Assembly (NCBI RefSeq): GCF_003054265.1
Contig: NZ_QBKT01000002.1
Span: forward strand, 558,001 to 622,000
DNA length: 64,000 nucleotides
Reading direction: 5' to 3'
Source: Kordia periserrulae
GTDB lineage: Bacteria; Bacteroidota; Bacteroidia; Flavobacteriales; Flavobacteriaceae
Both the position numbers and the translations under genes were made by a program. The notes beneath the pieces are model-generated. The model was not told where the DNA came from, did no database searches, and saw only the letters and a program-made list of their open reading frames with translations. Positions 1 to 64,000 of the stretch are shown here, piece after piece. Every line of letters starts with the position of its first letter. The first letter of the stretch is position 1.

Positions 1-2
1 CA

Positions 3-95
3 CAAAAAATAAAAGACACCTACATCAATGTGAATTCCGACAATCGCGACTGTGAATTTACAAACAATTGGTTAAAAGAAGAAGAAAAAGAATAA
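3..95 (+). CDS. C-terminal end of an upstream gene (5' part outside window)
   Basis: An open frame enters from the left edge and stops at a TAA at 93-95, three bases before the MoxR start. The visible 30 residues end in an acidic/lysine-rich tail (NWLKEEEKE). Nothing in so short a tail identifies the family. In related genomes a SurA-like peptidylprolyl isomerase often precedes moxR and can end in a similar way, but that is recollection. The tight spacing suggests co-transcription with the next gene. Confidence 0.5.
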   Translation, partial: QKIKDTYINVNSDNRDCEFTNNWLKEEEKE

Positions 96-98
96 TAT

Positions 99-1052
99 AT
101 GTCAGACGTTGCTGCTATTGAAAATCTTGTGCAAAAACACAAGGAACTCAAAAATGAAATTGCCAAAATAATTGTAGGTCAGGAAAAAGTAATCGATCAA
201 ATTCTTCTCTCCATATTTTCTGGAGGTCACGCGTTATTGATTGGTGTTCCTGGATTGGCAAAAACATTGATGGTCAATACGATTGCAACAACGTTGGGAC
301 TTAACTTTAAGCGTATTCAATTTACGCCCGATTTAATGCCGAGCGATATTTTGGGAAGTGAAATTTTGGACGAAAAACGTACGTTCAAATTCATTAAAGG
401 GCCCATTTTCGCAAACATCATCTTGGCAGATGAAATCAACCGTACACCGCCAAAAACGCAAGCCGCTTTATTAGAAGCCATGCAAGAACGAGCTGTAACG
501 GTTGCGGGACATCATTACAAACTCGATTTACCGTACTTTGTATTGGCAACGCAAAACCCAATTGAGCAAGAAGGAACGTATCCGTTGCCTGAAGCGCAGT
601 TAGACCGTTTTATGTTTGCCATTCGTTTAACCTATCCCACGTTTGACGAAGAAGTACAAGTAGTCAAAACTACAACTACTGACGTAGAAGCCTCTGTAAA
701 AGCACTATTTTCGGCGCAGGAAATCATTAAAATTCAGCAACTTATTCGTAAAATTCCTGTAGCAGACAACGTGATAGAATACGCAGTGCGTTTGGTTTCT
801 AAAACACGTCCAAAAGAAGCAAGTGCTATTGATATCGTAAAACAATACGTAGATTGGGGCGCAGGGCCAAGGGCTTCGCAAAATTTAATCTTGGCAGCAA
901 AAGCACACGCGGCGATTAACGGAAAATTTTCTCCAGACATTGAAGATGTGCAAGCAGTTGCCATTGGAATTCTATCGCACAGAGTCATTCGAAACTATAA
1001 AGCAGAAGCGGAAGGAATTACGATTGAAAAGATTATTGAGAGTTTATTTTAA
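99..1052 (+). CDS. MoxR-family AAA+ ATPase
   Basis: A 317-residue cytoplasmic AAA+ ATPase of the MoxR group, which act as chaperones assembling or activating (often von Willebrand A-domain) protein complexes. The Walker A loop is GVPGLAKT near residue 50, Walker B is ILADEINR near 110, and the typical ALLEAMQER and ATQNPIEQEGTYPLPEAQLDRF blocks follow. The C-terminal lid has the family's RASQNLILAAKA segment. Length is normal. The usual partner genes (DUF58, vWA/BatA) do not follow in this window, because a strong terminator ends transcription after it. The specific client is unknown. Confidence 0.93.
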   Translation: MSDVAAIENLVQKHKELKNEIAKIIVGQEKVIDQILLSIFSGGHALLIGVPGLAKTLMVNTIATTLGLNFKRIQFTPDLMPSDILGSEILDEKRTFKFIKGPIFANIILADEINRTPPKTQAALLEAMQERAVTVAGHHYKLDLPYFVLATQNPIEQEGTYPLPEAQLDRFMFAIRLTYPTFDEEVQVVKTTTTDVEASVKALFSAQEIIKIQQLIRKIPVADNVIEYAVRLVSKTRPKEASAIDIVKQYVDWGAGPRASQNLILAAKAHAAINGKFSPDIEDVQAVAIGILSHRVIRNYKAEAEGITIEKIIESLF

Positions 1053-1115
1053 AACTTTTCTGTTCAAATAAAATCACGTAAAATTTTACAATTTTACGAC
1101 TATCTAAAAAAACAC

Positions 1116-1154
1116 AGCTTCAAATTATCAATTTCATAATTTGAAGCTTTTTTT
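1116..1154 (+). terminator. Rho-independent terminator after moxR
   Basis: A perfect 13-bp inverted repeat (AGCTTCAAATTAT at 1116-1128 and its complement at 1136-1148) encloses a 7-base loop and is followed by a T run. It ends the moxR transcript. Confidence 0.85.
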
Positions 1155-1296
1155 ATATTCAATTTTAAATTTTATGCAACAAAAATAAAAAATCGATAAA
1201 AATAATTCACTCAAAATAAAGGTATGCTGTGGATTTTTAAAAATGCAGATTATTTCGTAATTTCGCAGGACTTTCAAAACACTAAAAAACAAATAT

Positions 1297-3567
1297 ATGG
1301 CCTTTGATATTGACATGATAAAAAAGGTTTACGAAACAATAGTGGAACGTGTAGACAAAGCGCGCGAAATTACTGGTAAACCATTAACACTTTCAGAAAA
1401 AATATTATATGCTCACTTGTGGGACGGAACTCCAAGCAAAGCGTTTGTAAGAGGAAAAGATTATGTAGATTTTGCTCCCGATCGTATCGCTTGTCAAGAT
1501 GCAACCGCACAAATGGCATTATTACAGTTCATGCAAGCAGGAAAAACCAAAGTAGCAGTGCCTACAACGGTTCACTGCGACCACTTGATTCAAGCAAAAG
1601 TTGGCGCGAGTGCCGATTTACAATCTGCGATGAATAACAGTAGTGAAGTGTTCAATTTCTTAGAGTCAGTATCAAACAAATACGGAATCGGATTCTGGAA
1701 ACCAGGTGCAGGAATTATTCACCAAGTAGTGTTGGAAAACTATGCCTTTCCTGGCGGAATGATGATTGGAACGGATTCACACACGGTAAACGCTGGTGGA
1801 TTAGGAATGGTCGCTGTTGGAGTTGGTGGTGCAGATGCCGTTGACGTAATGGCTGGAATGCCTTGGGAATTAAAATTTCCTAAATTAATCGGTGTGAAAT
1901 TAACTGGAAAACTTTCGGGTTGGACCGCACCAAAAGACGTTATCTTAAAAGTAGCAGGAATCGTTTCTGCAAAAGGAGGAACAGGAGCAATTGTAGAATA
2001 CTTCGGACCTGGAGCAACCGCAATGTCGTGTACAGGAAAAGGAACTATCTGTAACATGGGAGCAGAAATTGGTGCTACCACATCTACTTTTGGATACGAC
2101 GAATCTATGGAGCGTTACTTACGCGCTACAGACAGAGCCGATGTAGCTGATGCTGCAAATGAAGTAAAAGACTATTTAACAGGTGATGCAGAAGTATATG
2201 CAAATCCTGAGCAATATTTTGACCAAGTAATTGAAATTAACTTATCAGAATTATTACCACACTTAAATGGACCATTTACGCCAGATTTAGCAACGCCAGT
2301 AGGAACGATGACAGACAAAGCTATTGAAAACGATTGGCCATTAGAAGTAGAATGGGGATTAATTGGTTCGTGTACGAACTCATCTTATGAAGATTTGTCA
2401 CGAGCAGCATCCATTGCACAGCAAGCCTTAGACAAAGGGTTAAAAACAAAAGCGGAATTCGGAATCAATCCAGGTTCTGAGCAAGTTCGTTTTACAGCAG
2501 AGCGCGACGGAATTTTAGAAGTATTCGAAAAATTAGATGCTAAAATATTTACCAATGCATGCGGACCGTGTATCGGACAATGGGCGCGTTACAGTGACCC
2601 AAAAAATGCTCCGAAAAACAGTATCGTACACTCGTTTAACAGAAACTTTGCAAAACGTGCTGACGGAAACCCAAATACACACGCCTTTGTAGCTTCTCCA
2701 GAAATTACTGCAGCAATCGCAATCTCTGGTCGTTTGGACTTCAACCCAATTACCGATACCTTAATCAATGAAAATGGTGAAGAAGTAAAACTTGACGAGC
2801 CAACAGGATGGGAATTGCCACCAAAAGGTTTTGATGTAGAAGACAATGGATATTTAGCGCCTGTAGAAGACGGAAGTGGTGTCGTAGTTAATGTAGCAGA
2901 AGATTCTGAGCGTTTGCAATTATTAACTCCGTTTGAGCCAATTGGTGACGAAATCAAAGGAGCAAAACTCTTAATCAAAGCATTTGGAAAATGTACAACG
3001 GATCACATTTCTATGGCGGGACCATGGTTACGTTTCCGCGGACATTTAGATAATATTGCTAACAACACCTTGATTGGAGCTGTAAATGCATACAACAAAA
3101 AGACGAATTTCGTTAAAAACCAATTAACAGGCGAGTACAACGGAGTGCCAGATGTACAACGTGCGTACAAAGCTGCAGGCATTAAAACGATTGTTGTGGG
3201 AGACCATAACTACGGAGAAGGTTCTTCACGTGAGCATGCAGCAATGCAACCAAGACACTTAGGTGTAGCGGCGGTATTGGTAAAATCATTTGCACGTATT
3301 CACGAAACCAACTTGAAAAAACAAGGTATGTTAGCGTTAACGTTTGTAAATGAAAATGATTACGATTTAATTCAAGAAGACGATACGTTTAACTTCTTAG
3401 ACTTAGACAAATTTGCGCCAGATTCGCCATTGACAATTGAAGTGGTACATGCAGACGGAAGCAAAGACGTTATCAAAGCAAACCATACGTACAACCAACC
3501 ACAAATTGAGTGGTACAATGCAGGTTCTGCGTTAAACTTGATTAAAAGACAAAACGCAGCTTCTTAA
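1297..3567 (+). CDS. acn: Aconitate hydratase
   Basis: A 756-residue aconitase that interconverts citrate and isocitrate in the TCA cycle with a [4Fe-4S] cluster. The sequence shows the mitochondrial/Bacteroidetes-type layout: the active-site block IGTDSHT near residue 160, cluster cysteines in LIGSCTNSS (~360) and ACGPCIGQW (~425), and the swivel domain with [15 protein letters not shown] near 635. The length matches the family. It stands alone between two terminators, with a TAATTTCG -7-like sequence at 1258-1265, so it is probably a monocistronic housekeeping gene. The ATG at 1297 is the natural start; the preceding 240 bp hold only the moxR terminator and AT-rich DNA. Confidence 0.96.
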
Positions 3568-3596
3568 TAGAAGAAGTGAAATGTTTTTACATATTC

Positions 3597-3629
3597 AAAA
3601 GCTCTGAACAATCTGTTTGGAGCTTTTTT
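3597..3629 (+). terminator. Rho-independent terminator after acn
   Basis: AAAAGCTC at 3597-3604 pairs with GAGCTTTT from 3620 and is followed by a run of six Ts. It lies about 30 bp after the aconitase stop. Confidence 0.8.
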
Positions 3630-3697
3630 GTTTTGTTTGATTGAAAGATTGAAACTAGTTACTAAGTTATAAGTGAAGAGTTAAGAGTGAAAAATTA

Positions 3698-3824
3698 GCG
3701 AATAACGAATAACGAATAACGAAATTTAAAATGTAAAACTCAAAATGTAAAATAAAAAAGTACTTTTACCCAACACCCAACACCCAACACCCAACACCCA
3801 ACACCCAACACCCAACACCCAACA
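3698..3824. repeat. Two 7-bp tandem repeats (GAATAAC x3, then CCCAACA x8)
   Basis: Between the acn terminator and pabB, GAATAAC is repeated three times around 3700-3722. After a short AT-rich spacer (in which AAAATGTAAAA-type words also recur), CCCAACA is repeated eight times without error at 3769-3824. The period is 7 bp, so it is not codon-based, and no gene covers it. Variants of the same words (TTGGGT, CCTAACACCC) recur inside the eCIS cluster at 30739-30926, which suggests a genome-wide family of simple intergenic repeats. Copy number is likely to vary between strains. Confidence 0.9.
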
Positions 3825-3883
3825 CCTGAACCCCAAAAACATTTGGCAGTACGGACATTAATTAAGAAATTTGTAGCTTAAAC

Positions 3884-5200
3884 TTGAATTCTTTGAGAGT
3901 CACGTTATCCTTTTCCCTAGAAGATATCTCTACAATCAAACAACAACTGTTGGTATGGAGTCAGCAATTCCATGAAGTTGTGTGGTTTGATTCTAATCAC
4001 TATCAAGCAAATTACAGTGAATACGATGCTATTTTAGCCGTTGATGCGCTGACGGTTTTGCAAACAGATACACAAAACGCATTTCAAAAATTGGCAGAAT
4101 ATCAAAAAACGACCAACGATTGGATTTTTGGCTATTTGTCATACGATTTGAAGAATGCTACCGAAGATTTAAAATCTGAAAATTTTGACGGTTTGCAGTT
4201 TCCTGAATTGTATTTCATGCAACCGAAAAAATTGTTTTTTTTAAAAGGAAATATATTAGAAGTCAGTTATTTATCTTTTTTGAAAGATGAATTACAGGAA
4301 GATGTGTTCACCATTATGAATACAAAAATCGATTCAGAAATCTTTACACATAGCACGTCTAACAAAGAACATCGTCCTAAAATAAAACTCCGAATTCACA
4401 AAGATGAATATCATGAAAAAGTCAATACTCTTTTGGCGCATATTCATCGTGGCGATATTTATGAAGCCAATTTTTGTCAGGAATTCTATGCGGAAAATGC
4501 TGAAATTGATCCGCTGTCAACCTATACGCACTTAAATGCCATTTCAAAGCCACCTTTTGCAACTTTCATGCGATTGGAAGACAAATACATTCTGTCTGCT
4601 TCGCCAGAACGATATCTTAAAAAAGAAGGGACAAAAGTTATTTCACAACCTATCAAAGGAACGGCAAAGCGTAGTGATGATGCAGAATTGGATGTACAAA
4701 TGGCAGAAGATTTACGTACCGATGAAAAAGAACGTGCCGAAAACATTATGATTGTCGATTTGGTGCGGAATGATTTGTCCAAAACAGCGGTCAAAGGCAG
4801 TGTGAACGTTGAAGAATTGTGTAAAATCTACACCTTTGACCAAGTGCATCAAATGATTTCTACAGTAGTTTCTGAAGTTTCGGAAACTCAAAATCCGATA
4901 GAAATTTTACAAACTACCTTTCCCATGGGCAGCATGACAGGCGCGCCAAAAATTTCAGCGATGCAAATCATAGAAAACTTAGAAGAAACCAAACGCGGCA
5001 TTTATTCGGGAGCGATTGGTTATTTTACACCAACCAACGATTTTGATTTCAACGTAGTTATCCGAACTATTTTATACAACAGTACCCAAAAATACGTTTC
5101 CTATTCGGTTGGTGGCGCCATTACGGCAAAATCCATTCCTGAAAAAGAATACGAAGAGTGTTTGTTAAAGGCAAAAGCCATGCGTGAAGCGTTGGAATAA
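3884..5200 (+). CDS. pabB: Aminodeoxychorismate synthase component I-like (chorismate-binding)
   Basis: A 438-residue chorismate-utilising enzyme of the TrpE/PabB family, most likely making 4-amino-4-deoxychorismate for folate. The chorismate-binding domain fills the C-terminal 270 residues, with IHRGDIYEANFC near 190, PERYL and QPIKGTAKR near 245-260, DLVRNDL near 297, and PMGSMTGAPK near 348. The end of the protein, GGAITAKSIPEKEYEECLLKA, is typical. The N-terminal part is short, as in Bacteroidetes PabB. The start is a TTG, either 3884 or, to give M-R-V-T, 3893; no ATG fits. TrpE or another chorismate enzyme cannot be fully excluded without the amidotransferase partner, which is not here. 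Confidence 0.85.
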   Translation: MNSLRVTLSFSLEDISTIKQQLLVWSQQFHEVVWFDSNHYQANYSEYDAILAVDALTVLQTDTQNAFQKLAEYQKTTNDWIFGYLSYDLKNATEDLKSENFDGLQFPELYFMQPKKLFFLKGNILEVSYLSFLKDELQEDVFTIMNTKIDSEIFTHSTSNKEHRPKIKLRIHKDEYHEKVNTLLAHIHRGDIYEANFCQEFYAENAEIDPLSTYTHLNAISKPPFATFMRLEDKYILSASPERYLKKEGTKVISQPIKGTAKRSDDAELDVQMAEDLRTDEKERAENIMIVDLVRNDLSKTAVKGSVNVEELCKIYTFDQVHQMISTVVSEVSETQNPIEILQTTFPMGSMTGAPKISAMQIIENLEETKRGIYSGAIGYFTPTNDFDFNVVIRTILYNSTQKYVSYSVGGAITAKSIPEKEYEECLLKAKAMREALE

Positions 5201-5245
5201 GTATCAAATTTACACATCTCTTTTCAACATTTCTAAGTCGTTTTA

Positions 5246-5275
5246 TTTGATAATGCTGCTATTTACTTATCTTTG
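5246..5275 (+). promoter_or_regulatory. Bacteroidetes-type promoter for tilS
   Basis: TTTG at 5246-5249 and TATCTTTG at 5268-5275 are separated by 18 bp, which matches the Bacteroidetes -33/-7 consensus (TTTG, then TAnnTTTG). They lie about 45 bp before the TTG start of tilS, so tilS probably has its own promoter. Confidence 0.6.
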
Positions 5276-5321
5276 GAAACGTTAACAATGATAAGGGTTT
5301 TACTCTGTTTAATCTATTCGT

Positions 5322-6632
5322 TTGCTAGAGAAATTAGAAACACATATTACTGCCAATTTTTCTTTTTTAAAGAATGCAAAATTGCTAATCGCTATTAGTG
5401 GCGGATTGGATAGTGTAGTGCTTTCGAAATTGTTGCATAAATTGAACTATTCCCTGGCGTTTGCACATTGTAATTTTCAACTTCGCGGAAAGGAAAGTGA
5501 TGGTGATGAAATTTTTGTGAAGGAATTAGCCGAAACCTTAAATGTAAAGGTCTTTTCGAAAAAGTTTGAAACGGAAGCGTTTGCTAAACAAGAGAAGTTA
5601 TCTATTCAAATGGCGGCTCGGAAGTTGCGTTACGAGTGGTTTCAAGAGTTGGCGAGAACATTTCAATACGATTATATTGTAACGGCACATCACAAAGATG
5701 ATGCATTGGAAACGTTCATTATCAATCTGTCACGCGGCACGGGAATTGAAGGTTTGACAGGCATTCCTGAACGAAATGGAAACATTGTTCGTCCGTTGTT
5801 ATCGTTTACACGAGAAGACATTCACGCGTATGCGAAAGAACAACAATTGCAATGGCGTGAAGACAGTAGCAATGCTTCCACAAAATACCTTCGCAATAAA
5901 ATAAGACACGATATTGTGCCGTTATTACAGGAATTGCATCCAACGTTTATGGACAATTTTGAAATGACGCAACAACATTTACGCGGAAGTAACGCTATCA
6001 TTCATGACCGTATTCAGCAATTAAAAGAACGATTGCTAGAAAAGGTTGCAAAAGATTACTATCAAATTGAAATTGCGGCAATTGAACAATTGTCCAATCC
6101 GAAAGCGTATCTATATGAGTTGTTAAAAGAGTTTGGATTTCACCATTGGGAAGATGTATCTGATATGTTGTCTGCCCAAAGCGGAAAACAGCTATTTTCA
6201 GCACATTACCGATTGATCAAAGATAGAACACATTTACTCATTCAGAAGCAATCAAAAGACGATAAAGAACAAGAAATACTCATAAAAGAAATACCAACAG
6301 AACTAAAAACACCAATTCAGCTGCACATTGAAGAAGTAGCACGCATTACAGACACAGGAAAAAACATTTTATATGTTGCTAAAGAGTTGTTAAAATTTCC
6401 GCTAATCGTAAGAAAATGGAAAAATGGAGACTATTTTTACCCGTTGGGAATGCGAGGCAAAAAGAAAGTAAGCAAATACTTCAAAGATGAAAAGTACTCG
6501 TTGATTGACAAAGAGCATCAATGGTTGCTGTGCAGCGGCGAAAATATTGTATGGATTATTGGAAAACGCTCCGACAATCGGTACAAACTAACCCAACCAA
6601 CCAACACTATTATTAAGCTAACATTGCATTGA
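5322..6632 (+). CDS. tilS: tRNA(Ile)-lysidine synthase
   Basis: A 436-residue ATP-dependent enzyme that converts C34 of the CAU-anticodon tRNA(Ile) to lysidine, which changes its reading to AUA. The PP-loop ATPase motif SGGLDSVVL is near residue 26. The family's AHCNFQLRG, TAHHKDDALET and LRNKIRHDIVP blocks follow, and the C-terminal TilS domain holds the conserved KWKNGDYFYPLGMRGKKKVSK stretch. Translation appears to start at TTG 5322. A promoter sits upstream, and dsbD follows after 45 bp. Length is normal for Flavobacteriaceae. Confidence 0.95.
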   Translation: MLEKLETHITANFSFLKNAKLLIAISGGLDSVVLSKLLHKLNYSLAFAHCNFQLRGKESDGDEIFVKELAETLNVKVFSKKFETEAFAKQEKLSIQMAARKLRYEWFQELARTFQYDYIVTAHHKDDALETFIINLSRGTGIEGLTGIPERNGNIVRPLLSFTREDIHAYAKEQQLQWREDSSNASTKYLRNKIRHDIVPLLQELHPTFMDNFEMTQQHLRGSNAIIHDRIQQLKERLLEKVAKDYYQIEIAAIEQLSNPKAYLYELLKEFGFHHWEDVSDMLSAQSGKQLFSAHYRLIKDRTHLLIQKQSKDDKEQEILIKEIPTELKTPIQLHIEEVARITDTGKNILYVAKELLKFPLIVRKWKNGDYFYPLGMRGKKKVSKYFKDEKYSLIDKEHQWLLCSGENIVWIIGKRSDNRYKLTQPTNTIIKLTLH

Positions 6633-6677
6633 AATTCAACAAATTTCAATTGACAATTACGAAACAACTATTACTAA

Positions 6678-9122
6678 ATGAAAAAACTAATTACGCTCCT
6701 GTTTTTATGTGTAGCAAGTTTCAGCTTGCATGCGCAAATGATGGATCCTGTATCATGGACAACAGAAATTGAACGTGTTTCTGACACGGAATACAATTTG
6801 ATTTACAAAGCTGAGATTCAACCAAAGTGGCATTTGTATTCGCAATTTTTAAAAGATAATACAGGCTATCCAACGGTATTTACGTATGATTCTATACAAC
6901 AGATTTCAGATTTTAAACTTGTTGGAAACACTACGGAAAGCAAATCGGTCACGAAATTTGACAAAGTTTTTCAGGCAGATTTGACCTTTTTTGAAGATTC
7001 TGCAACCTTTACACAGAAAATTGAGCTTATCAATCCTGACGTAAAAACGATTACTTCTAGCATCGATTATCAGACCTGTGATGATGAAAAATGTGTATTA
7101 GGCAATAAAGAATTCAGTTTTACAGTTCCTCAGAAAGCAACAGAAACTACTTCGGTTTCTCAAAATCCGTTTCAAAACGAGCAGCCAAAAATATTTGATC
7201 CGGTACAATGGACAGGCAGCGTTAAAAAGCTTTCAGATGACGAATACGAATTGGTGATGAAAGCTGCTATTGAGCCAAAATGGCACTTATACTCGCAGCG
7301 TAGTTATGGTGATGATGGTCCTTTTCCAACAGAGTTTTCTTTTGCGGATGCTGGCAACACTTTTGAAACTGTAGGAAAGGTAGAAGAGTCTGAAACCAAA
7401 GAAGTCTTTGATAAGGTATTCGGGAAAAACATTTCTTTTTATGAAAACGAAGGAACCTTTACACAAAAAATCAAATTAAAAGACAAAAACACCAAAATTA
7501 TTACGGCAGAAGTGGTGTTTATGGTCTGTGATGATGAAAAGTGTTTACCGCCAACGGCGAAGGAGATAAAGTTTGCATTGGACAATTCAGCGATAACTGC
7601 ATCAAAATCAGATTGTGAACTAACAGAAAAGGACATACGACTTTCCAAAGAATTGGATTTAGGAATAGAGGGCGATTTTTCAACACCAGAAAAAAGTTAC
7701 TTACTCATATTTTTATTAGGTCTTTTAGGAGGTTTCATTGCATTGCTGACTCCATGTGTTTTTCCAATGATACCTTTAACTGTTTCTTTCTTTATTAAAA
7801 GTGCAGCAAACTCACAAAAAGGTTTGGCAAATTCAATTCTCTATGGATTTTTTATCTTTTTAATCTACTTTTTATTGAGTTTACCTTTTCATTTAATAGA
7901 TTCTCTTGATTCAGAAATCTTGAATACTATCTCAACAAATATTACTTTAAACATCATATTCTTTGCAATTTTTATTGTATTCTCTATTTCTTTCTTTGGA
8001 TATTTCGAATTGACATTACCATCGTCATGGAGTACAAAACTAGATAGTAAAGCAAGTGCAATAGGTGGTGTTGTAGGTGTCTTTTTTATGGCATTGGTTT
8101 TAGCAATTGTATCTTTTTCATGCACAGGACCAATACTTGGTGGATTACTAGGTAGTACAGCATTGTCAGGCGGTGATACAGCAATGAAACTCACCATGGG
8201 AATGAGCGGATTTGGATTGGCATTAGCGTTGCCATTTACATTATTTGCCATGTTTCCTAAGTGGTTAGATTCTCTTCCAAAATCTGGAGGTTGGTTAAAT
8301 ACGGTTAAAGTAGTACTTGGTTTTATTGAGTTAGCATTGGCGCTTAAATTTTTATCAAATGCAGACTTAGTAGGACATTGGGGTGTTTTAAAACGTGAAA
8401 TATTTATTGGAATTTGGATAATATTAAGTGCAGGTTTAGCATTGTATTTATTTGGCTTGATTAAATTCCCTCATGACAGCCCTATCAAAAAATTAAACAA
8501 ATGGCGTATTGGATTGGGTATTTTGGTTGCAGCGTTCACTATTTATCTCATTCCTGGTGTGACGAATTCAAAATATGCGAACTTAAAATTAATTAGTGGT
8601 TTTCCACCGCCACTTTTTTACAGTGTATATGAAAAGGATAAAGCTGTTGTAGACGAAGGGTATTCTGATTGTCCACTTGGTTTACCATGTTATAAAGACC
8701 TTCAAGAAGGAATAGCAGCAGCGAAAGCAGAAAACAAACCTATAATGTTAGACTTTACAGGTTGGGCATGTGTTAACTGTAGAAAAATGGAAGAGCAGGT
8801 GTGGAGTGAGCCTGAAATATTTAATCTTTTAAATGATAATTACATCATCATTTCCTTATATGTGGATGATAGAAAACAATTACCAAAAGATAAACAATTC
8901 AAGTTTGACAAAGGAAATTGTAACATCAAGAAGATAAAAACCTATGGTAATAAATGGGCAACGTTGCAAACCTTGAATTTTAAAAATAATTCTCAACCTT
9001 TTTATGTGTTATTATCACCAGATATGAAACTGCTTAATAATCCAGTAGGTTACACACCAGATGAAGTAGAGTATGGAAATTGGCTTCAAGATGGCATTGA
9101 TAAATTCAAAGCAAAACAATAA
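6678..9122 (+). CDS. DsbD-family thiol:disulfide transmembrane reductase with duplicated N-terminal domain
   Basis: An 814-residue membrane protein that carries reducing power from the cytoplasm to the periplasm. It has an N-terminal signal peptide, then two copies of the DsbD-alpha-like domain (about 20-155 and 172-305). Each copy has a D-P-V-x-W opening, a KWHLYSQ motif and a CDDEKC end. The membrane domain runs from ~340 to 620, with cysteines in TPCVFPM (~360) and FSCTGP (~482). The C-terminal thioredoxin-like domain has WACVNC near 696. Ordinary DsbD has one N-terminal domain, so the doubling is notable. The DUF885 gene follows after 17 bp and is probably co-transcribed. Confidence 0.92.
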   Translation: MKKLITLLFLCVASFSLHAQMMDPVSWTTEIERVSDTEYNLIYKAEIQPKWHLYSQFLKDNTGYPTVFTYDSIQQISDFKLVGNTTESKSVTKFDKVFQADLTFFEDSATFTQKIELINPDVKTITSSIDYQTCDDEKCVLGNKEFSFTVPQKATETTSVSQNPFQNEQPKIFDPVQWTGSVKKLSDDEYELVMKAAIEPKWHLYSQRSYGDDGPFPTEFSFADAGNTFETVGKVEESETKEVFDKVFGKNISFYENEGTFTQKIKLKDKNTKIITAEVVFMVCDDEKCLPPTAKEIKFALDNSAITASKSDCELTEKDIRLSKELDLGIEGDFSTPEKSYLLIFLLGLLGGFIALLTPCVFPMIPLTVSFFIKSAANSQKGLANSILYGFFIFLIYFLLSLPFHLIDSLDSEILNTISTNITLNIIFFAIFIVFSISFFGYFELTLPSSWSTKLDSKASAIGGVVGVFFMALVLAIVSFSCTGPILGGLLGSTALSGGDTAMKLTMGMSGFGLALALPFTLFAMFPKWLDSLPKSGGWLNTVKVVLGFIELALALKFLSNADLVGHWGVLKREIFIGIWIILSAGLALYLFGLIKFPHDSPIKKLNKWRIGLGILVAAFTIYLIPGVTNSKYANLKLISGFPPPLFYSVYEKDKAVVDEGYSDCPLGLPCYKDLQEGIAAAKAENKPIMLDFTGWACVNCRKMEEQVWSEPEIFNLLNDNYIIISLYVDDRKQLPKDKQFKFDKGNCNIKKIKTYGNKWATLQTLNFKNNSQPFYVLLSPDMKLLNNPVGYTPDEVEYGNWLQDGIDKFKAKQ

Positions 9123-9139
9123 TCAACCTTAAAAAGTGT

Positions 9140-10972
9140 ATGAAAAAAATCATAAAAAGTAGTATCTGCTTGTTCGTAGTTGCAGTTTTGAGTTCTTGCG
9201 AAAGCAAACAAAAAGAAGCTGTAAAAACGTATACAGAAGCCGAAGTTACCGAACATTCCAAACGCTTAAATGATTGGTTTCATGAGCAATTTCAGCAAGA
9301 CTTGAAAAACTCTCCACAAATGCAAACCAGTATTGGAGATAAAACGGATTACGGCAAGTGGGATGATATTTCGGCAGCAGCGGAAGCGACGCAATTACAA
9401 ATCGCAAAAGACCGTTTGCAATGGCTGCATGATACTATTGATGAAGCCGCTTTGGATGCGTCTACAGCGTTGAGTTTGAAGTTATACAAACAAAAACTCA
9501 CCAATCACATTGACGATTATCAACACCGATTGTATTACTATCCGTTGAATCAAATGCACGGAATGCAAGCGGAAATTCCAGCGTTTCTTATCAACATGCA
9601 CCAAATTAAGAACAAAAGTGATGCAGAAGCGTATATTTCGCGTTTAAACGGTTTAAAAATAGTATTTGCACAAGTTGAGGAAATTCTAAAAGAACAAGAA
9701 AAAGCAGGCATTATGCCGCCAAAATTTGTGTTTACGCATGTCATCAACGATTGTGAAAATATCATCAAAGGAAAACCATTTGATAATAGTGATAAAAACA
9801 ACACACTTTGGAACGATTTCACTACTAAAATCAGCAATATAGCGTTAGAAAAAGGGGAGCATGAAAAGTTGAAAGAAGCCGCAAAAGAGGCACTAGTAAA
9901 CTCGGTAGCTCCTGCCTATACTTCGTTAATTTCTTTATTGAAAGCACAAAAAGCACGTGCTACTACGGAAGATGGCGTATGGAAGTTCCCTAACGGAAAT
10001 GAATTCTATAATATCGCGCTGCAACGTACCACAACTACAGACATGACAGCGGATGAAATTCACGAACTCGGACTCCAAGAAGTCGCTCGAATTCACGACG
10101 AAATGAAGAAGATAAAAGAACAAGTCGGTTTTAAAGGTACGTTACAGGAATTCTTTGTTTTTATGAAAAATGATGCGCAATTTTATTATCCTGCCACAAC
10201 AGAAGGCAGAAAAGCGTATATGGACAAAGCAACGGCGATTATTGATTCCATGAAATCGCGTTTGGATGAATTATTCATCACAAAACCCAAAGCAGATATT
10301 CAGGTGAAAGCTGTGGAAGCATTTCGTGAAAAATCTGCAGGAAAAGCATTCTATAAACAACCTGCCATTGATGGCTCGCGACCTGGAACGTATTACGCAA
10401 ACATGTATAGAATGGAAGCCATGCCAAGTTATCAAATGGAAGCGTTGGCATATCATGAAGGAATTCCGGGACATCACATGCAAATTGCCATCGCACAAGA
10501 ATTAGAAAACGTGCCAATGTTCAGAAAACTTGGCGGTTATACAGCATACGTAGAAGGTTGGGGATTGTACTCGGAACTCATTCCAAAAGAAATGGGCTTT
10601 TACAGCGACCCGTATTCAGATTTTGGACGTTTAGCGATGGAATTATGGCGCGCATGCCGTTTAGTGGTTGACACAGGAATTCACACCAAAAAATGGACGC
10701 GTGAACAAGGAATTGAATACTATACCTCAAACACACCAAACGCGGAATCGGATGCTATTAAAATGGTGGAAAGACACATTGTAATGCCGAGTCAGGCAAC
10801 AGCTTACAAAGTCGGAATGAATAAAATTGTCGATTTACACAAGAATGCCAAAAAAGAGTTGGGAGAGAAGTTTGACGTACGCGAATTTCACGAAGTCGTT
10901 CTTAGTAACGGTGCCGTTCCGCTCAATGTTTTAAGCGATTTGGTAGACACATGGATTGCTAGTAAAAAGTAA
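9140..10972 (+). CDS. DUF885-family lipoprotein, putative metallo-carboxypeptidase
   Basis: A 610-residue DUF885 protein. The lipobox-like end of its signal peptide (VLSSC, Cys ~20) predicts an exported, lipid-anchored protein. The zinc-binding helix HEGIPGHH is near residue 437, with downstream support from EGWGLYSE (~470). Family members are thought to be zinc peptidases/carboxypeptidases, but few have a tested substrate. It sits 17 bp after dsbD and ends in a terminator, so the two probably form one operon. No feature suggests damage. The substrate cannot be inferred from context. Confidence 0.88.
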   Translation: MKKIIKSSICLFVVAVLSSCESKQKEAVKTYTEAEVTEHSKRLNDWFHEQFQQDLKNSPQMQTSIGDKTDYGKWDDISAAAEATQLQIAKDRLQWLHDTIDEAALDASTALSLKLYKQKLTNHIDDYQHRLYYYPLNQMHGMQAEIPAFLINMHQIKNKSDAEAYISRLNGLKIVFAQVEEILKEQEKAGIMPPKFVFTHVINDCENIIKGKPFDNSDKNNTLWNDFTTKISNIALEKGEHEKLKEAAKEALVNSVAPAYTSLISLLKAQKARATTEDGVWKFPNGNEFYNIALQRTTTTDMTADEIHELGLQEVARIHDEMKKIKEQVGFKGTLQEFFVFMKNDAQFYYPATTEGRKAYMDKATAIIDSMKSRLDELFITKPKADIQVKAVEAFREKSAGKAFYKQPAIDGSRPGTYYANMYRMEAMPSYQMEALAYHEGIPGHHMQIAIAQELENVPMFRKLGGYTAYVEGWGLYSELIPKEMGFYSDPYSDFGRLAMELWRACRLVVDTGIHTKKWTREQGIEYYTSNTPNAESDAIKMVERHIVMPSQATAYKVGMNKIVDLHKNAKKELGEKFDVREFHEVVLSNGAVPLNVLSDLVDTWIASKK

Positions 10973-10998
10973 TTCAATTTTCTATAAATATACAAAAG

Positions 10999-11025
10999 CG
11001 AGTATCAAAAAGTACTCGTTTTTTT
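10999..11025 (+). terminator. Rho-independent terminator after the DUF885 gene
   Basis: CGAGTA at 10999-11004 pairs with TACTCG at 11013-11018 and is followed by seven Ts. It lies 27 bp after the stop codon. Confidence 0.75.
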
Positions 11026-11186
11026 GTGTTTACACTTCCGTAAGATATAGAAGTCGCTTCTAAGTAAAATCAAATATCTACAGGAAAATTGCATAACAGA
11101 AGAACCATTATTTGTTACCGTAAGGTTTGAACCAACTCAGAAAGCATCAAACTTTATACTACCAAGAAACAAATAATTAAAAACGC

Positions 11187-11218
11187 ATAAAAAAAGCCGT
11201 TTCAACAGAAACGGCTTT
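11187..11218 (-). terminator. Rho-independent terminator for the minus-strand T9SS gene
   Basis: An 11-bp perfect inverted repeat (AAAGCCGTTTC at 11193-11203 and its complement at 11208-11218) has a 4-base loop. On the minus strand the A run at 11187-11195 becomes the T tract. It sits 25 bp beyond the stop of the gene at 11243-12217. Confidence 0.85.
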
Positions 11219-11242
11219 CAAATATTTTATAATCAAGAAAAA

Positions 11243-12217
11243 TTAGTTGATGACAACTTTTTCAGTTACGGTAGTTGTATCAGAATTCATTTGAACAAAA
11301 TAAACTCCAGTTCCTAAATTTAACTGAATATCTTTACTTTGTCTAATTCCACCAAACTCGTATGTTTTAAGTGTACGACCATTAAGATCAGATACAATAA
11401 CACTTTGTAGCGGAATTCCAGGATTTTTAATTGTGATGTTTCCATTTGAAGGATTTGGGAAAATTACGAATGACTTAGGATCATTAGTACCAAAAACTTC
11501 ACTTGAAAGTGTAGTACAAGAAATTGCTCCACATGCAGGTTGGTCAAACGGAGTATCGTTGTTTGTATTCCAGTTTGCAGGATCGTGAATAGCAGCTCTT
11601 AATACATTCACATCATCATCTTCTAAATCTGTACAATTATATACCGCATTGTCTATTTCAGGATCAATGGCAATCGATGAAAAAGCTAGTGTTGTAAAAA
11701 TCGCTGGCTGTGCTGAAGTAGTAGTACTTGTAGCATCTGCATCCCAACCACCATTCATTTGAATAGCGGCAATAAATCCAGATTCATTTCCAGCACTAGG
11801 CGTATTGCCAGGATCGTAAGCAAAAATTTGATCTCCACTTACAGATAAAGCCATCCCCGTTCCAGTTAAATTTCCAGCACTCATACCACCACCGTCTTCA
11901 ATAGCTACAAATGGTGTAGCAGAAATTGAAATTTGAGTTCCACAATTTAATGCAGAAGTAAATTCCAAAGTAACAGTACTTTCACCTGTTCTAAATCCTC
12001 CAGCAGCAAACCAGCCGTTTTCAGTAAAACTGATGAGTTCTCCAGCAGCAACATCTCTTAACAAAACAAAAGTAAATTGGTCGGTTTCACCGCTTGGGTT
12101 TCCAGAATTATCACCTTGATAACCTGTGAAAGCAATATCTCCAAGCGCCCATTGTCCGTAAGTTGTTTGAGTAAATGAAGCCAAAAGTAAGGCTATAAAA
12201 AGTAATTTTTTATTCAT
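11243..12217 (-). CDS. Secreted protein with T9SS type A sorting domain
   Basis: A 324-residue exported protein. It has a clear signal peptide (hydrophobic LLFIALLLASF, cleavage probably after TTYG) and a C-terminal type A sorting domain (~250-324, with FPNPSNG, VSDLNGRTL and GVYFVQ landmarks) that directs passage through the type IX system of Bacteroidetes. The middle region is Gly/Ser/Thr-rich, with motifs such as ENGWFAAGG and QIFAYDPG that recur in predicted extracellular beta-rich proteins. No catalytic signature is visible. It is monocistronic, with terminators on both sides. The cargo function is unknown. Confidence 0.85.
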   Translation of the reverse strand: MNKKLLFIALLLASFTQTTYGQWALGDIAFTGYQGDNSGNPSGETDQFTFVLLRDVAAGELISFTENGWFAAGGFRTGESTVTLEFTSALNCGTQISISATPFVAIEDGGGMSAGNLTGTGMALSVSGDQIFAYDPGNTPSAGNESGFIAAIQMNGGWDADATSTTTSAQPAIFTTLAFSSIAIDPEIDNAVYNCTDLEDDDVNVLRAAIHDPANWNTNNDTPFDQPACGAISCTTLSSEVFGTNDPKSFVIFPNPSNGNITIKNPGIPLQSVIVSDLNGRTLKTYEFGGIRQSKDIQLNLGTGVYFVQMNSDTTTVTEKVVIN

Positions 12218-12251
12218 AATTGAGTAGTTTATTTTCTCGCAAAGTACGAAA

Positions 12252-12291
12252 AAAAGTTTGCATTAAGATACTGTTTACAATATCTTAATGC
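12252..12291 (-). terminator. Rho-independent terminator for the tail-collar gene pair
   Basis: A perfect 11-bp inverted repeat (12260-12270 and 12281-12291) with a 10-base loop is followed on the minus strand by a T-rich run (complement of the A run at 12249-12255). It lies 9 bp after the stop of the 12300-12878 gene. Confidence 0.8.
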
Positions 12292-12299
12292 AATTAAAG

Positions 12300-12878
12300 T
12301 TAACTTCTAGAAGGAAAAACTCCTTGTAAAGCTATGATATAATTTATCCCTAGAAAAGGATTTCTAATGTTGAATGGTTGTTGGTTTCCACTTGGTTGAG
12401 AATTTACACTTCCTGATAAGGCAGCATTAGCAGGAGCTAAAGTGGCATCAGCAGTACTAGGAGAAGCATATAAATTTGTAATTCCACTTGCTAAAACATT
12501 TCCTGAAGCTTCATCTGAAGTACCTTCATCAGCTACAGCAGGAAGGCTTACTGATGCACTTACAGAAGACCCTGCGAAGGATACCGTATGAAAGTGATTT
12601 GGCAATTCAATAACTGTAAGAGTTTTGGTTTCCATACCACCTCTTTGTCCTAATTTGATGTCAGAAAGACCCGGACCACGACCTTGTTGAATTGGGCTTC
12701 TTCCTCTTAAATCTGGCAAAGCAAACGTTGTTCTTCCGTCTCCACCATACGTCGTTCCTAGAAGAGAAAATAGGGCTTGGTATTGATTGATAGGTAACAA
12801 TTGACCTTCACAAAATGCCCATCCTCTAGGAGCAAAATTTCCTGCAAACATTACTATTTGCGCTAAAAATGGATTCAT
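12300..12878 (-). CDS. Tail-collar domain protein (MdpB-like), copy 2
   Basis: A 192-residue protein of the microcystin-dependent-protein/phage tail collar family. The N-terminal collar domain shows FAPRGWAFCEGQLLPI, LGTTYGGDGRTTFALPDLRGR and GPGL..IKLGQRGG. The C-terminal half is Ser/Ala/Gly-rich with the stretch ASGITNLYASPS, and the end is IIALQGVFPSRS. It has no signal peptide. Family members occur as cellular tandem genes and as phage fibre parts, and their cellular role is poorly known. It is 46 bp downstream of a paralogue of identical length and shares long identical stretches with it, so it is a recent tandem duplicate. Confidence 0.88.
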   Translation of the reverse strand: MNPFLAQIVMFAGNFAPRGWAFCEGQLLPINQYQALFSLLGTTYGGDGRTTFALPDLRGRSPIQQGRGPGLSDIKLGQRGGMETKTLTVIELPNHFHTVSFAGSSVSASVSLPAVADEGTSDEASGNVLASGITNLYASPSTADATLAPANAALSGSVNSQPSGNQQPFNIRNPFLGINYIIALQGVFPSRS

Positions 12879-12924
12879 AATATATTTTTTTAATGTTAAT
12901 TAATTCGATTTTTTATGTCACTTT

Positions 12925-13503
12925 TTAGCTTCTAGATGGATACACTCCAACCATAGCAATGATAAAGTTGATTCCCTCAAATGGGTTTCTAATGTAGAAA
13001 GACTGATTTCCACCAGTAGCCATTGTATTAACACTACCTGAAATTGCAGCATTAGCTGGAGCTAATGTAGCATCAGCAGCACTAGGAGAAGCATATAAAT
13101 TTGTAATCCCACTTGCTAAAATATTTCCTGAAGCTTCATCTGAAGTACCCTCATCAGCAACAGCTGGTAAGCTTACTGCGGCATTAACACCACCTCCACT
13201 AAAAGAAACATTATGCGAGTGATTAGGCATTTGACTAACAGTTAGTGTATGATACTCAGCACCTCCTCTTTGTCCGAGCTTAATGTTAGACAATCCAGGT
13301 CCTGTTCCTGGCTGAATAGCGGTTCTACCTCGCAAATCAGGCAAAGCAAATGTTGTTCTACCATCTCCACCATAGGTGGTTCCTAAAATAGAAAACAACG
13401 CAGTGTGCGATGAGATAGCTAATAATTGTCCTTGGCAAAATGCCCAACCTCTTGGTGCAAAATTTCCTCCGAACATAACAATTTCTCCGATAAATGGATC
13501 CAT
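12925..13503 (-). CDS. Tail-collar domain protein (MdpB-like), copy 1
   Basis: A 192-residue paralogue of the next gene, with the same collar motifs (FAPRGWAFCQGQLLAI, TYGGDGRTTFALPDLRGR). The start is the internal ATG at 13503 (MDPFIGEIVMFGG). This gives the same length and N-terminus as its neighbour; the longer frame to 13560 adds 19 residues with no counterpart. The two proteins differ mostly around residues 85-120 and 155-175, which suggests divergence of the distal part. They may supply fibre or collar parts to a contractile particle, but no link to the eCIS starting 3.7 kb away is visible beyond proximity. Confidence 0.88.
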   Translation of the reverse strand: MDPFIGEIVMFGGNFAPRGWAFCQGQLLAISSHTALFSILGTTYGGDGRTTFALPDLRGRTAIQPGTGPGLSNIKLGQRGGAEYHTLTVSQMPNHSHNVSFSGGGVNAAVSLPAVADEGTSDEASGNILASGITNLYASPSAADATLAPANAAISGSVNTMATGGNQSFYIRNPFEGINFIIAMVGVYPSRS

Positions 13504-13735
13504 AATAATATAGTTTATAAGGTTAAAAGAATAAATATAGCACTTTTTATTTAATGCCAATGTCTCAAAAATAAAAGTAATGCGTCAATATCATCATGGT
13601 TTTATTACTTAAAATTAAAATCAGGTAGAAATACGTAATTCTATATGAAAAGAAAATTTTTGACGTAAGTCATAGAATGTAAAAAGATATATTTTACTAT
13701 TTTTAAGCCAAACTAACTACTAAAATTTAACTATT

Positions 13736-14110
13736 ATGGTAAACACTATTTGTCTACAGAAAGCTGTCGAATGGACTACAGCATGGAGAGCCCAAGGTGG
13801 GACTTTTACAGATTATGAAGATTTAAAAGGATTTTTAATTCCACTTGCAGATTTAAAAGAAGTTATTGCAGAACCAAACGTTGCAAATATTAGAGCCTAT
13901 ATTGGAGTTGATGATACTGACGGACATCGTCCACATTTGGTGATTGTTGGAGTAAATGCCGCAGGAGAAGATATTATTTATAAAGCAGCAGGTGATGGCT
14001 GTGACGATAATGATGGCTCTGTAAATACTGGGTTATATGACTTTTCACAACCATGTCCAACTACTTGTGATATAAATAGTCCGTTGTATGGACTGAAGAA
14101 AGGTTCCTAA
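13736..14110 (+). CDS. Hypothetical 124-residue protein
   Basis: A small soluble protein without a signal peptide or membrane segment. The central part (residues ~55-85, GVDDTDGHRPHLVIVGVNAAG) looks like a folded beta-rich core. The C-terminus is Asp/Cys-rich (CDDNDGS, then CPTTC), with four cysteines in the last 35 residues, which could bind metal or form disulfides. I do not recognise the family with confidence. The 230 bp upstream are AT-rich and separate it from the divergently transcribed collar genes. It precedes a membrane protein and a two-component pair with a 49-bp gap. Confidence 0.6.
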   Translation: MVNTICLQKAVEWTTAWRAQGGTFTDYEDLKGFLIPLADLKEVIAEPNVANIRAYIGVDDTDGHRPHLVIVGVNAAGEDIIYKAAGDGCDDNDGSVNTGLYDFSQPCPTTCDINSPLYGLKKGS

Positions 14111-14159
14111 CTTTTAAAGTAAACTAGTCATTCAAGATATTCTTGCATATATAGGATAT

Positions 14160-14756
14160 TTGATATTGTTATTGAATATCATACTTTTTTTTAGCACTTA
14201 TTCTTCAACTGGAGTAAGTGCTAAACTGTTTTCATGGTACTTGTTGGGAATGGGTATTATTCAAGTAGCTACTTTTTGGTTGTGGTATAATAGTGTGAAT
14301 AATTTACATCTGACACATTATTATCTCATTACACAATTTATCTTGCTGAGTCTGTTCTATTATTCATTGTTTAAAAGTAAGGCGCAAAAACTATTGGTTT
14401 CTATCATTCTAGTCACAGTAGTACTAGTTCTTATGATTCAATCGTATCTAATGCCGCAGTTGTTGTATCGATTCAATTTGACGGAAATTCTACTAACATC
14501 GCTAACGATAGTTTTTTATAGCATTATTCATTTTTACAATTCGTTGAGTGAAGTCAAAAAATTTACTTATATCAATTCAGGAATTTTTATTTACGTACTG
14601 AGTAGTACGCTAATTTTTTGCTCAGGAAATATTATGACGGAATTAGATCCATCTATCAATCATTTGGTTTGGTTTATGAATGTAGTGCTGTATTTGGTAT
14701 ATCAAATACTGATTACAATTGAATGGTTTCGTAATTTTAAGAAAAAAACAATCTAA
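14160..14756 (+). CDS. Multi-spanning membrane protein next to a two-component system
   Basis: A 198-residue protein with six or so predicted transmembrane helices and almost no soluble part. The start is taken as TTG 14160 because the hydrophobic first helix begins there; an ATG at about 14250 would remove it. It is 8 bp upstream of the histidine kinase and ends in a short basic tail (FRNFKKKTI). The kinase has only one short membrane segment, so this protein may serve as its separate sensory/membrane module. That is inference from position only. Confidence 0.7.
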   Translation: MILLLNIILFFSTYSSTGVSAKLFSWYLLGMGIIQVATFWLWYNSVNNLHLTHYYLITQFILLSLFYYSLFKSKAQKLLVSIILVTVVLVLMIQSYLMPQLLYRFNLTEILLTSLTIVFYSIIHFYNSLSEVKKFTYINSGIFIYVLSSTLIFCSGNIMTELDPSINHLVWFMNVVLYLVYQILITIEWFRNFKKKTI

Positions 14757-14764
14757 CAGTACAT

Positions 14765-15559
14765 ATGGACGAACTTTTTTCAGGCGATACTAAATTTATC
14801 ACAATTGTTATTCTCGGTGCTATATTGATGTTGATTATGGCGCTGACATTAATTTTATTTTTTTACTTATCGCGAAAAAAAATTATCCAAAAAGAATTAG
14901 AGAAAAAAACACTAGAACTGAATCACCAAAAGGAAATGCTCAAAGCGACCATTGTAGCCCAAGAAGCAGAACGCAATCGTATTGCACAAGATTTACACGA
15001 TGCTATTAGCGCAAAACTAAATGTGGTGTCGCTTAGCGCGAATTTTCTCTTGGAGGAAGACAACATCACACCGCAAGAAACAGACGAAATCATTCATCAC
15101 ATGCTAAAAGTGACGAATAAAACGATTGAAAGTTCTCGAAAAATTGCGCATAACTTATTACCGCCAATTCTTGAAAAATTCGGACTTGGCGCAGCATTAG
15201 AAGAATTGTGTGACGAATTTAACAATAGTAAAAAAGTAACCGTTTCTTCCAAAATTGAGTATGAGCCTGGGCGACTTTCGCAAGACAATGAGCTTCATGT
15301 TTTTAGAATTGTACAAGAACTCATGAACAATTCCATGCGACATGGAAAGGCAAAAGGCATCGAATTAAATTTTAATCCTACCAAAGAAAACTTATTTTTA
15401 CACTACAAAGACGACGGATTAGGGTTCGATATTGAAAAAATGGGCGTTCAAAAAGGGCTTGGACTGCGAAATATTGAAAGTAGGGTTTCGTTGCTACAAG
15501 GAGAAATCCACTATCGCAGCGAAAAAGAAAAAGGAGTAGAAGTAGAAATTACCATATAA
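14765..15559 (+). CDS. Sensor histidine kinase (HisKA_3 / NarX-type)
   Basis: A 264-residue kinase. One transmembrane helix (residues ~12-36) leads into a coiled-coil linker, then a HisKA_3 dimerisation domain with the phospho-acceptor in RIAQDLHDAISAKL (His ~78). The HATPase domain has ELMNNSMRHGKA (N box) and DDGLGFD and GLGLRNIESR (G boxes). There is no periplasmic sensor domain, so signal input probably comes through the membrane or through the membrane protein encoded just upstream. The LuxR-type regulator follows after 11 bp and is the obvious partner. Confidence 0.92.
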   Translation: MDELFSGDTKFITIVILGAILMLIMALTLILFFYLSRKKIIQKELEKKTLELNHQKEMLKATIVAQEAERNRIAQDLHDAISAKLNVVSLSANFLLEEDNITPQETDEIIHHMLKVTNKTIESSRKIAHNLLPPILEKFGLGAALEELCDEFNNSKKVTVSSKIEYEPGRLSQDNELHVFRIVQELMNNSMRHGKAKGIELNFNPTKENLFLHYKDDGLGFDIEKMGVQKGLGLRNIESRVSLLQGEIHYRSEKEKGVEVEITI

Positions 15560-15570
15560 AATACAACACC

Positions 15571-16251
15571 ATGGATACACCAATCATAAAAATAGCCATT
15601 GCAGACGATGAAGCACTGTTTAGAGCAGGAATGTCATTCATACTAACGCGTGTAAAAAACTTTGAAATCATCTTTGAAGCAGAAAATGGTGCCGATTTGC
15701 TCGAAAAACTAAAAATAGCACCCGAAAAACCAGACGTAATTCTGATGGATTTAAAAATGCCTTCACTCAATGGTGTAGAATCTACCAAAATACTGCAAAA
15801 AGAATATCCAGAAATCAAAGTCATTGCAGTAACGAGTTACGATGGAAAATCGTTCATTACAAACATGATAGATGTTGGTGCGTCGTCGTATTTACTCAAA
15901 AATACCTCTCCAAAAGTGGTTGTACACACTATCAATGAAGTATATGACAAAGGTTTTTATTACGATGAACGTGTGTTAAAAATCATTCATGAAAATCTAC
16001 TTTCTGCCAAGAGCAAACGTATCAAAAGTGATTTAGACAACAATCTACTCACCAAACGCGAAAAAGAAATCTTAGAACTCATCTGCAATCAATATACTAC
16101 TAACGAAATTGCTGACAAGCTATTTATCAGTCCACGGACGGTTGAAGGACATCGTAATAACCTTTTACTCAAAACCGAGTCCAAAAATGTAGCTGGTTTG
16201 GTCATTTATGGCATTCAAAAAAAGCTCATTGAACTGTCGCCCGATTTTTAA
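15571..16251 (+). CDS. LuxR/NarL-family response regulator
   Basis: A 226-residue regulator. The receiver domain has the acidic pair DDE near residue 12, the phospho-acceptor Asp in VILMDLKMPS (~56) and the conserved Lys in YLLKNTSP (~108). The C-terminal LuxR helix-turn-helix (LTKREKEILELI to ISPRTVEGHRNNLLLK, ~160-205) binds DNA. It is encoded 11 bp after its kinase. Its targets are not shown. The 16-bp direct repeats upstream of the eCIS, less than 1 kb away, are a candidate that can be tested. Confidence 0.93.
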   Translation: MDTPIIKIAIADDEALFRAGMSFILTRVKNFEIIFEAENGADLLEKLKIAPEKPDVILMDLKMPSLNGVESTKILQKEYPEIKVIAVTSYDGKSFITNMIDVGASSYLLKNTSPKVVVHTINEVYDKGFYYDERVLKIIHENLLSAKSKRIKSDLDNNLLTKREKEILELICNQYTTNEIADKLFISPRTVEGHRNNLLLKTESKNVAGLVIYGIQKKLIELSPDF

Positions 16252-16309
16252 AAAGTTGAAATCTTTAGTATAAATCTTGCAGCTTTTTAAGAATCTGCTA
16301 GATAATGTT

Positions 16310-16317
16310 TACTTTTG
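16310..16317 (+). promoter_or_regulatory. -7 element upstream of tmk
   Basis: TACTTTTG fits the TAnnTTTG consensus and lies 18 bp before the tmk ATG. No -33 TTTG is seen at the usual distance, so this is a weak call. Confidence 0.35.
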
Positions 16318-16335
16318 ACGGCATATTAAAAATTC

Positions 16336-16965
16336 ATGAAGAAAAATCTTTTCATTGCCATAGAAGGAATTGACGGAAGCGGTAAAAGCACACAAGCCAA
16401 AAACATTGCCAAACGTTTAGAAGCTGAAGGGCACAAAGTCTATCTTACCTTTGAACCAACCGACATGCGCATTGGTAAAATGATTAGAAGTATTTTGGGT
16501 GGAAAAGAAAAAGCAGACGAAAAAGTCATTGCAGCTTTATTTGCTGCCGACAGACTCGACCACGTATTGCACGAAACGGAAGGAATTCTCAAAAAACTAG
16601 CAGAAGGATATATTGTCATTACCGATAGATATTACTTTTCTTCGTATGCCTATCACGGTGCACATGTAGATATGGATTGGGTAATTGCATCCAATCAAAT
16701 GGCGGCAAACATTCTAAAACCTTCGGTAAATATCTTTGTAGATGTTTCTCCAGAAGTTGCCATGAAACGCATCAATGCGAATAGAGAAACCGTAGAAATC
16801 TACGAAACGCTTGACAATCTCAAAGCAGTACAATCACAATACTTGCGCGCGTTTAAAAAATTACAACATGAAGAACATATTGTCAAAGTAAACGGTGATG
16901 AATCTCCCGAAAATGTCACAGCAGCACTTTGGGATGTCATCCAAAACGAACTCAAAACTTCCTAA
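16336..16965 (+). CDS. tmk: Thymidylate kinase
   Basis: A 209-residue dTMP kinase that makes dTDP for DNA synthesis. The P-loop is EGIDGSGKSTQAKNI (residues ~9-23), the DR-Y motif is ITDRYYFSSYAYHG (~95-108), and the substrate site FEPTDMRIG is near 42. Length and motif order are canonical. A terminator follows, separating it from the eCIS transcription unit. Confidence 0.96.
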   Translation: MKKNLFIAIEGIDGSGKSTQAKNIAKRLEAEGHKVYLTFEPTDMRIGKMIRSILGGKEKADEKVIAALFAADRLDHVLHETEGILKKLAEGYIVITDRYYFSSYAYHGAHVDMDWVIASNQMAANILKPSVNIFVDVSPEVAMKRINANRETVEIYETLDNLKAVQSQYLRAFKKLQHEEHIVKVNGDESPENVTAALWDVIQNELKTS

Positions 16966-16987
16966 AAAGAACAGACAAAATTGCTTC

Positions 16988-17014
16988 AAAGTCGCTTAAA
17001 CAAAGCGACTTTTC
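16988..17014 (+). terminator. Rho-independent terminator after tmk
   Basis: AAAGTCGCTT (16988-16997) pairs with AAGCGACTTT (17003-17012) across a 5-base loop and runs into a short T-rich stretch. It isolates tmk from the injection-system operon. Confidence 0.75.
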
Positions 17015-17068
17015 TATTTACATGAAATTCATTTTTCAAAATTCCTACAAAAATAACAACACAAAAGT

Positions 17069-17130
17069 ACCGTGTTTTTCCTGTAGCACAGAAGTTTTTT
17101 CACCCAAAATAAAAACCGTGTTTTTCCTGT
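17069..17130 (+). promoter_or_regulatory. Pair of 16-bp direct repeats upstream of the eCIS operon
   Basis: ACCGTGTTTTTCCTGT occurs at 17069-17084 and again at 17115-17130, exact and in the same orientation, 46 bp apart. The region is non-coding, between the tmk terminator and the first injection-system gene. The copies sit roughly 60-120 bp before the expected transcription start given the -7 box at 17175. That is where activator sites are usually found. No regulator is identified by the sequence itself. Confidence 0.6.
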
Positions 17131-17174
17131 GGCAAATTAGCGAATAGACTCTATAAAAACGTCACTACGATACA

Positions 17175-17182
17175 TAGATTTG
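17175..17182 (+). promoter_or_regulatory. -7 element of the eCIS promoter
   Basis: TAGATTTG is an exact TAnnTTTG match 25 bp before the first gene's ATG. No TTTG is found at the -33 distance, which is consistent with an activator-dependent promoter. An AAGGGGA sequence just before the ATG at 17207 may serve as ribosome binding site. Confidence 0.5.
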
Positions 17183-17206
17183 TTTTCATAATTAATAAGG
17201 GGAAAT

Positions 17207-17773
17207 ATGATCAATAAATTTGTAGATAAGCTAAATGCTGACGGACTTGCCACCTACATCAATACCTTGGAAGGGATTTCGGTAAAACTAGGTGCGCAAA
17301 ATGTAGCGGATATCGATTCGGAAGAAAGCGATATTGATGGCGACAATCTACTCATAACTATTGTTCGTATAGAAGAAGAAAGTACGCTAAAAAACTTTCC
17401 AAATCAACGCTTGGTGGAAAGTGGCGGTACGTTTAAAATGGACAAACGTTTTCCGAAAATCCATCTCAACTATTACCTCATGTTTTCCTGTACACTGCAA
17501 TATGACAAAGCAGTAGCAGTGATTTATAAAACCATCAAGTTCTTTCAAAATCAGCGAAAATTCATGTTTTCAGCAGATGAAGACGATATCGAACTCAATA
17601 TGGAATTGTGTTCACCAAGTTTTGAACAGCTCAATAATATTTGGGGAATGTTGGGCGGAAAGCAAATACCAAATGTCCTATACAAAGCAAGAGTATCAGC
17701 ACTCGAAAGAGGTATTGAAAACTTGTCAGCCGTAATTACAACTATTGGAGCAGAAGAAAAGCACTATGAGTAG
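17207..17773 (+). CDS. eCIS cap / tube-terminator protein, DUF4255 (Pvc16-like)
   Basis: A 188-residue DUF4255 protein, the family of Pvc16. Pvc16 caps the distal end of the sheath-tube in Photorhabdus virulence cassettes and related extracellular contractile injection systems. The N-terminal helix followed by the beta-rich IHLNYYLMFSCTLQYDKAVAVIYKTIKFFQ segment and the SPSFEQLNNIWGMLGGKQIPNVLYKARV block are family hallmarks. It is the first gene of a ~30-kb co-directional cluster. The next gene's ATG overlaps its stop. Assignment is by family pattern and context. Confidence 0.85.
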   Translation: MINKFVDKLNADGLATYINTLEGISVKLGAQNVADIDSEESDIDGDNLLITIVRIEEESTLKNFPNQRLVESGGTFKMDKRFPKIHLNYYLMFSCTLQYDKAVAVIYKTIKFFQNQRKFMFSADEDDIELNMELCSPSFEQLNNIWGMLGGKQIPNVLYKARVSALERGIENLSAVITTIGAEEKHYE

Positions 17774-18320
17774 ATTTAGTTACACATACACGCTATTAAC
17801 GACGGTAAAACTTCTTCATGAAAGCGAGTTTGAAGCTCAAAATCATGTGAAAATTTATCCAAATGATGCTACCAAAACGCTCATTGAAAAACACAAGCTT
17901 GTGGTAAAAATGATTCCAGAAGGTTTTGTAGTGCTTTACAAAAAGCAGGAAGAATTTGTGGCGCAAACAGTCGATGAAGTCGTTTTAATTGGTGAAGAAG
18001 AAGTAACAGACCAACGAATTGTCGGATATGCATCCGCATCACCTGATCCAATATACTCAAATTGGTTGCCTGAAGTAATCGATATTGATTTGGAATTTTA
18101 CGCTATAGCGGATAAAACCTATAAAACAGATACTGACTGGGACAACTTAGCACTTACGGATTTTGTAATGTACAGCGCATCCGATTTGGAAGGAACCATC
18201 ACAGAAAACACTTCGGTAAAACAACGTACAAAGCCAGATGCCATCTTGCAACTCAACATACAAGAAGTAAATATAACCACGCCAGAATCACTAACATTCG
18301 AAGTCAATTTAAATCCATAA
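17766..18320 (+). CDS. eCIS-associated protein, possible second cap/adaptor
   Basis: A 184-residue protein of unknown fold, starting at ATG 17766 inside the stop of the cap gene (8-bp overlap, translational coupling). It is acidic and beta-rich, with an N-terminal ligand-like region (FVVLYKKQEEFVAQ) and a strand-rich C-terminus that ends in EVNLNP. There is no signal peptide and no membrane segment. Its position directly between the DUF4255 cap gene and the sheath gene suggests a structural role at the distal end of the particle. I do not recognise a named domain. Confidence 0.6.
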   Translation: MSRFSYTYTLLTTVKLLHESEFEAQNHVKIYPNDATKTLIEKHKLVVKMIPEGFVVLYKKQEEFVAQTVDEVVLIGEEEVTDQRIVGYASASPDPIYSNWLPEVIDIDLEFYAIADKTYKTDTDWDNLALTDFVMYSASDLEGTITENTSVKQRTKPDAILQLNIQEVNITTPESLTFEVNLNP

Positions 18321-18409
18321 TACAATCAACAAATAGAAAACAAACTTCATCAAGAAGTAGCACCAAAAAAATGAATCAAACACTAACAAAACTTTAAATC
18401 ATAAATATT

Positions 18410-20377
18410 ATGCCTAGTACATTAAAAACACCAGGAGTTTACGTAGAGGAAATCGTAAAATTTCCACCTTCCGTAGCGCAAGTTGAAACGGCTATTCCTG
18501 CATTTATTGGATATACAGAAAAAGCAACCAATAAATTGCCAGGCGACCTAAACAGCATTCCTACACGAATTACATCACTATTAGAATACGAACGTTTTTT
18601 TGGTGGTGCCAAAGCCGAAACCACTATCAGTGTTACGGTCACTGAAGATTCCAACAATAACAAATCTATTGCCGTTACGCAACCGTCGGCAAAGCAACCT
18701 TTCATAATGTACTATTCCATGCAACTATACTTTGCCAATGGTGGAGGACCATGCTATGTGGTTTCAGTAGGACGCTATGGAAGCGAATTGGCAGATGGAG
18801 AAAGTGCTGTAACAAGTATTACCGATGCTGATGCACTAAAAGATGGATTGGACGAAATTGCAAAAGTAGACGAACCAACACTACTTTTATTTCCAGATGC
18901 AACACGAATTGATGCAGTAGACAACACTACATTTTATGGATTGTACAACGACGCGTTAAGTCAATGTAACAAACTGCAAGACCGATTTACTATTATTGAT
19001 ACGCTAAGCTATGATGGTTCAACATCTACCGATCCAAACATTACAAACTTACGTAATGGAATCAGCTTAGGAAAAGACTTTGTAAAATACGGAGCAGCGT
19101 ATTATCCGCACCTAGAAACGATTCTTAACTATACCATTAGTGAAACTGGAATCTCAGTTGTTCACTCTGGAGGAAGTTCTCCTGCACCAATTGCACAAGC
19201 AAAAGCAAATGCAGCAAAAGATACCTTAGAAGGCTACACTACAGATGGCGTATTAACAGATTTAATTGCTGATTTAACAGCTGCTGTTGGAGAAATTACA
19301 GGAGCTTCGGGTGATTCAGCAACCTTGGCAGAAGTGCCAGATGCAGTCAATGCAGTAGATGCTATCATTGCACACTTAGAAAATGTAATCTCTGAAGCTG
19401 AAAAACTCGTAGATGCTGGTAGAGATGCGGCAGATGCTTCATCGGTTCCTGCTGATATTGCTGCGGTAACTTCAGCGGTAAATGCGCTAGATGCTGCAAT
19501 CACGTCTCATGTACGTACAGAAATAGTAAACTTAGAAGGAGATAAAGACAGTCTAAATGCTGCTTCCGACAAAACAGAAGCAGATGCCGCAGGAGCTGCT
19601 GCAGTAGCAACAACAGGCGATTTAGACATCGCAACTGAAATCGACGCAAGAATAGCAGCTATCATTACTGCAATTGATGATATAGTTACTGCAGGAGGTG
19701 GCGCAGGAATCTTAAACGGTAAAACGCTTGCAGAAGTAGAAACGCTTGACAATGCTACGTACAACAAAATTAAAACGGCTATCAACAACTTGCCAATGGA
19801 ATTACCACCAAGTTCAGCAGTAGCAGGTGTATATGCTAGAGTAGATAGCACTAGAGGTGTTTGGAAAGCTCCAGCTAACGTAGGACTAAGCTATGTGGTA
19901 AAACCAACGGTTCGTATAACAAACGACATCCAAGATGGTTTAAATGTAGACACCACAGCAGGAAAATCAGTAAATGCAATTCGCTCATTTACAGGAAAAG
20001 GAATCATTGTTTGGGGTGCACGTACGTTGGCAGGAAACGACAACGAATGGCGTTATGTTTCGGTAAGACGCTTTTTTAACATGGTAGAAGAATCTGTGAA
20101 AAAAGCAAGTGATCAATTTGTCTTTGAAGCAAATGATGCTAACACATGGGTACGTATTCGATCAATGATTGAAAACTTCTTAACCAATCAGTGGAAAGCA
20201 GGCGCATTAGCAGGCGCAACAGCAGACGATGCATTCTATGTAAAAGTTGGACTCAATCAAACCATGACAGCTGACGACATCTTAAACGGAATCATGAATG
20301 TGGAAATTGGAATGGCAGTAGTACGTCCAGCAGAATTCATTGTATTGAAGTTCTCTCACAAAATGCAAGAATCATAA
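18410..20377 (+). CDS. eCIS contractile sheath protein with large alanine-rich insertion
   Basis: A 655-residue phage-tail-sheath-family protein that forms the contractile outer tube. The N-terminus (LKTPGVYVEEI..FPPSV..VETAIPAFIGYT) and C-terminus (RTLAGNDNEWRYVSVRRFFNMVEESV to RPAEFIVLKFSH) are textbook sheath. Between about residues 255 and 455 lies a ~200-residue insertion rich in Ala, Asp, Thr and Ile. It is predicted to be helical/coiled coil, replaces a surface loop, and makes the protein far longer than usual eCIS sheaths (~350-480). The conserved core is intact on both sides, so it should still polymerise, with the insertion displayed outside. Confidence 0.92.
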   Translation: MPSTLKTPGVYVEEIVKFPPSVAQVETAIPAFIGYTEKATNKLPGDLNSIPTRITSLLEYERFFGGAKAETTISVTVTEDSNNNKSIAVTQPSAKQPFIMYYSMQLYFANGGGPCYVVSVGRYGSELADGESAVTSITDADALKDGLDEIAKVDEPTLLLFPDATRIDAVDNTTFYGLYNDALSQCNKLQDRFTIIDTLSYDGSTSTDPNITNLRNGISLGKDFVKYGAAYYPHLETILNYTISETGISVVHSGGSSPAPIAQAKANAAKDTLEGYTTDGVLTDLIADLTAAVGEITGASGDSATLAEVPDAVNAVDAIIAHLENVISEAEKLVDAGRDAADASSVPADIAAVTSAVNALDAAITSHVRTEIVNLEGDKDSLNAASDKTEADAAGAAAVATTGDLDIATEIDARIAAIITAIDDIVTAGGGAGILNGKTLAEVETLDNATYNKIKTAINNLPMELPPSSAVAGVYARVDSTRGVWKAPANVGLSYVVKPTVRITNDIQDGLNVDTTAGKSVNAIRSFTGKGIIVWGARTLAGNDNEWRYVSVRRFFNMVEESVKKASDQFVFEANDANTWVRIRSMIENFLTNQWKAGALAGATADDAFYVKVGLNQTMTADDILNGIMNVEIGMAVVRPAEFIVLKFSHKMQES

Positions 20378-20429
20378 TAGACCATTTATAACGTAAAAGA
20401 AGATCATAAATCATTAAAAACATAAAACT

Positions 20430-20861
20430 ATGTCATATCCATTACCAAAGTTTCACTTCCAAGTAGAATGGGGAGGAACTAAAATCGGTTTTCAAGAAGT
20501 ATCAGGTCTCGATGCGGAAGTTGAAAAGTTAGAATATCGTGAAGGATCAAGTCCAGAATACAGCAAAATTAATATGCCAGGAATGGTAAAGTACACCGAT
20601 ATCGTACTCAAAAGAGGCGTATTTAAAGGTGACAACGAATTTTTCGATTGGATGAAAACAAACAAACTCAACAAAACAGAACGTCGCGATATCACCATTA
20701 GTTTACTAGATGAAGAGCACGCACCTGTGGTAGTTTGGAAAGTATTAAATGCTTGGCCGTTAAAAATTCAGTCAACAGACTTAAAAGGAGAAAGCAACGA
20801 AGTCGCTATCGAAACTTTAACACTAGCGCACGAGCGTATTGAAATTACTAATGAAGGATAA
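20430..20861 (+). CDS. eCIS inner tube protein (gp19-like), main tube
   Basis: A 143-residue T4 gp19-like tube protein (Pvc1 family) that stacks as hexamers to form the inner needle. The signature is PKFHFQVEWGGTKIGFQEVSGLDAEVEKLEYREG, followed by LKRGVFKGDNEFFDWM and the WPLKIQ...EVAIETLTLAHE end. The length is standard. It comes directly after the sheath, the usual eCIS order, and is probably highly expressed. Confidence 0.93.
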   Translation: MSYPLPKFHFQVEWGGTKIGFQEVSGLDAEVEKLEYREGSSPEYSKINMPGMVKYTDIVLKRGVFKGDNEFFDWMKTNKLNKTERRDITISLLDEEHAPVVVWKVLNAWPLKIQSTDLKGESNEVAIETLTLAHERIEITNEG

Positions 20862-20869
20862 TCCAACAC

Positions 20870-21328
20870 ATGGCACTTTTTGACAGTTTTAAATATCCAG
20901 TTTCTGGCTTTCATTTTGTAGTCTATTTCAATGGACTACTTCCAAACCCTGTGGACATGAGTTTTCAGTCCGTATCTGGATTGAGTGTCACGGTGGAAAC
21001 CGAAAGCTATGCAGAAGGTGGAGAAAATAGATTTGTTCATGAAATACCAAAAGGATTAAAATTCAGTACGCTTACGCTCAAAAGAGGACTCAAAAGTGTG
21101 CCGTCATCGGTAGCAAAATGGTGTGAAGACGCGTATGAAAAATTCGAATTCAAACGCTTAAATCTCATCATCGTATTGCTCAGTGAAAATCATCTTCCTA
21201 TCAAAACATGGAATGTGGTTGGCGCCTATCCTATAAAATACGAATTGGGTGAATTCAATGCAGAAACGCAAAGCATACTTATCGAAACCTTAGAGTTAAA
21301 GTATGACTATTTTAAACTATTACTATAA
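20870..21328 (+). CDS. eCIS second tube protein (gp19-like), baseplate-proximal tube
   Basis: A 152-residue paralogue of the preceding tube gene, 8 bp downstream. It keeps the gp19 pattern (FHFVVYFNGLL, SFQSVSGLSVTVETESYAEGG, LTLKRGLK, WNVVGAYPIKYELGEFNAETQSILIETLELKYDYF). Its role by analogy to Pvc5-type proteins is to join the tube to the spike/hub. Two tube paralogues in a row are common in eCIS loci. The divergence between them is high. Confidence 0.9.
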   Translation: MALFDSFKYPVSGFHFVVYFNGLLPNPVDMSFQSVSGLSVTVETESYAEGGENRFVHEIPKGLKFSTLTLKRGLKSVPSSVAKWCEDAYEKFEFKRLNLIIVLLSENHLPIKTWNVVGAYPIKYELGEFNAETQSILIETLELKYDYFKLLL

Positions 21329-21333
21329 ACACT

Positions 21334-21489
21334 ATGGGAATCGAAATCAAAAACTTGCGTATCAAAGTAAATGTCAATGCTCAAAAAGAAGAAGAAATGT
21401 CATTGGTTAAGGAAGAACGCTCCAATTGGACTTCCCACGAAATCATGACAGTTGTTTCAAAAATGATTGCTAACAAAAAAGAACGTTAA
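21334..21489 (+). CDS. DUF5908-like small eCIS protein
   Basis: A 51-residue protein from ATG 21334 to TAA 21487-21489, 5 bp after the second tube gene and 2 bp before the LysM gene. It begins with a basic/hydrophobic strand (IEIKNLRIKVNVN), then an acidic segment, and ends in a helix with a basic tail (NKKER). DUF5908 proteins of this size occupy exactly this slot in other Bacteroidetes eCIS clusters. Their role in assembly is unknown. Confidence 0.75.
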   Translation: MGIEIKNLRIKVNVNAQKEEEMSLVKEERSNWTSHEIMTVVSKMIANKKER

Positions 21490-21491
21490 TC

Positions 21492-22247
21492 ATGTCTATA
21501 CTCGGAGAATTAGAAAAAATGCTCATCTACAAACTAGATGACAAAGGTGCTAGACAAGGAGAGCCGATTAAGGTTACAATCAATCCTGAAGGATACAAAG
21601 AAACGTTTACGGTTGAATATAATCAAGATCAAGAAGCAAACTCTAGCGGTAAAAAACCAAAATTTGTCAAAGTAAAACCTGGCGACTTTACCTTTAAACT
21701 GCTATTTGATGCTACGGGAATCTTCGAAATTGTAGACTTAGATATCACGGAAACGCTCAACAGTATTGCAGCAGACATTGCAGGATTCAATCCATTTCAA
21801 GATGATGAAGCCAGTGAAAAAAATGTAGTCGACGAAATCAATAAAATCAAAGAACTCGTTACATACAAAGGCGACATTCACAAACCGTATGAATTGGAAG
21901 TCGCTTGGGGATCGTTAAATCTCAAATGTTTTTTGACGAAGTTAGACATCGATTACAAACTATTCAACACAAAAGGCTATCCCATCAGAGCGGTGGCAAC
22001 ACTTACGTGTAAAGATAGCACAGCAGACGAACTCCGAGAAGCATCGGTCAACAAACAATCACCCGATTTAACGCACGTGCGACAAGTAAAAGAAGGCGAT
22101 ACCTTGCCTTTAATGGCGTACAGAATTTACGGTGATTCAAAATATTACTTAGAAGTAGCCAGAGTAAACAATCTGCTCAACTTTAGAAACCTAGAACCTG
22201 GAACGGAATTATTTTTTCCACCATTAAACAAAACGCAAAGCGCATGA
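21492..22247 (+). CDS. eCIS LysM-containing hub/tube adaptor (Pvc7-like)
   Basis: A 251-residue protein. The N-terminal ~180 residues form a tail-tube-associated domain (VTINPEGYKETFTVEYNQDQ, FTFKLLFDATGIF, VAWGSLNLKCFLTKLDIDYKLFNTKGYPIRA). The C-terminal ~50 residues form a LysM module (VKEGDTLPLMAYRIYGDSKYYLEVARVNNL..FRNLEPGTELFFPPL). This architecture is that of the small baseplate protein Pvc7 / phage gp53-like adaptors that link spike, tube and baseplate. Its last codons overlap the start of the VgrG-like gene (ATGA). Confidence 0.88.
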   Translation: MSILGELEKMLIYKLDDKGARQGEPIKVTINPEGYKETFTVEYNQDQEANSSGKKPKFVKVKPGDFTFKLLFDATGIFEIVDLDITETLNSIAADIAGFNPFQDDEASEKNVVDEINKIKELVTYKGDIHKPYELEVAWGSLNLKCFLTKLDIDYKLFNTKGYPIRAVATLTCKDSTADELREASVNKQSPDLTHVRQVKEGDTLPLMAYRIYGDSKYYLEVARVNNLLNFRNLEPGTELFFPPLNKTQSA

Positions 22248-23986
22248 GTTTAGTCGGCGACATATCGACAGATACACAAAGCTTAGTCACATTCACAGTG
22301 CTCATTGGAGATGCTGAAGAAGAAGTGAGCGCAACGTACGGCATCAAAACCATCACGGTTGAACGTACGTGCAATCGCATTCCAACAGCAAGTCTAGTCA
22401 TTGTTGACGGTGATAGTGTAACGCAAGAATTTGAAGCGAGTAACGCTCCATCATTCGCGCCAGGAGAAAAAATTCACATCAAAGGCGGCTACGAGTTTGA
22501 TGACAAAACGCTTTTTAAAGGCATCATCACCAAACACGCTATCAAATCGAACAACAAAACCAATTATTTAATCATTGAGTGTAAAGACGAAGCGTTCAAA
22601 ATGACACAAGCGCGTAAAAACAAAATCTTCTACGAAACGACCGAAAGTGATGCGGTTAGCGACATCATCAAAGAAAACGGACTGAGTGGAAGTATGGAAA
22701 CAACGTCACACACACATCATGAAATTGTGCAATACCAAGCAACCGATTGGGATTTTGTACAGTGCAGAGCGCAAATCAATAACATGTTGTGTTTTGTGGA
22801 AGATGGCGAAATCAATATCAAAAAACCAACGCTGAGCGGTAGTGTATTCACAGCAACTTTTGGCGATAATGTATTCTCGTTTGATGCGGAAATTGACGCA
22901 CGAAACCAATACGATGCGTTTGAAGCTTCTGCGTGGAATTACTCCAATCAGGAAGTAGTCACCAAAACGGCGAGTAATAGCGGACTCAACACGGCAGGAA
23001 ACTTAGATTCAGGCGCTTTATCGGAAGCCGCAGGAGGCAACAGCATTATGCTCACACATACAGGAGACATTCCAGATGAAATCCTAACGTCTTGGGCAGA
23101 ATCTAAAAGTATGTATCAGCAACTCGCTAAAATCTGCGGAACCGTAAAAGTACAAGGAACTGAAGTCGTATTGCCAGGCACGATGTTAACCTTAGCGGGA
23201 ATGAGCGACCGTTTCAACGGAGATGTTTTTGTGCGAGGTGTACATCACACCATTACAGACGGAAATTGGCTCACCACGATAGAATTCGGATTAAATCCAG
23301 AATGGTTTGCAGAAACCTACGAAGTCAGTCAATTACCAGCTTCAGGAATGTTGCCAGCTATTAGCGGATTGCAAATTGGAGTAGTTTCTGCCCTAGAAGG
23401 CGATCCGAAAGAAGAACACAGAATTCAAGTAAAACTACCAATCATCAGCGCAGAAGAAGAAGGTGTTTGGGCGCGTGTGCTAACCATGCATGCAGGCGAA
23501 GAATACGGCGTACACTTCTTACCAGAAATTGGAAATGAAGTTTTGGTAGGATTCTTAAATGACGATCCCAATCAAGCGATTGTATTAGGTTCTTTATTTA
23601 GCAACACGAATCTTTCACCTGTAGCATATTCAGACGATAATTTTGAAAAAGTCATCATGACCAAAAGTGAAATCAAAATCACGATGAATGACGAACTCAA
23701 AAGCATCAAACTAGAAACACCAGGCGAAAAAATCATCAACATTGACGATGACGAAGGCGTCATAACGCTTCAAGATGAAAACAGTAACATCATTACCATG
23801 AATTCAGACGGAATCACGATTGAATCGGGAAGTGACATCAACATGAAAGCGACAGGAGACATTAATATGGAAGGAATCAATATCGCGATTGCCGCTTCCG
23901 CAGAATTTACCGCAGAAGGCGTTTCATCAACGGTAGAAGGTTCAGCCACAACCACCATTAAAGGAGGAATAGTACAAATAAACTAA
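22244..23986 (+). CDS. eCIS spike/hub protein, VgrG-like (Pvc8-like)
   Basis: A 580-residue central spike protein. The N-terminal two-thirds is a gp27-like hub (GPD domain; LFKGIITKHAIK, KMTQARKNKIFYETTESDAVSDIIKENGL, NMLCFVEDGEINI). Next comes a gp5-type OB domain (residues ~385-450; RIQVKLPIISAEEEGVWARVLTMHAGEEYGVHFLPEIGNEVLVGFLNDDP). The C-terminus has beta-helix repeats (KLETPGEKIINIDDDEGVITLQDENSNIITM) that form the needle point. There is no extra C-terminal effector domain. It overlaps the LysM gene by 4 bp, and the PAAR tip gene follows after 12 bp. Confidence 0.93.
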   Translation: MSLVGDISTDTQSLVTFTVLIGDAEEEVSATYGIKTITVERTCNRIPTASLVIVDGDSVTQEFEASNAPSFAPGEKIHIKGGYEFDDKTLFKGIITKHAIKSNNKTNYLIIECKDEAFKMTQARKNKIFYETTESDAVSDIIKENGLSGSMETTSHTHHEIVQYQATDWDFVQCRAQINNMLCFVEDGEINIKKPTLSGSVFTATFGDNVFSFDAEIDARNQYDAFEASAWNYSNQEVVTKTASNSGLNTAGNLDSGALSEAAGGNSIMLTHTGDIPDEILTSWAESKSMYQQLAKICGTVKVQGTEVVLPGTMLTLAGMSDRFNGDVFVRGVHHTITDGNWLTTIEFGLNPEWFAETYEVSQLPASGMLPAISGLQIGVVSALEGDPKEEHRIQVKLPIISAEEEGVWARVLTMHAGEEYGVHFLPEIGNEVLVGFLNDDPNQAIVLGSLFSNTNLSPVAYSDDNFEKVIMTKSEIKITMNDELKSIKLETPGEKIINIDDDEGVITLQDENSNIITMNSDGITIESGSDINMKATGDINMEGINIAIAASAEFTAEGVSSTVEGSATTTIKGGIVQIN

Positions 23987-23998
23987 AAAAGAAAAAAC

Positions 23999-24286
23999 AT
24001 GCCACCAGCAGCTAGAATTACAGATATGCACGTTTGTCCAATGGTCACAGGAGTTGTACCACACGTAGGCGGACCAATATTGCCACCAGGCGCACCAACC
24101 GTACTCATTGGAGGATTGCCAGCGGCAAAAGTAGGAGATATGTGTGTATGTACAGGACCGCCAGATAGCATTATTGCTGGCTCTGGAACGGTAATGATAG
24201 AAGGCATGCCCGCCGCGCGAATGGGCGATTCTACAGCACACGGAGGAAGCATTGTTTTAGGAGAACCAACCGTAATGATTGGATAA
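23999..24286 (+). CDS. PAAR-repeat spike tip protein (Pvc10-like)
   Basis: A 95-residue PAAR protein that caps the VgrG-like spike as a metal-stabilised cone. It has the family's proline/glycine-rich repeats with PAAR-like motifs (PAARITDMHVCP, LPAAKVGDMCVCTGPPDSIIAGS, MPAARMGDSTAHGGSI) and the conserved Cys/His set. It is a bare tip without an effector extension, which agrees with cargo being loaded in the tube lumen rather than on the tip. Confidence 0.93.
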   Translation: MPPAARITDMHVCPMVTGVVPHVGGPILPPGAPTVLIGGLPAAKVGDMCVCTGPPDSIIAGSGTVMIEGMPAARMGDSTAHGGSIVLGEPTVMIG

Positions 24287-24290
24287 TACT

Positions 24291-24704
24291 ATGGATTCAA
24301 CAGTAGCAACATATTTGGGGAAAGGATGGGATTTTCCACCGAAATTCCTCAAAAATCAAGGAGAAATCAAAATGATTTCAGACATCGAAGACATCGAAAG
24401 TAGTCTGCAAATCATCATCACCACACGACGAGGCGAACGTGTGATGCGCCCAAAATTTGGATGCGATTTAACCGATCAAATCTTTGAAAACTTGAGCGCA
24501 ACGCAAATGACCATCATGAAAAACAGAATCAAAGAAGCGATTATCATTTACGAGCCACGCATTGAAGTCATCAAAATAGCTTTAGACACACAAAATTTTC
24601 TCGAAGGAAAGTTTTTAATCAAAATAGACTATTTAATCAGAGCCACTAACACAAGGAGAAACATCGTATTTCCTTACTATATCACAGAAGCAACAGACAT
24701 TTAA
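24291..24704 (+). CDS. gp25-like baseplate wedge protein (Pvc9-like)
   Basis: A 137-residue gp25/W-family baseplate protein. The start is ATG 24291; a TTG four codons upstream overlaps the PAAR gene. The conserved segment is IEDIESSLQIIITTRRGERVMRPKFGCDLTDQIFENLS, and it contains the EPR-like signature REGERVMR/PKFG of the family in slightly altered form (RRGERVMRPKFG). It joins the sheath to the baseplate and starts sheath polymerisation. It lies in the canonical position after PAAR and before the large baseplate genes. Confidence 0.92.
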   Translation: MDSTVATYLGKGWDFPPKFLKNQGEIKMISDIEDIESSLQIIITTRRGERVMRPKFGCDLTDQIFENLSATQMTIMKNRIKEAIIIYEPRIEVIKIALDTQNFLEGKFLIKIDYLIRATNTRRNIVFPYYITEATDI

Positions 24705-24706
24705 TC

Positions 24707-27700
24707 ATGAGCGATTGTACAGAAAATACACTAATTAAGTCACGCGAAGGCACTACACAGCAAGAGCGGTATCTTTCTATGCTCAATCCTGAGAACGTAC
24801 AGCTCATGGGATTTGAAGTCAAAGATTGGATGCGTTTTGCGGAAGAGTTTTCGAAGCATGTACAATTATTCGATGGCAAAGATTATAAAAACCCAAATGG
24901 CACTTGGGAACCGTTTCACAATGCTTCTGCAGAAATTAAGGAAGTCATCGAAACCTATACAGAAGGAGACATTACGCCACAATTGGCACTATTTATAGCG
25001 TTCTTAAAACTGCTGAACAAAAGCAAAGAACGATTCAACGACATTACCCAACGTCATCTCGATTTCTATTACAAAGAAGTATTACAACTCGAAAAAAATG
25101 ACGAAAAAGCAGACCACGCATACATTATTTTTGAATTGGCTAAAAATGCCAACGAACAATTTTTAAGTGATGAAACGCTTGTAAAGGCTGGGAAAGACAG
25201 CGAAGGAAACGACATTCACTACCAACTAGAAGATGAAATCGTTATCAACAAAGCTAAAATTTCAGCCATAAAAAATACGTATGCATACAATGACGAATCC
25301 AACTGGCATGCGTCTGACATAGCAAACTCTGCCGATGGAGAAGGTGGCGAAGCAGAAGATGGAACCACTTCTTGGTTGCCTTTCGGCGATACAGACCGCA
25401 AATTAGCTAAAAAAGGCTTCTCGCTCAGTGCGCCATCACTATTACTATCAGAAGGAGTACGAACCATTACCATCAAAGCAGATTTTACATTCGTACCCAA
25501 TGATGAAGAATTAAGTGAATTCATCACCATTGAACACACTGGAGAAAAAGAATGGATCACCTTACCATTTTCAGCAATCTCAAAAGCGAAAACATTAAAC
25601 AACGCTTTAGAAATCGTGATTGAATTGACGGAAGACGATGAAAAAATAGCAAACTACGATGCGGAAATTCATGAAGGAAAGTACAATACCACACATCCAA
25701 TCATTCGTGTGTTATTTTCACAAGAAGATACTTCTTTAGCTACATTCGACACCTATAAATTGTTTGCCAATGCGGAACTGCAACAAATCACAATCACAAC
25801 TACAGGGGAATATGCTGAAAACATAACCGTAAAGAATGATTTAGGAAAAATAAAAACGGACAATCCATTTTATCCATTTGGTACACAAGCAAAAAAACGT
25901 GCCAATTTCAGAATTTCTTCTGACGAATGGATTGGAAAACGCATTAGCAATGTTGAGGTTTCTTTAGATTGGAAAGACAGACCGGACAGTTTTCAAACGC
26001 ATTACGAGCAATACTTACAACAATATGTAAATCTACAACCAACGCAGACGTTTTTAGAAATTTATAACGAAATAAAAGCAGGAACCAGAACAGGAACAAA
26101 ACTCGTTACAGGTGTTGATGGTGAAAATCGTTTCTTGGTGGATGCCAGTTATATCGGAGCTACAAAAACACGTACCGAAAGTGTTGCAGATGCTGTAATA
26201 AAAGATGCGGAAGCAGAAGCAGCTCGTGAAAAAGGATTACCAGATTTGTTTTCTGATAAAGACAAAAGAAGCAGTCGCGACCGCAGAATATTTGGCAGAA
26301 GAGACAAACGCTCCAAAAAGCGCACAGAAGATGAAATGCGCGCTATGCGTCATCAACACAGAGATGCAAAGGAAGAAGCAAAAGCACAGGCGAGAGCAGA
26401 AGCTGCCGAAGCCGCGAGAAGAGCAGCTGCTACTAACGGACTCGGTCAGCAAATGTTCAATGGTTTTTCTACGGTAACATTTAACAACTTTTTACCAGCA
26501 AATACAACGTACATTCCACGAAAGTCCGATGATTATGTCATTCAACTATCCTTACAAAACAACTTTTTGCACGATGCGTTTCCAAAAGTGTACACCTATC
26601 ATGCGTTGGAAAAATTAGCGTTACCAAATGCCGCTTACACACCATTTGCAGAAAATTTAAAAGTAACGATAACCACCGTAGAAAAAATTGGTACAACGAG
26701 AAACGATATTCAACTCTATCACGAATTGCCTTTCGGGATTGACCGCGTGAATCGTTCCAACTTAGCGCTCATGCCAACGCCAGAAAATGGAGGACAACTG
26801 TACATTGGTATTGAGGAAGCTGTGGCTGATCAAAACATTCAATTGTTATGTCAGATAGAAGAAGGTTCGGAAAATCCAGATGCCATCGAAACCTATGACA
26901 AAGCCACCGTAACATGGCAATATTTATACAACAATACGTGGAACAATTTAAAACCTTCCTATTTACTCAAAGATCAAACTGATGATTTTTTAAGAGCAGG
27001 ATTGGTAGCCTTTACAGTGCCAAAGCAATATGGCAACAACACCCTTTTTGCAGAAGACTATTTATGGATTCGTGCTACAATTGACAAACCTTTTGATACG
27101 GTTTCAAAATTTACAAACATACATGCGCAAGCGGCAGAAGTGCAATTTGTAAACAATGACAACACCTTAGAACACCTAGAAAAAGGCATGCCAGCAGAAA
27201 CCATTTCGAAGTTGGAAGACCGTTTGGCAACTGTAAAAAAAGTAATGCAACCATATGCTTCTTTCGATGGCGTTCCAAAAGAAAGTGACTTGGATTTTTA
27301 CCGAAGAGTTAGCGAACGACTACGTCATAAAAACAGAGCGATTACGCTATGGGATTATGAGCATCTAGTACTAGAAGAATTCAATTACCTGCACAAAATT
27401 AAGTGTTTAAATCACAGCACAAGCACAAGTTTTAAAGCTCCGGGAGAAGTATTATTGGTTGCCATTCCAAACATCATCGATCAAAATGTGTATGACATTT
27501 ACAAACCAAAACTCAGTCAAACAAAACTGAACGCGATTGAAAATTACATCAACAAACTCAACACGATGCATGTAGAAGCGAAAGTAGTTTCACCTGTATA
27601 TGAACCTGTGAAAATTATGCTCAGTGCGCGATTTTACGAAGGATTGGACGCTAATTTTTATGCCAAAAAACTCAAAGATGATTTAGCCGAATACTTAGCG

Positions 27701-27931
27701 CCGTGGGCTTTTGACAAAAATCAGCCAATTTCTTTCGGAAATGCGCTTTATGGAAGTGAAGTTATCTATTACATCGAAAATTTAGAATATGTCGATTATA
27801 TCAAAGATTTCAAAATGCTGCATGATGGAGACGAAAAAGATGAAATCATTCCAACCGACCAAAAAAGTATACTAACCTCAGTTGTGCCAGCGTCACATAC
27901 TGTTAATGCCATAACCACAGTAGAATGTTAA
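24707..27931 (+). CDS. Large eCIS baseplate protein (Pvc11 / gp6 / baseplate-J-like)
   Basis: A 1074-residue baseplate wedge protein. The C-terminal third has the J-like features found in this family (GVPKESDLDFYRRVSERLRHKNRAITLWDYEHLVLEEF near 860, then VAIPN and NKLNTMHVEAKVVSPVYEPVKI). The middle carries beta-rich domains. A striking insertion at about residues 495-585 is very rich in Lys/Arg/Glu/Ala (RSSRDRRIFGRRDKRSKKR, then KAQARAEAAEAARRAA) and is probably a long charged helix. The gene starts 2 bp after gp25 and overlaps the next gene by 7 bp. Confidence 0.86.
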   Translation: MSDCTENTLIKSREGTTQQERYLSMLNPENVQLMGFEVKDWMRFAEEFSKHVQLFDGKDYKNPNGTWEPFHNASAEIKEVIETYTEGDITPQLALFIAFLKLLNKSKERFNDITQRHLDFYYKEVLQLEKNDEKADHAYIIFELAKNANEQFLSDETLVKAGKDSEGNDIHYQLEDEIVINKAKISAIKNTYAYNDESNWHASDIANSADGEGGEAEDGTTSWLPFGDTDRKLAKKGFSLSAPSLLLSEGVRTITIKADFTFVPNDEELSEFITIEHTGEKEWITLPFSAISKAKTLNNALEIVIELTEDDEKIANYDAEIHEGKYNTTHPIIRVLFSQEDTSLATFDTYKLFANAELQQITITTTGEYAENITVKNDLGKIKTDNPFYPFGTQAKKRANFRISSDEWIGKRISNVEVSLDWKDRPDSFQTHYEQYLQQYVNLQPTQTFLEIYNEIKAGTRTGTKLVTGVDGENRFLVDASYIGATKTRTESVADAVIKDAEAEAAREKGLPDLFSDKDKRSSRDRRIFGRRDKRSKKRTEDEMRAMRHQHRDAKEEAKAQARAEAAEAARRAAATNGLGQQMFNGFSTVTFNNFLPANTTYIPRKSDDYVIQLSLQNNFLHDAFPKVYTYHALEKLALPNAAYTPFAENLKVTITTVEKIGTTRNDIQLYHELPFGIDRVNRSNLALMPTPENGGQLYIGIEEAVADQNIQLLCQIEEGSENPDAIETYDKATVTWQYLYNNTWNNLKPSYLLKDQTDDFLRAGLVAFTVPKQYGNNTLFAEDYLWIRATIDKPFDTVSKFTNIHAQAAEVQFVNNDNTLEHLEKGMPAETISKLEDRLATVKKVMQPYASFDGVPKESDLDFYRRVSERLRHKNRAITLWDYEHLVLEEFNYLHKIKCLNHSTSTSFKAPGEVLLVAIPNIIDQNVYDIYKPKLSQTKLNAIENYINKLNTMHVEAKVVSPVYEPVKIMLSARFYEGLDANFYAKKLKDDLAEYLAPWAFDKNQPISFGNALYGSEVIYYIENLEYVDYIKDFKMLHDGDEKDEIIPTDQKSILTSVVPASHTVNAITTVEC

Positions 27932-30738
27932 ACGTAGACGAACATATCACCATACCGAGCAATGTAAGCTATGAAAACGACTTGGATTTTCAACATCTAA
28001 GAGACGCGGGACAGCAATACATTGAAAATCTCAGTCGAAAACTCTGGACAGATTACAACATCAGCGATCCAGGAATTACGATGATGGAATTGTTGTGCTA
28101 TGCGATTACAGACTTAGGCTTACGCATTGACCAACCAATTGAAAACTTAGTTGCTTCCGAAGAAGACAACTTCAAAAAAATGCACGAGCAATTCAAATCG
28201 GCAAAAAATATTTTAACGTGCAGACCTGTAACGGCAATTGATTACAGAAAATTATTTATTGACATTAAAGGTGTTAAAAACTGTTGGTTGGCAATTCACA
28301 CATTACCGATGTATGCAGAATGCAACCAAGCAAATCCGCAAATCAGCTTTGAACCGTTTGAAGGTTCGGAATACACTACAGAAAGCTTCAACATCAAAGG
28401 ATTGTACACTATTTTAGTCGATTTTGACGAGGAAGAAGAATATGTAGAAGAAGATATTATTGCGGCGATTTTCACCAAATATCACGAAAACAGAAATCTC
28501 TGCGAAGATTTGGTTGAGGTAAAAAAAGTATCAAAACAATGCATTCGTGTCTGCGCAGAAGTACAATTGGAAAACGACGCCAATGAAGAAAAAGTACACG
28601 CGACTATTCAGTGGAACGTAGCACAATACCTATCGCCAAGCGTTCGTGCCAATTCGTTAACGGAAATGTTGGATATGGGACTTTCGTCAGATGAAATATT
28701 TGAAGGACCAATCTTAGAAAACGGATTCCTAACGCCAGAAGCACTAGAAAAATCGGAGCTTCGCACACAAGTTCGTTTGTCGGACATCATGAACATTATC
28801 ATGAAAATTGATGGTGTCAAACTCATTGAAGACATCAGCATTGACAACTGTCCGCCGAAAGTAAATAGTGAAGATGGCGATTGCAATCAAAACATCACGG
28901 CAAAAAGTGATCCTTGGTTGATTTGTGTAGAACCGAATCATTTGCCTGTACTGTGCGATCAAAGTACATTCAAATACAAAAAAGGCTTCTTACCAGTAGG
29001 TTTAAACCAAGAAATGGTAGCCGAATTTACAGAAGAATTAGAAGCGGAATACAAAGCAAGTACTGAAAAATCATTTGACGATTTGCCAATGCCACAAGGT
29101 GTATACAGCAAAATAAAATACGACACAGTACAACATCACTTGCCAGAAAACTACGGAATCTCCAAATACGGGTTGTCCAATACGGTTTCTGACGAGCGCA
29201 AAGTACAAGCCAAGCAATTACAAGCATACTTACTCTTTTTCGATCAAGTGTTGAGCACATATTTTTCACACTTAGAACATGTAAAAACATTATTAGCGTC
29301 TGACGAAAACTTACAACGCACCTACTTTTTCAAAGCAGTAGAAGGCATCAACGGAATCGAAACTTTGTTGGAAAACTATCCAAAATACCAAAACAATGTA
29401 GAAAACATCATTGACAAACTGGAAGATTTCAACGAGCGTAGAAACGAATTGTTAGACCATTTAATCGCGCGTTTTGCGGAAGTGTTTGAAAATTACACGA
29501 ACACGATGTACAAGCTTTTTGGCAAAGAAAAAGACAGTGTAGAAGCAAATATCATCACCACGAAAAATCGTTTTATCAAAGAATACGATATCATCAGTTC
29601 GGAACGTGGATTGGCGTTTAATTACCGACTGCCAACGCAATGGGATACTGAAAATGTATCAGGTTTCCAAAAACGAATTGCACTCTTATCTGGTTTGGAC
29701 GATTATTCTCGCCGCGATTTATTCAACGATTTCATCAGCATTGAAACGCTAGAGCGCGATACAATCGCGGACGGAATTCATTTCGAATATCGTTGGTTGA
29801 TTAAAAGTGATGACAAAGTATATCTTTCATCGCAAAAAGATTTTACATCTAAGCAAAGAGCTATCAATGAATTGTTGGAAGTCTTAAAATTGGTGACCAA
29901 TCAGAATAACTACGTATTGCGTCAAACGGAAACCCCATCGCAACGCTATTATGTGGCGCTGTTAGATGACGAAGGCGAAGTAATTGGAAGACAATACAAT
30001 CACTATTACGCTACCGAAGAAACAGCCAAAGAAAAATTAGCAGAAACCATTGCCTATATCAATAATTTACTGTTTGACGAAGGTTTCTATCTGATTGAAA
30101 ATATTTTGACGTTGCCATATCACACGAAAGAATTGGGCGATTTAACCGATTGTTTGCCGTTGTGTTTGGATGGTTGTAACACGTGTAAAACGATGGATCC
30201 ATTTTCGTATCAAGTCACGATAATATTTCCAGGATACACGTCCAGATTTTCCAATATTGATTTTCGAATTTTCATGGAAGATTTAATCCGAAGAGAATTG
30301 CCAGCGCACATTCTACCACGAATTTGTTGGGTTGGACACATTGATGGTGCGCTTTCGCAGATAGAAAAAGTAGAAGAAATGACCAATACAGATATCAATA
30401 TAACCGAAGTTTCAATCTCAGATATAGAAGTATCGGAAGCTGTAGAAGTACATATAGATGCTGAAAAAGAAACATCAGAAACAGACCTCTACAAAATTGT
30501 AGACAATGCAGAAGATTATGACATGCGACAAATTCAAAAAGCGTGGAAACAATTCTTAGCATCCAAAAAAGAAGGGCCACAATACATGGCATCGCATGAA
30601 AGTAGCAAACAATTGCTTTGCGCTATGAACCAAATGAACACCATTTACGCCACAGGAACATTACACGATTGCAATGACGATGATGGCGAAAACAAAAACA
30701 GAATCATACTCAACAGAAGTGCCTTAGGCTCACTGTAG
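27925..30738 (+). CDS. Large eCIS baseplate protein (Pvc12-like)
   Basis: A 937-residue second baseplate wedge protein. Its N-terminus (YENDLDFQHLRDAGQQYIENLSRKLWTDYNISDPGITMMELLCYAITDLGLR) is the standard opening of the Pvc12/gp7-like family. Later landmarks are CRPVTAIDYRKLFIDIKGVKNCWL (~95) and NYGISKYGLSNTVSDERKVQAKQLQAYLLFFDQVLSTYFSHLEHV (~410). The region around 810, FSNIDFRIFMEDLIRRELPAHILPRICWV, is also typical. The last ~130 residues are acidic and less conserved. It pairs with Pvc11-like protein to build the wedges. Confidence 0.88.
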   Translation: MLNVDEHITIPSNVSYENDLDFQHLRDAGQQYIENLSRKLWTDYNISDPGITMMELLCYAITDLGLRIDQPIENLVASEEDNFKKMHEQFKSAKNILTCRPVTAIDYRKLFIDIKGVKNCWLAIHTLPMYAECNQANPQISFEPFEGSEYTTESFNIKGLYTILVDFDEEEEYVEEDIIAAIFTKYHENRNLCEDLVEVKKVSKQCIRVCAEVQLENDANEEKVHATIQWNVAQYLSPSVRANSLTEMLDMGLSSDEIFEGPILENGFLTPEALEKSELRTQVRLSDIMNIIMKIDGVKLIEDISIDNCPPKVNSEDGDCNQNITAKSDPWLICVEPNHLPVLCDQSTFKYKKGFLPVGLNQEMVAEFTEELEAEYKASTEKSFDDLPMPQGVYSKIKYDTVQHHLPENYGISKYGLSNTVSDERKVQAKQLQAYLLFFDQVLSTYFSHLEHVKTLLASDENLQRTYFFKAVEGINGIETLLENYPKYQNNVENIIDKLEDFNERRNELLDHLIARFAEVFENYTNTMYKLFGKEKDSVEANIITTKNRFIKEYDIISSERGLAFNYRLPTQWDTENVSGFQKRIALLSGLDDYSRRDLFNDFISIETLERDTIADGIHFEYRWLIKSDDKVYLSSQKDFTSKQRAINELLEVLKLVTNQNNYVLRQTETPSQRYYVALLDDEGEVIGRQYNHYYATEETAKEKLAETIAYINNLLFDEGFYLIENILTLPYHTKELGDLTDCLPLCLDGCNTCKTMDPFSYQVTIIFPGYTSRFSNIDFRIFMEDLIRRELPAHILPRICWVGHIDGALSQIEKVEEMTNTDINITEVSISDIEVSEAVEVHIDAEKETSETDLYKIVDNAEDYDMRQIQKAWKQFLASKKEGPQYMASHESSKQLLCAMNQMNTIYATGTLHDCNDDDGENKNRIILNRSALGSL

Positions 30739-30926
30739 TTAGGTATTAGGTGTTGGGTCTTAGGTTTTTATCAAACCGAAACCAAAAAAAGCTAAGAACC
30801 AAAACCTATTAAAAAACATATAAAAAATGATGATTTAGGGAAAAGGAATTAGGCATTAGGAATTTGGGATTAGTTAAATCCCAAAACCTAACACCCAAAA
30901 CCTAAGACCACAAAAAACATACAGAG
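30739..30926. repeat. Intergenic inverted and simple repeats inside the eCIS operon
   Basis: This 188-bp gap is the longest in the baseplate-to-cargo part of the operon. It contains a perfect 13-bp inverted repeat (30756-30768 and 30897-30909). A 9-bp hairpin lies within it (TTTGGGATT at 30863-30871 and AATCCCAAA at 30877-30885). Several degenerate TTAGGNNTTAGG / CCTAACACCC words also occur, related to the CCCAACA array at 3769. There is no T run after the hairpin, so it is not an obvious terminator. It may attenuate or adjust downstream gene dosage, or simply be a member of an intergenic repeat family. Confidence 0.7.
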
Positions 30927-33900
30927 ATGAAAACAATAGAGAAAAAAGAACCGTACTTACACACCTTGAACACACGCGGCAATATCTATGAAGAATTTTT
31001 GCCAGATCAAGTTTTAACACATAAAAATCTAAATAAAGTTGTAAATTACTTCGAAGATCAAGACCGACTGAGTCGTGTGTACCTAATTGGTGTGGGTGTT
31101 GGTTGCGGATTGAATATTGTTTCATACTCGGAAGGAAGCATTATAACCAATGGACATATAGAAATTGGTCAAGGTGTTGGCGTAACAACCGATGGCGACA
31201 TTATAAAAACAGAAACACGTAGATTTCACTACTATTCGGTACTGACTGATAGAGCGTCTTACGAACTATTTGATGGACTACAGGTATATGAGATTTACGA
31301 ACAAGAGGAGGCGGGGCGTCCGACGGACGAGCTTCCGCTTTCCTCTTTTACAAGTAACGAGCCTGGTTCGCTCAAAGATTACATTGTAGTTGCATATGTA
31401 GAAGATTACACCGAAGACGAAGGTTTATGCGGTGGCTCTGGTTGTGATGAAACTGGAAACAAAGTCTACAGCAACATCAAATATCTCTTAATTCATAAAA
31501 GCAACAAAAGTGCGTTGGTTTCGGAAGACACTATCTACAACAGTCACAACGTACTTGCGTATTACGATACGTTGCCAGAATTGTGCATGCCACGCGTGAT
31601 GCTGACCGCAGAAAATACACTATCAGGAATAGATATTCAAGATCAGTTTACCAACAGTTATGCGTTAAAAAATGATTTATATACAGGAATTACAACGATT
31701 ATCAATCGTTTCAACCATCGCATCAACTTTGCGAAGTATGGTGTAAATATTCCGCAAATCACTACCTATTTTGACGATATTTTTATTGTGCAAGACGAAT
31801 CGCATGTACAGTACAAATACGATTTAATGAAGGATTTGATTGATACCTATCGTGAAATTAGAGAACTCATCCTTTTTACACGTTTTGAATGTGTTGCCAA
31901 TATCAATGCCTTTCCAAAACATTTACTCTTAGGAACGTTGGATGAAGCATCGCGCTTACAAACACGACACGATTTTTATCCGTCACCAACGGTAGCTGCG
32001 GAAAACGAGGACAATCTCATAGCAATCAGAACGTTGTGTATCAAGTTTTTCAATCAATTAAAAGAATACAAAATACCAAACGTTCCAACGGCAGCCATCA
32101 AAGTAACGCCGTCAAAAGGATATGAATTTAAACTCAGTGAACGTACCATTCCATACTATTACGAAACAAAAAACTCGTTGATTTCCAATTGGAGTCCGTG
32201 GTCCGTACAATTACGCAAAGCGAAAAATCAATTAGGCTATCACGTTCAAAACTTAAAAAACATCGATTGTATTCAAAAACCGTTAGAATACAGTCACTTA
32301 GATAAAGATTTCTATCGAATAGAAGGTCACATAGGAAAAGATTTCCGCTTGGCGTTGCGAAAAATCAACACCTTAAAAGCAAAATACAATCTTGCTTTTG
32401 ACGTAAAAGCCGTGAGCATAGGTTTTCCAGTAAATAAAGTCTCTCTCGACGATGACAAATGTGATACAAAAGACTATGCTATTTTGTTGCAAACATGGGA
32501 ACAAGAATTTTTATGTGTGTCGGAAAGTGCCACAGAATTCTTTTCAAAATACCAATTTGACGATTTAGGAAACAACGATACAAGCACCACCATTTATTCA
32601 CTTGCCACACAAGAACAGCAACAAGTATTGCAATTGTTTGGTAAAAAGAAAGCAACGGAAGACACAACGAATCCAGAAAAAATTTCGAGCAGAACCATCA
32701 ATACCAATATGGAAGCGTTGGATGCTGGACAACAAATAGAATCTGCGCGTTACAGTCAGTCGTTGCAATATGCCATTGATGAAGCGTATTCGTATGTAGG
32801 AACGCAAAACGTAGCGGGATTGTACTTAGCAACAGTTGCACTTGGCATCATCGACCAAGCACAAGGAACTGTGGATAGAGGAAGCGATTATTTTTTCTAC
32901 ACAGAAGCACCAATAAAAATCATTGCAGGATTGGCAGACATTAAAAACAACTTTTTAGAGTCGCTAAACGAAGTATATGTAACCGAAAAATGGACAGCAC
33001 TCAACAATGCTATTGAAGCGTTGTGCGCTCACATTGACCAAGTGTTATTTGCGATTTCAGAAGCGGGAGACGACAGTACTTTTGGAACACGCACGCATGA
33101 TAAAATGTATGAGTATTTCATCTATGAATTGTCTAAACTCTGCTGTTTAAAAGGCAAATTTGCATGGTTAAAAGCACAATTAGATGAAATTCGAGACAAT
33201 TTATACAGAGAACTCATTTTATCGCGACTCATCGAAAAACATCCAGGCGCAGAGCACATGGCAGGTGTACCAAAAGGAGGAACATTTTTAATGGTGTATC
33301 TCGGGGGAACCGAAGAATTGCTAGAAGACGATAGTATTTTAAGTAGTTTCAACGGAATAGTACAATTCGATTTTGCACTGCCATACATGTGTTGTTCAGA
33401 CTGTCCACCAGAAACGATTGTGTACAATGTAGAACCTGATGTAACCTTAACCATCGCAAAAACAAAATACTGTTTGCCAACCGATGAAGGACAACAAGAT
33501 TTCATTACAAGCATTACGGATGGAGTTATCACTTCACCACAAGGCGATACGTTTATTGTGGAAACAGATACTGGATATGCTTTTGATCCAACAGGCGTTA
33601 CAGATGAGCTTTTAGGACAACCACTCACATTCTTAGTCAACGGAACAACGCCAGTTGTACCATTAGAAATCTGTGTGTATAAATTACCATCGGATATTAC
33701 GACGACTGTTGAATTTTTATCGTGGAACGAAGCTGGCATCAACTTAGATTTAAGCGTAAACCACGAATTAGAAGCACTTTCGTATTATTCCTATGTGTGG
33801 AATAGAGCAGACGGTTCTGAAATCGGAACTACGAAAGATTTGGCTGCGGTTTTCTTTGCAAATGCAGGCGAAGCATTCTCAGAAACAGTGACAGTTACCA

Positions 33901-36140
33901 TTAGTGTCACTGGAAGTTTAGTGCCGTGTACGGTTACCACAGATTTGATCCTAGATTTTTCAAGACCGATAGAAAATAATGTGGAAGTTCCACCAATTAT
34001 CTGTCATAGACTCATGGAAACATCTCCTTCATGGACGGCCATTACAGTAACACCATCTGATGCAACACTTACCTCACCACAAGTTCCTGTAGACGGAATA
34101 AGCTTTATAGAGCAAGATGTAGATGGCAACTACTTTATCAATCCAGTAAATGTACCAAATGAATTGGCAGGAGATGCCATTACCTTTAGTGTCAACGGAG
34201 AACTTATTGACGGTGTTTCTACGCGTGTAGCAAAACTTCCTTTTGCAATCAATACGGATGATTTACCAGTATATACTGTGGTAGAATGGGATGAAACAGG
34301 CGCTATTGTACACGTAAGAGCAGCGCATATTTTCCAAGACGAAGAATACATTCAATATAGCTGGATTGATTTGAATAACGACAATACGCAAATCGGAACC
34401 GACAGAATCCTCATGAATCATAGAATTGAAGACTTTGGAGAAGGTATCGTTTCTGTAAATTATAGAGTCACGATGAGTGTTGTTGGTTTAGAAGATTCCT
34501 GTACACAAAGTTTTGATGTCAGCTTTACGCTTGAGCGACCAACCTTAAACATTCCTAGAGGCATCTGTTTCGGGCAAACGATTGGATTGGATGTAAATCC
34601 AGATGATACCGTAACAACATCCATAGGCGAAGATATGATTATCGGAGGCACAAGCACAATCGATTTTGATTCAAACCTAGTAGCAGACGGCGACATCGGA
34701 CAACAAATTGAACTATTTGTAAACGGTTCTCCAGCGGCGACAACTACAGTTTACAAAGTTCCAGCCAATACAGATGTAGATGCTAATTATGAATTTGTTC
34801 GTTGGGAAGGCGACAATTTAATTGTCAATCTTTCAGCAGCATATACAGTACCTGGTGTTAGCAATCCAGAAAATTATCTAGAAACCAAATGGTTTGATGA
34901 AAACGGAAACCCAATTTTAACAACTACGGGACATGTAATTCCATCTGGCGGCGATAATGTAGATGTAACATACACGGTTGTAGTTTGTGTACAATCAAGC
35001 TTAATGGATGCTGCTCCTTGTGAAACAACTCCAATCACAGTAACCATTAACGAAGATGCGCCAGCACCAGAATTACCAACGGATTTAGGCATCTCAGATA
35101 GATATTGCTGGAAAGAAGGTGACCCAACGTTTAGTGAAAACATCGGAATATCACCAAGTGATTTCATTATCACATCACCGCAAGTAGGAAGTAGTATCTT
35201 AGTACAAAATACAAACTCACACACATTTAGAGTTTCTTCCATTGCGAATGCGCTTTTAGGCGAATTGATTCAATTTCAAATAAACGGCACTACGGTAGAT
35301 ACGACAAGGGTTTTCAAATTACCTTCAGAACAAAGTATTGCGCATGATGTGAATGGTTCTTCATGGGAAAATGGAAGCTATAATTTCAAATTGAGTCATA
35401 CTTTTGATGATAAAACGTACTTTGATTACGAAGTAATAGACATTGAAACAGGAGAGCGTATTGAGCCTGTAGCACAAGGCGTATTTAAAGTTCCTGCTGA
35501 TAATGCCATTAACAGACGTTACAGCGTGCGCGTTTTTGTGCCAAATTTATGTACCACAGACGAAGTAACAATCACGGTAATGGATATGCTTGATCCAGGA
35601 GGAACAGCAGACACCCCAACGACATTTGAAAGACTCAACTGTAACACGGCATACAATACACGATTGGGCGATTTAGGATTTGGAACTACATATACAGGAT
35701 TAAAAAACACATTTAAAGCCACAACATTCAATGACGCCATCACGAATGATATTTTATCACCAATGGAAAGTATTATATCTCAAATTACAAGAAGTACAGA
35801 CATTATCAATGATTCTATTGGAGCATTAAGTCAACTAAATGTAATGAGAGATGGTTTGAGCAGAAAATACTTGGGGAATCCAAATATACCAGCCGATAAG
35901 CAAGACTTATTAGCACTAGATGAGCTTATGGAAATCATGTCGTTAGAATTGCTTCGTTGTGTCAATGAAAATAATGCCGAATTGGGAGGTCTTTACAATG
36001 AAATGATTACGATATCAAGTAGTAGAGCATCTGAATATGACGGAACATCAAGAACCACCATTACGCAAAGCTATTTAGACAGTTTCACTACCAAAGATGA
36101 CGCGTTCAAAAACAACTTAACCAGTACGTTTACAAAGTGA
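30927..36140 (+). CDS. Giant eCIS structural protein with four ~170-residue repeats
   Basis: A 1737-residue protein. The N-terminal ~150 residues (VLTHKNLNKVVNYFEDQDRLSRVYLIGVGVGCGLNI, then ITNGHIEIGQGVGVTTDGDII) look like a baseplate-attached beta-rich domain. A helical middle (~200-800) follows. Then come four related Ig/PKD-like repeats at about 846-1015, 1020-1205, 1210-1385 and 1390-1555. Each has an opening Cys, an I-T-S-P-Q type turn, a LLGxxLxFxVNG strand and a V-x-K-L-P strand. The last 180 residues are helical. There is no signal peptide. Its position after the wedges suggests a baseplate appendage or fibre; no match to Pvc13 is visible. Confidence 0.7.
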   Translation: MKTIEKKEPYLHTLNTRGNIYEEFLPDQVLTHKNLNKVVNYFEDQDRLSRVYLIGVGVGCGLNIVSYSEGSIITNGHIEIGQGVGVTTDGDIIKTETRRFHYYSVLTDRASYELFDGLQVYEIYEQEEAGRPTDELPLSSFTSNEPGSLKDYIVVAYVEDYTEDEGLCGGSGCDETGNKVYSNIKYLLIHKSNKSALVSEDTIYNSHNVLAYYDTLPELCMPRVMLTAENTLSGIDIQDQFTNSYALKNDLYTGITTIINRFNHRINFAKYGVNIPQITTYFDDIFIVQDESHVQYKYDLMKDLIDTYREIRELILFTRFECVANINAFPKHLLLGTLDEASRLQTRHDFYPSPTVAAENEDNLIAIRTLCIKFFNQLKEYKIPNVPTAAIKVTPSKGYEFKLSERTIPYYYETKNSLISNWSPWSVQLRKAKNQLGYHVQNLKNIDCIQKPLEYSHLDKDFYRIEGHIGKDFRLALRKINTLKAKYNLAFDVKAVSIGFPVNKVSLDDDKCDTKDYAILLQTWEQEFLCVSESATEFFSKYQFDDLGNNDTSTTIYSLATQEQQQVLQLFGKKKATEDTTNPEKISSRTINTNMEALDAGQQIESARYSQSLQYAIDEAYSYVGTQNVAGLYLATVALGIIDQAQGTVDRGSDYFFYTEAPIKIIAGLADIKNNFLESLNEVYVTEKWTALNNAIEALCAHIDQVLFAISEAGDDSTFGTRTHDKMYEYFIYELSKLCCLKGKFAWLKAQLDEIRDNLYRELILSRLIEKHPGAEHMAGVPKGGTFLMVYLGGTEELLEDDSILSSFNGIVQFDFALPYMCCSDCPPETIVYNVEPDVTLTIAKTKYCLPTDEGQQDFITSITDGVITSPQGDTFIVETDTGYAFDPTGVTDELLGQPLTFLVNGTTPVVPLEICVYKLPSDITTTVEFLSWNEAGINLDLSVNHELEALSYYSYVWNRADGSEIGTTKDLAAVFFANAGEAFSETVTVTISVTGSLVPCTVTTDLILDFSRPIENNVEVPPIICHRLMETSPSWTAITVTPSDATLTSPQVPVDGISFIEQDVDGNYFINPVNVPNELAGDAITFSVNGELIDGVSTRVAKLPFAINTDDLPVYTVVEWDETGAIVHVRAAHIFQDEEYIQYSWIDLNNDNTQIGTDRILMNHRIEDFGEGIVSVNYRVTMSVVGLEDSCTQSFDVSFTLERPTLNIPRGICFGQTIGLDVNPDDTVTTSIGEDMIIGGTSTIDFDSNLVADGDIGQQIELFVNGSPAATTTVYKVPANTDVDANYEFVRWEGDNLIVNLSAAYTVPGVSNPENYLETKWFDENGNPILTTTGHVIPSGGDNVDVTYTVVVCVQSSLMDAAPCETTPITVTINEDAPAPELPTDLGISDRYCWKEGDPTFSENIGISPSDFIITSPQVGSSILVQNTNSHTFRVSSIANALLGELIQFQINGTTVDTTRVFKLPSEQSIAHDVNGSSWENGSYNFKLSHTFDDKTYFDYEVIDIETGERIEPVAQGVFKVPADNAINRRYSVRVFVPNLCTTDEVTITVMDMLDPGGTADTPTTFERLNCNTAYNTRLGDLGFGTTYTGLKNTFKATTFNDAITNDILSPMESIISQITRSTDIINDSIGALSQLNVMRDGLSRKYLGNPNIPADKQDLLALDELMEIMSLELLRCVNENNAELGGLYNEMITISSSRASEYDGTSRTTITQSYLDSFTTKDDAFKNNLTSTFTK

Positions 36141-36155
36141 AACCGCTAAATCAAT

Positions 36156-37910
36156 ATGCACACCATTCACGACATAACATTTGAAGTAGATGTAAACTAT
36201 AGCAATTCGGGAGTTTCTTGGGAACAGTATTATATAGATTTTTTTCAAGAACGATTGTTGCCACATATAGAACGATTGTGCAACGATTGGGATAAAAAAC
36301 ATCCAAACTCAAAATGTATTATAGATGCAATTGATGTGAATGTAGATACGCAACAGCAGGATTTGGAAACGCTGCAAAAAGAAATCACGCAGCAAATTCA
36401 TCAGCAATTGCGCAGCATTCAATCAAATGGTACAAGTACGGACGCAAATATAGTCGCAACTATCATTAAAGAAGCATCGCCGTTTGAAGCGTTGTTAGTG
36501 TATCTTTCGGATGGAATTTTGCCAGCAAACATCTCTGTAAAAGCATTTAAAGAATGGTTGGGCGCTGTGGCGGAATTTACTCATGAAGAAAAAAACGAGT
36601 TAACAACGCTATTCTCAACAAAGTCGGAAGCCATTGAACGCATGTTGTCGCTGCTGCGGAATGAATATGAGAAACTATCAACCATCATTACAACGCAACA
36701 GCAAATTACAGCACACTACGTAAAGCTGGAAAAAGCATTCTTTCAAGAATTCTTGAAGGAACTCTGTACACAATTCAAATTACAATACAACAACGAAGAA
36801 GCAGCTATATGGTATCAAACACTTGGCGTAAGTAACAGCTTGCCGCAATTCTCAAAAACATTGCTGCTATTGTTAACCTCTAAAGCAGCAAAGGAACACA
36901 AGCGATTGCGTAAAAGCAATGAAGCACAACTCACAATAGCAGTATTACAAGCCATCACGCAAAAAGAAAAAGGTAATCGTATATCCATTGACGTTTCAAA
37001 CATTGCCACAATTCAAAAAATAGATACGCAATCATCCTCAGCTACTGCTACTAAAGAATCAGCGCAACAATCAAGCTCCAAACAAAAAACATCTGATAAA
37101 AATCAGACAGAAAATACTAAGGAAAATAAACGTTCGCAAAAAGAAGAAATAACCTCTGAAACTTCTTCAAAAACAGCAGAACAAAAGCAAAAAAGCGTCA
37201 AAAATCAATCTCAAGACAATGATGTTCATGCTGAAGCAAAACAACAAAACCACAAAACGAAAGCGAACGATGAAAAAGCTAGTGCAGAGAGTTCAACTGC
37301 ACTGGCGGAACATCTCGCAAAAGCGAATGCAGCCATAGAAGCTGACGAAAAAATAAAAAAGAAATTCAGTACAATCCGAGAAACACCAACGATTTACAAA
37401 AACACCATCGAAAACGAAATCAATCTCACCACGGAAAAAGCGGGATTGATTCTATTGCATCCGTTTCTCTCAAGATTTTTCGGCGGTTTGGGAGTACTCA
37501 CAGAAAACAATGAAATCAATGACGTTGGCAAAGCGTGTATGTTATTGCATTACTTAGCAACGGAAACAGAAGACGTCACTGATGTAGAATTAACGCTGGA
37601 AAAAACACTCTTAGGAATTCCGCTAGAAACAGTCATCAACTACCAAACACCACTAACATCAAAAGACAAAGAAGGTTGCGAAGAATTGCTCAAAGCAGTT
37701 TTGGAACATTGGGTTGTTCTCAAAAAAAGTACGATAAACACCTTGCGTGATATGTTCTTAAAACGTGATGGAGCACTTACAAAAACAGAAAACAGTATCA
37801 AACTCAAAATAGAACGGGCAGCACAAGACGTATTACTTGACAAAGTTCCGTGGAACATCAGTCTCATCCGATTAAAATGGATGGAACAGATGATGCATGT
37901 GGAATGGTAA
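36156..37910 (+). CDS. eCIS tape-measure protein (CIS_TMP-like)
   Basis: A 584-residue protein of the contractile-injection-system tape-measure type. The N-terminus (HTIHDITFEVDVN, YYIDFFQERLLPHIERLCNDWDKK, CIIDAIDVNVD) matches the family's start. A low-complexity linker at ~290-400 is dominated by Ser, Lys, Gln, Glu and Thr. The C-terminal part (AGLILLHPFLSRFFGGLGVL, then ACMLLHYLATETE and LLGIPLETVINYQTPLTSKDKEGCEELLKAVLEHW) is also characteristic. It is thought to set tube length. It begins 15 bp after the giant protein, and the cargo gene follows. Confidence 0.82.
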   Translation: MHTIHDITFEVDVNYSNSGVSWEQYYIDFFQERLLPHIERLCNDWDKKHPNSKCIIDAIDVNVDTQQQDLETLQKEITQQIHQQLRSIQSNGTSTDANIVATIIKEASPFEALLVYLSDGILPANISVKAFKEWLGAVAEFTHEEKNELTTLFSTKSEAIERMLSLLRNEYEKLSTIITTQQQITAHYVKLEKAFFQEFLKELCTQFKLQYNNEEAAIWYQTLGVSNSLPQFSKTLLLLLTSKAAKEHKRLRKSNEAQLTIAVLQAITQKEKGNRISIDVSNIATIQKIDTQSSSATATKESAQQSSSKQKTSDKNQTENTKENKRSQKEEITSETSSKTAEQKQKSVKNQSQDNDVHAEAKQQNHKTKANDEKASAESSTALAEHLAKANAAIEADEKIKKKFSTIRETPTIYKNTIENEINLTTEKAGLILLHPFLSRFFGGLGVLTENNEINDVGKACMLLHYLATETEDVTDVELTLEKTLLGIPLETVINYQTPLTSKDKEGCEELLKAVLEHWVVLKKSTINTLRDMFLKRDGALTKTENSIKLKIERAAQDVLLDKVPWNISLIRLKWMEQMMHVEW

Positions 37911-37937
37911 TTCAAATCATAAACAATAAATAAACAC

Positions 37938-40900
37938 ATGAGTACAGCACGCGTACAAAAAAATACAACGGAGCAATCGAGTGGAAATTCTTCTCGGTCA
38001 AGTTTATTTATTGCGCCAACGCAACTCAAACAAAAATCTGAAAACTCCAAAGAAAGCGAAACGCCTGATTTATTTATTGTCCCATCGCGTCAACAAGAAA
38101 CGAGAGGAAATCAAGAAACACAATCAACCACAGAAGCTTCTAGCTCCTCATTTATCAATCAAACGTTACCAAAAAGCAGTGTTTCCACAAATACTACAAC
38201 ACTAGAAGAACAAAAAGAAGAAGCACAAGAAGAAACCTCAAAAGAAGCGACTGCTGAAAAGACGCAACCAGCAACACCTGAAGCTCAAAAAGCAGTGACA
38301 ACGCCTGAAAATGGAGAAGCAAAAGCAACAGTAAACGCAAAAACAGGAAACACACCTGTTGGAAAAAGTGCTAAAGGAAGTGGTGGCGCTGGTGGCGGTG
38401 GCGGAAACTCGTATGCAGTTCCAAATGGACCACAGGGTGGCGTTGGAGAAAAAGAAAACGTCAAAGAAGAAGAAGCGCCATTGGTATTGCCAACAGAAAA
38501 TGGAAAAGTATACGCCGACGGATTGATGAGTCAAACACCATCAAACTTTATGAGAGGTGTTAAAGAATCGGGTACAACGGCTTCGGAAGTTCAAAAAAAT
38601 GAGCAAAAAACATTACAAGAATCTCTTCCAGAAATAGAACAACCTACGGGCGTTCCTACCAAATCGGCTGCGCAAAAAGCCAAAGCCAAAGCAGCGTCTG
38701 ACAAAGTTGGTGAGCAAATAAAAAGTGATAAAAATACCTTGGGCGATTTGGCTCCGACAGGAAAAAAAGAAGGCGAAAAAATTCCAGAAGTAAGCCAACA
38801 GCCAGCAAGTACGGCAATGGCAAAATTGCGTAGTATTTCTACTTGGGGAAGAAGTGGTAGTGATGAAGATAAAAAATCGCAAATAAAAAGCGGTATCAAT
38901 AACTTGCCAACTTCGGAAAGTGTGAATACCAATCCTGGTGAAAAGCCAAAAGTTGACTTGACAGGTCAGGCAGATCCTGAAAAAAACAAGCAAAACTTAG
39001 ACGAATCTACCGAAACAACCAACAAAGAACAAGCTAAAAATCTCGCCGAAAGCAAACTCTACAAAGGCGAAGATGATATCTATCCAGAAATGGAACTCGA
39101 AATGATGTCGCCTACGGTTGAGTTTGCGCCACCGCCAGAAACTACAGGACTTTCCGAAGAAATTCCAAACGTATCTGCTGAGGTTAAAAATAGTTTTGAC
39201 ACACAAGCAAAATCGTACATTGATCAAGAAATGGCACCTGATATGCAAAAGCAAAATGAGGAATATGCCAAAATGCAGACCGATCAAGAAAAAGAACGGT
39301 TAAAATCTGAGCAAGACATTGATGCGGAAACACAACGTGTAAAACAAGAACAAGAACTTGCGCAAAGTACCGCAAAAGCGGATGTAGAAGCACAACGAAC
39401 CGAATGGCAAGAAGAAAACGAAAACGTCAAAAAAGAATATAGCGAAAAATCGGAAGCAGAAAAGAAAAAAGTTGATGGCGATATAGACACGCAAGTCAAA
39501 GACGCCGATACCAAAATTGCTACCGAATATGACAAAGCCAAAAAAGAAGCGGATAAAGAAGTTGAAAAGACCGATAAAGAAGCGGCAGCTAAAAAAGCAG
39601 AAGCGAAAAAAGAATCGGAAAATAAAAGCTGGTGGGACAGAGCTATTGACGCCGTAAGTAGTTTCTTTGACAAACTCAAAGAAGGACTCAATAAACTCTT
39701 TGACGGTTTGCGCGCGCTTGTAAAAGGCTTGATAGAAGCTGCGAAAAAACTAGCCAACAAACTCATCGATTTAGCACGTGATGCGATTGTGGGACTCATC
39801 AAAGCCTTTGGAGAAGCCTTAAAAGCCTTAGTAAACGTTGCCTTAGCTGCATTTCCGAAACTTCGCGATAAATTCAACGCTGCTATTGACAAAGCCGTCA
39901 ATGCTGCGGTAAACGTCGTAAATACCTTGGCGGAAGGACTCAAAAAAGCGGTAAATGCGTTGCTAGACATTCTCGGAGCAGCACTCGATGCCATTTTAGC
40001 GGCGTATCAAGCATTCTACAATTTGTTGTTAGATGCGATGAAATTCTTAGTATCTGGCTTGATTCAAATCATACGTTTCTTATGGAATTTACAAGTAGGA
40101 GCGTGGCATGCGCCAGGACAATTCTTTGGAGCCTTGGCAGAAGTCGCTTTAGGCGGAAATCCTGCAGAACCATTAAAAAACTTTGAAGTACCGATTGGAC
40201 AAGAAGAAGCGTGGGCTGCTGCGATGGGGAAAAGTTCAGGTGAAGCAACTGCCGATGCTACAAGTGCTACGCAACCAATTCCAGAGCATTTACAATCGGT
40301 ATTGACAAAATCACAACTAAGTAATGACGATGTTACTATTGAGCCATATCCTGCGGTAACCTTAGAACCTGAATTACTCGCTGGTTTACCACCAATGCAA
40401 GATGGCGGAACCATGGAACTTGGAGGTGCTGGTGCAGATGCCGTTACAGCTCAACAACTACAAGCTTCGGCTGCAGCTGATGCAGGCTATGCATTGCCAC
40501 CACAACAAGTCACTGAATCCGTAGAAGAAAATGCAGAATCGGCAACTCAATCTGTAGATGAAGCAGCTGAAAAGCCAAATCCAGATTGGATAAACATGTC
40601 CGACCCTGAAAAACTCGATCATTACAACAACCAAATGTTGGTAGAATCCGAAGAAGTTGGAAATACCGAGCCAACTCCAGGAAAAGTAGCGTCGACACCA
40701 AATATGGACAACGATCCTGCCACGCTTATTACCAAAACAGGCCGTTTAGACATCGCAACACGTTTGGCATTTATGGGACGTCAAATGATGACAGGATTGC
40801 AAGTATTCTGGAATAAAAACAAAGTTTGGATTATCGCTGCTTTAGTCACAGCATTAATTGCTGCGGGACTCATAGCGTTTTTTACAGGTGGTGCCGGATT

Positions 40901-42269
40901 GGTGGCAGCAGTAGACATTATTGTTAAAGCTTTGGTTATCATCTTTGGTGCGTATGCGGTTTTCCAAGCGATGGGACATATATGGGATTACGTGAAAAAA
41001 GCGTGGGCTGGCGATGCTGTTGGTGCAGGAAAATCCTTAGCAATGGCAATGGCGGTTATTGTGATGGAATTCTTGTTGGATAAAATCCTCTTAGGAATGG
41101 GGAAAGTCTTCAAGCGTGTCATGGCAGCAGCCAAAACGACTCGTATTGGACAAAAAGTGATGAAAGGTGTCAACTTTGTTCGCAAAGGTGTAACCAAAAC
41201 TGGAAACATCATCAAAAAAGGAGTTGCCAGAATCAAAAACACGCGTTTAGGAATCCGAATTCAAGGAATGGTTGGCAAAGGAACCAAGAAATTGAGTAAC
41301 TTACGTCAGAAGATTTTGGAGAAATTCAAATTCAAGCGAATTTGGATTGAGAAGCGCGGAAAATGGTTTGAGCTTTGGGCAGAATTTAATCCTGAATTCC
41401 TATTAGCCAGAGAAGATGCTGATACAGGAGAACGTATTAAAGTAGAAGCAGATAACAGATTCACACCTGAAAACAAAGCACAATGGCGTAGAAATGCTGA
41501 TGGAACTTATGAAGTAAAAGTAGATGCAAATTCTCCTTGGGAGAGTGCTACAAAAATGGACGATAAGATTGACGTTCCTGCGAAATTCAAAACTGATGCT
41601 AACGGAAACATTATTGAAGATACGTATACACGTACCAGACCGAAAGATCCGAACAATCCTGCAGATGTGGATGCGTTAGATCCATTAGACAAAAAAATGC
41701 ATCAAGCACAAGTAGAACGAGGAAATATTGTTGATGAAATTGCTGATAGTAGAAAAGTTGATGGTGTAGAAGAAGCATTAGCTAAAAAGAAAGCGAAGCA
41801 AGAATTAACACCAGAAGAGCAAGCATTATTAGACGAGCATTTTAAAGTAACCAATAAAAAAGTTAAGAATAGTGAACAAATAGGAGATATTGGAGCGGAA
41901 GATGCTATCAAAAAGAAACATACTAATATCTCTGAAACTCACACGCATGAAGGCCCAGGCGTATTTGATCAAGTTCATAAAACGGAATCGGGTGAATATA
42001 TCATTGTGGAGGCTAAAGGAGGAAGTTCTACCTTAGGTTCAGCAAAACATAATGGATTTAGAGTAGAGCAAGGAACAGCAGAATATTTTGAGTATGTTAT
42101 TGAACGAATGCGAAATTCTGGAGGAGCCAAAAAGAAATTAGCGGATGAAATTATGGAGAACTATGATCTCAATGGAGGCTTTTCACAAATAAAATTCTAT
42201 AAAGCACAAACGCCTATTGACGCTAATGGTCAGGCATTAAACACTATACTTACTGAATTTTCAATATAA
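37938..42269 (+). CDS. Giant eCIS cargo/effector with nuclease-like C-terminus
   Basis: A 1443-residue protein with a polymorphic-toxin layout. An N-terminal disordered region carries a repeated LFI-x-P motif (~25 and ~50). A Glu/Lys/Gln-rich coiled coil (~420-570), an Ala/Leu-rich amphipathic helical block (~580-760) and a hydrophobic double helix (~964-1015, IIAALVTALIAAGLIAFF) follow. The C-terminal ~110 residues read as a PD-(D/E)xK-type nuclease: GVFDQVHK (~1340), then YIIVEAKGG with the E-x-K pair at ~1358-1360. Its position between tape measure and a putative immunity gene, in the slot used by eCIS cargo, supports delivery by the particle. The nuclease call is by motif only. Confidence 0.72.
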   Translation: MSTARVQKNTTEQSSGNSSRSSLFIAPTQLKQKSENSKESETPDLFIVPSRQQETRGNQETQSTTEASSSSFINQTLPKSSVSTNTTTLEEQKEEAQEETSKEATAEKTQPATPEAQKAVTTPENGEAKATVNAKTGNTPVGKSAKGSGGAGGGGGNSYAVPNGPQGGVGEKENVKEEEAPLVLPTENGKVYADGLMSQTPSNFMRGVKESGTTASEVQKNEQKTLQESLPEIEQPTGVPTKSAAQKAKAKAASDKVGEQIKSDKNTLGDLAPTGKKEGEKIPEVSQQPASTAMAKLRSISTWGRSGSDEDKKSQIKSGINNLPTSESVNTNPGEKPKVDLTGQADPEKNKQNLDESTETTNKEQAKNLAESKLYKGEDDIYPEMELEMMSPTVEFAPPPETTGLSEEIPNVSAEVKNSFDTQAKSYIDQEMAPDMQKQNEEYAKMQTDQEKERLKSEQDIDAETQRVKQEQELAQSTAKADVEAQRTEWQEENENVKKEYSEKSEAEKKKVDGDIDTQVKDADTKIATEYDKAKKEADKEVEKTDKEAAAKKAEAKKESENKSWWDRAIDAVSSFFDKLKEGLNKLFDGLRALVKGLIEAAKKLANKLIDLARDAIVGLIKAFGEALKALVNVALAAFPKLRDKFNAAIDKAVNAAVNVVNTLAEGLKKAVNALLDILGAALDAILAAYQAFYNLLLDAMKFLVSGLIQIIRFLWNLQVGAWHAPGQFFGALAEVALGGNPAEPLKNFEVPIGQEEAWAAAMGKSSGEATADATSATQPIPEHLQSVLTKSQLSNDDVTIEPYPAVTLEPELLAGLPPMQDGGTMELGGAGADAVTAQQLQASAAADAGYALPPQQVTESVEENAESATQSVDEAAEKPNPDWINMSDPEKLDHYNNQMLVESEEVGNTEPTPGKVASTPNMDNDPATLITKTGRLDIATRLAFMGRQMMTGLQVFWNKNKVWIIAALVTALIAAGLIAFFTGGAGLVAAVDIIVKALVIIFGAYAVFQAMGHIWDYVKKAWAGDAVGAGKSLAMAMAVIVMEFLLDKILLGMGKVFKRVMAAAKTTRIGQKVMKGVNFVRKGVTKTGNIIKKGVARIKNTRLGIRIQGMVGKGTKKLSNLRQKILEKFKFKRIWIEKRGKWFELWAEFNPEFLLAREDADTGERIKVEADNRFTPENKAQWRRNADGTYEVKVDANSPWESATKMDDKIDVPAKFKTDANGNIIEDTYTRTRPKDPNNPADVDALDPLDKKMHQAQVERGNIVDEIADSRKVDGVEEALAKKKAKQELTPEEQALLDEHFKVTNKKVKNSEQIGDIGAEDAIKKKHTNISETHTHEGPGVFDQVHKTESGEYIIVEAKGGSSTLGSAKHNGFRVEQGTAEYFEYVIERMRNSGGAKKKLADEIMENYDLNGGFSQIKFYKAQTPIDANGQALNTILTEFSI

Positions 42270-42274
42270 AAAGA

Positions 42275-43147
42275 ATGGCTAATACATTAGAATTTAATAA
42301 TTGGGATGAGAACTCATTTAAAGACGATTACGATAAAAATTTTAACGGATTTAAAGAAAAAATGCTGAACGCAGCTAAATCTAATCCCAATACATCACAT
42401 AGTCTTTTTAAACGGGCAATTTTATGGTTTGCCATAAAATATGTCCATAACGAATCTTCTTTTGAAGAGTTGTCTTATTATATGAAATTAGCAATGCAAG
42501 CTGCTTATGCTCATATACAAACTGAAGTGAATTTAGGAACAACACAAGAACTTTGGATTGATAATGAAAAAGTAAGCTTGCAAAAAACATCTTCAACTCA
42601 CAAAACGAACGTAGCTACATTGATGGAAATCAATGATATTACCTGCATTTGCCGTTGTGAAAAAGTGAAAGAAGCCATCTTTCGACAAACCGATCCGGGA
42701 CCGTTTTTTCATAATGTGAATTTGGCGCGTTCGTATCATTATCCATATTACTATTTAGAAAAATCATTGCATAAAATTGACGATGCTGTAATTCAGCGTC
42801 AGTTGGATAAGATGGACAAAAGTGCGGAAGACTTTTTTAAAGATGACGACGAATGGAATGATTGGTATGAAGCTATCTATCTTCCATTGAGTGCATTGCG
42901 CAATGCATTTTACTTAGGAAATGAAGCGTCTTTCAATGAAAAATTACAAATTGCTTTAGACAAAGACCGGGCTTTTAACGACGATGCAAAAGGACGTTAT
43001 GCCAATCCAGACAATTGGATTCCTTGGGAAATCAATGCTTTTGCATGCAGAGCGCATGACAAAGGTTGGAATATTACCGTAAATGATAGTCGATTGTTGA
43101 TGTTTCTAGTAGAAGGTAAGTGCAATGTTGAAAATTTGGCACCATAA
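42275..43147 (+). CDS. Putative immunity protein for the nuclease-like cargo (Imm49-like)
   Basis: A 290-residue soluble, largely helical protein starting 5 bp after the cargo gene. It has no signal peptide or membrane helix. Its pattern (helical repeats, then PDNWIPWEINAFACRAHDKGWNITVNDSRLLMFLVEG near the end) resembles the Imm49 group of immunity proteins as I remember it, but this needs a profile search. The direct coupling to a gene ending in a nuclease-like toxin domain is the main argument for an immunity role in the cytoplasm of the producer. Confidence 0.55.
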   Translation: MANTLEFNNWDENSFKDDYDKNFNGFKEKMLNAAKSNPNTSHSLFKRAILWFAIKYVHNESSFEELSYYMKLAMQAAYAHIQTEVNLGTTQELWIDNEKVSLQKTSSTHKTNVATLMEINDITCICRCEKVKEAIFRQTDPGPFFHNVNLARSYHYPYYYLEKSLHKIDDAVIQRQLDKMDKSAEDFFKDDDEWNDWYEAIYLPLSALRNAFYLGNEASFNEKLQIALDKDRAFNDDAKGRYANPDNWIPWEINAFACRAHDKGWNITVNDSRLLMFLVEGKCNVENLAP

Positions 43148-43227
43148 TGACAAATAAATATCCCTAAACGTAGGTACTCATTGTACACCTCAATTTTTGT
43201 ATATTTAAAAAACAAAAGTAAAATCGT

Positions 43228-46023
43228 ATGGAATCTATCAGTAATTCAGAACAAAAAGAGCAGAAAAAAGAAGCAACATTGCATCCAATATTGCAATGGT
43301 TTTATGATGTTATTGTAGCGTTCAACAAATTTCGCCGCTCTTCATTTTTAAGTATTATCATACTTATCATCATGTTACTGTTAGTGAAAGGATTGGATCA
43401 GGCATACACCTTATTGGTTGATATGATTGAAGATAAGAATTCCTATTCGTTGTTGCTGTGTTACACGATTATTTCAGTATTTGCCTTAGTTATTTCACAC
43501 TATCCAATTTATATTTACTACGCAAAAGACATCAACGACAGTAAAGATGAAAACTTTTGGTACATTCACAAACTATGGTTTTACAACATTTTTACATTTA
43601 GTAAAAAACCAATTGAAGCCAAACCTTCCCAAAAAGCAGCATATTCACAAGATTATAAAGCAAAGTTTTTTAGACATGCGCTGGGAATTTCCATCTTTAG
43701 TATATGGGCGTATTACATCTATAAATCGTACGAGCCCAAACTCTATTATGTGTACGAAGGTGTTTCTGGTATCATTATTTTTAATTGGATTATTTGCCTG
43801 ATTCCGTACATTTTGCTCATTATTTTTCTTCGAAAGAAGCAAAAAACAGACAACTTCAACAGTGATTATAAAAAGCAAGAAGATACAAATGACAATGCTG
43901 CGGTTTATGATACATTTTACAAAAAAGGTGTTTTGTCATTTTACATGTTAATGCTGTTCTCAATCGTGTTATTGCTTTGGGCAGCTTTTCTCTCTGAATT
44001 CAATCTTACTTCGTATTATTTATTACAATTACTAACATTTTTACTTTCAGTAACTTACATAAGTTTTCGTTTGTTCCGCTCAAAGTTAGATGTGTATCTT
44101 GCCATTCCGTTTATTAAAAAAATTGCGTTTAGCTACAATTACGTGAGCTTTTTCTTTGTCATAGCATTATTGCTCTTTGGAATGTTGGTGTATTGTAACA
44201 TCGGCGTAGCGTATGGAAAACCATTGCCAAATGCTATGGCGGTATTGTTTGCCTATTTTTTCATATTCTATTACATCTTAACCTGTGCGTTAAAATCGTT
44301 ATTCGTTATTCAAGCCATTAAAAGACAAAGTAACGCTTACGAAAAAGGAAAAATTACCAAAAAAGTCTATGAAGATTACTCAGGATTGACGCCAAAAGGA
44401 ATCAATCGTTTGGTAAAACTAAAAGACCAAAAAAGCTTTGTAAAAGGCGGAAATGTCATCACACTTATTGTATTAGGATTTATTCTTTTTTGCTCGTTAA
44501 TCGCGGTCATTTCTCCAAAATGGAATGAAAGTTATGTGCATGAATTAGACACCGATAGTGTTCGTAGAGATGATAGCGTATTGCCTTTGAACAATTATAT
44601 GGACTCGTTAAGAAAAAAAATAAAAAATAATAAAAAACCGCTAATTTTTGTTGCCTCTCACGGTGGTGCTTTAAAAGCAAATATTTGGACGATGAAGTTA
44701 CTCAATCATATTCAAGAAGAAACAGAAGGTGAATTCTTAGACCAAACAGCTTCGTTTTCAGGTGCTTCTGGCGGAATGATGGGATTGGGCATGTATTCGG
44801 TCTTATCTGGAAAATATAATAATAAAACTAAAAATAGATTTAAAAATATAGAAAACCGTATCAATAAAGTTGCTTCAGAAAATTACGCATCCAGCGATGT
44901 ATCGTATATGTTGGGTTGGGATTTTATCCGAAAAATGATACTGCTTCGAAAAGTCAGCAAACACAAAGATAGAGCGTATTATTCCATGGTTACCTATCAA
45001 AACTTACTTGAAAAACGCGACACACGTATGTTAGATACAGTATCTTTTCAGGGATATTGGTATGACAATATTTATAAGAAAAACGACTATTTTCCAGCAA
45101 TTTTGGTCAATACCGCAAAAACCAACGGGAGAAGAGGTGTTTTTAGCTCCGTTCGTTATGATGATGATGAAGATTTATTTTTAAATGCAGATAATTTAGC
45201 GCAATTACAACCTATTGTTGACGGCAAGCGTCCTGTAGTATCGTTTTATCAAGCGTTGTCGTGTACCAACCGTTTTCCTGGATTCAGTCCCGCAGCAAAA
45301 ATTTCGGGTTATGGACATTATATTGACGCGGGCGCGATTGACAACAGTGGATTATTGACAAGTTTGGATTGGTACGACCGACTTAAAAACGGCGACAAAC
45401 CAGTGATTATGCCAGAAACAAACGTCATTTTTGTGGAAATCATCAATGGAAAATCGAATTATATCAAATATCTACTAAGAGCTTTTAAAGAAAAATATGA
45501 TATTGACTTTTTAGAATTTGAAGAAGAAGAACAAGGAAATCTGTCAGCAGTCATCAGCGCAGGCGTGAATTTAGACAAAAATCCAGATTACTTTAGTGAT
45601 TTGATACGACGTTTGGAAAAGCGAGGTAGAAAACCGCTAGAGGAAATTCAATTTCAAGAAGATTCTATTTATAACGCCAATAAATTCAGTATCAGATACA
45701 TTCCAATATATTTGCCTAGAGTCATCACGTTAGACGATGTGGAAAGTTTTGTAGGTGGAGATGTTAAAGAGTTGATTATCAATTCAAAAGGAAAAGAAAT
45801 TCATGCGAGAGACAGTCTCATTAAATTTCTAAAAGAGCGAAATAAAGAAATATACGACGACACTGAAAATATTTCCGAATCTGGCAATTGGGAGACTTAC
45901 GAACCGACATTGGCGCGACATTTAAGCCCAAGTACCATTAAGTATTACGATAGAATTCTCAAAAATAACGACACAATTATTGAACGAATTCAAGAACTCA
46001 AAGATGAATTAAACAAAAAATAA
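43228..46023 (+). CDS. Membrane-anchored patatin-like phospholipase
   Basis: A 931-residue protein. The N-terminal ~430 residues contain eight or nine transmembrane helices separated by charged loops. The C-terminal cytoplasmic or periplasmic domain is patatin-like: an oxyanion segment ASHGGALKANIWT (~470), the nucleophile elbow SFSGASGGMMGLG (~505; G-x-S-G-G) and a late Asp in YIDAGAIDNSGLL (~700). It would hydrolyse acyl lipids. It is encoded between the immunity-like gene and the eCIS ATPase on the same strand. It could be a second effector, a lysis/release factor for the particles, or an unrelated passenger; the sequence does not decide this. Confidence 0.78.
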   Translation: MESISNSEQKEQKKEATLHPILQWFYDVIVAFNKFRRSSFLSIIILIIMLLLVKGLDQAYTLLVDMIEDKNSYSLLLCYTIISVFALVISHYPIYIYYAKDINDSKDENFWYIHKLWFYNIFTFSKKPIEAKPSQKAAYSQDYKAKFFRHALGISIFSIWAYYIYKSYEPKLYYVYEGVSGIIIFNWIICLIPYILLIIFLRKKQKTDNFNSDYKKQEDTNDNAAVYDTFYKKGVLSFYMLMLFSIVLLLWAAFLSEFNLTSYYLLQLLTFLLSVTYISFRLFRSKLDVYLAIPFIKKIAFSYNYVSFFFVIALLLFGMLVYCNIGVAYGKPLPNAMAVLFAYFFIFYYILTCALKSLFVIQAIKRQSNAYEKGKITKKVYEDYSGLTPKGINRLVKLKDQKSFVKGGNVITLIVLGFILFCSLIAVISPKWNESYVHELDTDSVRRDDSVLPLNNYMDSLRKKIKNNKKPLIFVASHGGALKANIWTMKLLNHIQEETEGEFLDQTASFSGASGGMMGLGMYSVLSGKYNNKTKNRFKNIENRINKVASENYASSDVSYMLGWDFIRKMILLRKVSKHKDRAYYSMVTYQNLLEKRDTRMLDTVSFQGYWYDNIYKKNDYFPAILVNTAKTNGRRGVFSSVRYDDDEDLFLNADNLAQLQPIVDGKRPVVSFYQALSCTNRFPGFSPAAKISGYGHYIDAGAIDNSGLLTSLDWYDRLKNGDKPVIMPETNVIFVEIINGKSNYIKYLLRAFKEKYDIDFLEFEEEEQGNLSAVISAGVNLDKNPDYFSDLIRRLEKRGRKPLEEIQFQEDSIYNANKFSIRYIPIYLPRVITLDDVESFVGGDVKELIINSKGKEIHARDSLIKFLKERNKEIYDDTENISESGNWETYEPTLARHLSPSTIKYYDRILKNNDTIIERIQELKDELNKK

Positions 46024-46138
46024 AAAGGGGAAAAACACCCATAAAAAAAGGATTTCAACGGTTTCATAAATCCACAAGTATTCTTTTATTTATGCTGCTA
46101 TAACGCGCAGCATCTGCGTGTATCATAATTTCAATATC

Positions 46139-47443
46139 ATGACTACAGAACTCATAGACTATATAAAACAAGCGGTGCGATTTCGTTTGGCAGAAGTTTC
46201 AGGAAGCGACGAAACCATTGATTTCCCAACGTTTGACTTTGCCAATGACGATTCGGAATTTTCCAAATTTGTAACGGAAAACAACTTTCAAATCTATGAA
46301 ATACTGATTTTGCTGCTTGCCATGTTGCCATACATTGCACCAGGTTTTTTAACCAGCATTCTCTCCGAATACTTTCCAGAAGGAAGTGATTTTCCTGAAT
46401 TTGGAGGTGTAAAAGGCAAACAATATCGCGGTATTCTTCCAACGGGCGAAACGGCTATTTTTATTGTGGTTGGGACGAATTATAGAGCGCGAAATTTTAT
46501 CATTTCTATTTTTAATGAAGAACATGCTTTTGCTAAAAAATCAATTTTACGCTTGAGTGATGTGCCTGAAGGCGAACCGAAAATCAGCGGAACGTTATTG
46601 TTAGATTTTGAATACGTAGAACTATTTGTATACGGCTCAATTTCCAAGCCAAAACTCAGCCAAAATTTCCCAGCAGAATTGTTAGAAACGCAACTCGAAT
46701 GGGACGATTTAGTACTGAATGAAAAAACACTCAAAGAAGTCAACAATGTGCTCGTTTGGATGGAACACAACAATACGCTGCTCAACGATTTTAATATGGT
46801 TGACAAAATAAAACCAGGCTACAAAGTCATGTTTTTTGGTGCACCAGGCGTCGGAAAAACGCTCACTGCCAGTTTGATGGGAAAACACACAGGAAAAGAC
46901 GTCTATCGCATCGATTTGTCATTAGTCATCTCAAAATATATTGGAGAAACCGAAAAAAATCTTTCCAATCTCTTTAACAAAGCCAAAAACAAAGACTGGA
47001 TTCTCTTCTTTGACGAAGCAGACGCCATTTTTGGAAAACGTACAGGCGTTCGCGATGCGCATGACAAATACGCCAACCAAGAAGTATCATACTTACTACA
47101 ACGCATTGAATCGCATTCAGGATTGGTGATTTTAGCATCTAACTATCGCAGTAATATCGACAAAGCATTTACGAGAAGATTTCAATCCATCATCGATTTT
47201 GAAAGTCCAGGAATTCCGGAGCGCTTAGAACTTTGGCAAAAATACATTCCAGAAGCGTTTATGTCGGAAGAAATTAATCTTCAAGAACTTTCAGAAACCT
47301 ATGAAGTTACAGGTGCAAACATTGTCAATATTGTGCAATATGCTTGTTTGCAAGTCTTAGCAGAAGGTGGCACGCAATTGACCAATGAAATTTTGGAGAA
47401 TGCAATTCGTAGGGAATTTATCAAGGAAGGGAGAATGGTATAG
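46139..47443 (+). CDS. eCIS AAA+ ATPase (Pvc15-like)
   Basis: A 434-residue AAA+ ATPase starting at ATG 46139. The N-terminal ~200 residues form a cluster-specific domain. The ATPase core has Walker A FFGAPGVGKT (~240), Walker B ILFFDEADAIFG (~292), sensor SNYRSNID and arginine-finger region FTRRFQSIIDF (~340). A Pvc15-like ATPase is a hallmark of eCIS loci and is thought to help load or unfold cargo. It closes the cluster and is transcribed in the same direction, after a 115-bp gap. Confidence 0.9.
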   Translation: MTTELIDYIKQAVRFRLAEVSGSDETIDFPTFDFANDDSEFSKFVTENNFQIYEILILLLAMLPYIAPGFLTSILSEYFPEGSDFPEFGGVKGKQYRGILPTGETAIFIVVGTNYRARNFIISIFNEEHAFAKKSILRLSDVPEGEPKISGTLLLDFEYVELFVYGSISKPKLSQNFPAELLETQLEWDDLVLNEKTLKEVNNVLVWMEHNNTLLNDFNMVDKIKPGYKVMFFGAPGVGKTLTASLMGKHTGKDVYRIDLSLVISKYIGETEKNLSNLFNKAKNKDWILFFDEADAIFGKRTGVRDAHDKYANQEVSYLLQRIESHSGLVILASNYRSNIDKAFTRRFQSIIDFESPGIPERLELWQKYIPEAFMSEEINLQELSETYEVTGANIVNIVQYACLQVLAEGGTQLTNEILENAIRREFIKEGRMV

Positions 47444-47806
47444 AAAACTAACTAAACTCTCAATAAAACTTCTAACGGAAGTTATTCAAATCAACATTAA
47501 AGTAGACGCAATTTCAACATATAACAGAGATTGTGTCTTTTTTATGCTTTTAATTTACTTCACAAAACAAGACCAAAGAAATCGTAGATACTTTGTTCAT
47601 TTTGGTCAATACGGTACAATCGCATAAAAAACTTGTTAGTAAGTTGAATATTATTCCGTTTCAGAGTTGGTGTCGTATGCGTTTCGGTGTGGGTTTGTGG
47701 AGATAGAACCTTAGAAATCATCACTCACAAAAAAATCACAACGCTTACAAAGTAATTTTTCACTTTCAACAAACAAAAAGATAGTTTTATACAAAACTGT
47801 TTTAAA
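47444..47806. other. Intergenic region between the eCIS ATPase and yifB
   Basis: This 363-bp stretch has no convincing gene, repeat or terminator. Short frames in it have no recognisable motif. It presumably holds the yifB promoter, but no clear -33/-7 pair is visible. Confidence 0.5.
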
Positions 47807-49345
47807 ATGCTTAAAAAAGTTTATGGAAGTGCCGTTTTTGGAATTGAAGCTACCACAATCACTGTGGAAGTGAATATGGTAAAAGGAATAGGTTATCACT
47901 TGGTAGGTTTGCCCGATAATGCCATTCGTGAAAGCAATTACCGAATTGCTTCTGCACTGCAAAATAACGGCTACAAAATTCCTGGAAAAAAAATCACCAT
48001 TAATATGGCGCCTGCCGATTTACGAAAAGAAGGCAGCGCGTACGATTTAACCTTAGCGTTGGGAATTTTAGCAGCGTCCAATCAAATTCAGTCTGAAAAT
48101 TTGGAAAACTATTTGATAATGGGCGAATTATCGCTAGACGGAAGCTTACAGCCCATTAATGGCGTGTTACCAATTGCAATTAAAGCGCGTGAAGAAGGGT
48201 TTAAAGGCTTTATTCTACCAGAACAAAACGCCAAAGAAGCCGCTGTCGTCAACAATTTGGAAGTCTATGGTGTACAAAACATTAAGCAAGTCATTAATTT
48301 CTTTGATGCTGGCGAACCCTTAGAACAAACGATTATTGACACACGCGCAGAATTCCTAAAAAACTTAGCCTTTCCCGAATTTGATTTCTCAGATGTAAAA
48401 GGGCAGGAAAGCATCAAACGCTGTATGGAAATTGCGGCGGCTGGCGGACATAACATCATTTTGATTGGACCACCAGGTTCGGGAAAAACGATGTTGGCAA
48501 AGCGCTTGCCATCTATTTTACCGCCACTAACGTTACACGAAGCTTTAGAAACAACTAAAATTCATTCAGTGGTTGGAAATATTAAAGATAAATCAGGATT
48601 GATTTCCGAACGACCATTTCGAAATCCGCATCATACAATCTCCGACGTTGCTCTAGTGGGCGGAGGAAGCTATCCACAACCAGGAGAAATTTCGTTAGCA
48701 CATAATGGTGTGTTGTTTCTGGATGAATTACCTGAGTTTAAACGTAGCGTCTTAGAAGTTATGCGGCAACCGTTGGAAGATAGAGAAGTCACGATTTCGC
48801 GTGCACGATTCACCATTACCTATCCAAGTAGTTTTATGTTGGTGGCAAGTATGAATCCAAGTCCGAGTGGATTTTTCAATGATCCAAATTCGCCAATGGC
48901 AGCGTCTCCGATGGAAATGCAACGCTATATGGGCAAAATTTCTGGCCCTTTGTTAGACAGAATTGACATTCACATAGAAGTGACACCAGTTCCTTTTGAG
49001 AAACTTTCAGAAGAACGCAAAGGCGAAACCAGTGCTGAAATTCGTCAACGCGTTATCAAAGCACGAGAAGTACAAACGAAACGTTTTCAAGATTCAGAAA
49101 TTCTACATTACAATGCACAAATGAACACGAAGCAAATTCGGAAGTATTGCAAATTGGATGCTGAAGCCTTGAATTTACTCAAAAATGCCATGGAACGATT
49201 GAGTTTATCCGCAAGAGCATATGACAGAATTTTAAAAGTAGCAAGAACCATTGCCGATTTAGCTCAAGAAACAGATATTTCACCCAATCACATTGCAGAA
49301 GCTATTCAATATCGAAGTTTGGATAGAGAAGGTTGGTTGGGATAA
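47807..49345 (+). CDS. yifB: YifB/ComM-family Mg-chelatase-like AAA ATPase
   Basis: A complete 512-residue YifB/ComM protein, a helicase-like AAA+ family that promotes branch migration during natural transformation (ComM) in studied species. The N-terminal Lon-like fold shows [20 protein letters not shown] and [12 protein letters not shown]. Walker A is [22 protein letters not shown] (~220), Walker B is [11 protein letters not shown] (~300), and [12 protein letters not shown] lies near 345. The last 13 codons and stop are repeated at 56685-56726, so the 3' end has served as an insertion point for the 7.3-kb segment that follows. The gene itself is intact. Confidence 0.95.
49304..49345 (+). 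repeat. Left copy of a 42-bp direct repeat (yifB 3' end)
   Basis: Last 13 codons (Ile500 to Gly512) and stop of yifB. The same 42 bp occur at 56685-56726 with 39 identities. The three differences (TAT/TAC, GGA/GGG, TAA/TAG) are all silent in the yifB frame. This is the left border of the putative island. Confidence 0.9.
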
Positions 49346-49410
49346 TTAAAGAATACTTAGGGTATTTCCCTTCATAAATTTCAGTTTGGACTTTTGAAAA
49401 TCGTTATTTT

Positions 49411-49806
49411 TTTTCGACCAATAGAAAGGAACTCACAATTGGAAATCCTAACGATAATAAATATCAATTGAAGAATTGTTTGTTACTAGGCGACTTAGGC
49501 TACCTATCTGCTTAATATCAAATCAATTTGTTTGAGAGTCAAAATATTAGACTAGAAACACCGAAGAGAAAGAATCAAAATGATTATAGAGAGCAACCTT
49601 ATATTTTTAGAAAATCTAGAAAAAGAATCGAAACGCTATTCTCGCAATTGTGTGATCAATTCATGATAATAAGCAACTACGCTAAATCTTTCGATGGATT
49701 TAAAAACAGAGTTCTATCTAAAATTACTGCAATGACCGTTATTCAATGCATTAATAAATTTGAGTTTAACAGAAATATCAATAATCTAAAAATTAATATT
49801 ACCTAA
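49411..49806 (+). pseudogene. IS982-family transposase remnant
   Basis: A broken reading frame encodes the C-terminal third of an IS982-type DDE transposase. LLGDLGYLSA is followed by an in-frame TAA at 49513-49515 where an acidic residue would be expected. The frame then continues through YQINLFESQNIRLETPKRKNQ, RKRIETLFSQLCDQFMI and FKNRVLSKITAMTVIQCINKF. The N-terminal two-thirds, including the first catalytic Asp, are missing. Just after the frame, TGCACAACGGGTTA (49808-49821) may be the right terminal inverted repeat; no left partner is seen. It marks past IS activity at the island's left edge. Confidence 0.85.
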
Positions 49807-50057
49807 ATGCACAACGGGTTATTTAACTAAATTACAATACTGAAGTCATTCTGTAACGAATTTCATATATGGAAGATCTGTTTATAATGATTTTGTTCAT
49901 ACCTAACAAATCAAGTTTTGATAACATTTTAAAAGTTTTAAGTAGGTTAATTATGTCTAGTAAATAGGTTTTTACGCTTTTTTTTTGAAATAAAACCTTA
50001 TAAAAAATACGGTAAAAACATAAGTGTGTTATATATAAAATTCTGATATTGAATTTA

Positions 50058-52433
50058 ATGAAAAACAAGCTAAACCTTATATTATTACTTTTAATTTTTC
50101 CGTTTGTTGTACATTCTCAAAAAAAAATATTTGGAGTTGTCAAAGATTCTTTGGGATTTGTAGAATTTGCCAATGTTGTGTTATATGATACTGATAAAAA
50201 AATCATTTCAGGAACAACAACTAATAAAAATGGAATATTTGAGCTGACCACATCAAAAGTCGATTGTGAGCTTATGATTTCATATATTGGGTATGTTTCT
50301 CTAACGAAAAAGGTTACTATTAAAGAAGATACCAATATAGGAGAGATTTTCATCTTCCGAGATAAAGACCTAATAAAGCAAGTAGAAATTTTAGTAAGAA
50401 AACCACGAATTATACAAAAAGTAGATAGGATTGAATTCAACATAGAAAATTCAGTACTTACAGACGGCAGTTTATGGAATGTCATAAGTAAATCTCCTGG
50501 TATTGTGACTTCAAATAATGGCGATATACAAATGTTCGGAAAAAACAATGTCTTAATTTACATTGATAACAAACCTATTCGATTAGGTGGTGAAGAATTG
50601 ATGAACATGCTTGAAAGTATGCGTGCTAGCAATATAAGTAGTTTAGAAATTATAGATACGCCACCTTCTAATTATGATGCTCAGGGTGGAGGAGTTATTA
50701 ACATAAAGACAAAACGTAAAAATGATCTTGGTATTAATGGAAGTATAAACTCTCAAGCTAAATTTTCTATTTTCCCTAAATTTAATAATGGCTTTTCTCT
50801 TAATTATCTTAAAAGGAAAGTTGGAATTTATTCAACCTATAATTATGGATCAGGTACTAATAATGGTAGAAAAGAAAGAGAAACTAATTATTTCCAACAA
50901 AGTGATTTGATTTCTATTTGGGATGAAAATACAAATATAAAATCCAGAGATAATACACATAATTTCAGGTTGGTTATAGATTTAGCATTAACTAAAAGAA
51001 GTAGTCTTAGTTTTACCTCATATGGAAATATTCCTGATTCCGATAGAAGAACCATTACAAATACAGATATTTTAAATGTATCCAATTCTTCAAACGATTT
51101 TTTAAATACATTAAATAATACACTGTCAACTTCAGAGAATATATCTAATAGTCTTTTTTATGAATTCAAAATTGATAAAAGAGATCGTTTAAACATTGAG
51201 ATTGAAAATACAAATTACAATTCTAAATCTAATGAAAAAGTCATAACAGATGGCTCTAACTTTTTCGCTACAGATGATTTCAGGTCAGATTCCAAACAAA
51301 AAATAAATATTACGTCAGCAAAAATCGATTATGTAAATATTATTAGTGCTTCTAAAATAGAAATGGGGATTAAAGCAGCTTTTACCGATTCAGAAAATAA
51401 TCTTAATTACTTTAATATAAATGGTTCAGCGGAAACCTTTGACTCTTTAAGGAGTAATGATTTCTTATATAGTGAAAACACTTATGCAGCATATTTTAGC
51501 TATGCCAGGAATTTTGAAAAAATTTCTATAAAGTTAGGACTACGTGGTGAATTTACTGAAACCGAGGGAGATTCTAAAACATTGAATCAAGTCAATGAGT
51601 TTGATTATTTCAGGTTGTTTCCTACATTTTATATAACTTATAATTTAAGGAAAAGATCTTCTTTGCGGTTTGCCTATGGAAGAAGAATTTCTAGACCCAA
51701 TTTTGGATTGTTAAATCCTTTTAGATTTTACTATAGTCCTTTTAGTTTTATTGAAGGAAATCCATTTCTACAACCTTCATTTACTGACAATTTTAGCTTT
51801 ACTTATTCCTACAGGGGAAAACATTTTTTTAAATACTATTTCAATTATACAGACAATCCTTTTACACAAATATCATTTCAAGATGGAGAAAATGAAACAT
51901 ATAGATATTTTGCGGTAAATCTAAATAATAACCTTTCCACTGGGTTATCAGTATTTTCAAAAATTGATATGAAAAAATGGTGGATTTTGAATTTGCAGTG
52001 GAATTCATATTACAAACGAAACAGTTTTATTTCACAACAAAATACAACAATCAACAATTCAAATTGGAATTTAGACATATTCATTACAAATAATTTCTAT
52101 GTATCAGAGAAAACATCTTTAGAGTTGTTTACGAGATATTTATCCCCCAAAATACAAGGAGCTTTTGAATTAAAATCCAGACACGAAGTTTCATTTGGAG
52201 TTTCTCACAAAATTTTACAGAATCGTGCTAGATTATCGATTTACGTTGGAGATATTTTTAATGGTTCAGATTTTAACTTGGAAACTAGATATGAAGATCA
52301 AGATCAAGTCTTTTTTGATGATAGAGAAAATCAATTTTTGAGATTTGGATTTTCGTATAGATTCGGAAATTCTAAAAGAAATAAAGAATCTCAAAGAAGA
52401 GATGATATTCAAAATGAAAAAGAACGAATTTAA
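50058..52433 (+). CDS. Outer-membrane beta-barrel receptor (TonB-receptor-like) of the RiPP locus
   Basis: A 791-residue outer membrane protein. ATG 50058 gives a clean signal peptide (LNLILLLLIFPFVVHSQ). A carboxypeptidase-regulatory-like domain (~22-105, VKDSLGFVEFANVVLYD) follows, then a plug-like domain (~115-230, ending in the DAQGGGVINIKTK motif) and a 22-strand-type barrel rich in Tyr/Asn/Phe to the end. It belongs to the outer_membrane_beta-barrel group that accompanies bacteriocin-type peptide loci in Bacteroidetes. Base composition is markedly more AT-rich than yifB. It may export or recapture the mature peptide, or act in immunity; inference. Confidence 0.85.
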   Translation: MKNKLNLILLLLIFPFVVHSQKKIFGVVKDSLGFVEFANVVLYDTDKKIISGTTTNKNGIFELTTSKVDCELMISYIGYVSLTKKVTIKEDTNIGEIFIFRDKDLIKQVEILVRKPRIIQKVDRIEFNIENSVLTDGSLWNVISKSPGIVTSNNGDIQMFGKNNVLIYIDNKPIRLGGEELMNMLESMRASNISSLEIIDTPPSNYDAQGGGVINIKTKRKNDLGINGSINSQAKFSIFPKFNNGFSLNYLKRKVGIYSTYNYGSGTNNGRKERETNYFQQSDLISIWDENTNIKSRDNTHNFRLVIDLALTKRSSLSFTSYGNIPDSDRRTITNTDILNVSNSSNDFLNTLNNTLSTSENISNSLFYEFKIDKRDRLNIEIENTNYNSKSNEKVITDGSNFFATDDFRSDSKQKINITSAKIDYVNIISASKIEMGIKAAFTDSENNLNYFNINGSAETFDSLRSNDFLYSENTYAAYFSYARNFEKISIKLGLRGEFTETEGDSKTLNQVNEFDYFRLFPTFYITYNLRKRSSLRFAYGRRISRPNFGLLNPFRFYYSPFSFIEGNPFLQPSFTDNFSFTYSYRGKHFFKYYFNYTDNPFTQISFQDGENETYRYFAVNLNNNLSTGLSVFSKIDMKKWWILNLQWNSYYKRNSFISQQNTTINNSNWNLDIFITNNFYVSEKTSLELFTRYLSPKIQGAFELKSRHEVSFGVSHKILQNRARLSIYVGDIFNGSDFNLETRYEDQDQVFFDDRENQFLRFGFSYRFGNSKRNKESQRRDDIQNEKERI

Positions 52434-52527
52434 AAACATATACGATATAAATAACCTTTTGCAGAAGCATCTACCTGTGGGTGTCAAATCGCAGGACATT
52501 AATTAATCAACTTTAAATTTTTTTATT

Positions 52528-52716
52528 ATGAAAAACAAATTTAGACTAAAAATCAAAGATGAGTCTTTGGATTTGAATGCATTCAAAAATGATGCGATTC
52601 AAGATTTAAGTGGCTCTTTAAAAGGAGGAATTAGAGCTTGGGAAGAAGCTTGGGGAGAGTCTTGGGGAGAATCCTGGGCAGAGTCTATCAGACTACCAGT
52701 TAGATCAGACATCTAA
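52528..52716 (+). CDS. RiPP precursor peptide with Trp-x3 repeat core
   Basis: A 62-residue peptide. A charged leader (residues 1-34) ends in a double-glycine site (SLKGG, G33-G34), suited to the C39 peptidase encoded downstream. The predicted 28-residue core holds four tryptophans at 38, 42, 46 and 50, i.e. W-E-E-A-W-G-E-S-W-G-E-S-W-A-E-S, then an Arg/Pro tail. The coding DNA shows a 12-bp tandem repeat over the same stretch. It lies 69 bp before the radical SAM gene, the usual substrate position. W-x-x motifs are what three-residue-cyclophane-forming enzymes modify, so a chain of Trp crosslinks is predicted. No known precursor family is recognised. Confidence 0.85.
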   Translation: MKNKFRLKIKDESLDLNAFKNDAIQDLSGSLKGGIRAWEEAWGESWGESWAESIRLPVRSDI

Positions 52717-52785
52717 AGAAAATTAAATTAAATGAGAGAAATCGTTTCTATTAGAGGGTCGATTTCTCTCTTAAAAATCACTATC

Positions 52786-54042
52786 ATGAAAGTCAATACC
52801 TTAGTTTTAAAAGTGGCTAGTAGATGTAATCTCAATTGTACATACTGTTATATGTATAATGTAGGAGATAATACCTACTTGAAACAACCAAAATTTATGT
52901 CTTATAAAACTGTAGATGCTATATTAGATAAGATTATAATCCACCATAAAAGAAAAAAACTAAAGCAATTTAATTTTGTTTTTCATGGCGGAGAACCTTT
53001 GTTGATGAAAAAAGAGTTCTTTTATTATTTCATAGAAAATGCAAATAAACGTTTGAGAGATGAAAATAATATTACATGTATTTTTCAACTTCAAACAAAT
53101 GGGATTTTGCTTACCCAAGAATGGTGTGAAATATTTAACGAACTAGACATTTCCATGGGAATCAGTCTGGATGGAAGAAGAGAAGATAACGATAAGTACA
53201 GAGTGGGTCATAAAGGAGAAGGTTCATACGACGATATTTTAAAAGGTTTTGATATTGCAAAGAAATTTTCAAAGAAAAGACCTGGATTCTTGTGTGTAAT
53301 TAATATTGATGCTGATCCAGAGGATACTTATCACCATTTTAAAGAATTAAATATTATTCCAGGAGATTTTTTAATTCCGTATGCAACTACGGATAAACCA
53401 CCTCAAAAAAAATCAAAAGTTTTAGGTATCTCTGAAGCAACTCCTTATGCAGATTGGCTTATTAGAATTTTCGATATTTGGAGAAAAGAATCAATAGATG
53501 AACGTTTAAACATTAAAGTTTTTAATACATTAATAAAATTGATTTTGGGTAAAGACTCAAGTTCGGATAATTTTGGTAATACCGAAAATTCAGTATTATT
53601 AATTGAAACCGATGGAGGAATTGAATCTATTGGAGCACTAAAACTATGTGGTAATGGATTTACCAAACAGGGTGCAAATATCAACACTCATACTTTTGCG
53701 CAGGCTCTTGAAACAAGTTTGGCAAAACTATATCATCAAGCACATCTTATGTTGCCAAAAAAATGTACTGCATGTCCAATAAACGAAGTCTGTGGAGGTG
53801 GACACATTGCACATAGATACAGTAAAGAAAATGGATTTGACAATCCATCCATATATTGTAATGATTTTATGAAATTAATTTTGCATATTCAAAATGCCCT
53901 TGTTGATAGTTTTTCTGATGAATATTTGGAAAAAAATGAATTTGAAAAGGTTAGCTACTCAGAAGTAAGAGAATATATGGATAATTTGGATTTAGATAGT
54001 TTGACTGTTCCTGAATATAAAAAAGATTTGGAAACATTTTAA
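52786..54042 (+). CDS. SPASM-type radical SAM peptide maturase (FxsB/XyeB/GrrM-like)
   Basis: A 418-residue radical SAM enzyme. The ATG at 52786 is preferred because the core strand VNTLVLKVASRCNLNC follows at once; the upstream ATG at 52732 adds 18 unconserved residues. The [4Fe-4S]-SAM site is C14-N-L-N-C18-T-Y-C21. The FHGGEPLLM segment follows (~64). The C-terminal auxiliary-cluster region has LCGNG, KKCTACPINEVCGGGHIAHRYS, then GFDNPSIYC, which is the pattern of the cyclophane-forming FxsB/XyeB/GrrM group. It should install C-C crosslinks on Trp residues of the adjacent precursor. Confidence 0.9.
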   Translation: MKVNTLVLKVASRCNLNCTYCYMYNVGDNTYLKQPKFMSYKTVDAILDKIIIHHKRKKLKQFNFVFHGGEPLLMKKEFFYYFIENANKRLRDENNITCIFQLQTNGILLTQEWCEIFNELDISMGISLDGRREDNDKYRVGHKGEGSYDDILKGFDIAKKFSKKRPGFLCVINIDADPEDTYHHFKELNIIPGDFLIPYATTDKPPQKKSKVLGISEATPYADWLIRIFDIWRKESIDERLNIKVFNTLIKLILGKDSSSDNFGNTENSVLLIETDGGIESIGALKLCGNGFTKQGANINTHTFAQALETSLAKLYHQAHLMLPKKCTACPINEVCGGGHIAHRYSKENGFDNPSIYCNDFMKLILHIQNALVDSFSDEYLEKNEFEKVSYSEVREYMDNLDLDSLTVPEYKKDLETF

Positions 54043-54061
54043 TAAAGTATAGAAAGCGTTG

Positions 54062-56266
54062 ATGATTTTTAAAAAAAAGTTTCCTTTGTATATACAGCTA
54101 AATACAGCTGATTGTGGCATAACATGCCTACGAATGATAAGTAAATATTATGGGAAAACATTTTTAACAAATGATTTTTTGGATTATAAAATTGTTGATA
54201 GAACAGGAATATCAGTAAAAAATATGGGAAAACTTGCTGAGAAATTTGGCTTTGAGCAAATTCCAGTACAAGTAAACTATGAAAAGCTTTTACAATCTCC
54301 GAAACCATCAATTCTCTATTGGACACAGAATCATTATGTAGTACTATATAAAATTTCCAAAAAAAAGGTAGTTATCGCGGATCCTGCTTTAGGATTGCTA
54401 ACGTATAATAAAGAAGAATTTTTGAAATTATGGACAATCGAAGAAAATAAAGGTGTTGCAATACTTTTAAAACCTACAGAAGAATTTTATAATTTAAAAG
54501 ATAATAATCAAAGGTTTAAATATAATTTTAAATTTATATTTCAATATTTTAAACTTTACAAAGTTCATCTCTATCAAGTTATTATAGGTTTACTTATCGG
54601 TGGAATACTTGAAATTTTATTTCCTTTTTTCACAAAATCAATAGTTGATTTCGGAATAGCTAATAAGGATATCGGTTTTTTAAAAATTATATTACTAGCT
54701 CAAATAGTTTTTTTTATCAGTAGTGTACTGATTGCATTTTTGAGACGTAGAATTTTACTCCATGTTAGTGCTAGAGTGAATGCATTGATAATTTCTGATT
54801 TTTTAATAAAACTATTCAAACTACCTATCAAATATTTTGACACAAAAGTTATAGGAGATTTATCTCAGCGCATACGCGATCATGAAAAAATAGAACGATT
54901 TATAAGTCAAAATTTATTGTCAAGTTTTTTCTCTCTATTCAAGTTATTTGTATTAAGTCTAGTACTTTTCATTTTTAATAAAGTCATATTTTTAGTATTG
55001 CTTGCAGGAGCATCTATCGAAATATTATGGACAAACTATTTTTTAGATAAGATAGCTATATTTGAAAATAAACGCTTCGCTTTATATGCAGAAGATCAAG
55101 AAAAAATTTTCGAATTATTATCAAGTGTCCAAGAAATAAAACTTAATAATATTGAAACTAAAAAAAGATTTGAATGGGAAGAAATACAAGTAAAATTAAT
55201 GGATTTGTCAATCGCTCGATTAAAACTTGATCAATCTAGGGAAGGTGGAGAACAATTTTTTTCCTATGCACGAAACATTTTTATCATATTTTTATGCGCT
55301 TACTTTGTAATTAAAGGCTCAATGACGTTGGGAATTATGCTAGCAATAGTATTCATCTTAGGACAAATTAATTCACCAATAAAGCAACTAATAAATTTGT
55401 TTGTTGAAGGGCAAATAGCAAAGTTGAGTCTAGAAAGATTAACAGAAATTCATAATGGAAAGGAAGATGAAGTTTTAATAAAACAACAAATCACACAAAA
55501 AAATTATGGAAAAATTCATGATGATATAAAACTACAAAACGTGAATTTTTCATATTCACATAGTGATGAGCAATTGGTATTAAAAGATATAAATTTGAAT
55601 ATTCCTAAAGGAAAAACCACTGCGATTGTTGGCGTGAGTGGAAGCGGTAAAACTACATTACTAAAATTACTTTTAAAGTTTTATGCTCCATTTTCAGGAA
55701 AAATTTCCCTTGGAGAAAACAATTTTGAAAATGTCGATGTGTCAACTTGGAGAGATTATTGTGGAGCAGTGCTACAGGATAGTTTCATTTTTTCAGACAC
55801 TATAAAAAATAATATCGGTTTGTGCGAAAAAGATAACAACGATATTGAAGATGAAAAGATAATAAAAGCAGCTAAAATTGCAAATATCTACCGTTTTATT
55901 GAAAGCCTTCCACAAAAGTATGAAACAAAAGTAGGTAGCAATGGAGAAGGTTTAAGTGAAGGGCAAAAACAACGATTATTAATTGCAAGAGCTGTATATA
56001 AAAACCCGAATTTTTTGTTTTTTGATGAAGCGACTAATTCTTTAGATGCTGAAAATGAAAAAGTGATTGTTGATAACTTGAATTCTTTTTTTAAAGGAAA
56101 AACCGTTTTAGTAGTAGCGCATAGATTGAGTACTGTTCGAAATGCAGATCAAATTATTGTTTTGGATAACGGTAAAATTTATGAAATCGGAAATCACAAA
56201 GAATTAATCGATAAAAAAGGAAAATATTTTGAACTTATAAAAAATCAATTAGAACTTGGAAACTAA
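54062..56266 (+). CDS. Peptidase-containing ABC transporter (PCAT, C39)
   Basis: A 734-residue bacteriocin-type exporter that trims the leader after Gly-Gly and pumps the core across the inner membrane. ATG 54062 is three bases after a TTG. The N-terminal C39 peptidase has Cys18 in NTADCGITCLRMI, His in NHYVVLYK (~97) and Asp in VIADPALGLL. Six membrane helices span ~165-450. The ATPase has Walker A VGVSGSGKTTLLK (~525), signature LSEGQKQRLLIARA (~632), Walker B FLFFDEATNSLD and AHRLST. All catalytic residues are present. It overlaps the next gene by 11 bp. Confidence 0.94.
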   Translation: MIFKKKFPLYIQLNTADCGITCLRMISKYYGKTFLTNDFLDYKIVDRTGISVKNMGKLAEKFGFEQIPVQVNYEKLLQSPKPSILYWTQNHYVVLYKISKKKVVIADPALGLLTYNKEEFLKLWTIEENKGVAILLKPTEEFYNLKDNNQRFKYNFKFIFQYFKLYKVHLYQVIIGLLIGGILEILFPFFTKSIVDFGIANKDIGFLKIILLAQIVFFISSVLIAFLRRRILLHVSARVNALIISDFLIKLFKLPIKYFDTKVIGDLSQRIRDHEKIERFISQNLLSSFFSLFKLFVLSLVLFIFNKVIFLVLLAGASIEILWTNYFLDKIAIFENKRFALYAEDQEKIFELLSSVQEIKLNNIETKKRFEWEEIQVKLMDLSIARLKLDQSREGGEQFFSYARNIFIIFLCAYFVIKGSMTLGIMLAIVFILGQINSPIKQLINLFVEGQIAKLSLERLTEIHNGKEDEVLIKQQITQKNYGKIHDDIKLQNVNFSYSHSDEQLVLKDINLNIPKGKTTAIVGVSGSGKTTLLKLLLKFYAPFSGKISLGENNFENVDVSTWRDYCGAVLQDSFIFSDTIKNNIGLCEKDNNDIEDEKIIKAAKIANIYRFIESLPQKYETKVGSNGEGLSEGQKQRLLIARAVYKNPNFLFFDEATNSLDAENEKVIVDNLNSFFKGKTVLVVAHRLSTVRNADQIIVLDNGKIYEIGNHKELIDKKGKYFELIKNQLELGN

Positions 56267-56681
56267 TAAATTATTAGAAAATAGATCTGAAAACGTAAAA
56301 AATCGAATGAAAAACATTCCGGGGTTTTTGTTACGTTATGGTATATTAATACTGTCATTTTTTATTGTAATTATCTTTTTTCTTAGTTCATCAATTGAAT
56401 TCAATTTTAATCAAAAGATAAACTCAAGTACTAAAATCATTTCTAACACCGAGCTAAATATAGTAAACCCTTCTATAAATGATTATCAAAATTTAAAGTA
56501 TATCAAATTTAATGACAATTTGATTCCGATTGTAGATGTAAGTCTAAGCCATGATAAAAAAAATCTCTACATAAAATTACAAGAACATAATCATCAATTA
56601 AACTTAATATCAGAGAATAACGCTATAAAATTCATAGTAAAAAAAAATATCCTTCAATTAATTTTTAAAGAATTTTTCTAA
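56256..56681 (+). CDS. Short membrane-fusion-like protein (HlyD N-terminus only)
   Basis: A 141-residue protein with a TTG start overlapping the transporter gene (an ATG lies 17 codons in). Its order is a short polar N-terminus, VKNRMKNIPGFLLRYG, one membrane helix (LILSFFIVIIFFL), then ~95 residues. This is the opening of the HlyD/NHLM-type membrane-fusion proteins that pair with PCAT exporters, but those run to ~400 residues with coiled coil and barrel. It stops 3 bp before the right 42-bp repeat, so the rest may have been lost when the island boundary formed, or it may be a small natural partner. Confidence 0.6.
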   Translation: METNKLLENRSENVKNRMKNIPGFLLRYGILILSFFIVIIFFLSSSIEFNFNQKINSSTKIISNTELNIVNPSINDYQNLKYIKFNDNLIPIVDVSLSHDKKNLYIKLQEHNHQLNLISENNAIKFIVKKNILQLIFKEFF

Positions 56682-56684
56682 TCA

Positions 56685-56726
56685 ATTCAATACCGAAGTT
56701 TGGATAGAGAAGGTTGGTTGGGGTAG
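56685..56726 (+). repeat. Right copy of the yifB 3'-end repeat (island border)
   Basis: These 42 bp encode the same 13 residues plus stop as the end of yifB (39/42 identical, all changes silent) but have no start and no upstream coding sequence: a detached gene end. The preceding 20 bp do not match yifB. This is the pattern left by insertion of an element that carries its own copy of the target gene's 3' end, or by recombination with a related strain's yifB. Confidence 0.88.
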
Positions 56727-57187
56727 CATTGATAATCATAAAATACATCTAACACACTTTTTCTAATTACATTCACATATTATCGAGTTACTGTATCTTT
56801 TTAAGAATTAAAAAATTCACAATGCTATCATTTTTCACGAATAATTATATTTTTTGAAATAAAAAACTTACTAAATATAGTGTAAAAGATTACTTTTTTG
56901 TTTTAAAGACTAAAAGTATATCAAATTAGTAGACTAAAGTGTTTTAACTTTTTTCACATAGTTTAAACGTTTTATGGCTTTTTTGTTATTTAAATATTAA
57001 CAAGTTAAATAGTTTATGGTTTAACCGTAATCATTTTACCTTTCTGCCTTTTTTATACGTTTTTAGATATTTTTCAATAAAAAAAACAGCTATAATTGTA
57101 TATGAAAAATGATACATCAATTCAGCTTATACAGAATTGATCTAAAAGTAATTTTAGAAATTCCCCCCGCTTAAAACTTTAAAATAA
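56727..57187. other. AT-rich intergenic region before the NRPS locus
   Basis: A 461-bp region with no gene. It is very AT-rich, with T- and A-runs, and a C6 run (~57163-57168) just before the folded leader described next. It probably contains the promoter for the antiterminator and NRPS genes; no confident -33/-7 pair is assigned. Confidence 0.5.
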
Positions 57188-57225
57188 GAGCACCTCATGT
57201 GACTGAGGGAAGCGAAGCTTTGCTC
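57188..57225 (+). ncRNA. Candidate structured leader RNA (three-way junction) before the antiterminator gene
   Basis: Three short helices pair with almost no unpaired bases: GAGCA (57188-57192) with TGCTC (57221-57225), CCTCA (57193-57197) with TGAGG (57204-57208) around a 6-base loop, and AAGC (57210-57213) with GCTT (57217-57220) around GAA. It lies 35 bp upstream of the UpxY-like gene. Such compact junctions rarely arise by chance, but I do not recognise a known family. It could be a recruitment or attenuation element for the NusG-like protein. Confidence 0.5.
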
Positions 57226-57260
57226 AAAAATTAAATTAATCAGAAGAAAAGTTTATAAAA

Positions 57261-57785
57261 ATGGATTGCAAATATTCTGGCTGGCATGTTTTGTATGTGA
57301 AGTCTCGTCATGAAAAGAAAGTTTTAGATGCTTTAACTAGATTGTCTCTTGAAGCATTTCTACCGTTAGTAAAAACAAAGAAGAAATGGAGTGATCGCAT
57401 AAAGATTGTCCAATTGCCTCTCATTCCTTCTTATATATTCGTAAACTTAAAATCACCGCAGGATTTCCATAAGGCATTATCAGCCAATGGAGCATGTGCT
57501 TATATCCGATTTGGAAGTTCGTACGCAAAAGTTCCTGAAAGGGAAATCAATAAGATAAAACTTTTGGTTGGCTCTGAAGACGTGATGAATTTGGAAGTAG
57601 ATGATCGAGTTCCTAGAGTTGGAGAATTTAGGAAAATTGAGTTTGGCTCTTTAAGTGGTCTGCGATGTGAAGTTCTTAAAGTAAATAATATCAATAAAAT
57701 AGTTGTAAGAATAGAACAATTAAAACAAAACATTACTGCGATTCTTCCTTCGTATTATTTTGAAAAAGAACCTGTTAGTGCTTAA
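57261..57785 (+). CDS. UpxY/RfaH-type transcription antiterminator (NusG paralogue)
   Basis: A 174-residue NusG-like protein. The NGN domain begins at once (GWHVLYVKSRHEKKVLDALTRLSLEAFLPLVKTKKKWSDRIKIVQLPLIPSYIFVNL), and the C-terminal ~50 residues form the KOW region (GEFRKIEFGSLSGLRCEVLKV). In Bacteroidetes, UpxY-type proteins are cis-acting elongation factors placed at the head of long capsule or secondary-metabolite operons. Here it precedes an NRPS gene by 480 bp on the same strand, so it is the likely dedicated processivity factor for the biosynthetic operon. It is much shorter than a housekeeping NusG with insertions. Confidence 0.9.
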   Translation: MDCKYSGWHVLYVKSRHEKKVLDALTRLSLEAFLPLVKTKKKWSDRIKIVQLPLIPSYIFVNLKSPQDFHKALSANGACAYIRFGSSYAKVPEREINKIKLLVGSEDVMNLEVDDRVPRVGEFRKIEFGSLSGLRCEVLKVNNINKIVVRIEQLKQNITAILPSYYFEKEPVSA

Positions 57786-58264
57786 TTTTGAGTGAGGTCT
57801 TACGCTGTGAAAATAGCGGAAGAGATGTGTTGAAATCACAATTTTCACGGTCAATTAGTGAAATAATGAAGTCATACCTATAAAGCTTTAGCGTTTTATT
57901 TTTTCTATGAAAAATAATTTCATTACTCGAAAATGTTTTCCTGTCAAATTAAGATTATTTTAAATCAGGAACCAATCTGTTAAAGCAGATAACCATCATT
58001 GGAAGTATTGAGTCAACTACTTTGGGGCAAGCCCACGAAGCATTTAGCAGAAACGATTAAAAACATTTCATGCAAGCGTCAGAGCATTTTTAATTTAGAT
58101 TATCAAGTAAAATTAAAAATCTCCTTCTTTTTGAAAAGGCTTATTTCTATATCTACAGTCAAATTATTGAAGAAAATTTACATGTAAAAGTAACAACTAA
58201 GTGTAAAGAAAATCAAAGCTTCACTGCTACAATATAACCAATCGTATTTACAATAACATCCATC
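57786..58264. other. Leader region between the antiterminator and the NRPS gene
   Basis: This 479-bp region has no convincing gene; a 62-codon frame at 57999-58187 lacks any motif. It contains an inverted repeat, GTGAAAAT (57807-57814) with ATTTTCAC (57841-57848), right after the antiterminator gene. A long untranslated leader between a NusG-like gene and its target operon is the expected place for pausing or recruitment signals. Confidence 0.45.
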
Positions 58265-61200
58265 ATGAAAGAACTTATTGCAGAAATTAAATCAAGGGCT
58301 ATTCAAATAGCTGTTGTTGATGGTGAGTTAGAAGTAATATCAGAAGATGAGCTGGATACTGCATTTATTCAAAAGATAAAACAGCACAAACAAGACTTGA
58401 TTCATCTTCTTAAAGAATACAATGTAGAAGGAACTCAAAACGAGTTAATACCTGTTGAAATTCAAAAAAATTATCCGCTTACAAACGCACAAAAACGTTT
58501 ATGGACAGTTTGTCAAATAGACGATAATTCCAAAGCATACACTATTTCGAGCATAGAATTTTTACAACATGTAGATTTTGAAATCTTTAAAAAGTCTGTT
58601 GCAAGTGTGATAGAACGACACGAATCACTACGAACTGTTTTTAAGGAAGATGAAAATGGAGAAATCCGTCAGTGGATTTTGCCTTTTGGCAGCATACATT
58701 TTACAGTTTCGCTTATTGACTGTACAACAAAAGATATTGCGGAAAATGTTGCTAAAAACCATATTGAAACCGAGAAATACAAGGCATTTGATTTAGAAAA
58801 TGGGCCTTTAATGCGCACTTCTCTGTATCAGCTTTCCTCGAAAAATTTCCTGTTTCATATCAACATGCATCATATCATTAGTGATGCTATTTCGATGCAC
58901 ATATTGTTGAATGATGTCATGGTGTGCTACGCGGCTTATCAACAAAACAAAACTCCGCAATTAGCTCCTTTACCAATTCAATACAAAGATTATGCAGTTT
59001 GGCAACTAAATCATAAAGAATCTTCTACATATACTACCCATCAATCATATTGGTTAAAGCGGTTTTCTGGAGATTTGCCCGTGTTAGATTTGGGCTCGAA
59101 AAATATTCGTCCTAAAATCTTAACCAATAACGGAGCTATTTTACATACCTTAATCGATACTAGTGTTACGCAAAAAGCAACTGAATTTGTTGCTGAAAAT
59201 GGCGGAACACTTTTTCTGTTTTTACTAAGTGCATGGAATGTGCTTTTGACAAGATATGCTTCTCAAAATGAAATCATTATTGGAACTACGGTGTCAGATA
59301 GAAATCATGTTGATTTAAAAAATCAGGTTGGTTTTTACATGGAGGCATTGCCTTTACGTACCAAAATAAATTGGGAGACAAACTTCAAAACCTTATATAA
59401 ACAAATAACGGAACATACGCTGTTAGATTTTTTACATGATAGTTATCCGTTTGATGACTTGGTGAGCGATTTGAAATTGGAGAGAGATGTGAGCAGAAAT
59501 CCACTATTTGATGTCATGTTTACACTAGATGAAGATGTTCCTGCATCAGTTGCCATTACTCCAGAAAAAGAAACTTCAATCCACGAAACAACAACTCAAA
59601 CAAGTTTTTCTAAGTATGATTTGGATATCAAAATACGCAAAGTAGAAGGAGAACGTTTACGTCTTGGTATAACATATAATAAAGATATCTATAAAGAAAA
59701 TTTTATTGAGCAATTAATGACGAATTATTGTCAATTGCTAGAAGTGTTACTAAGTCAAACCACGGAGACATTAGGAAAAATAAACTTTCTCATTGAAAGC
59801 GAAACCACAACATACATTGAAGAATTCAACAAACAAACCAATGCTTTTCCTGAAATTGAGTTCGTTACGACACTTTTTGAAAAAAATGCACGAAAGCATA
59901 GCAATTCCATTGCATTAGCAGTTGGAAGCGAAACACTTACGTACAGAGAACTTGATGAAAAATCAAATCAATTTGCGAATTATTTACTCAGTAAAGGAGT
60001 TTCCAAAGGAGATTATGTGCCGTTGTATATAGAGCGTTCGTTGGAAATGGTTGTAAGCATTTTGGGAATCTTTAAATCGGGTGCTGTTTACATTCCAATT
60101 GACGTTCACCTTCCTAAAGAGCGCATGCAATATATTCTGAATGATATTCAAGCAAATTATTTGGTCACAAAACCCGCGCTGGAGAACAACATAGTTCCAT
60201 CAAGCGAAATGCAAATTTTACATGTTGATTTTGAACAATTGGCTTTGATATCTTCAGGGTATCCAAACAAAAAAATATCAGGCGATTCAGAAGCATATAT
60301 TATTTATACATCAGGAACTACAGAAAAACCGAAAGGTGTTGTTTTAAGTCATCAAAACTTAGGAACGTTTTTGATGAATGTGGAAGAACATTTCAAAAAT
60401 ATTTCTAGTCAACCACTCTTGGCTTCAAGTGGCTTTGATATTTTCTTATTTGAATTATTTAATCCGTTTCTTTCAGGAGGAACAGCAATATTGCTAAAAG
60501 ATACACAAGTTAGGGACTTAGACTATTTGCTAAGTGTATTAGAAAATGTCGCGGCTTTTCATGCAGTTCCCGTATTGATGACGCAAATAGTGCAATTCAT
60601 AAAGCGAAATAAAATTAAAGACAAGTATGCCAATGTAAAAGAATTATACATAGGTGGAGATGAAGTACCAACGCATGTTTTAGAAGATATGTACGAAGTA
60701 TTTCCCAATGCCACCATTCATGTATTTTATGGCCCTACAGAAGGAACCGTTTTTGTGACTACCAAAAACTACGAACGCAAAAATACAAACTTTAAAGGTG
60801 CTGTAATTGGAACTCCGAATATCTGTTCTAAAATTTTCATTCTTGACGATTACGAAAATGCGGTTCCATTTGGAGTTACAGGCGAACTCTGTATAGGTGG
60901 TTTTCAAGTAGGGAAAGGCTATTTGAACAATCAAAAATTAACATCTGAGAAATTCATTCAAAATCCTTTTCAACCAACAGAAAAAATATACAAAACAGGC
61001 GATTTAGCTCAATGGCTTCCTGATGGAAATATCACTTTCGTGGGAAGAAGAGACAATCAAGTCAAAATCAGAGGACATCGAATTGAACTAGAAGAAATTG
61101 TAAAACGCTTGCAATCGAAATCTGAAATTGACAAAGCAATTGTACTTGTAAAAGGAATACAGGAACAAAAAGAATTGGTAGCATACATCGTAAGTTCAGA

Positions 61201-61627
61201 AACCATAGATGTTTTAGAATTAAGAAGTTTCTTATCGAATACGTTGCCCAACTATATGATTCCTTCGTACTTTATAAGATTACAAGAATTTCCACAAACA
61301 GCAAACGGAAAGCTAGACAAGCAAGCATTGCCAAATCCAGCAGATGTAGACCTAAATGCTACTGCGAAATATATAGCACCTACCAACGATATTGAAGAAA
61401 CGCTGGCAACTCTTTGGCAAAACATACTACATCATCACGGAAAAGTGAGTATCAATGACAATTTTTTTAGTCTAGGAGGCGATAGTATAAAAGCAATCCG
61501 AATCATTTCGGATATCAATAAAAAATACGGTGTCAAAATAAACGTAGGATTCTTTTTTCACCAACCAACAATAACATCACTAGCATCAGCAATTTCCAAC
61601 CAACACAAACTAACGGTACAACCTTAG
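58265..61627 (+). CDS. Single-module NRPS (TubC docking-C-A-PCP), predicted hydroxyphenylglycine-activating
   Basis: A 1120-residue synthetase. A TubC-like docking domain (1-55, ending in KQHKQDLIHLLKEYN) is followed by a condensation domain with HHIISDA (202-208; final Gly replaced by Ala). The adenylation domain has SGTTEKPKG (683-691) and YGPTE (822-826), and the PCP has GGDS with the phosphopantetheine Ser1074. There is no epimerase or thioesterase. Pocket residues by eye are D725, I726, F729, H766, Y795, G797, F821, V829, F830, K1016, i.e. DIFHYGFVFK. This is close in its first four positions to the hydroxyphenylglycine code. The docking domain implies a partner NRPS/PKS elsewhere, and the lack of a release domain implies further modules. 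Confidence 0.88.
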   Translation: MKELIAEIKSRAIQIAVVDGELEVISEDELDTAFIQKIKQHKQDLIHLLKEYNVEGTQNELIPVEIQKNYPLTNAQKRLWTVCQIDDNSKAYTISSIEFLQHVDFEIFKKSVASVIERHESLRTVFKEDENGEIRQWILPFGSIHFTVSLIDCTTKDIAENVAKNHIETEKYKAFDLENGPLMRTSLYQLSSKNFLFHINMHHIISDAISMHILLNDVMVCYAAYQQNKTPQLAPLPIQYKDYAVWQLNHKESSTYTTHQSYWLKRFSGDLPVLDLGSKNIRPKILTNNGAILHTLIDTSVTQKATEFVAENGGTLFLFLLSAWNVLLTRYASQNEIIIGTTVSDRNHVDLKNQVGFYMEALPLRTKINWETNFKTLYKQITEHTLLDFLHDSYPFDDLVSDLKLERDVSRNPLFDVMFTLDEDVPASVAITPEKETSIHETTTQTSFSKYDLDIKIRKVEGERLRLGITYNKDIYKENFIEQLMTNYCQLLEVLLSQTTETLGKINFLIESETTTYIEEFNKQTNAFPEIEFVTTLFEKNARKHSNSIALAVGSETLTYRELDEKSNQFANYLLSKGVSKGDYVPLYIERSLEMVVSILGIFKSGAVYIPIDVHLPKERMQYILNDIQANYLVTKPALENNIVPSSEMQILHVDFEQLALISSGYPNKKISGDSEAYIIYTSGTTEKPKGVVLSHQNLGTFLMNVEEHFKNISSQPLLASSGFDIFLFELFNPFLSGGTAILLKDTQVRDLDYLLSVLENVAAFHAVPVLMTQIVQFIKRNKIKDKYANVKELYIGGDEVPTHVLEDMYEVFPNATIHVFYGPTEGTVFVTTKNYERKNTNFKGAVIGTPNICSKIFILDDYENAVPFGVTGELCIGGFQVGKGYLNNQKLTSEKFIQNPFQPTEKIYKTGDLAQWLPDGNITFVGRRDNQVKIRGHRIELEEIVKRLQSKSEIDKAIVLVKGIQEQKELVAYIVSSETIDVLELRSFLSNTLPNYMIPSYFIRLQEFPQTANGKLDKQALPNPADVDLNATAKYIAPTNDIEETLATLWQNILHHHGKVSINDNFFSLGGDSIKAIRIISDINKKYGVKINVGFFFHQPTITSLASAISNQHKLTVQP

Positions 61628-61666
61628 TTTCGGCATTTTGCAAACAAACAAAGCTTACTTTTACTA

Positions 61667-62941
61667 ATGACAAACAAATCACTCAACAAGCTCGAAGAAG
61701 ATGTAATGGGCTTCCTAAACGAAGTACAACTCAATTTTCCAGAAGCTATTTCGATGGCTTCTGGAAGACCCGAGGAATCTTTTTTCGATTTGCAAAACCT
61801 TCAAGAATATATCAACACGTTTGTAAATTTTAGAAGTAAGGAGACGAACGTTTCCACCGAAGCCTTTTTGAGAAGTTTGGGACAATACAACCGAACCAAA
61901 GGAATCATCAACGATATTGTAGCCAAATATCTTAAAAATGACTATCAAATTGATTGCTCACCAGCGGATATCGTTGTAAATGTAGGTTCGCAAGAAAGTA
62001 TGGTGTTGTCGTTACTTTCGCTGATGAATCGTGATGAAGATGTGTTTTGTGTAGAAGATCCTTCCTATGTGGGAATCAGTCACTTTGCGTTGATTAACGG
62101 TTACGAAACCGCTCCAATAGCTGTAGATGCAGAAGGAATCAATTTGGAAGCATTGGAAAAAACCATTGAAGCAACCAAACAAAAAGAAAAATGCGTCAAA
62201 GCCGTATATGTCATTCCCGATTTTCAAAACCCTACAGGAATTCGCACACCGATTGAAAAGCGTAAAAAGCTGTTGCAAATGGCAGCAACGCACAATTTCA
62301 TGATTATTGAAGACAATGCCTACGGAGATTTTGTATTTGAAGACGTAGCCTATCCAACGTTGAAATCGCTTGATACAGAAGGAAATGTAATCTATCTGCA
62401 CTCGTTTTCTAAAAGTTTGCATCCATCCTTGCGAATGGGCGTGATGGTTGCAGACAAAGTGTTTGAAGACGGTACAAAACTGAGCGATATTATTGCCAAA
62501 ATAAAAGGCTACACAACCGTAAATTCACCTGCAATTCCACAAGCAATTTTAGCGGGAGTGCTATTAAAAAATAACTATTCACTTCAAAAATACAACGAAG
62601 AAAAGTGTCGCAACGTACGTCAAAAACGAGATAGTGTATTGGCATCATTGACCAAGTATATCAACGCTTCCAAAGAAACAAAACTGCAATCAGTTACATG
62701 GAATGTTCCTGAAGGCGGCTACTTTTTAACCTTGACATTACCTTTTAAAATCACCAAAGAAGACGTTACTGCTTGTGCAAAAAACTATCACGTCATCTTT
62801 ACACCGATGTCTTTCTTTCATCTCTCTAAAGGAGGTGAAAATCAAATCCGAATAGCATACAGTTATGTCAAAATAAATCAAATAGAAACAGCGATTGAAA
62901 ACTTGGTACATTTTCTCGCTACAAAAATTACCAATACATAA
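61667..62941 (+). CDS. PLP-dependent class I/II aminotransferase (HpgT-like candidate)
   Basis: A 424-residue fold-type I aminotransferase. Landmarks are ISMASGRPEESFFD (~25), NVGSQESMVLSLLSLM (~105), the PDFQNPTG motif (~187), the cofactor-binding EDNAYGDFVF (~215) and the PLP lysine in LHSFSKSLHPSLRMG (~250). The C-terminal Arg is in NQIRIAYSYVK. It resembles MocR-type domains without a DNA-binding part. Encoded 39 bp after an NRPS and 22 bp before an HmaS/HPPD-family enzyme, it probably converts a 2-oxo acid to the amino acid used by the NRPS. HpgT in glycopeptide pathways turns 4-hydroxyphenylglyoxylate into hydroxyphenylglycine. Confidence 0.85.
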   Translation: MTNKSLNKLEEDVMGFLNEVQLNFPEAISMASGRPEESFFDLQNLQEYINTFVNFRSKETNVSTEAFLRSLGQYNRTKGIINDIVAKYLKNDYQIDCSPADIVVNVGSQESMVLSLLSLMNRDEDVFCVEDPSYVGISHFALINGYETAPIAVDAEGINLEALEKTIEATKQKEKCVKAVYVIPDFQNPTGIRTPIEKRKKLLQMAATHNFMIIEDNAYGDFVFEDVAYPTLKSLDTEGNVIYLHSFSKSLHPSLRMGVMVADKVFEDGTKLSDIIAKIKGYTTVNSPAIPQAILAGVLLKNNYSLQKYNEEKCRNVRQKRDSVLASLTKYINASKETKLQSVTWNVPEGGYFLTLTLPFKITKEDVTACAKNYHVIFTPMSFFHLSKGGENQIRIAYSYVKINQIETAIENLVHFLATKITNT

Positions 62942-62963
62942 TACTTATTAACCTTATTACACC

Positions 62964-64000
62964 ATGGAAAAAAATTTAATTGAATCAGACTTCTTAAAAG
63001 TCGAATATGACTTTATAGAATACTATGTCGGGATGGCGAAAATGGTCGTCTACTGGCACGTAAAAGCCCTCGGATTTGAAGTCGTAGCCTATTGCGGACC
63101 AGAAACTGGCTATCCGGAACAATGTTCGTATTACATCGTAAAAAATGACATCAAATTGGTCATCACCTCAGCTTCCAATCCAAAATCGTATCAAATTGTA
63201 TCGTTTGTCGATTTGCACGGAAACGGAATCAAAAGAATTGGCGTAAAAATTAAAGATGTGCCAACTTTTTATCAAAATGCTTTAGAAAAAGGCGCAGTTC
63301 CGATGCGTTTTCCGTACACCATTTCAGATGCGCATGGTTCAGTTGATATGGCGTCTGTAAAGATTTTTGATGATAACGAAATTGTCTTTGTAGATTATGA
63401 TAAGTACGACGGCGTTTTTATGCCAGGGTTTGAACCTGTAGAAAGCGGCGAGTGGGATTTTGACAAAGAAGAGTCCTATTTGCAAGATATTGACCATATT
63501 GCCAGCGCATTGCGAATCAATGAAATTAAAATTTGGGAAACCTACTTTAACAACATTTTCTCATCCAAAACTGTATCGTGTTTTGACGAACGCCAAAAAG
63601 ATGGCGAAAACAAAATAGGAATGTATCTAAAAGTGTTACAAACGGATGACAAACAAGTCAATAACGTTTTGGTAGAACCTGATCAACACAAAAACACACA
63701 AGTACAATTATTCATTGACCAAAATTACGGTTCGGGAATTCAGCACATTGCATTTTCGTCGTCAAACATCTTTAAATCGGTAGAAATACTTCGTAAAAAC
63801 GGTGTGAAATTCACATCGTTTCCAGATTCTTATTACAACAATTTGCGTAAAAAATATCCAAAGCTCGATGTTGATAAAATGCAAAAACACGGCGTATTGT
63901 GTGATGTTATTGACGATACGTTTTTACTACAAGTATTTACAGCACCTATTGGCGATAGAGCAACATTCTTTTACGAAATCATACAAAGAGTCAACTACTA
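62964..64000 (+). CDS. HPPD/HmaS-family 2-oxo-acid dioxygenase, likely 4-hydroxymandelate synthase (runs off window)
   Basis: An open frame of 345 residues from ATG 62964 reaches the window edge without a stop. Two vicinal-oxygen-chelate domains are present. Iron ligands read as His in DIDHIASAL (~172), His in GIQHIAFSS (~257) and Glu in FFYEIIQR (~339), so the catalytic part is complete. The family splits into HPPD (to homogentisate) and HmaS (to 4-hydroxymandelate). HPPD has an N-E-P signature in the strand before the second His, while this protein has VLVEPD, like the L-I-E-P-D of HmaS as I recall it. Together with an HpgT-like enzyme and an Hpg-like NRPS code, HmaS is favoured. Confidence 0.8.
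   Translation, partial: MEKNLIESDFLKVEYDFIEYYVGMAKMVVYWHVKALGFEVVAYCGPETGYPEQCSYYIVKNDIKLVITSASNPKSYQIVSFVDLHGNGIKRIGVKIKDVPTFYQNALEKGAVPMRFPYTISDAHGSVDMASVKIFDDNEIVFVDYDKYDGVFMPGFEPVESGEWDFDKEESYLQDIDHIASALRINEIKIWETYFNNIFSSKTVSCFDERQKDGENKIGMYLKVLQTDDKQVNNVLVEPDQHKNTQVQLFIDQNYGSGIQHIAFSSSNIFKSVEILRKNGVKFTSFPDSYYNNLRKKYPKLDVDKMQKHGVLCDVIDDTFLLQVFTAPIGDRATFFYEIIQRVNY

Follow-up and report, generated by a model that had tools for sequence, protein, structure and literature searches.

Operon layout

The window (the whole stretch of DNA analysed: 64,000 nucleotides of Kordia periserrulae, contig NZ_QBKT01000002.1, positions 558,001 to 622,000) includes a run of five genes, all on the plus strand: an outer-membrane barrel, a RiPP precursor, a SPASM radical SAM enzyme, a C39-peptidase ABC exporter and a short membrane protein (Table 1). 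The intergenic gaps, in that order, are 94, 15, 16–19 and −11 bp. The 62-residue precursor with its GG site and four core Trp residues, and the common direction of the genes, were confirmed as first described; the enzyme carries the expected CNLNCTYC, CGGGHIAHRYS and GFDNPSIYC patterns, and Pfam returned Peptidase_C39 (PF03412, E 2.6e-30) and ABC domains for the exporter (the query began at 54080, six residues short of ATG 54062). The barrel was found (PF14905), its gene lying just 5' of the position 52528 at which the preliminary description began; the Pfam Plug match reached only E 0.15. The HlyD label is weaker than described: the short reading frame is present, and its protein matched no family in Pfam or NCBIfam.

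Table 1: Features of the operon and its surroundings (window coordinates).
Feature	Coordinates	Strand	Remark
DDE transposase (PF01609) fragment, just 5' of operon	49528..49806	+	E 2.5e-6
Outer-membrane beta-barrel (PF14905), N-terminal carboxypeptidase-regulatory-like domain, TonB-receptor-like plug region	50049..52433	+	alternative ATG 50058
RiPP precursor, 62 aa, GG leader + 28-aa core, IRAWEEAWGESWGESWAESIRLPVRSDI	52528..52716	+	ORF
Leader peptide, residues 1–34, LKGG end (31–34)	52528..52629	+	
Predicted crosslink motif 1, W38-E39-E40	52639..52647	+	from family i+2 statistics
Predicted crosslink motif 2, W42-G43-E44	52651..52659	+	from family i+2 statistics
Predicted crosslink motif 3, W46-G47-E48	52663..52671	+	from family i+2 statistics
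Predicted crosslink motif 4, W50-A51-E52	52675..52683	+	from family i+2 statistics
SPASM radical SAM enzyme, FxsB/YhhB/ChlB cyclophane-synthase side (by sequence and model)	52732..54042	+	internal ATG 52786 = possible true start
C39-peptidase ABC exporter (PCAT)	54062..56266	+	ATG 54062; TTG alternative 54059
Short membrane protein, possibly cut-down HlyD-like exporter adaptor	56256..56681	+	label from position in related clusters
Low-GC stretch holding operon	49001..58000	.	1.5-kb bins

Precursor peptide

The LKGG leader and the C39-ABC exporter together have the form of a PCAT-exported GG-leader system; cleavage at GG (33–34) would give the 28-residue core (computed mass without modification, 3314.61 Da). 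The core holds four aromatic-x-x motifs, all W-x-E; the precursor contains no Cys. Synonymous codons vary between the repeat units (GAA/GAG, TCT/TCC), and because of this and of the aromatic-x-polar enrichment in the family (see below) the repeat is taken to be more than chance. The precursor is single-copy: no further one was found in its own genome at E up to 10. Among 16 precursors chosen from relatives, most have a leader that begins F-[KR]-[LF] and contains an F-x-N stretch.

Radical SAM enzyme

NCBIfam scores: YhhB, 346.8 bits; FxsB, 320.4 (full domain); XyeB, 180.4; sulfatase maturase, 179.5; DynA, 156.8; GrrM/OscB, 118; PapB ranthipeptide, 111; DarE, 106.7; the YhhB, FxsB and XyeB models are all named as cyclophane-forming. 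The curated cut-offs of the YhhB equivalog (NF041707, 445 bits; also missed by 10/10 relatives) and of the FxsB subfamily (TIGR04269, 370 bits) were not reached, so that assignment to YhhB or FxsB proper is ruled out. The best PDB match by sequence was ChlB (E 1.4e-56; by profile, E 3.6e-100), which was also the top Foldseek match of the AlphaFold model (pLDDT 85.6; E 9.8e-31, TMt 0.91). Residues C32, C36, C39, C306, C345, C348, C354 and C376 are kept in 24/24 aligned sequences. In the tree, the sister enzymes are those of Aquimarina (L005, L009; support 96/92), at a node for which the tree gives a warning of long branches meeting; their cores are of the F-x-E type. By sequence and model, the enzyme is placed among the cyclophane synthases on the FxsB/YhhB/ChlB side, and a SPASM enzyme related to characterised cyclophane synthases adjoins the precursor.

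Grouping with a family of other chemistry, which the preliminary description had named as refuting its reading, was not observed, the top NCBIfam models and the top structure all being on the cyclophane side. Different radical SAM chemistry (thioether formation, epimerisation or sulfatase-type oxidation), with the Trp repeat structural, is considered very improbable: sulfatase maturases are recognisable relatives that rank directly after the ChlB chains in the Foldseek listing, and the curated cyclophane cut-offs are missed, but the sulfatase maturase model reaches little more than half the score of the YhhB or the FxsB model, the best structure match is ChlB, and the aromatic rule given below holds across the relatives examined. 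Thioether chemistry of the sactipeptide/ranthipeptide kind is ruled out because the precursor has no Cys. Graspetide-type Glu-Ser esters were likewise rejected, no ATP-grasp domain having appeared in the Pfam results for the operon proteins.

Aromatic-x-polar rule in related cores

For 46 hand-picked related cores, [QERKND] was found at i+2 of 111/150 aromatic residues vs 31% in shuffles (0/2000 shuffles as high); for Trp the count was 24/26 (20/22 with the window left out). A second set of 52 non-redundant ORFs was picked by rule, with antisense ORFs as control: in the last 30 residues polar i+2 was counted in 110/178 cases (0/1000 shuffles as high; Trp 24/32), vs 47/141 in the first 30 residues and 65/323 in the antisense ORFs. 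Polar enrichment was seen at neither i+3 nor i+4 in either set. The −2 offset was mildly enriched in the hand-picked set (62/147, about 1 in 1000 shuffles) and not clearly so in the rule-based one (67/184, 52/1000 shuffles).

The preliminary description had proposed a search for W-repeat precursors beside related enzymes; this gave W-x-R arrays (L051, L113) and W-x-N arrays (L073–L076). It had also known of no described triceptide with the W-G-E-S repeat: no second all-W-x-E precursor occurs among the loci fetched, but the repeat is less singular than suggested, since Trp arrays recur in the relatives and a multiple cyclophane synthase, ChlB, is known from the title of a paper. A search for more W-x-R arrays in the order of genome G930 gave a hit in 1/12 genomes, the already known one; in a phylum sample searched with the L065 enzyme, relatives were present in 8/395 genomes, at ten loci that were all known already, with no additional Trp array.

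From the family-wide i+2 statistics, the predicted acceptor is the Glu of W-E-E, W-G-E, W-G-E and W-A-E. Taken together, the enzyme placement, the i+2 enrichment, the Trp arrays in relatives and the F-x-E cores of the sister enzymes mark the four W-x-E motifs as probable crosslink sites, with Glu as the unusual acceptor. The enzyme might instead make fewer or other bonds: only some of the W-x-E motifs could react, or Trp could be bonded not to the i+2 Glu but to a neighbouring Ser/Ala or the following Trp (i+4). With Trp at exactly every fourth position, i+3 is Ser or Ala and i+4 is the following Trp; the related cores often have S/T at i+3 (48/148), and Glu is outside the acceptors named in the available text of PMC11002830; the polar enrichment nevertheless lies at i+2 and is absent at i+3 and i+4, and N/R/E/K/Q stands at i+2 of 35/35 Trp in a choice of 16 cores that includes near-duplicates, although the spacing is 4, 5 or 6. 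Such bonds are rated as rather unlikely, an estimate that does not exclude the preferred reading of up to four Trp-Glu rings, since the case of fewer rings overlaps with it.

Exporter, short protein and barrel

Among 33 related loci, an ABC gene was found in 24, an outer-membrane barrel in 18 and both in 16. Short proteins of 140–176 aa follow the ABC gene in nine related clusters (L006, L012, L015, L016, L037, L066, L067, L144, L145), four of which (L066, L067, L144, L145) were recovered by a sequence search with the short protein of the window; in L024, a 238-aa protein with an HlyD_3 match (6.8e-6) takes its place. The short protein is possibly a cut-down HlyD-like exporter adaptor, judging from these sequences. 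The Trp-array loci L108–L111 have neither exporter nor barrel within their 16-kb stretches, and these two components are therefore not obligatory; in the own genome, neither barrel nor ABC gene adjoins paralogue L003, and L002 has no ABC gene (L071, L070).

A TonB-dependent receptor consists of a plug and a 22-strand barrel. The barrel of the window matched PF14905 (E 2.7e-92) and CarbopepD_reg_2 (5.2e-9), and its family profile aligns with the plug regions of the colicin I receptor and BtuB. That it is a chance neighbour outside the system is improbable. PF14905 is common (18 matches in the own genome, seven full-length), 15/33 related loci have no barrel in reach (some end at contig ends), and at 391.2 the own-genome barrel L148, whose listed stretch contains no such enzyme, outscores the cluster-linked barrels beyond the top four. 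However, a barrel is present in 18/33 loci, vs about 0.02 expected per 13 kb (seven per 4.7 Mb; 0.05 with all 18); of the seven own-genome copies that are full-length, two lie directly 5' of such a precursor and enzyme; and, of the homologues compared, the top four (609.8–654.1 bits) all come from such clusters.

Genomic context

The GC content of 49001–58000 is 27.5–29.8% (1.5-kb bins), that of the other bins of 40001–64000 being 32.5–43.1%. Across 10 further genomes from the genus no close counterpart of the operon was found, and it was apparently imported. Relatives occur in 21 plasmid records, each at <60% identity, so that none of these is a direct source. The low-GC stretch beside a transposase fragment and the lack of a close orthologue in those genomes would also suit a cluster that has decayed or fallen silent; none of the five frames is interrupted, though, the enzyme retains its cluster cysteines and the residues of the repeat units are kept despite the varied codons, which makes decay or silence highly improbable.

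Proposed product and mechanism

The operon product is, with good probability on the sequence evidence, a multi-cyclophane (triceptide-type) RiPP. In the proposed pathway the leader would be bound by the radical SAM enzyme, a 5'-deoxyadenosyl radical would remove a beta-hydrogen from the i+2 Glu of each W-x-E, and the Glu beta-carbon would be bonded to the Trp indole; up to four strained three-residue rings with single residues between them would result (total −8.06 Da). The C39 peptidase of the exporter would cleave after Gly33-Gly34, the ABC transporter would export the 28-residue peptide, possibly together with the short protein, and at the outer membrane the TonB-receptor-like barrel would handle the peptide for release, uptake or self-protection. 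Extracellular competition (antibacterial) or signalling is the likely role of the peptide.

The chemistry is of a known type, of which the Trp-Glu ladder seems to be a new variant. Should four adjacent Trp-Glu cyclophanes be formed, an unusually rigid rod would be made by one small enzyme, and Glu would join the acceptors known to us. The family offers a natural substrate set (E, R, N, Q, K acceptors; W, Y, F, H rings) for the reading of motifs by one fold, and with the co-encoded barrel the role of Bacteroidota triceptides becomes directly testable via gene removal. It is a speculative and on balance doubtful extension that triceptides with Trp ladders (W-x-E/R/N) form a separate, mobile class in Bacteroidota, with iterative enzymes and Glu/Arg/Asn acceptors and, in many clusters, with a dedicated TonB-receptor-like barrel; peptide and receptor would then together serve kin signalling or contact-free competition at the outer membrane.

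Comparison with known systems

ChlB (PDB 9gm3, 9gmc), titled "multiple cyclophane synthase" in a reference of PMC12636437, is the closest solved sequence and fold; it has Thr aligned at C306 of the family, and the cluster content may therefore differ between the two. YhhB joins Tyr and His to Arg according to the available text of PMC11002830, where the YhhB tested is another accession. The YhhB of L141/L142 have 31–32% identity to the enzyme of the window; two annotated YhhA peptides end SYDRMHHRHNRS, their substrate motifs being aromatic-x-R. In the YhhB/ChlB type with hydroxylase, an aKG-HExxH beta-hydroxylase is fused or adjacent. YhhB records show a fused HExxH domain, and the two annotated YhhB carry one; no HExxH motif is present in the barrel, enzyme, exporter or short protein of the window, and a separate HExxH-motif protein is found in relatives L066, L144, L145, L037 and L112. 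In contrast to the ChlB and YhhB systems, that of the window has a GG leader, a C39 exporter and W-x-E motifs. An annotated FxsB has 35% identity to the enzyme; the 47-aa ORF that precedes FxsB in L143 lacks Trp and finishes with FNSFIAPVK.

XncB is reported to link Trp to the beta-carbon of i+2 Arg/Asn, and OscB to that of i+2 Asn/Asp (PMC11002830); these motif types match those of relatives L051, L113 and L073–L076, whereas the enzyme of the window scores low on the related XyeB and GrrM/OscB models and its acceptor would be Glu. The acceptors named in the available text of that review are Arg, Asn, Asp, Ser and Ala, Glu not being among them. No Trp ladder, and no Bacteroidota triceptide with a barrel, was found in the literature searched, most subscription papers being outside its reach. 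Darobactin and the xenorceptides, which bind BamA, are aryl-crosslinked peptides, as is predicted for the product of the window; the DarE and DynA models score low for its enzyme. Xenorceptide A2 is described as adding a beta-strand to BamA (available text of PMC12971899), a mode of binding that a rigid Trp ladder might by analogy follow.

Gene content of the operon

Reading of the ORFs and domain searches bore out the preliminary description of a co-directional RiPP locus: outer-membrane barrel protein (PF14905), 62-residue precursor, SPASM radical SAM enzyme, C39-ABC exporter and 141-residue membrane protein. The precursor leader terminates in LKGG (residues 31–34); Trp stands at 38, 42, 46 and 50 with Glu at i+2 of each, and no Cys was found in the whole 62-residue sequence. 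Synonymous codons vary between the repeat units, which suggests that the pattern is conserved at the peptide level and not in the DNA alone. The label HlyD-like, earlier given to the last gene, was retained in part: no HlyD match of the 141-residue protein was obtained in NCBIfam and Pfam searches; in its favour stand its position and a 238-residue counterpart at the same place in the related locus L024, matching HlyD_3. Proteins of 140–176 residues occupy this position in nine related clusters, 4/9 being found by search with the window protein.

Positions of features (in the window unless a contig or locus is named)
Feature	Position	Strand	Remarks
Upstream genes	37938–47443		1443-aa protein, 931-aa protein with GASGG stretch, AAA-type ATPase; presumably resembling parts of an injection-type system
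Operon	50049–56681	+	five genes
Barrel gene	50049–52433	+	PF14905
Exporter gene	54062–56266	+	C39-ABC
Antiterminator gene	57261–57785		UpxY-type
NRPS region	58265–64000		NRPS module (condensation, adenylation, carrier), aminotransferase, glyoxalase-fold gene
L002, second family enzyme of own genome	G000:C5:280593–281789
L003, third family enzyme of own genome	G000:C2:79329–80552
Trio upstream of barrel in cluster L067	L067:2237–4567		ThiF-like protein, LuxR-type regulator, FeeM-like acyltransferase (Pfam)
Another PF14905 barrel gene, locus L150	L150:1415–4541		overlaps what we take to be a type II thioesterase gene

Radical SAM enzyme

NCBIfam search: YhhB 346.8 bits and FxsB 320.4 bits, both under the curated cut-offs (445 and 370, respectively); both models are named cyclophane-forming. 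The next models among the best 25 of 63 families (XyeB, sulfatase maturase, DynA, OscB/GrrM, PapB, DarE) scored ≤180 bits; 0/10 relatives scored reached the YhhB or FxsB cut-off. The closest solved protein was ChlB (sequence comparison, E 1.4e-56), which was also the best structural match of the AlphaFold model (pLDDT 85.6; TMt 0.91), followed by anaerobic sulfatase maturase; Ruel et al. (2025) call ChlB a radical SAM multiple cyclophane synthase in their title. By these top models and this top structure the enzyme would be of the cyclophane-forming kind, with the caveat that both cut-offs are missed. Eight Cys are invariant across 24 aligned enzymes (C32, C36, C39, C306, C345, C348, C354, C376), the first three being the radical SAM cluster ligand set; at C306 Thr is aligned in ChlB, whereas the window enzyme and aligned relatives have Cys.

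Substrates of the family

A pattern scan run over genome contigs supplied 33 loci with relatives, and sampled genomes supplied more; an enzyme match was obtained in 3/299 (family), 12/395 (order), 6/395 (class), 8/11 (own genus), 1/12 (order of genome G930), 35/173 (genus of G344), 24/146 (genus of G582) and, with a different query enzyme, 8/395 genomes (phylum). Thresholds were not uniform across these samples, which partly share genomes, and the own genome adds to the count wherever it falls within one. Precursor-like ORFs were drawn up for the fetched loci and 46 cores were picked by hand. Q/E/R/K/N/D, the predicted crosslink acceptor, stood at i+2 of an aromatic residue in 111/150 cases in these hand-picked cores, vs 31% in shuffles (0/2000 as high); for Trp alone 24/26, or 20/22 excluding the window. 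Offsets +1, +3 and +4 gave no polar excess in these cores; offset −2 gave a mild one (62/147). The rule-based set, in which nothing was chosen by hand (52 non-redundant ORFs, last 30 residues scored), gave 110/178 at i+2 (0/1000 shuffles as high; Trp 24/32), and no excess was found in its first 30 residues (47/141) or in antisense ORFs (65/323). Annotated YhhA peptides of two plasmids end SYDRMHHRHNRS, and YhhB, there another accession, joins Tyr and His to Arg according to the review PMC11002830; taken with this, the i+2 rule points at genuine acceptor residues.

Trp arrays: Trp at spacing four with polar i+2 was found in the window, L051 (WGRSWGRSWGR), L113 (WSRSWSR) and L073–L076 (W-x-N, some gaps of five), i.e. 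7 distinct loci among 126 locus records (64 + 35 + 27), of which some are places fetched twice (window included) and some have no recognisable precursor; arrays of Tyr and His, likewise spaced by four, are present in L025/L026/L092 and in L012. The i+2 residue was N/R/E/K/Q for 35/35 Trp that have one in 16 chosen cores, some near-duplicates, and Trp-x-Glu was confined to the window in that set; single W-x-E motifs occur in L008, L017 and L003 (46-core set).

Enzyme tree (94 rows, L113 left out): two enzymes from Aquimarina are placed as sister to that of the window (support 96/92), and the precursors of these two each carry two F-x-E motifs directly after GG (FAE, FRE; FPE, FGE; FPE, FAE), which fits Glu as the predicted acceptor of this small clade. 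A ten-row group (95/86) holds L073–L076 besides the window; L051 lies outside. The backbone is weak, and the long-branch warning falls exactly at the forks joining the window with Aquimarina and with the L073–L076 group, so that no estimate is given of how often Trp arrays arose.

Accessory genes

Linkage in the 33 pattern-scan loci, some ended by contig ends: exporter 24, barrel 18, both 16. Of 18 PF14905 matches in the own genome, 7 are full-length, and 2 of these 7 stand immediately before a precursor and such an enzyme (window; L070/L002). Among the barrels compared, the four nearest homologues of the window barrel are cluster-linked (L067, L144, L066, L145; 609.8–654.1 bits), and the best own-genome paralogue (L148, 391.2 bits) is fifth, ahead of all remaining cluster-linked ones. 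The barrel family profile matches plug regions of TonB-dependent receptors; the Pfam Plug model gave E 0.15 with the window barrel. In L108–L111 (W-x-N arrays) both exporter and barrel are missing from the 16 kb inspected, which counts against a fixed cassette with the enzyme; precursor and enzyme stand alone there, at the same place, flanked by what we take to be ATP synthase genes and ffh.

HExxH-motif proteins (354–376 aa, HE[AT].H) lie between enzyme and exporter in 5/5 relatives inspected (L066, L144, L145, L037, L112); TIGR04267 gave sub-threshold matches in 3/3 scanned, and they are probably stand-alone aKG-HExxH hydroxylases. No HExxH motif was found in the window operon (barrel, enzyme, exporter and short protein), and beta-hydroxylation is therefore not expected in its system.

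The trio found upstream of the barrel in L067 (Pfam run on L067 only) has similar-looking counterparts in L025, L034, L144 and L145. Two or three family enzymes occur in L006, L007, L015, L016 and L067, the last having two of the enzymes together with a pair of precursors whose cores read HSRSHVN..W[DE]RS. The overlap in L150 hints that PF14905 barrels may also accompany other natural-product clusters.

Origin and neighbourhood

The operon lies within a 9-kb stretch of 27.5–29.8% GC (flanking bins 32.5–43.1%), a DDE transposase fragment lies ~240 bp upstream of the barrel gene, and no enzyme of >45% identity was found in 10 other genomes of the genus; from these we infer that the operon was imported. 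The precursors of L002 and L003 differ greatly (Y-D-K/F-L-L type and Cys-containing W-H-E-R type), and both types recur in the genus (some enzyme match in 8/11 genomes, own included). The UpxY-type antiterminator and NRPS region downstream are probably a separate biosynthetic cluster.

Proposed function and comparison with known systems

The data bear directly on gene content, enzyme relationship, the i+2 rule, gene linkage and base composition; product, processing and barrel function are proposed. The window enzyme would join Trp to the Glu beta-carbon at up to four places, by the general mechanism in which hydrogen is taken from the aliphatic residue, followed by addition to the ring (PMC12026744); the exporter would cleave the precursor after GG and the barrel would act at the outer membrane. 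By analogy with xenorceptides, which according to PMC12971899 add a strand to BamA, the peptide could be an outer-membrane-directed antibacterial; it could equally be a signal that the barrel takes up. Multi-ring enzymes and Trp-x-N/R acceptors are already known (PMC11002830, PMC12636437). In a limited survey of literature listings, neither a Trp-x-Glu ladder nor a triceptide from Bacteroidota paired with a barrel was on record.
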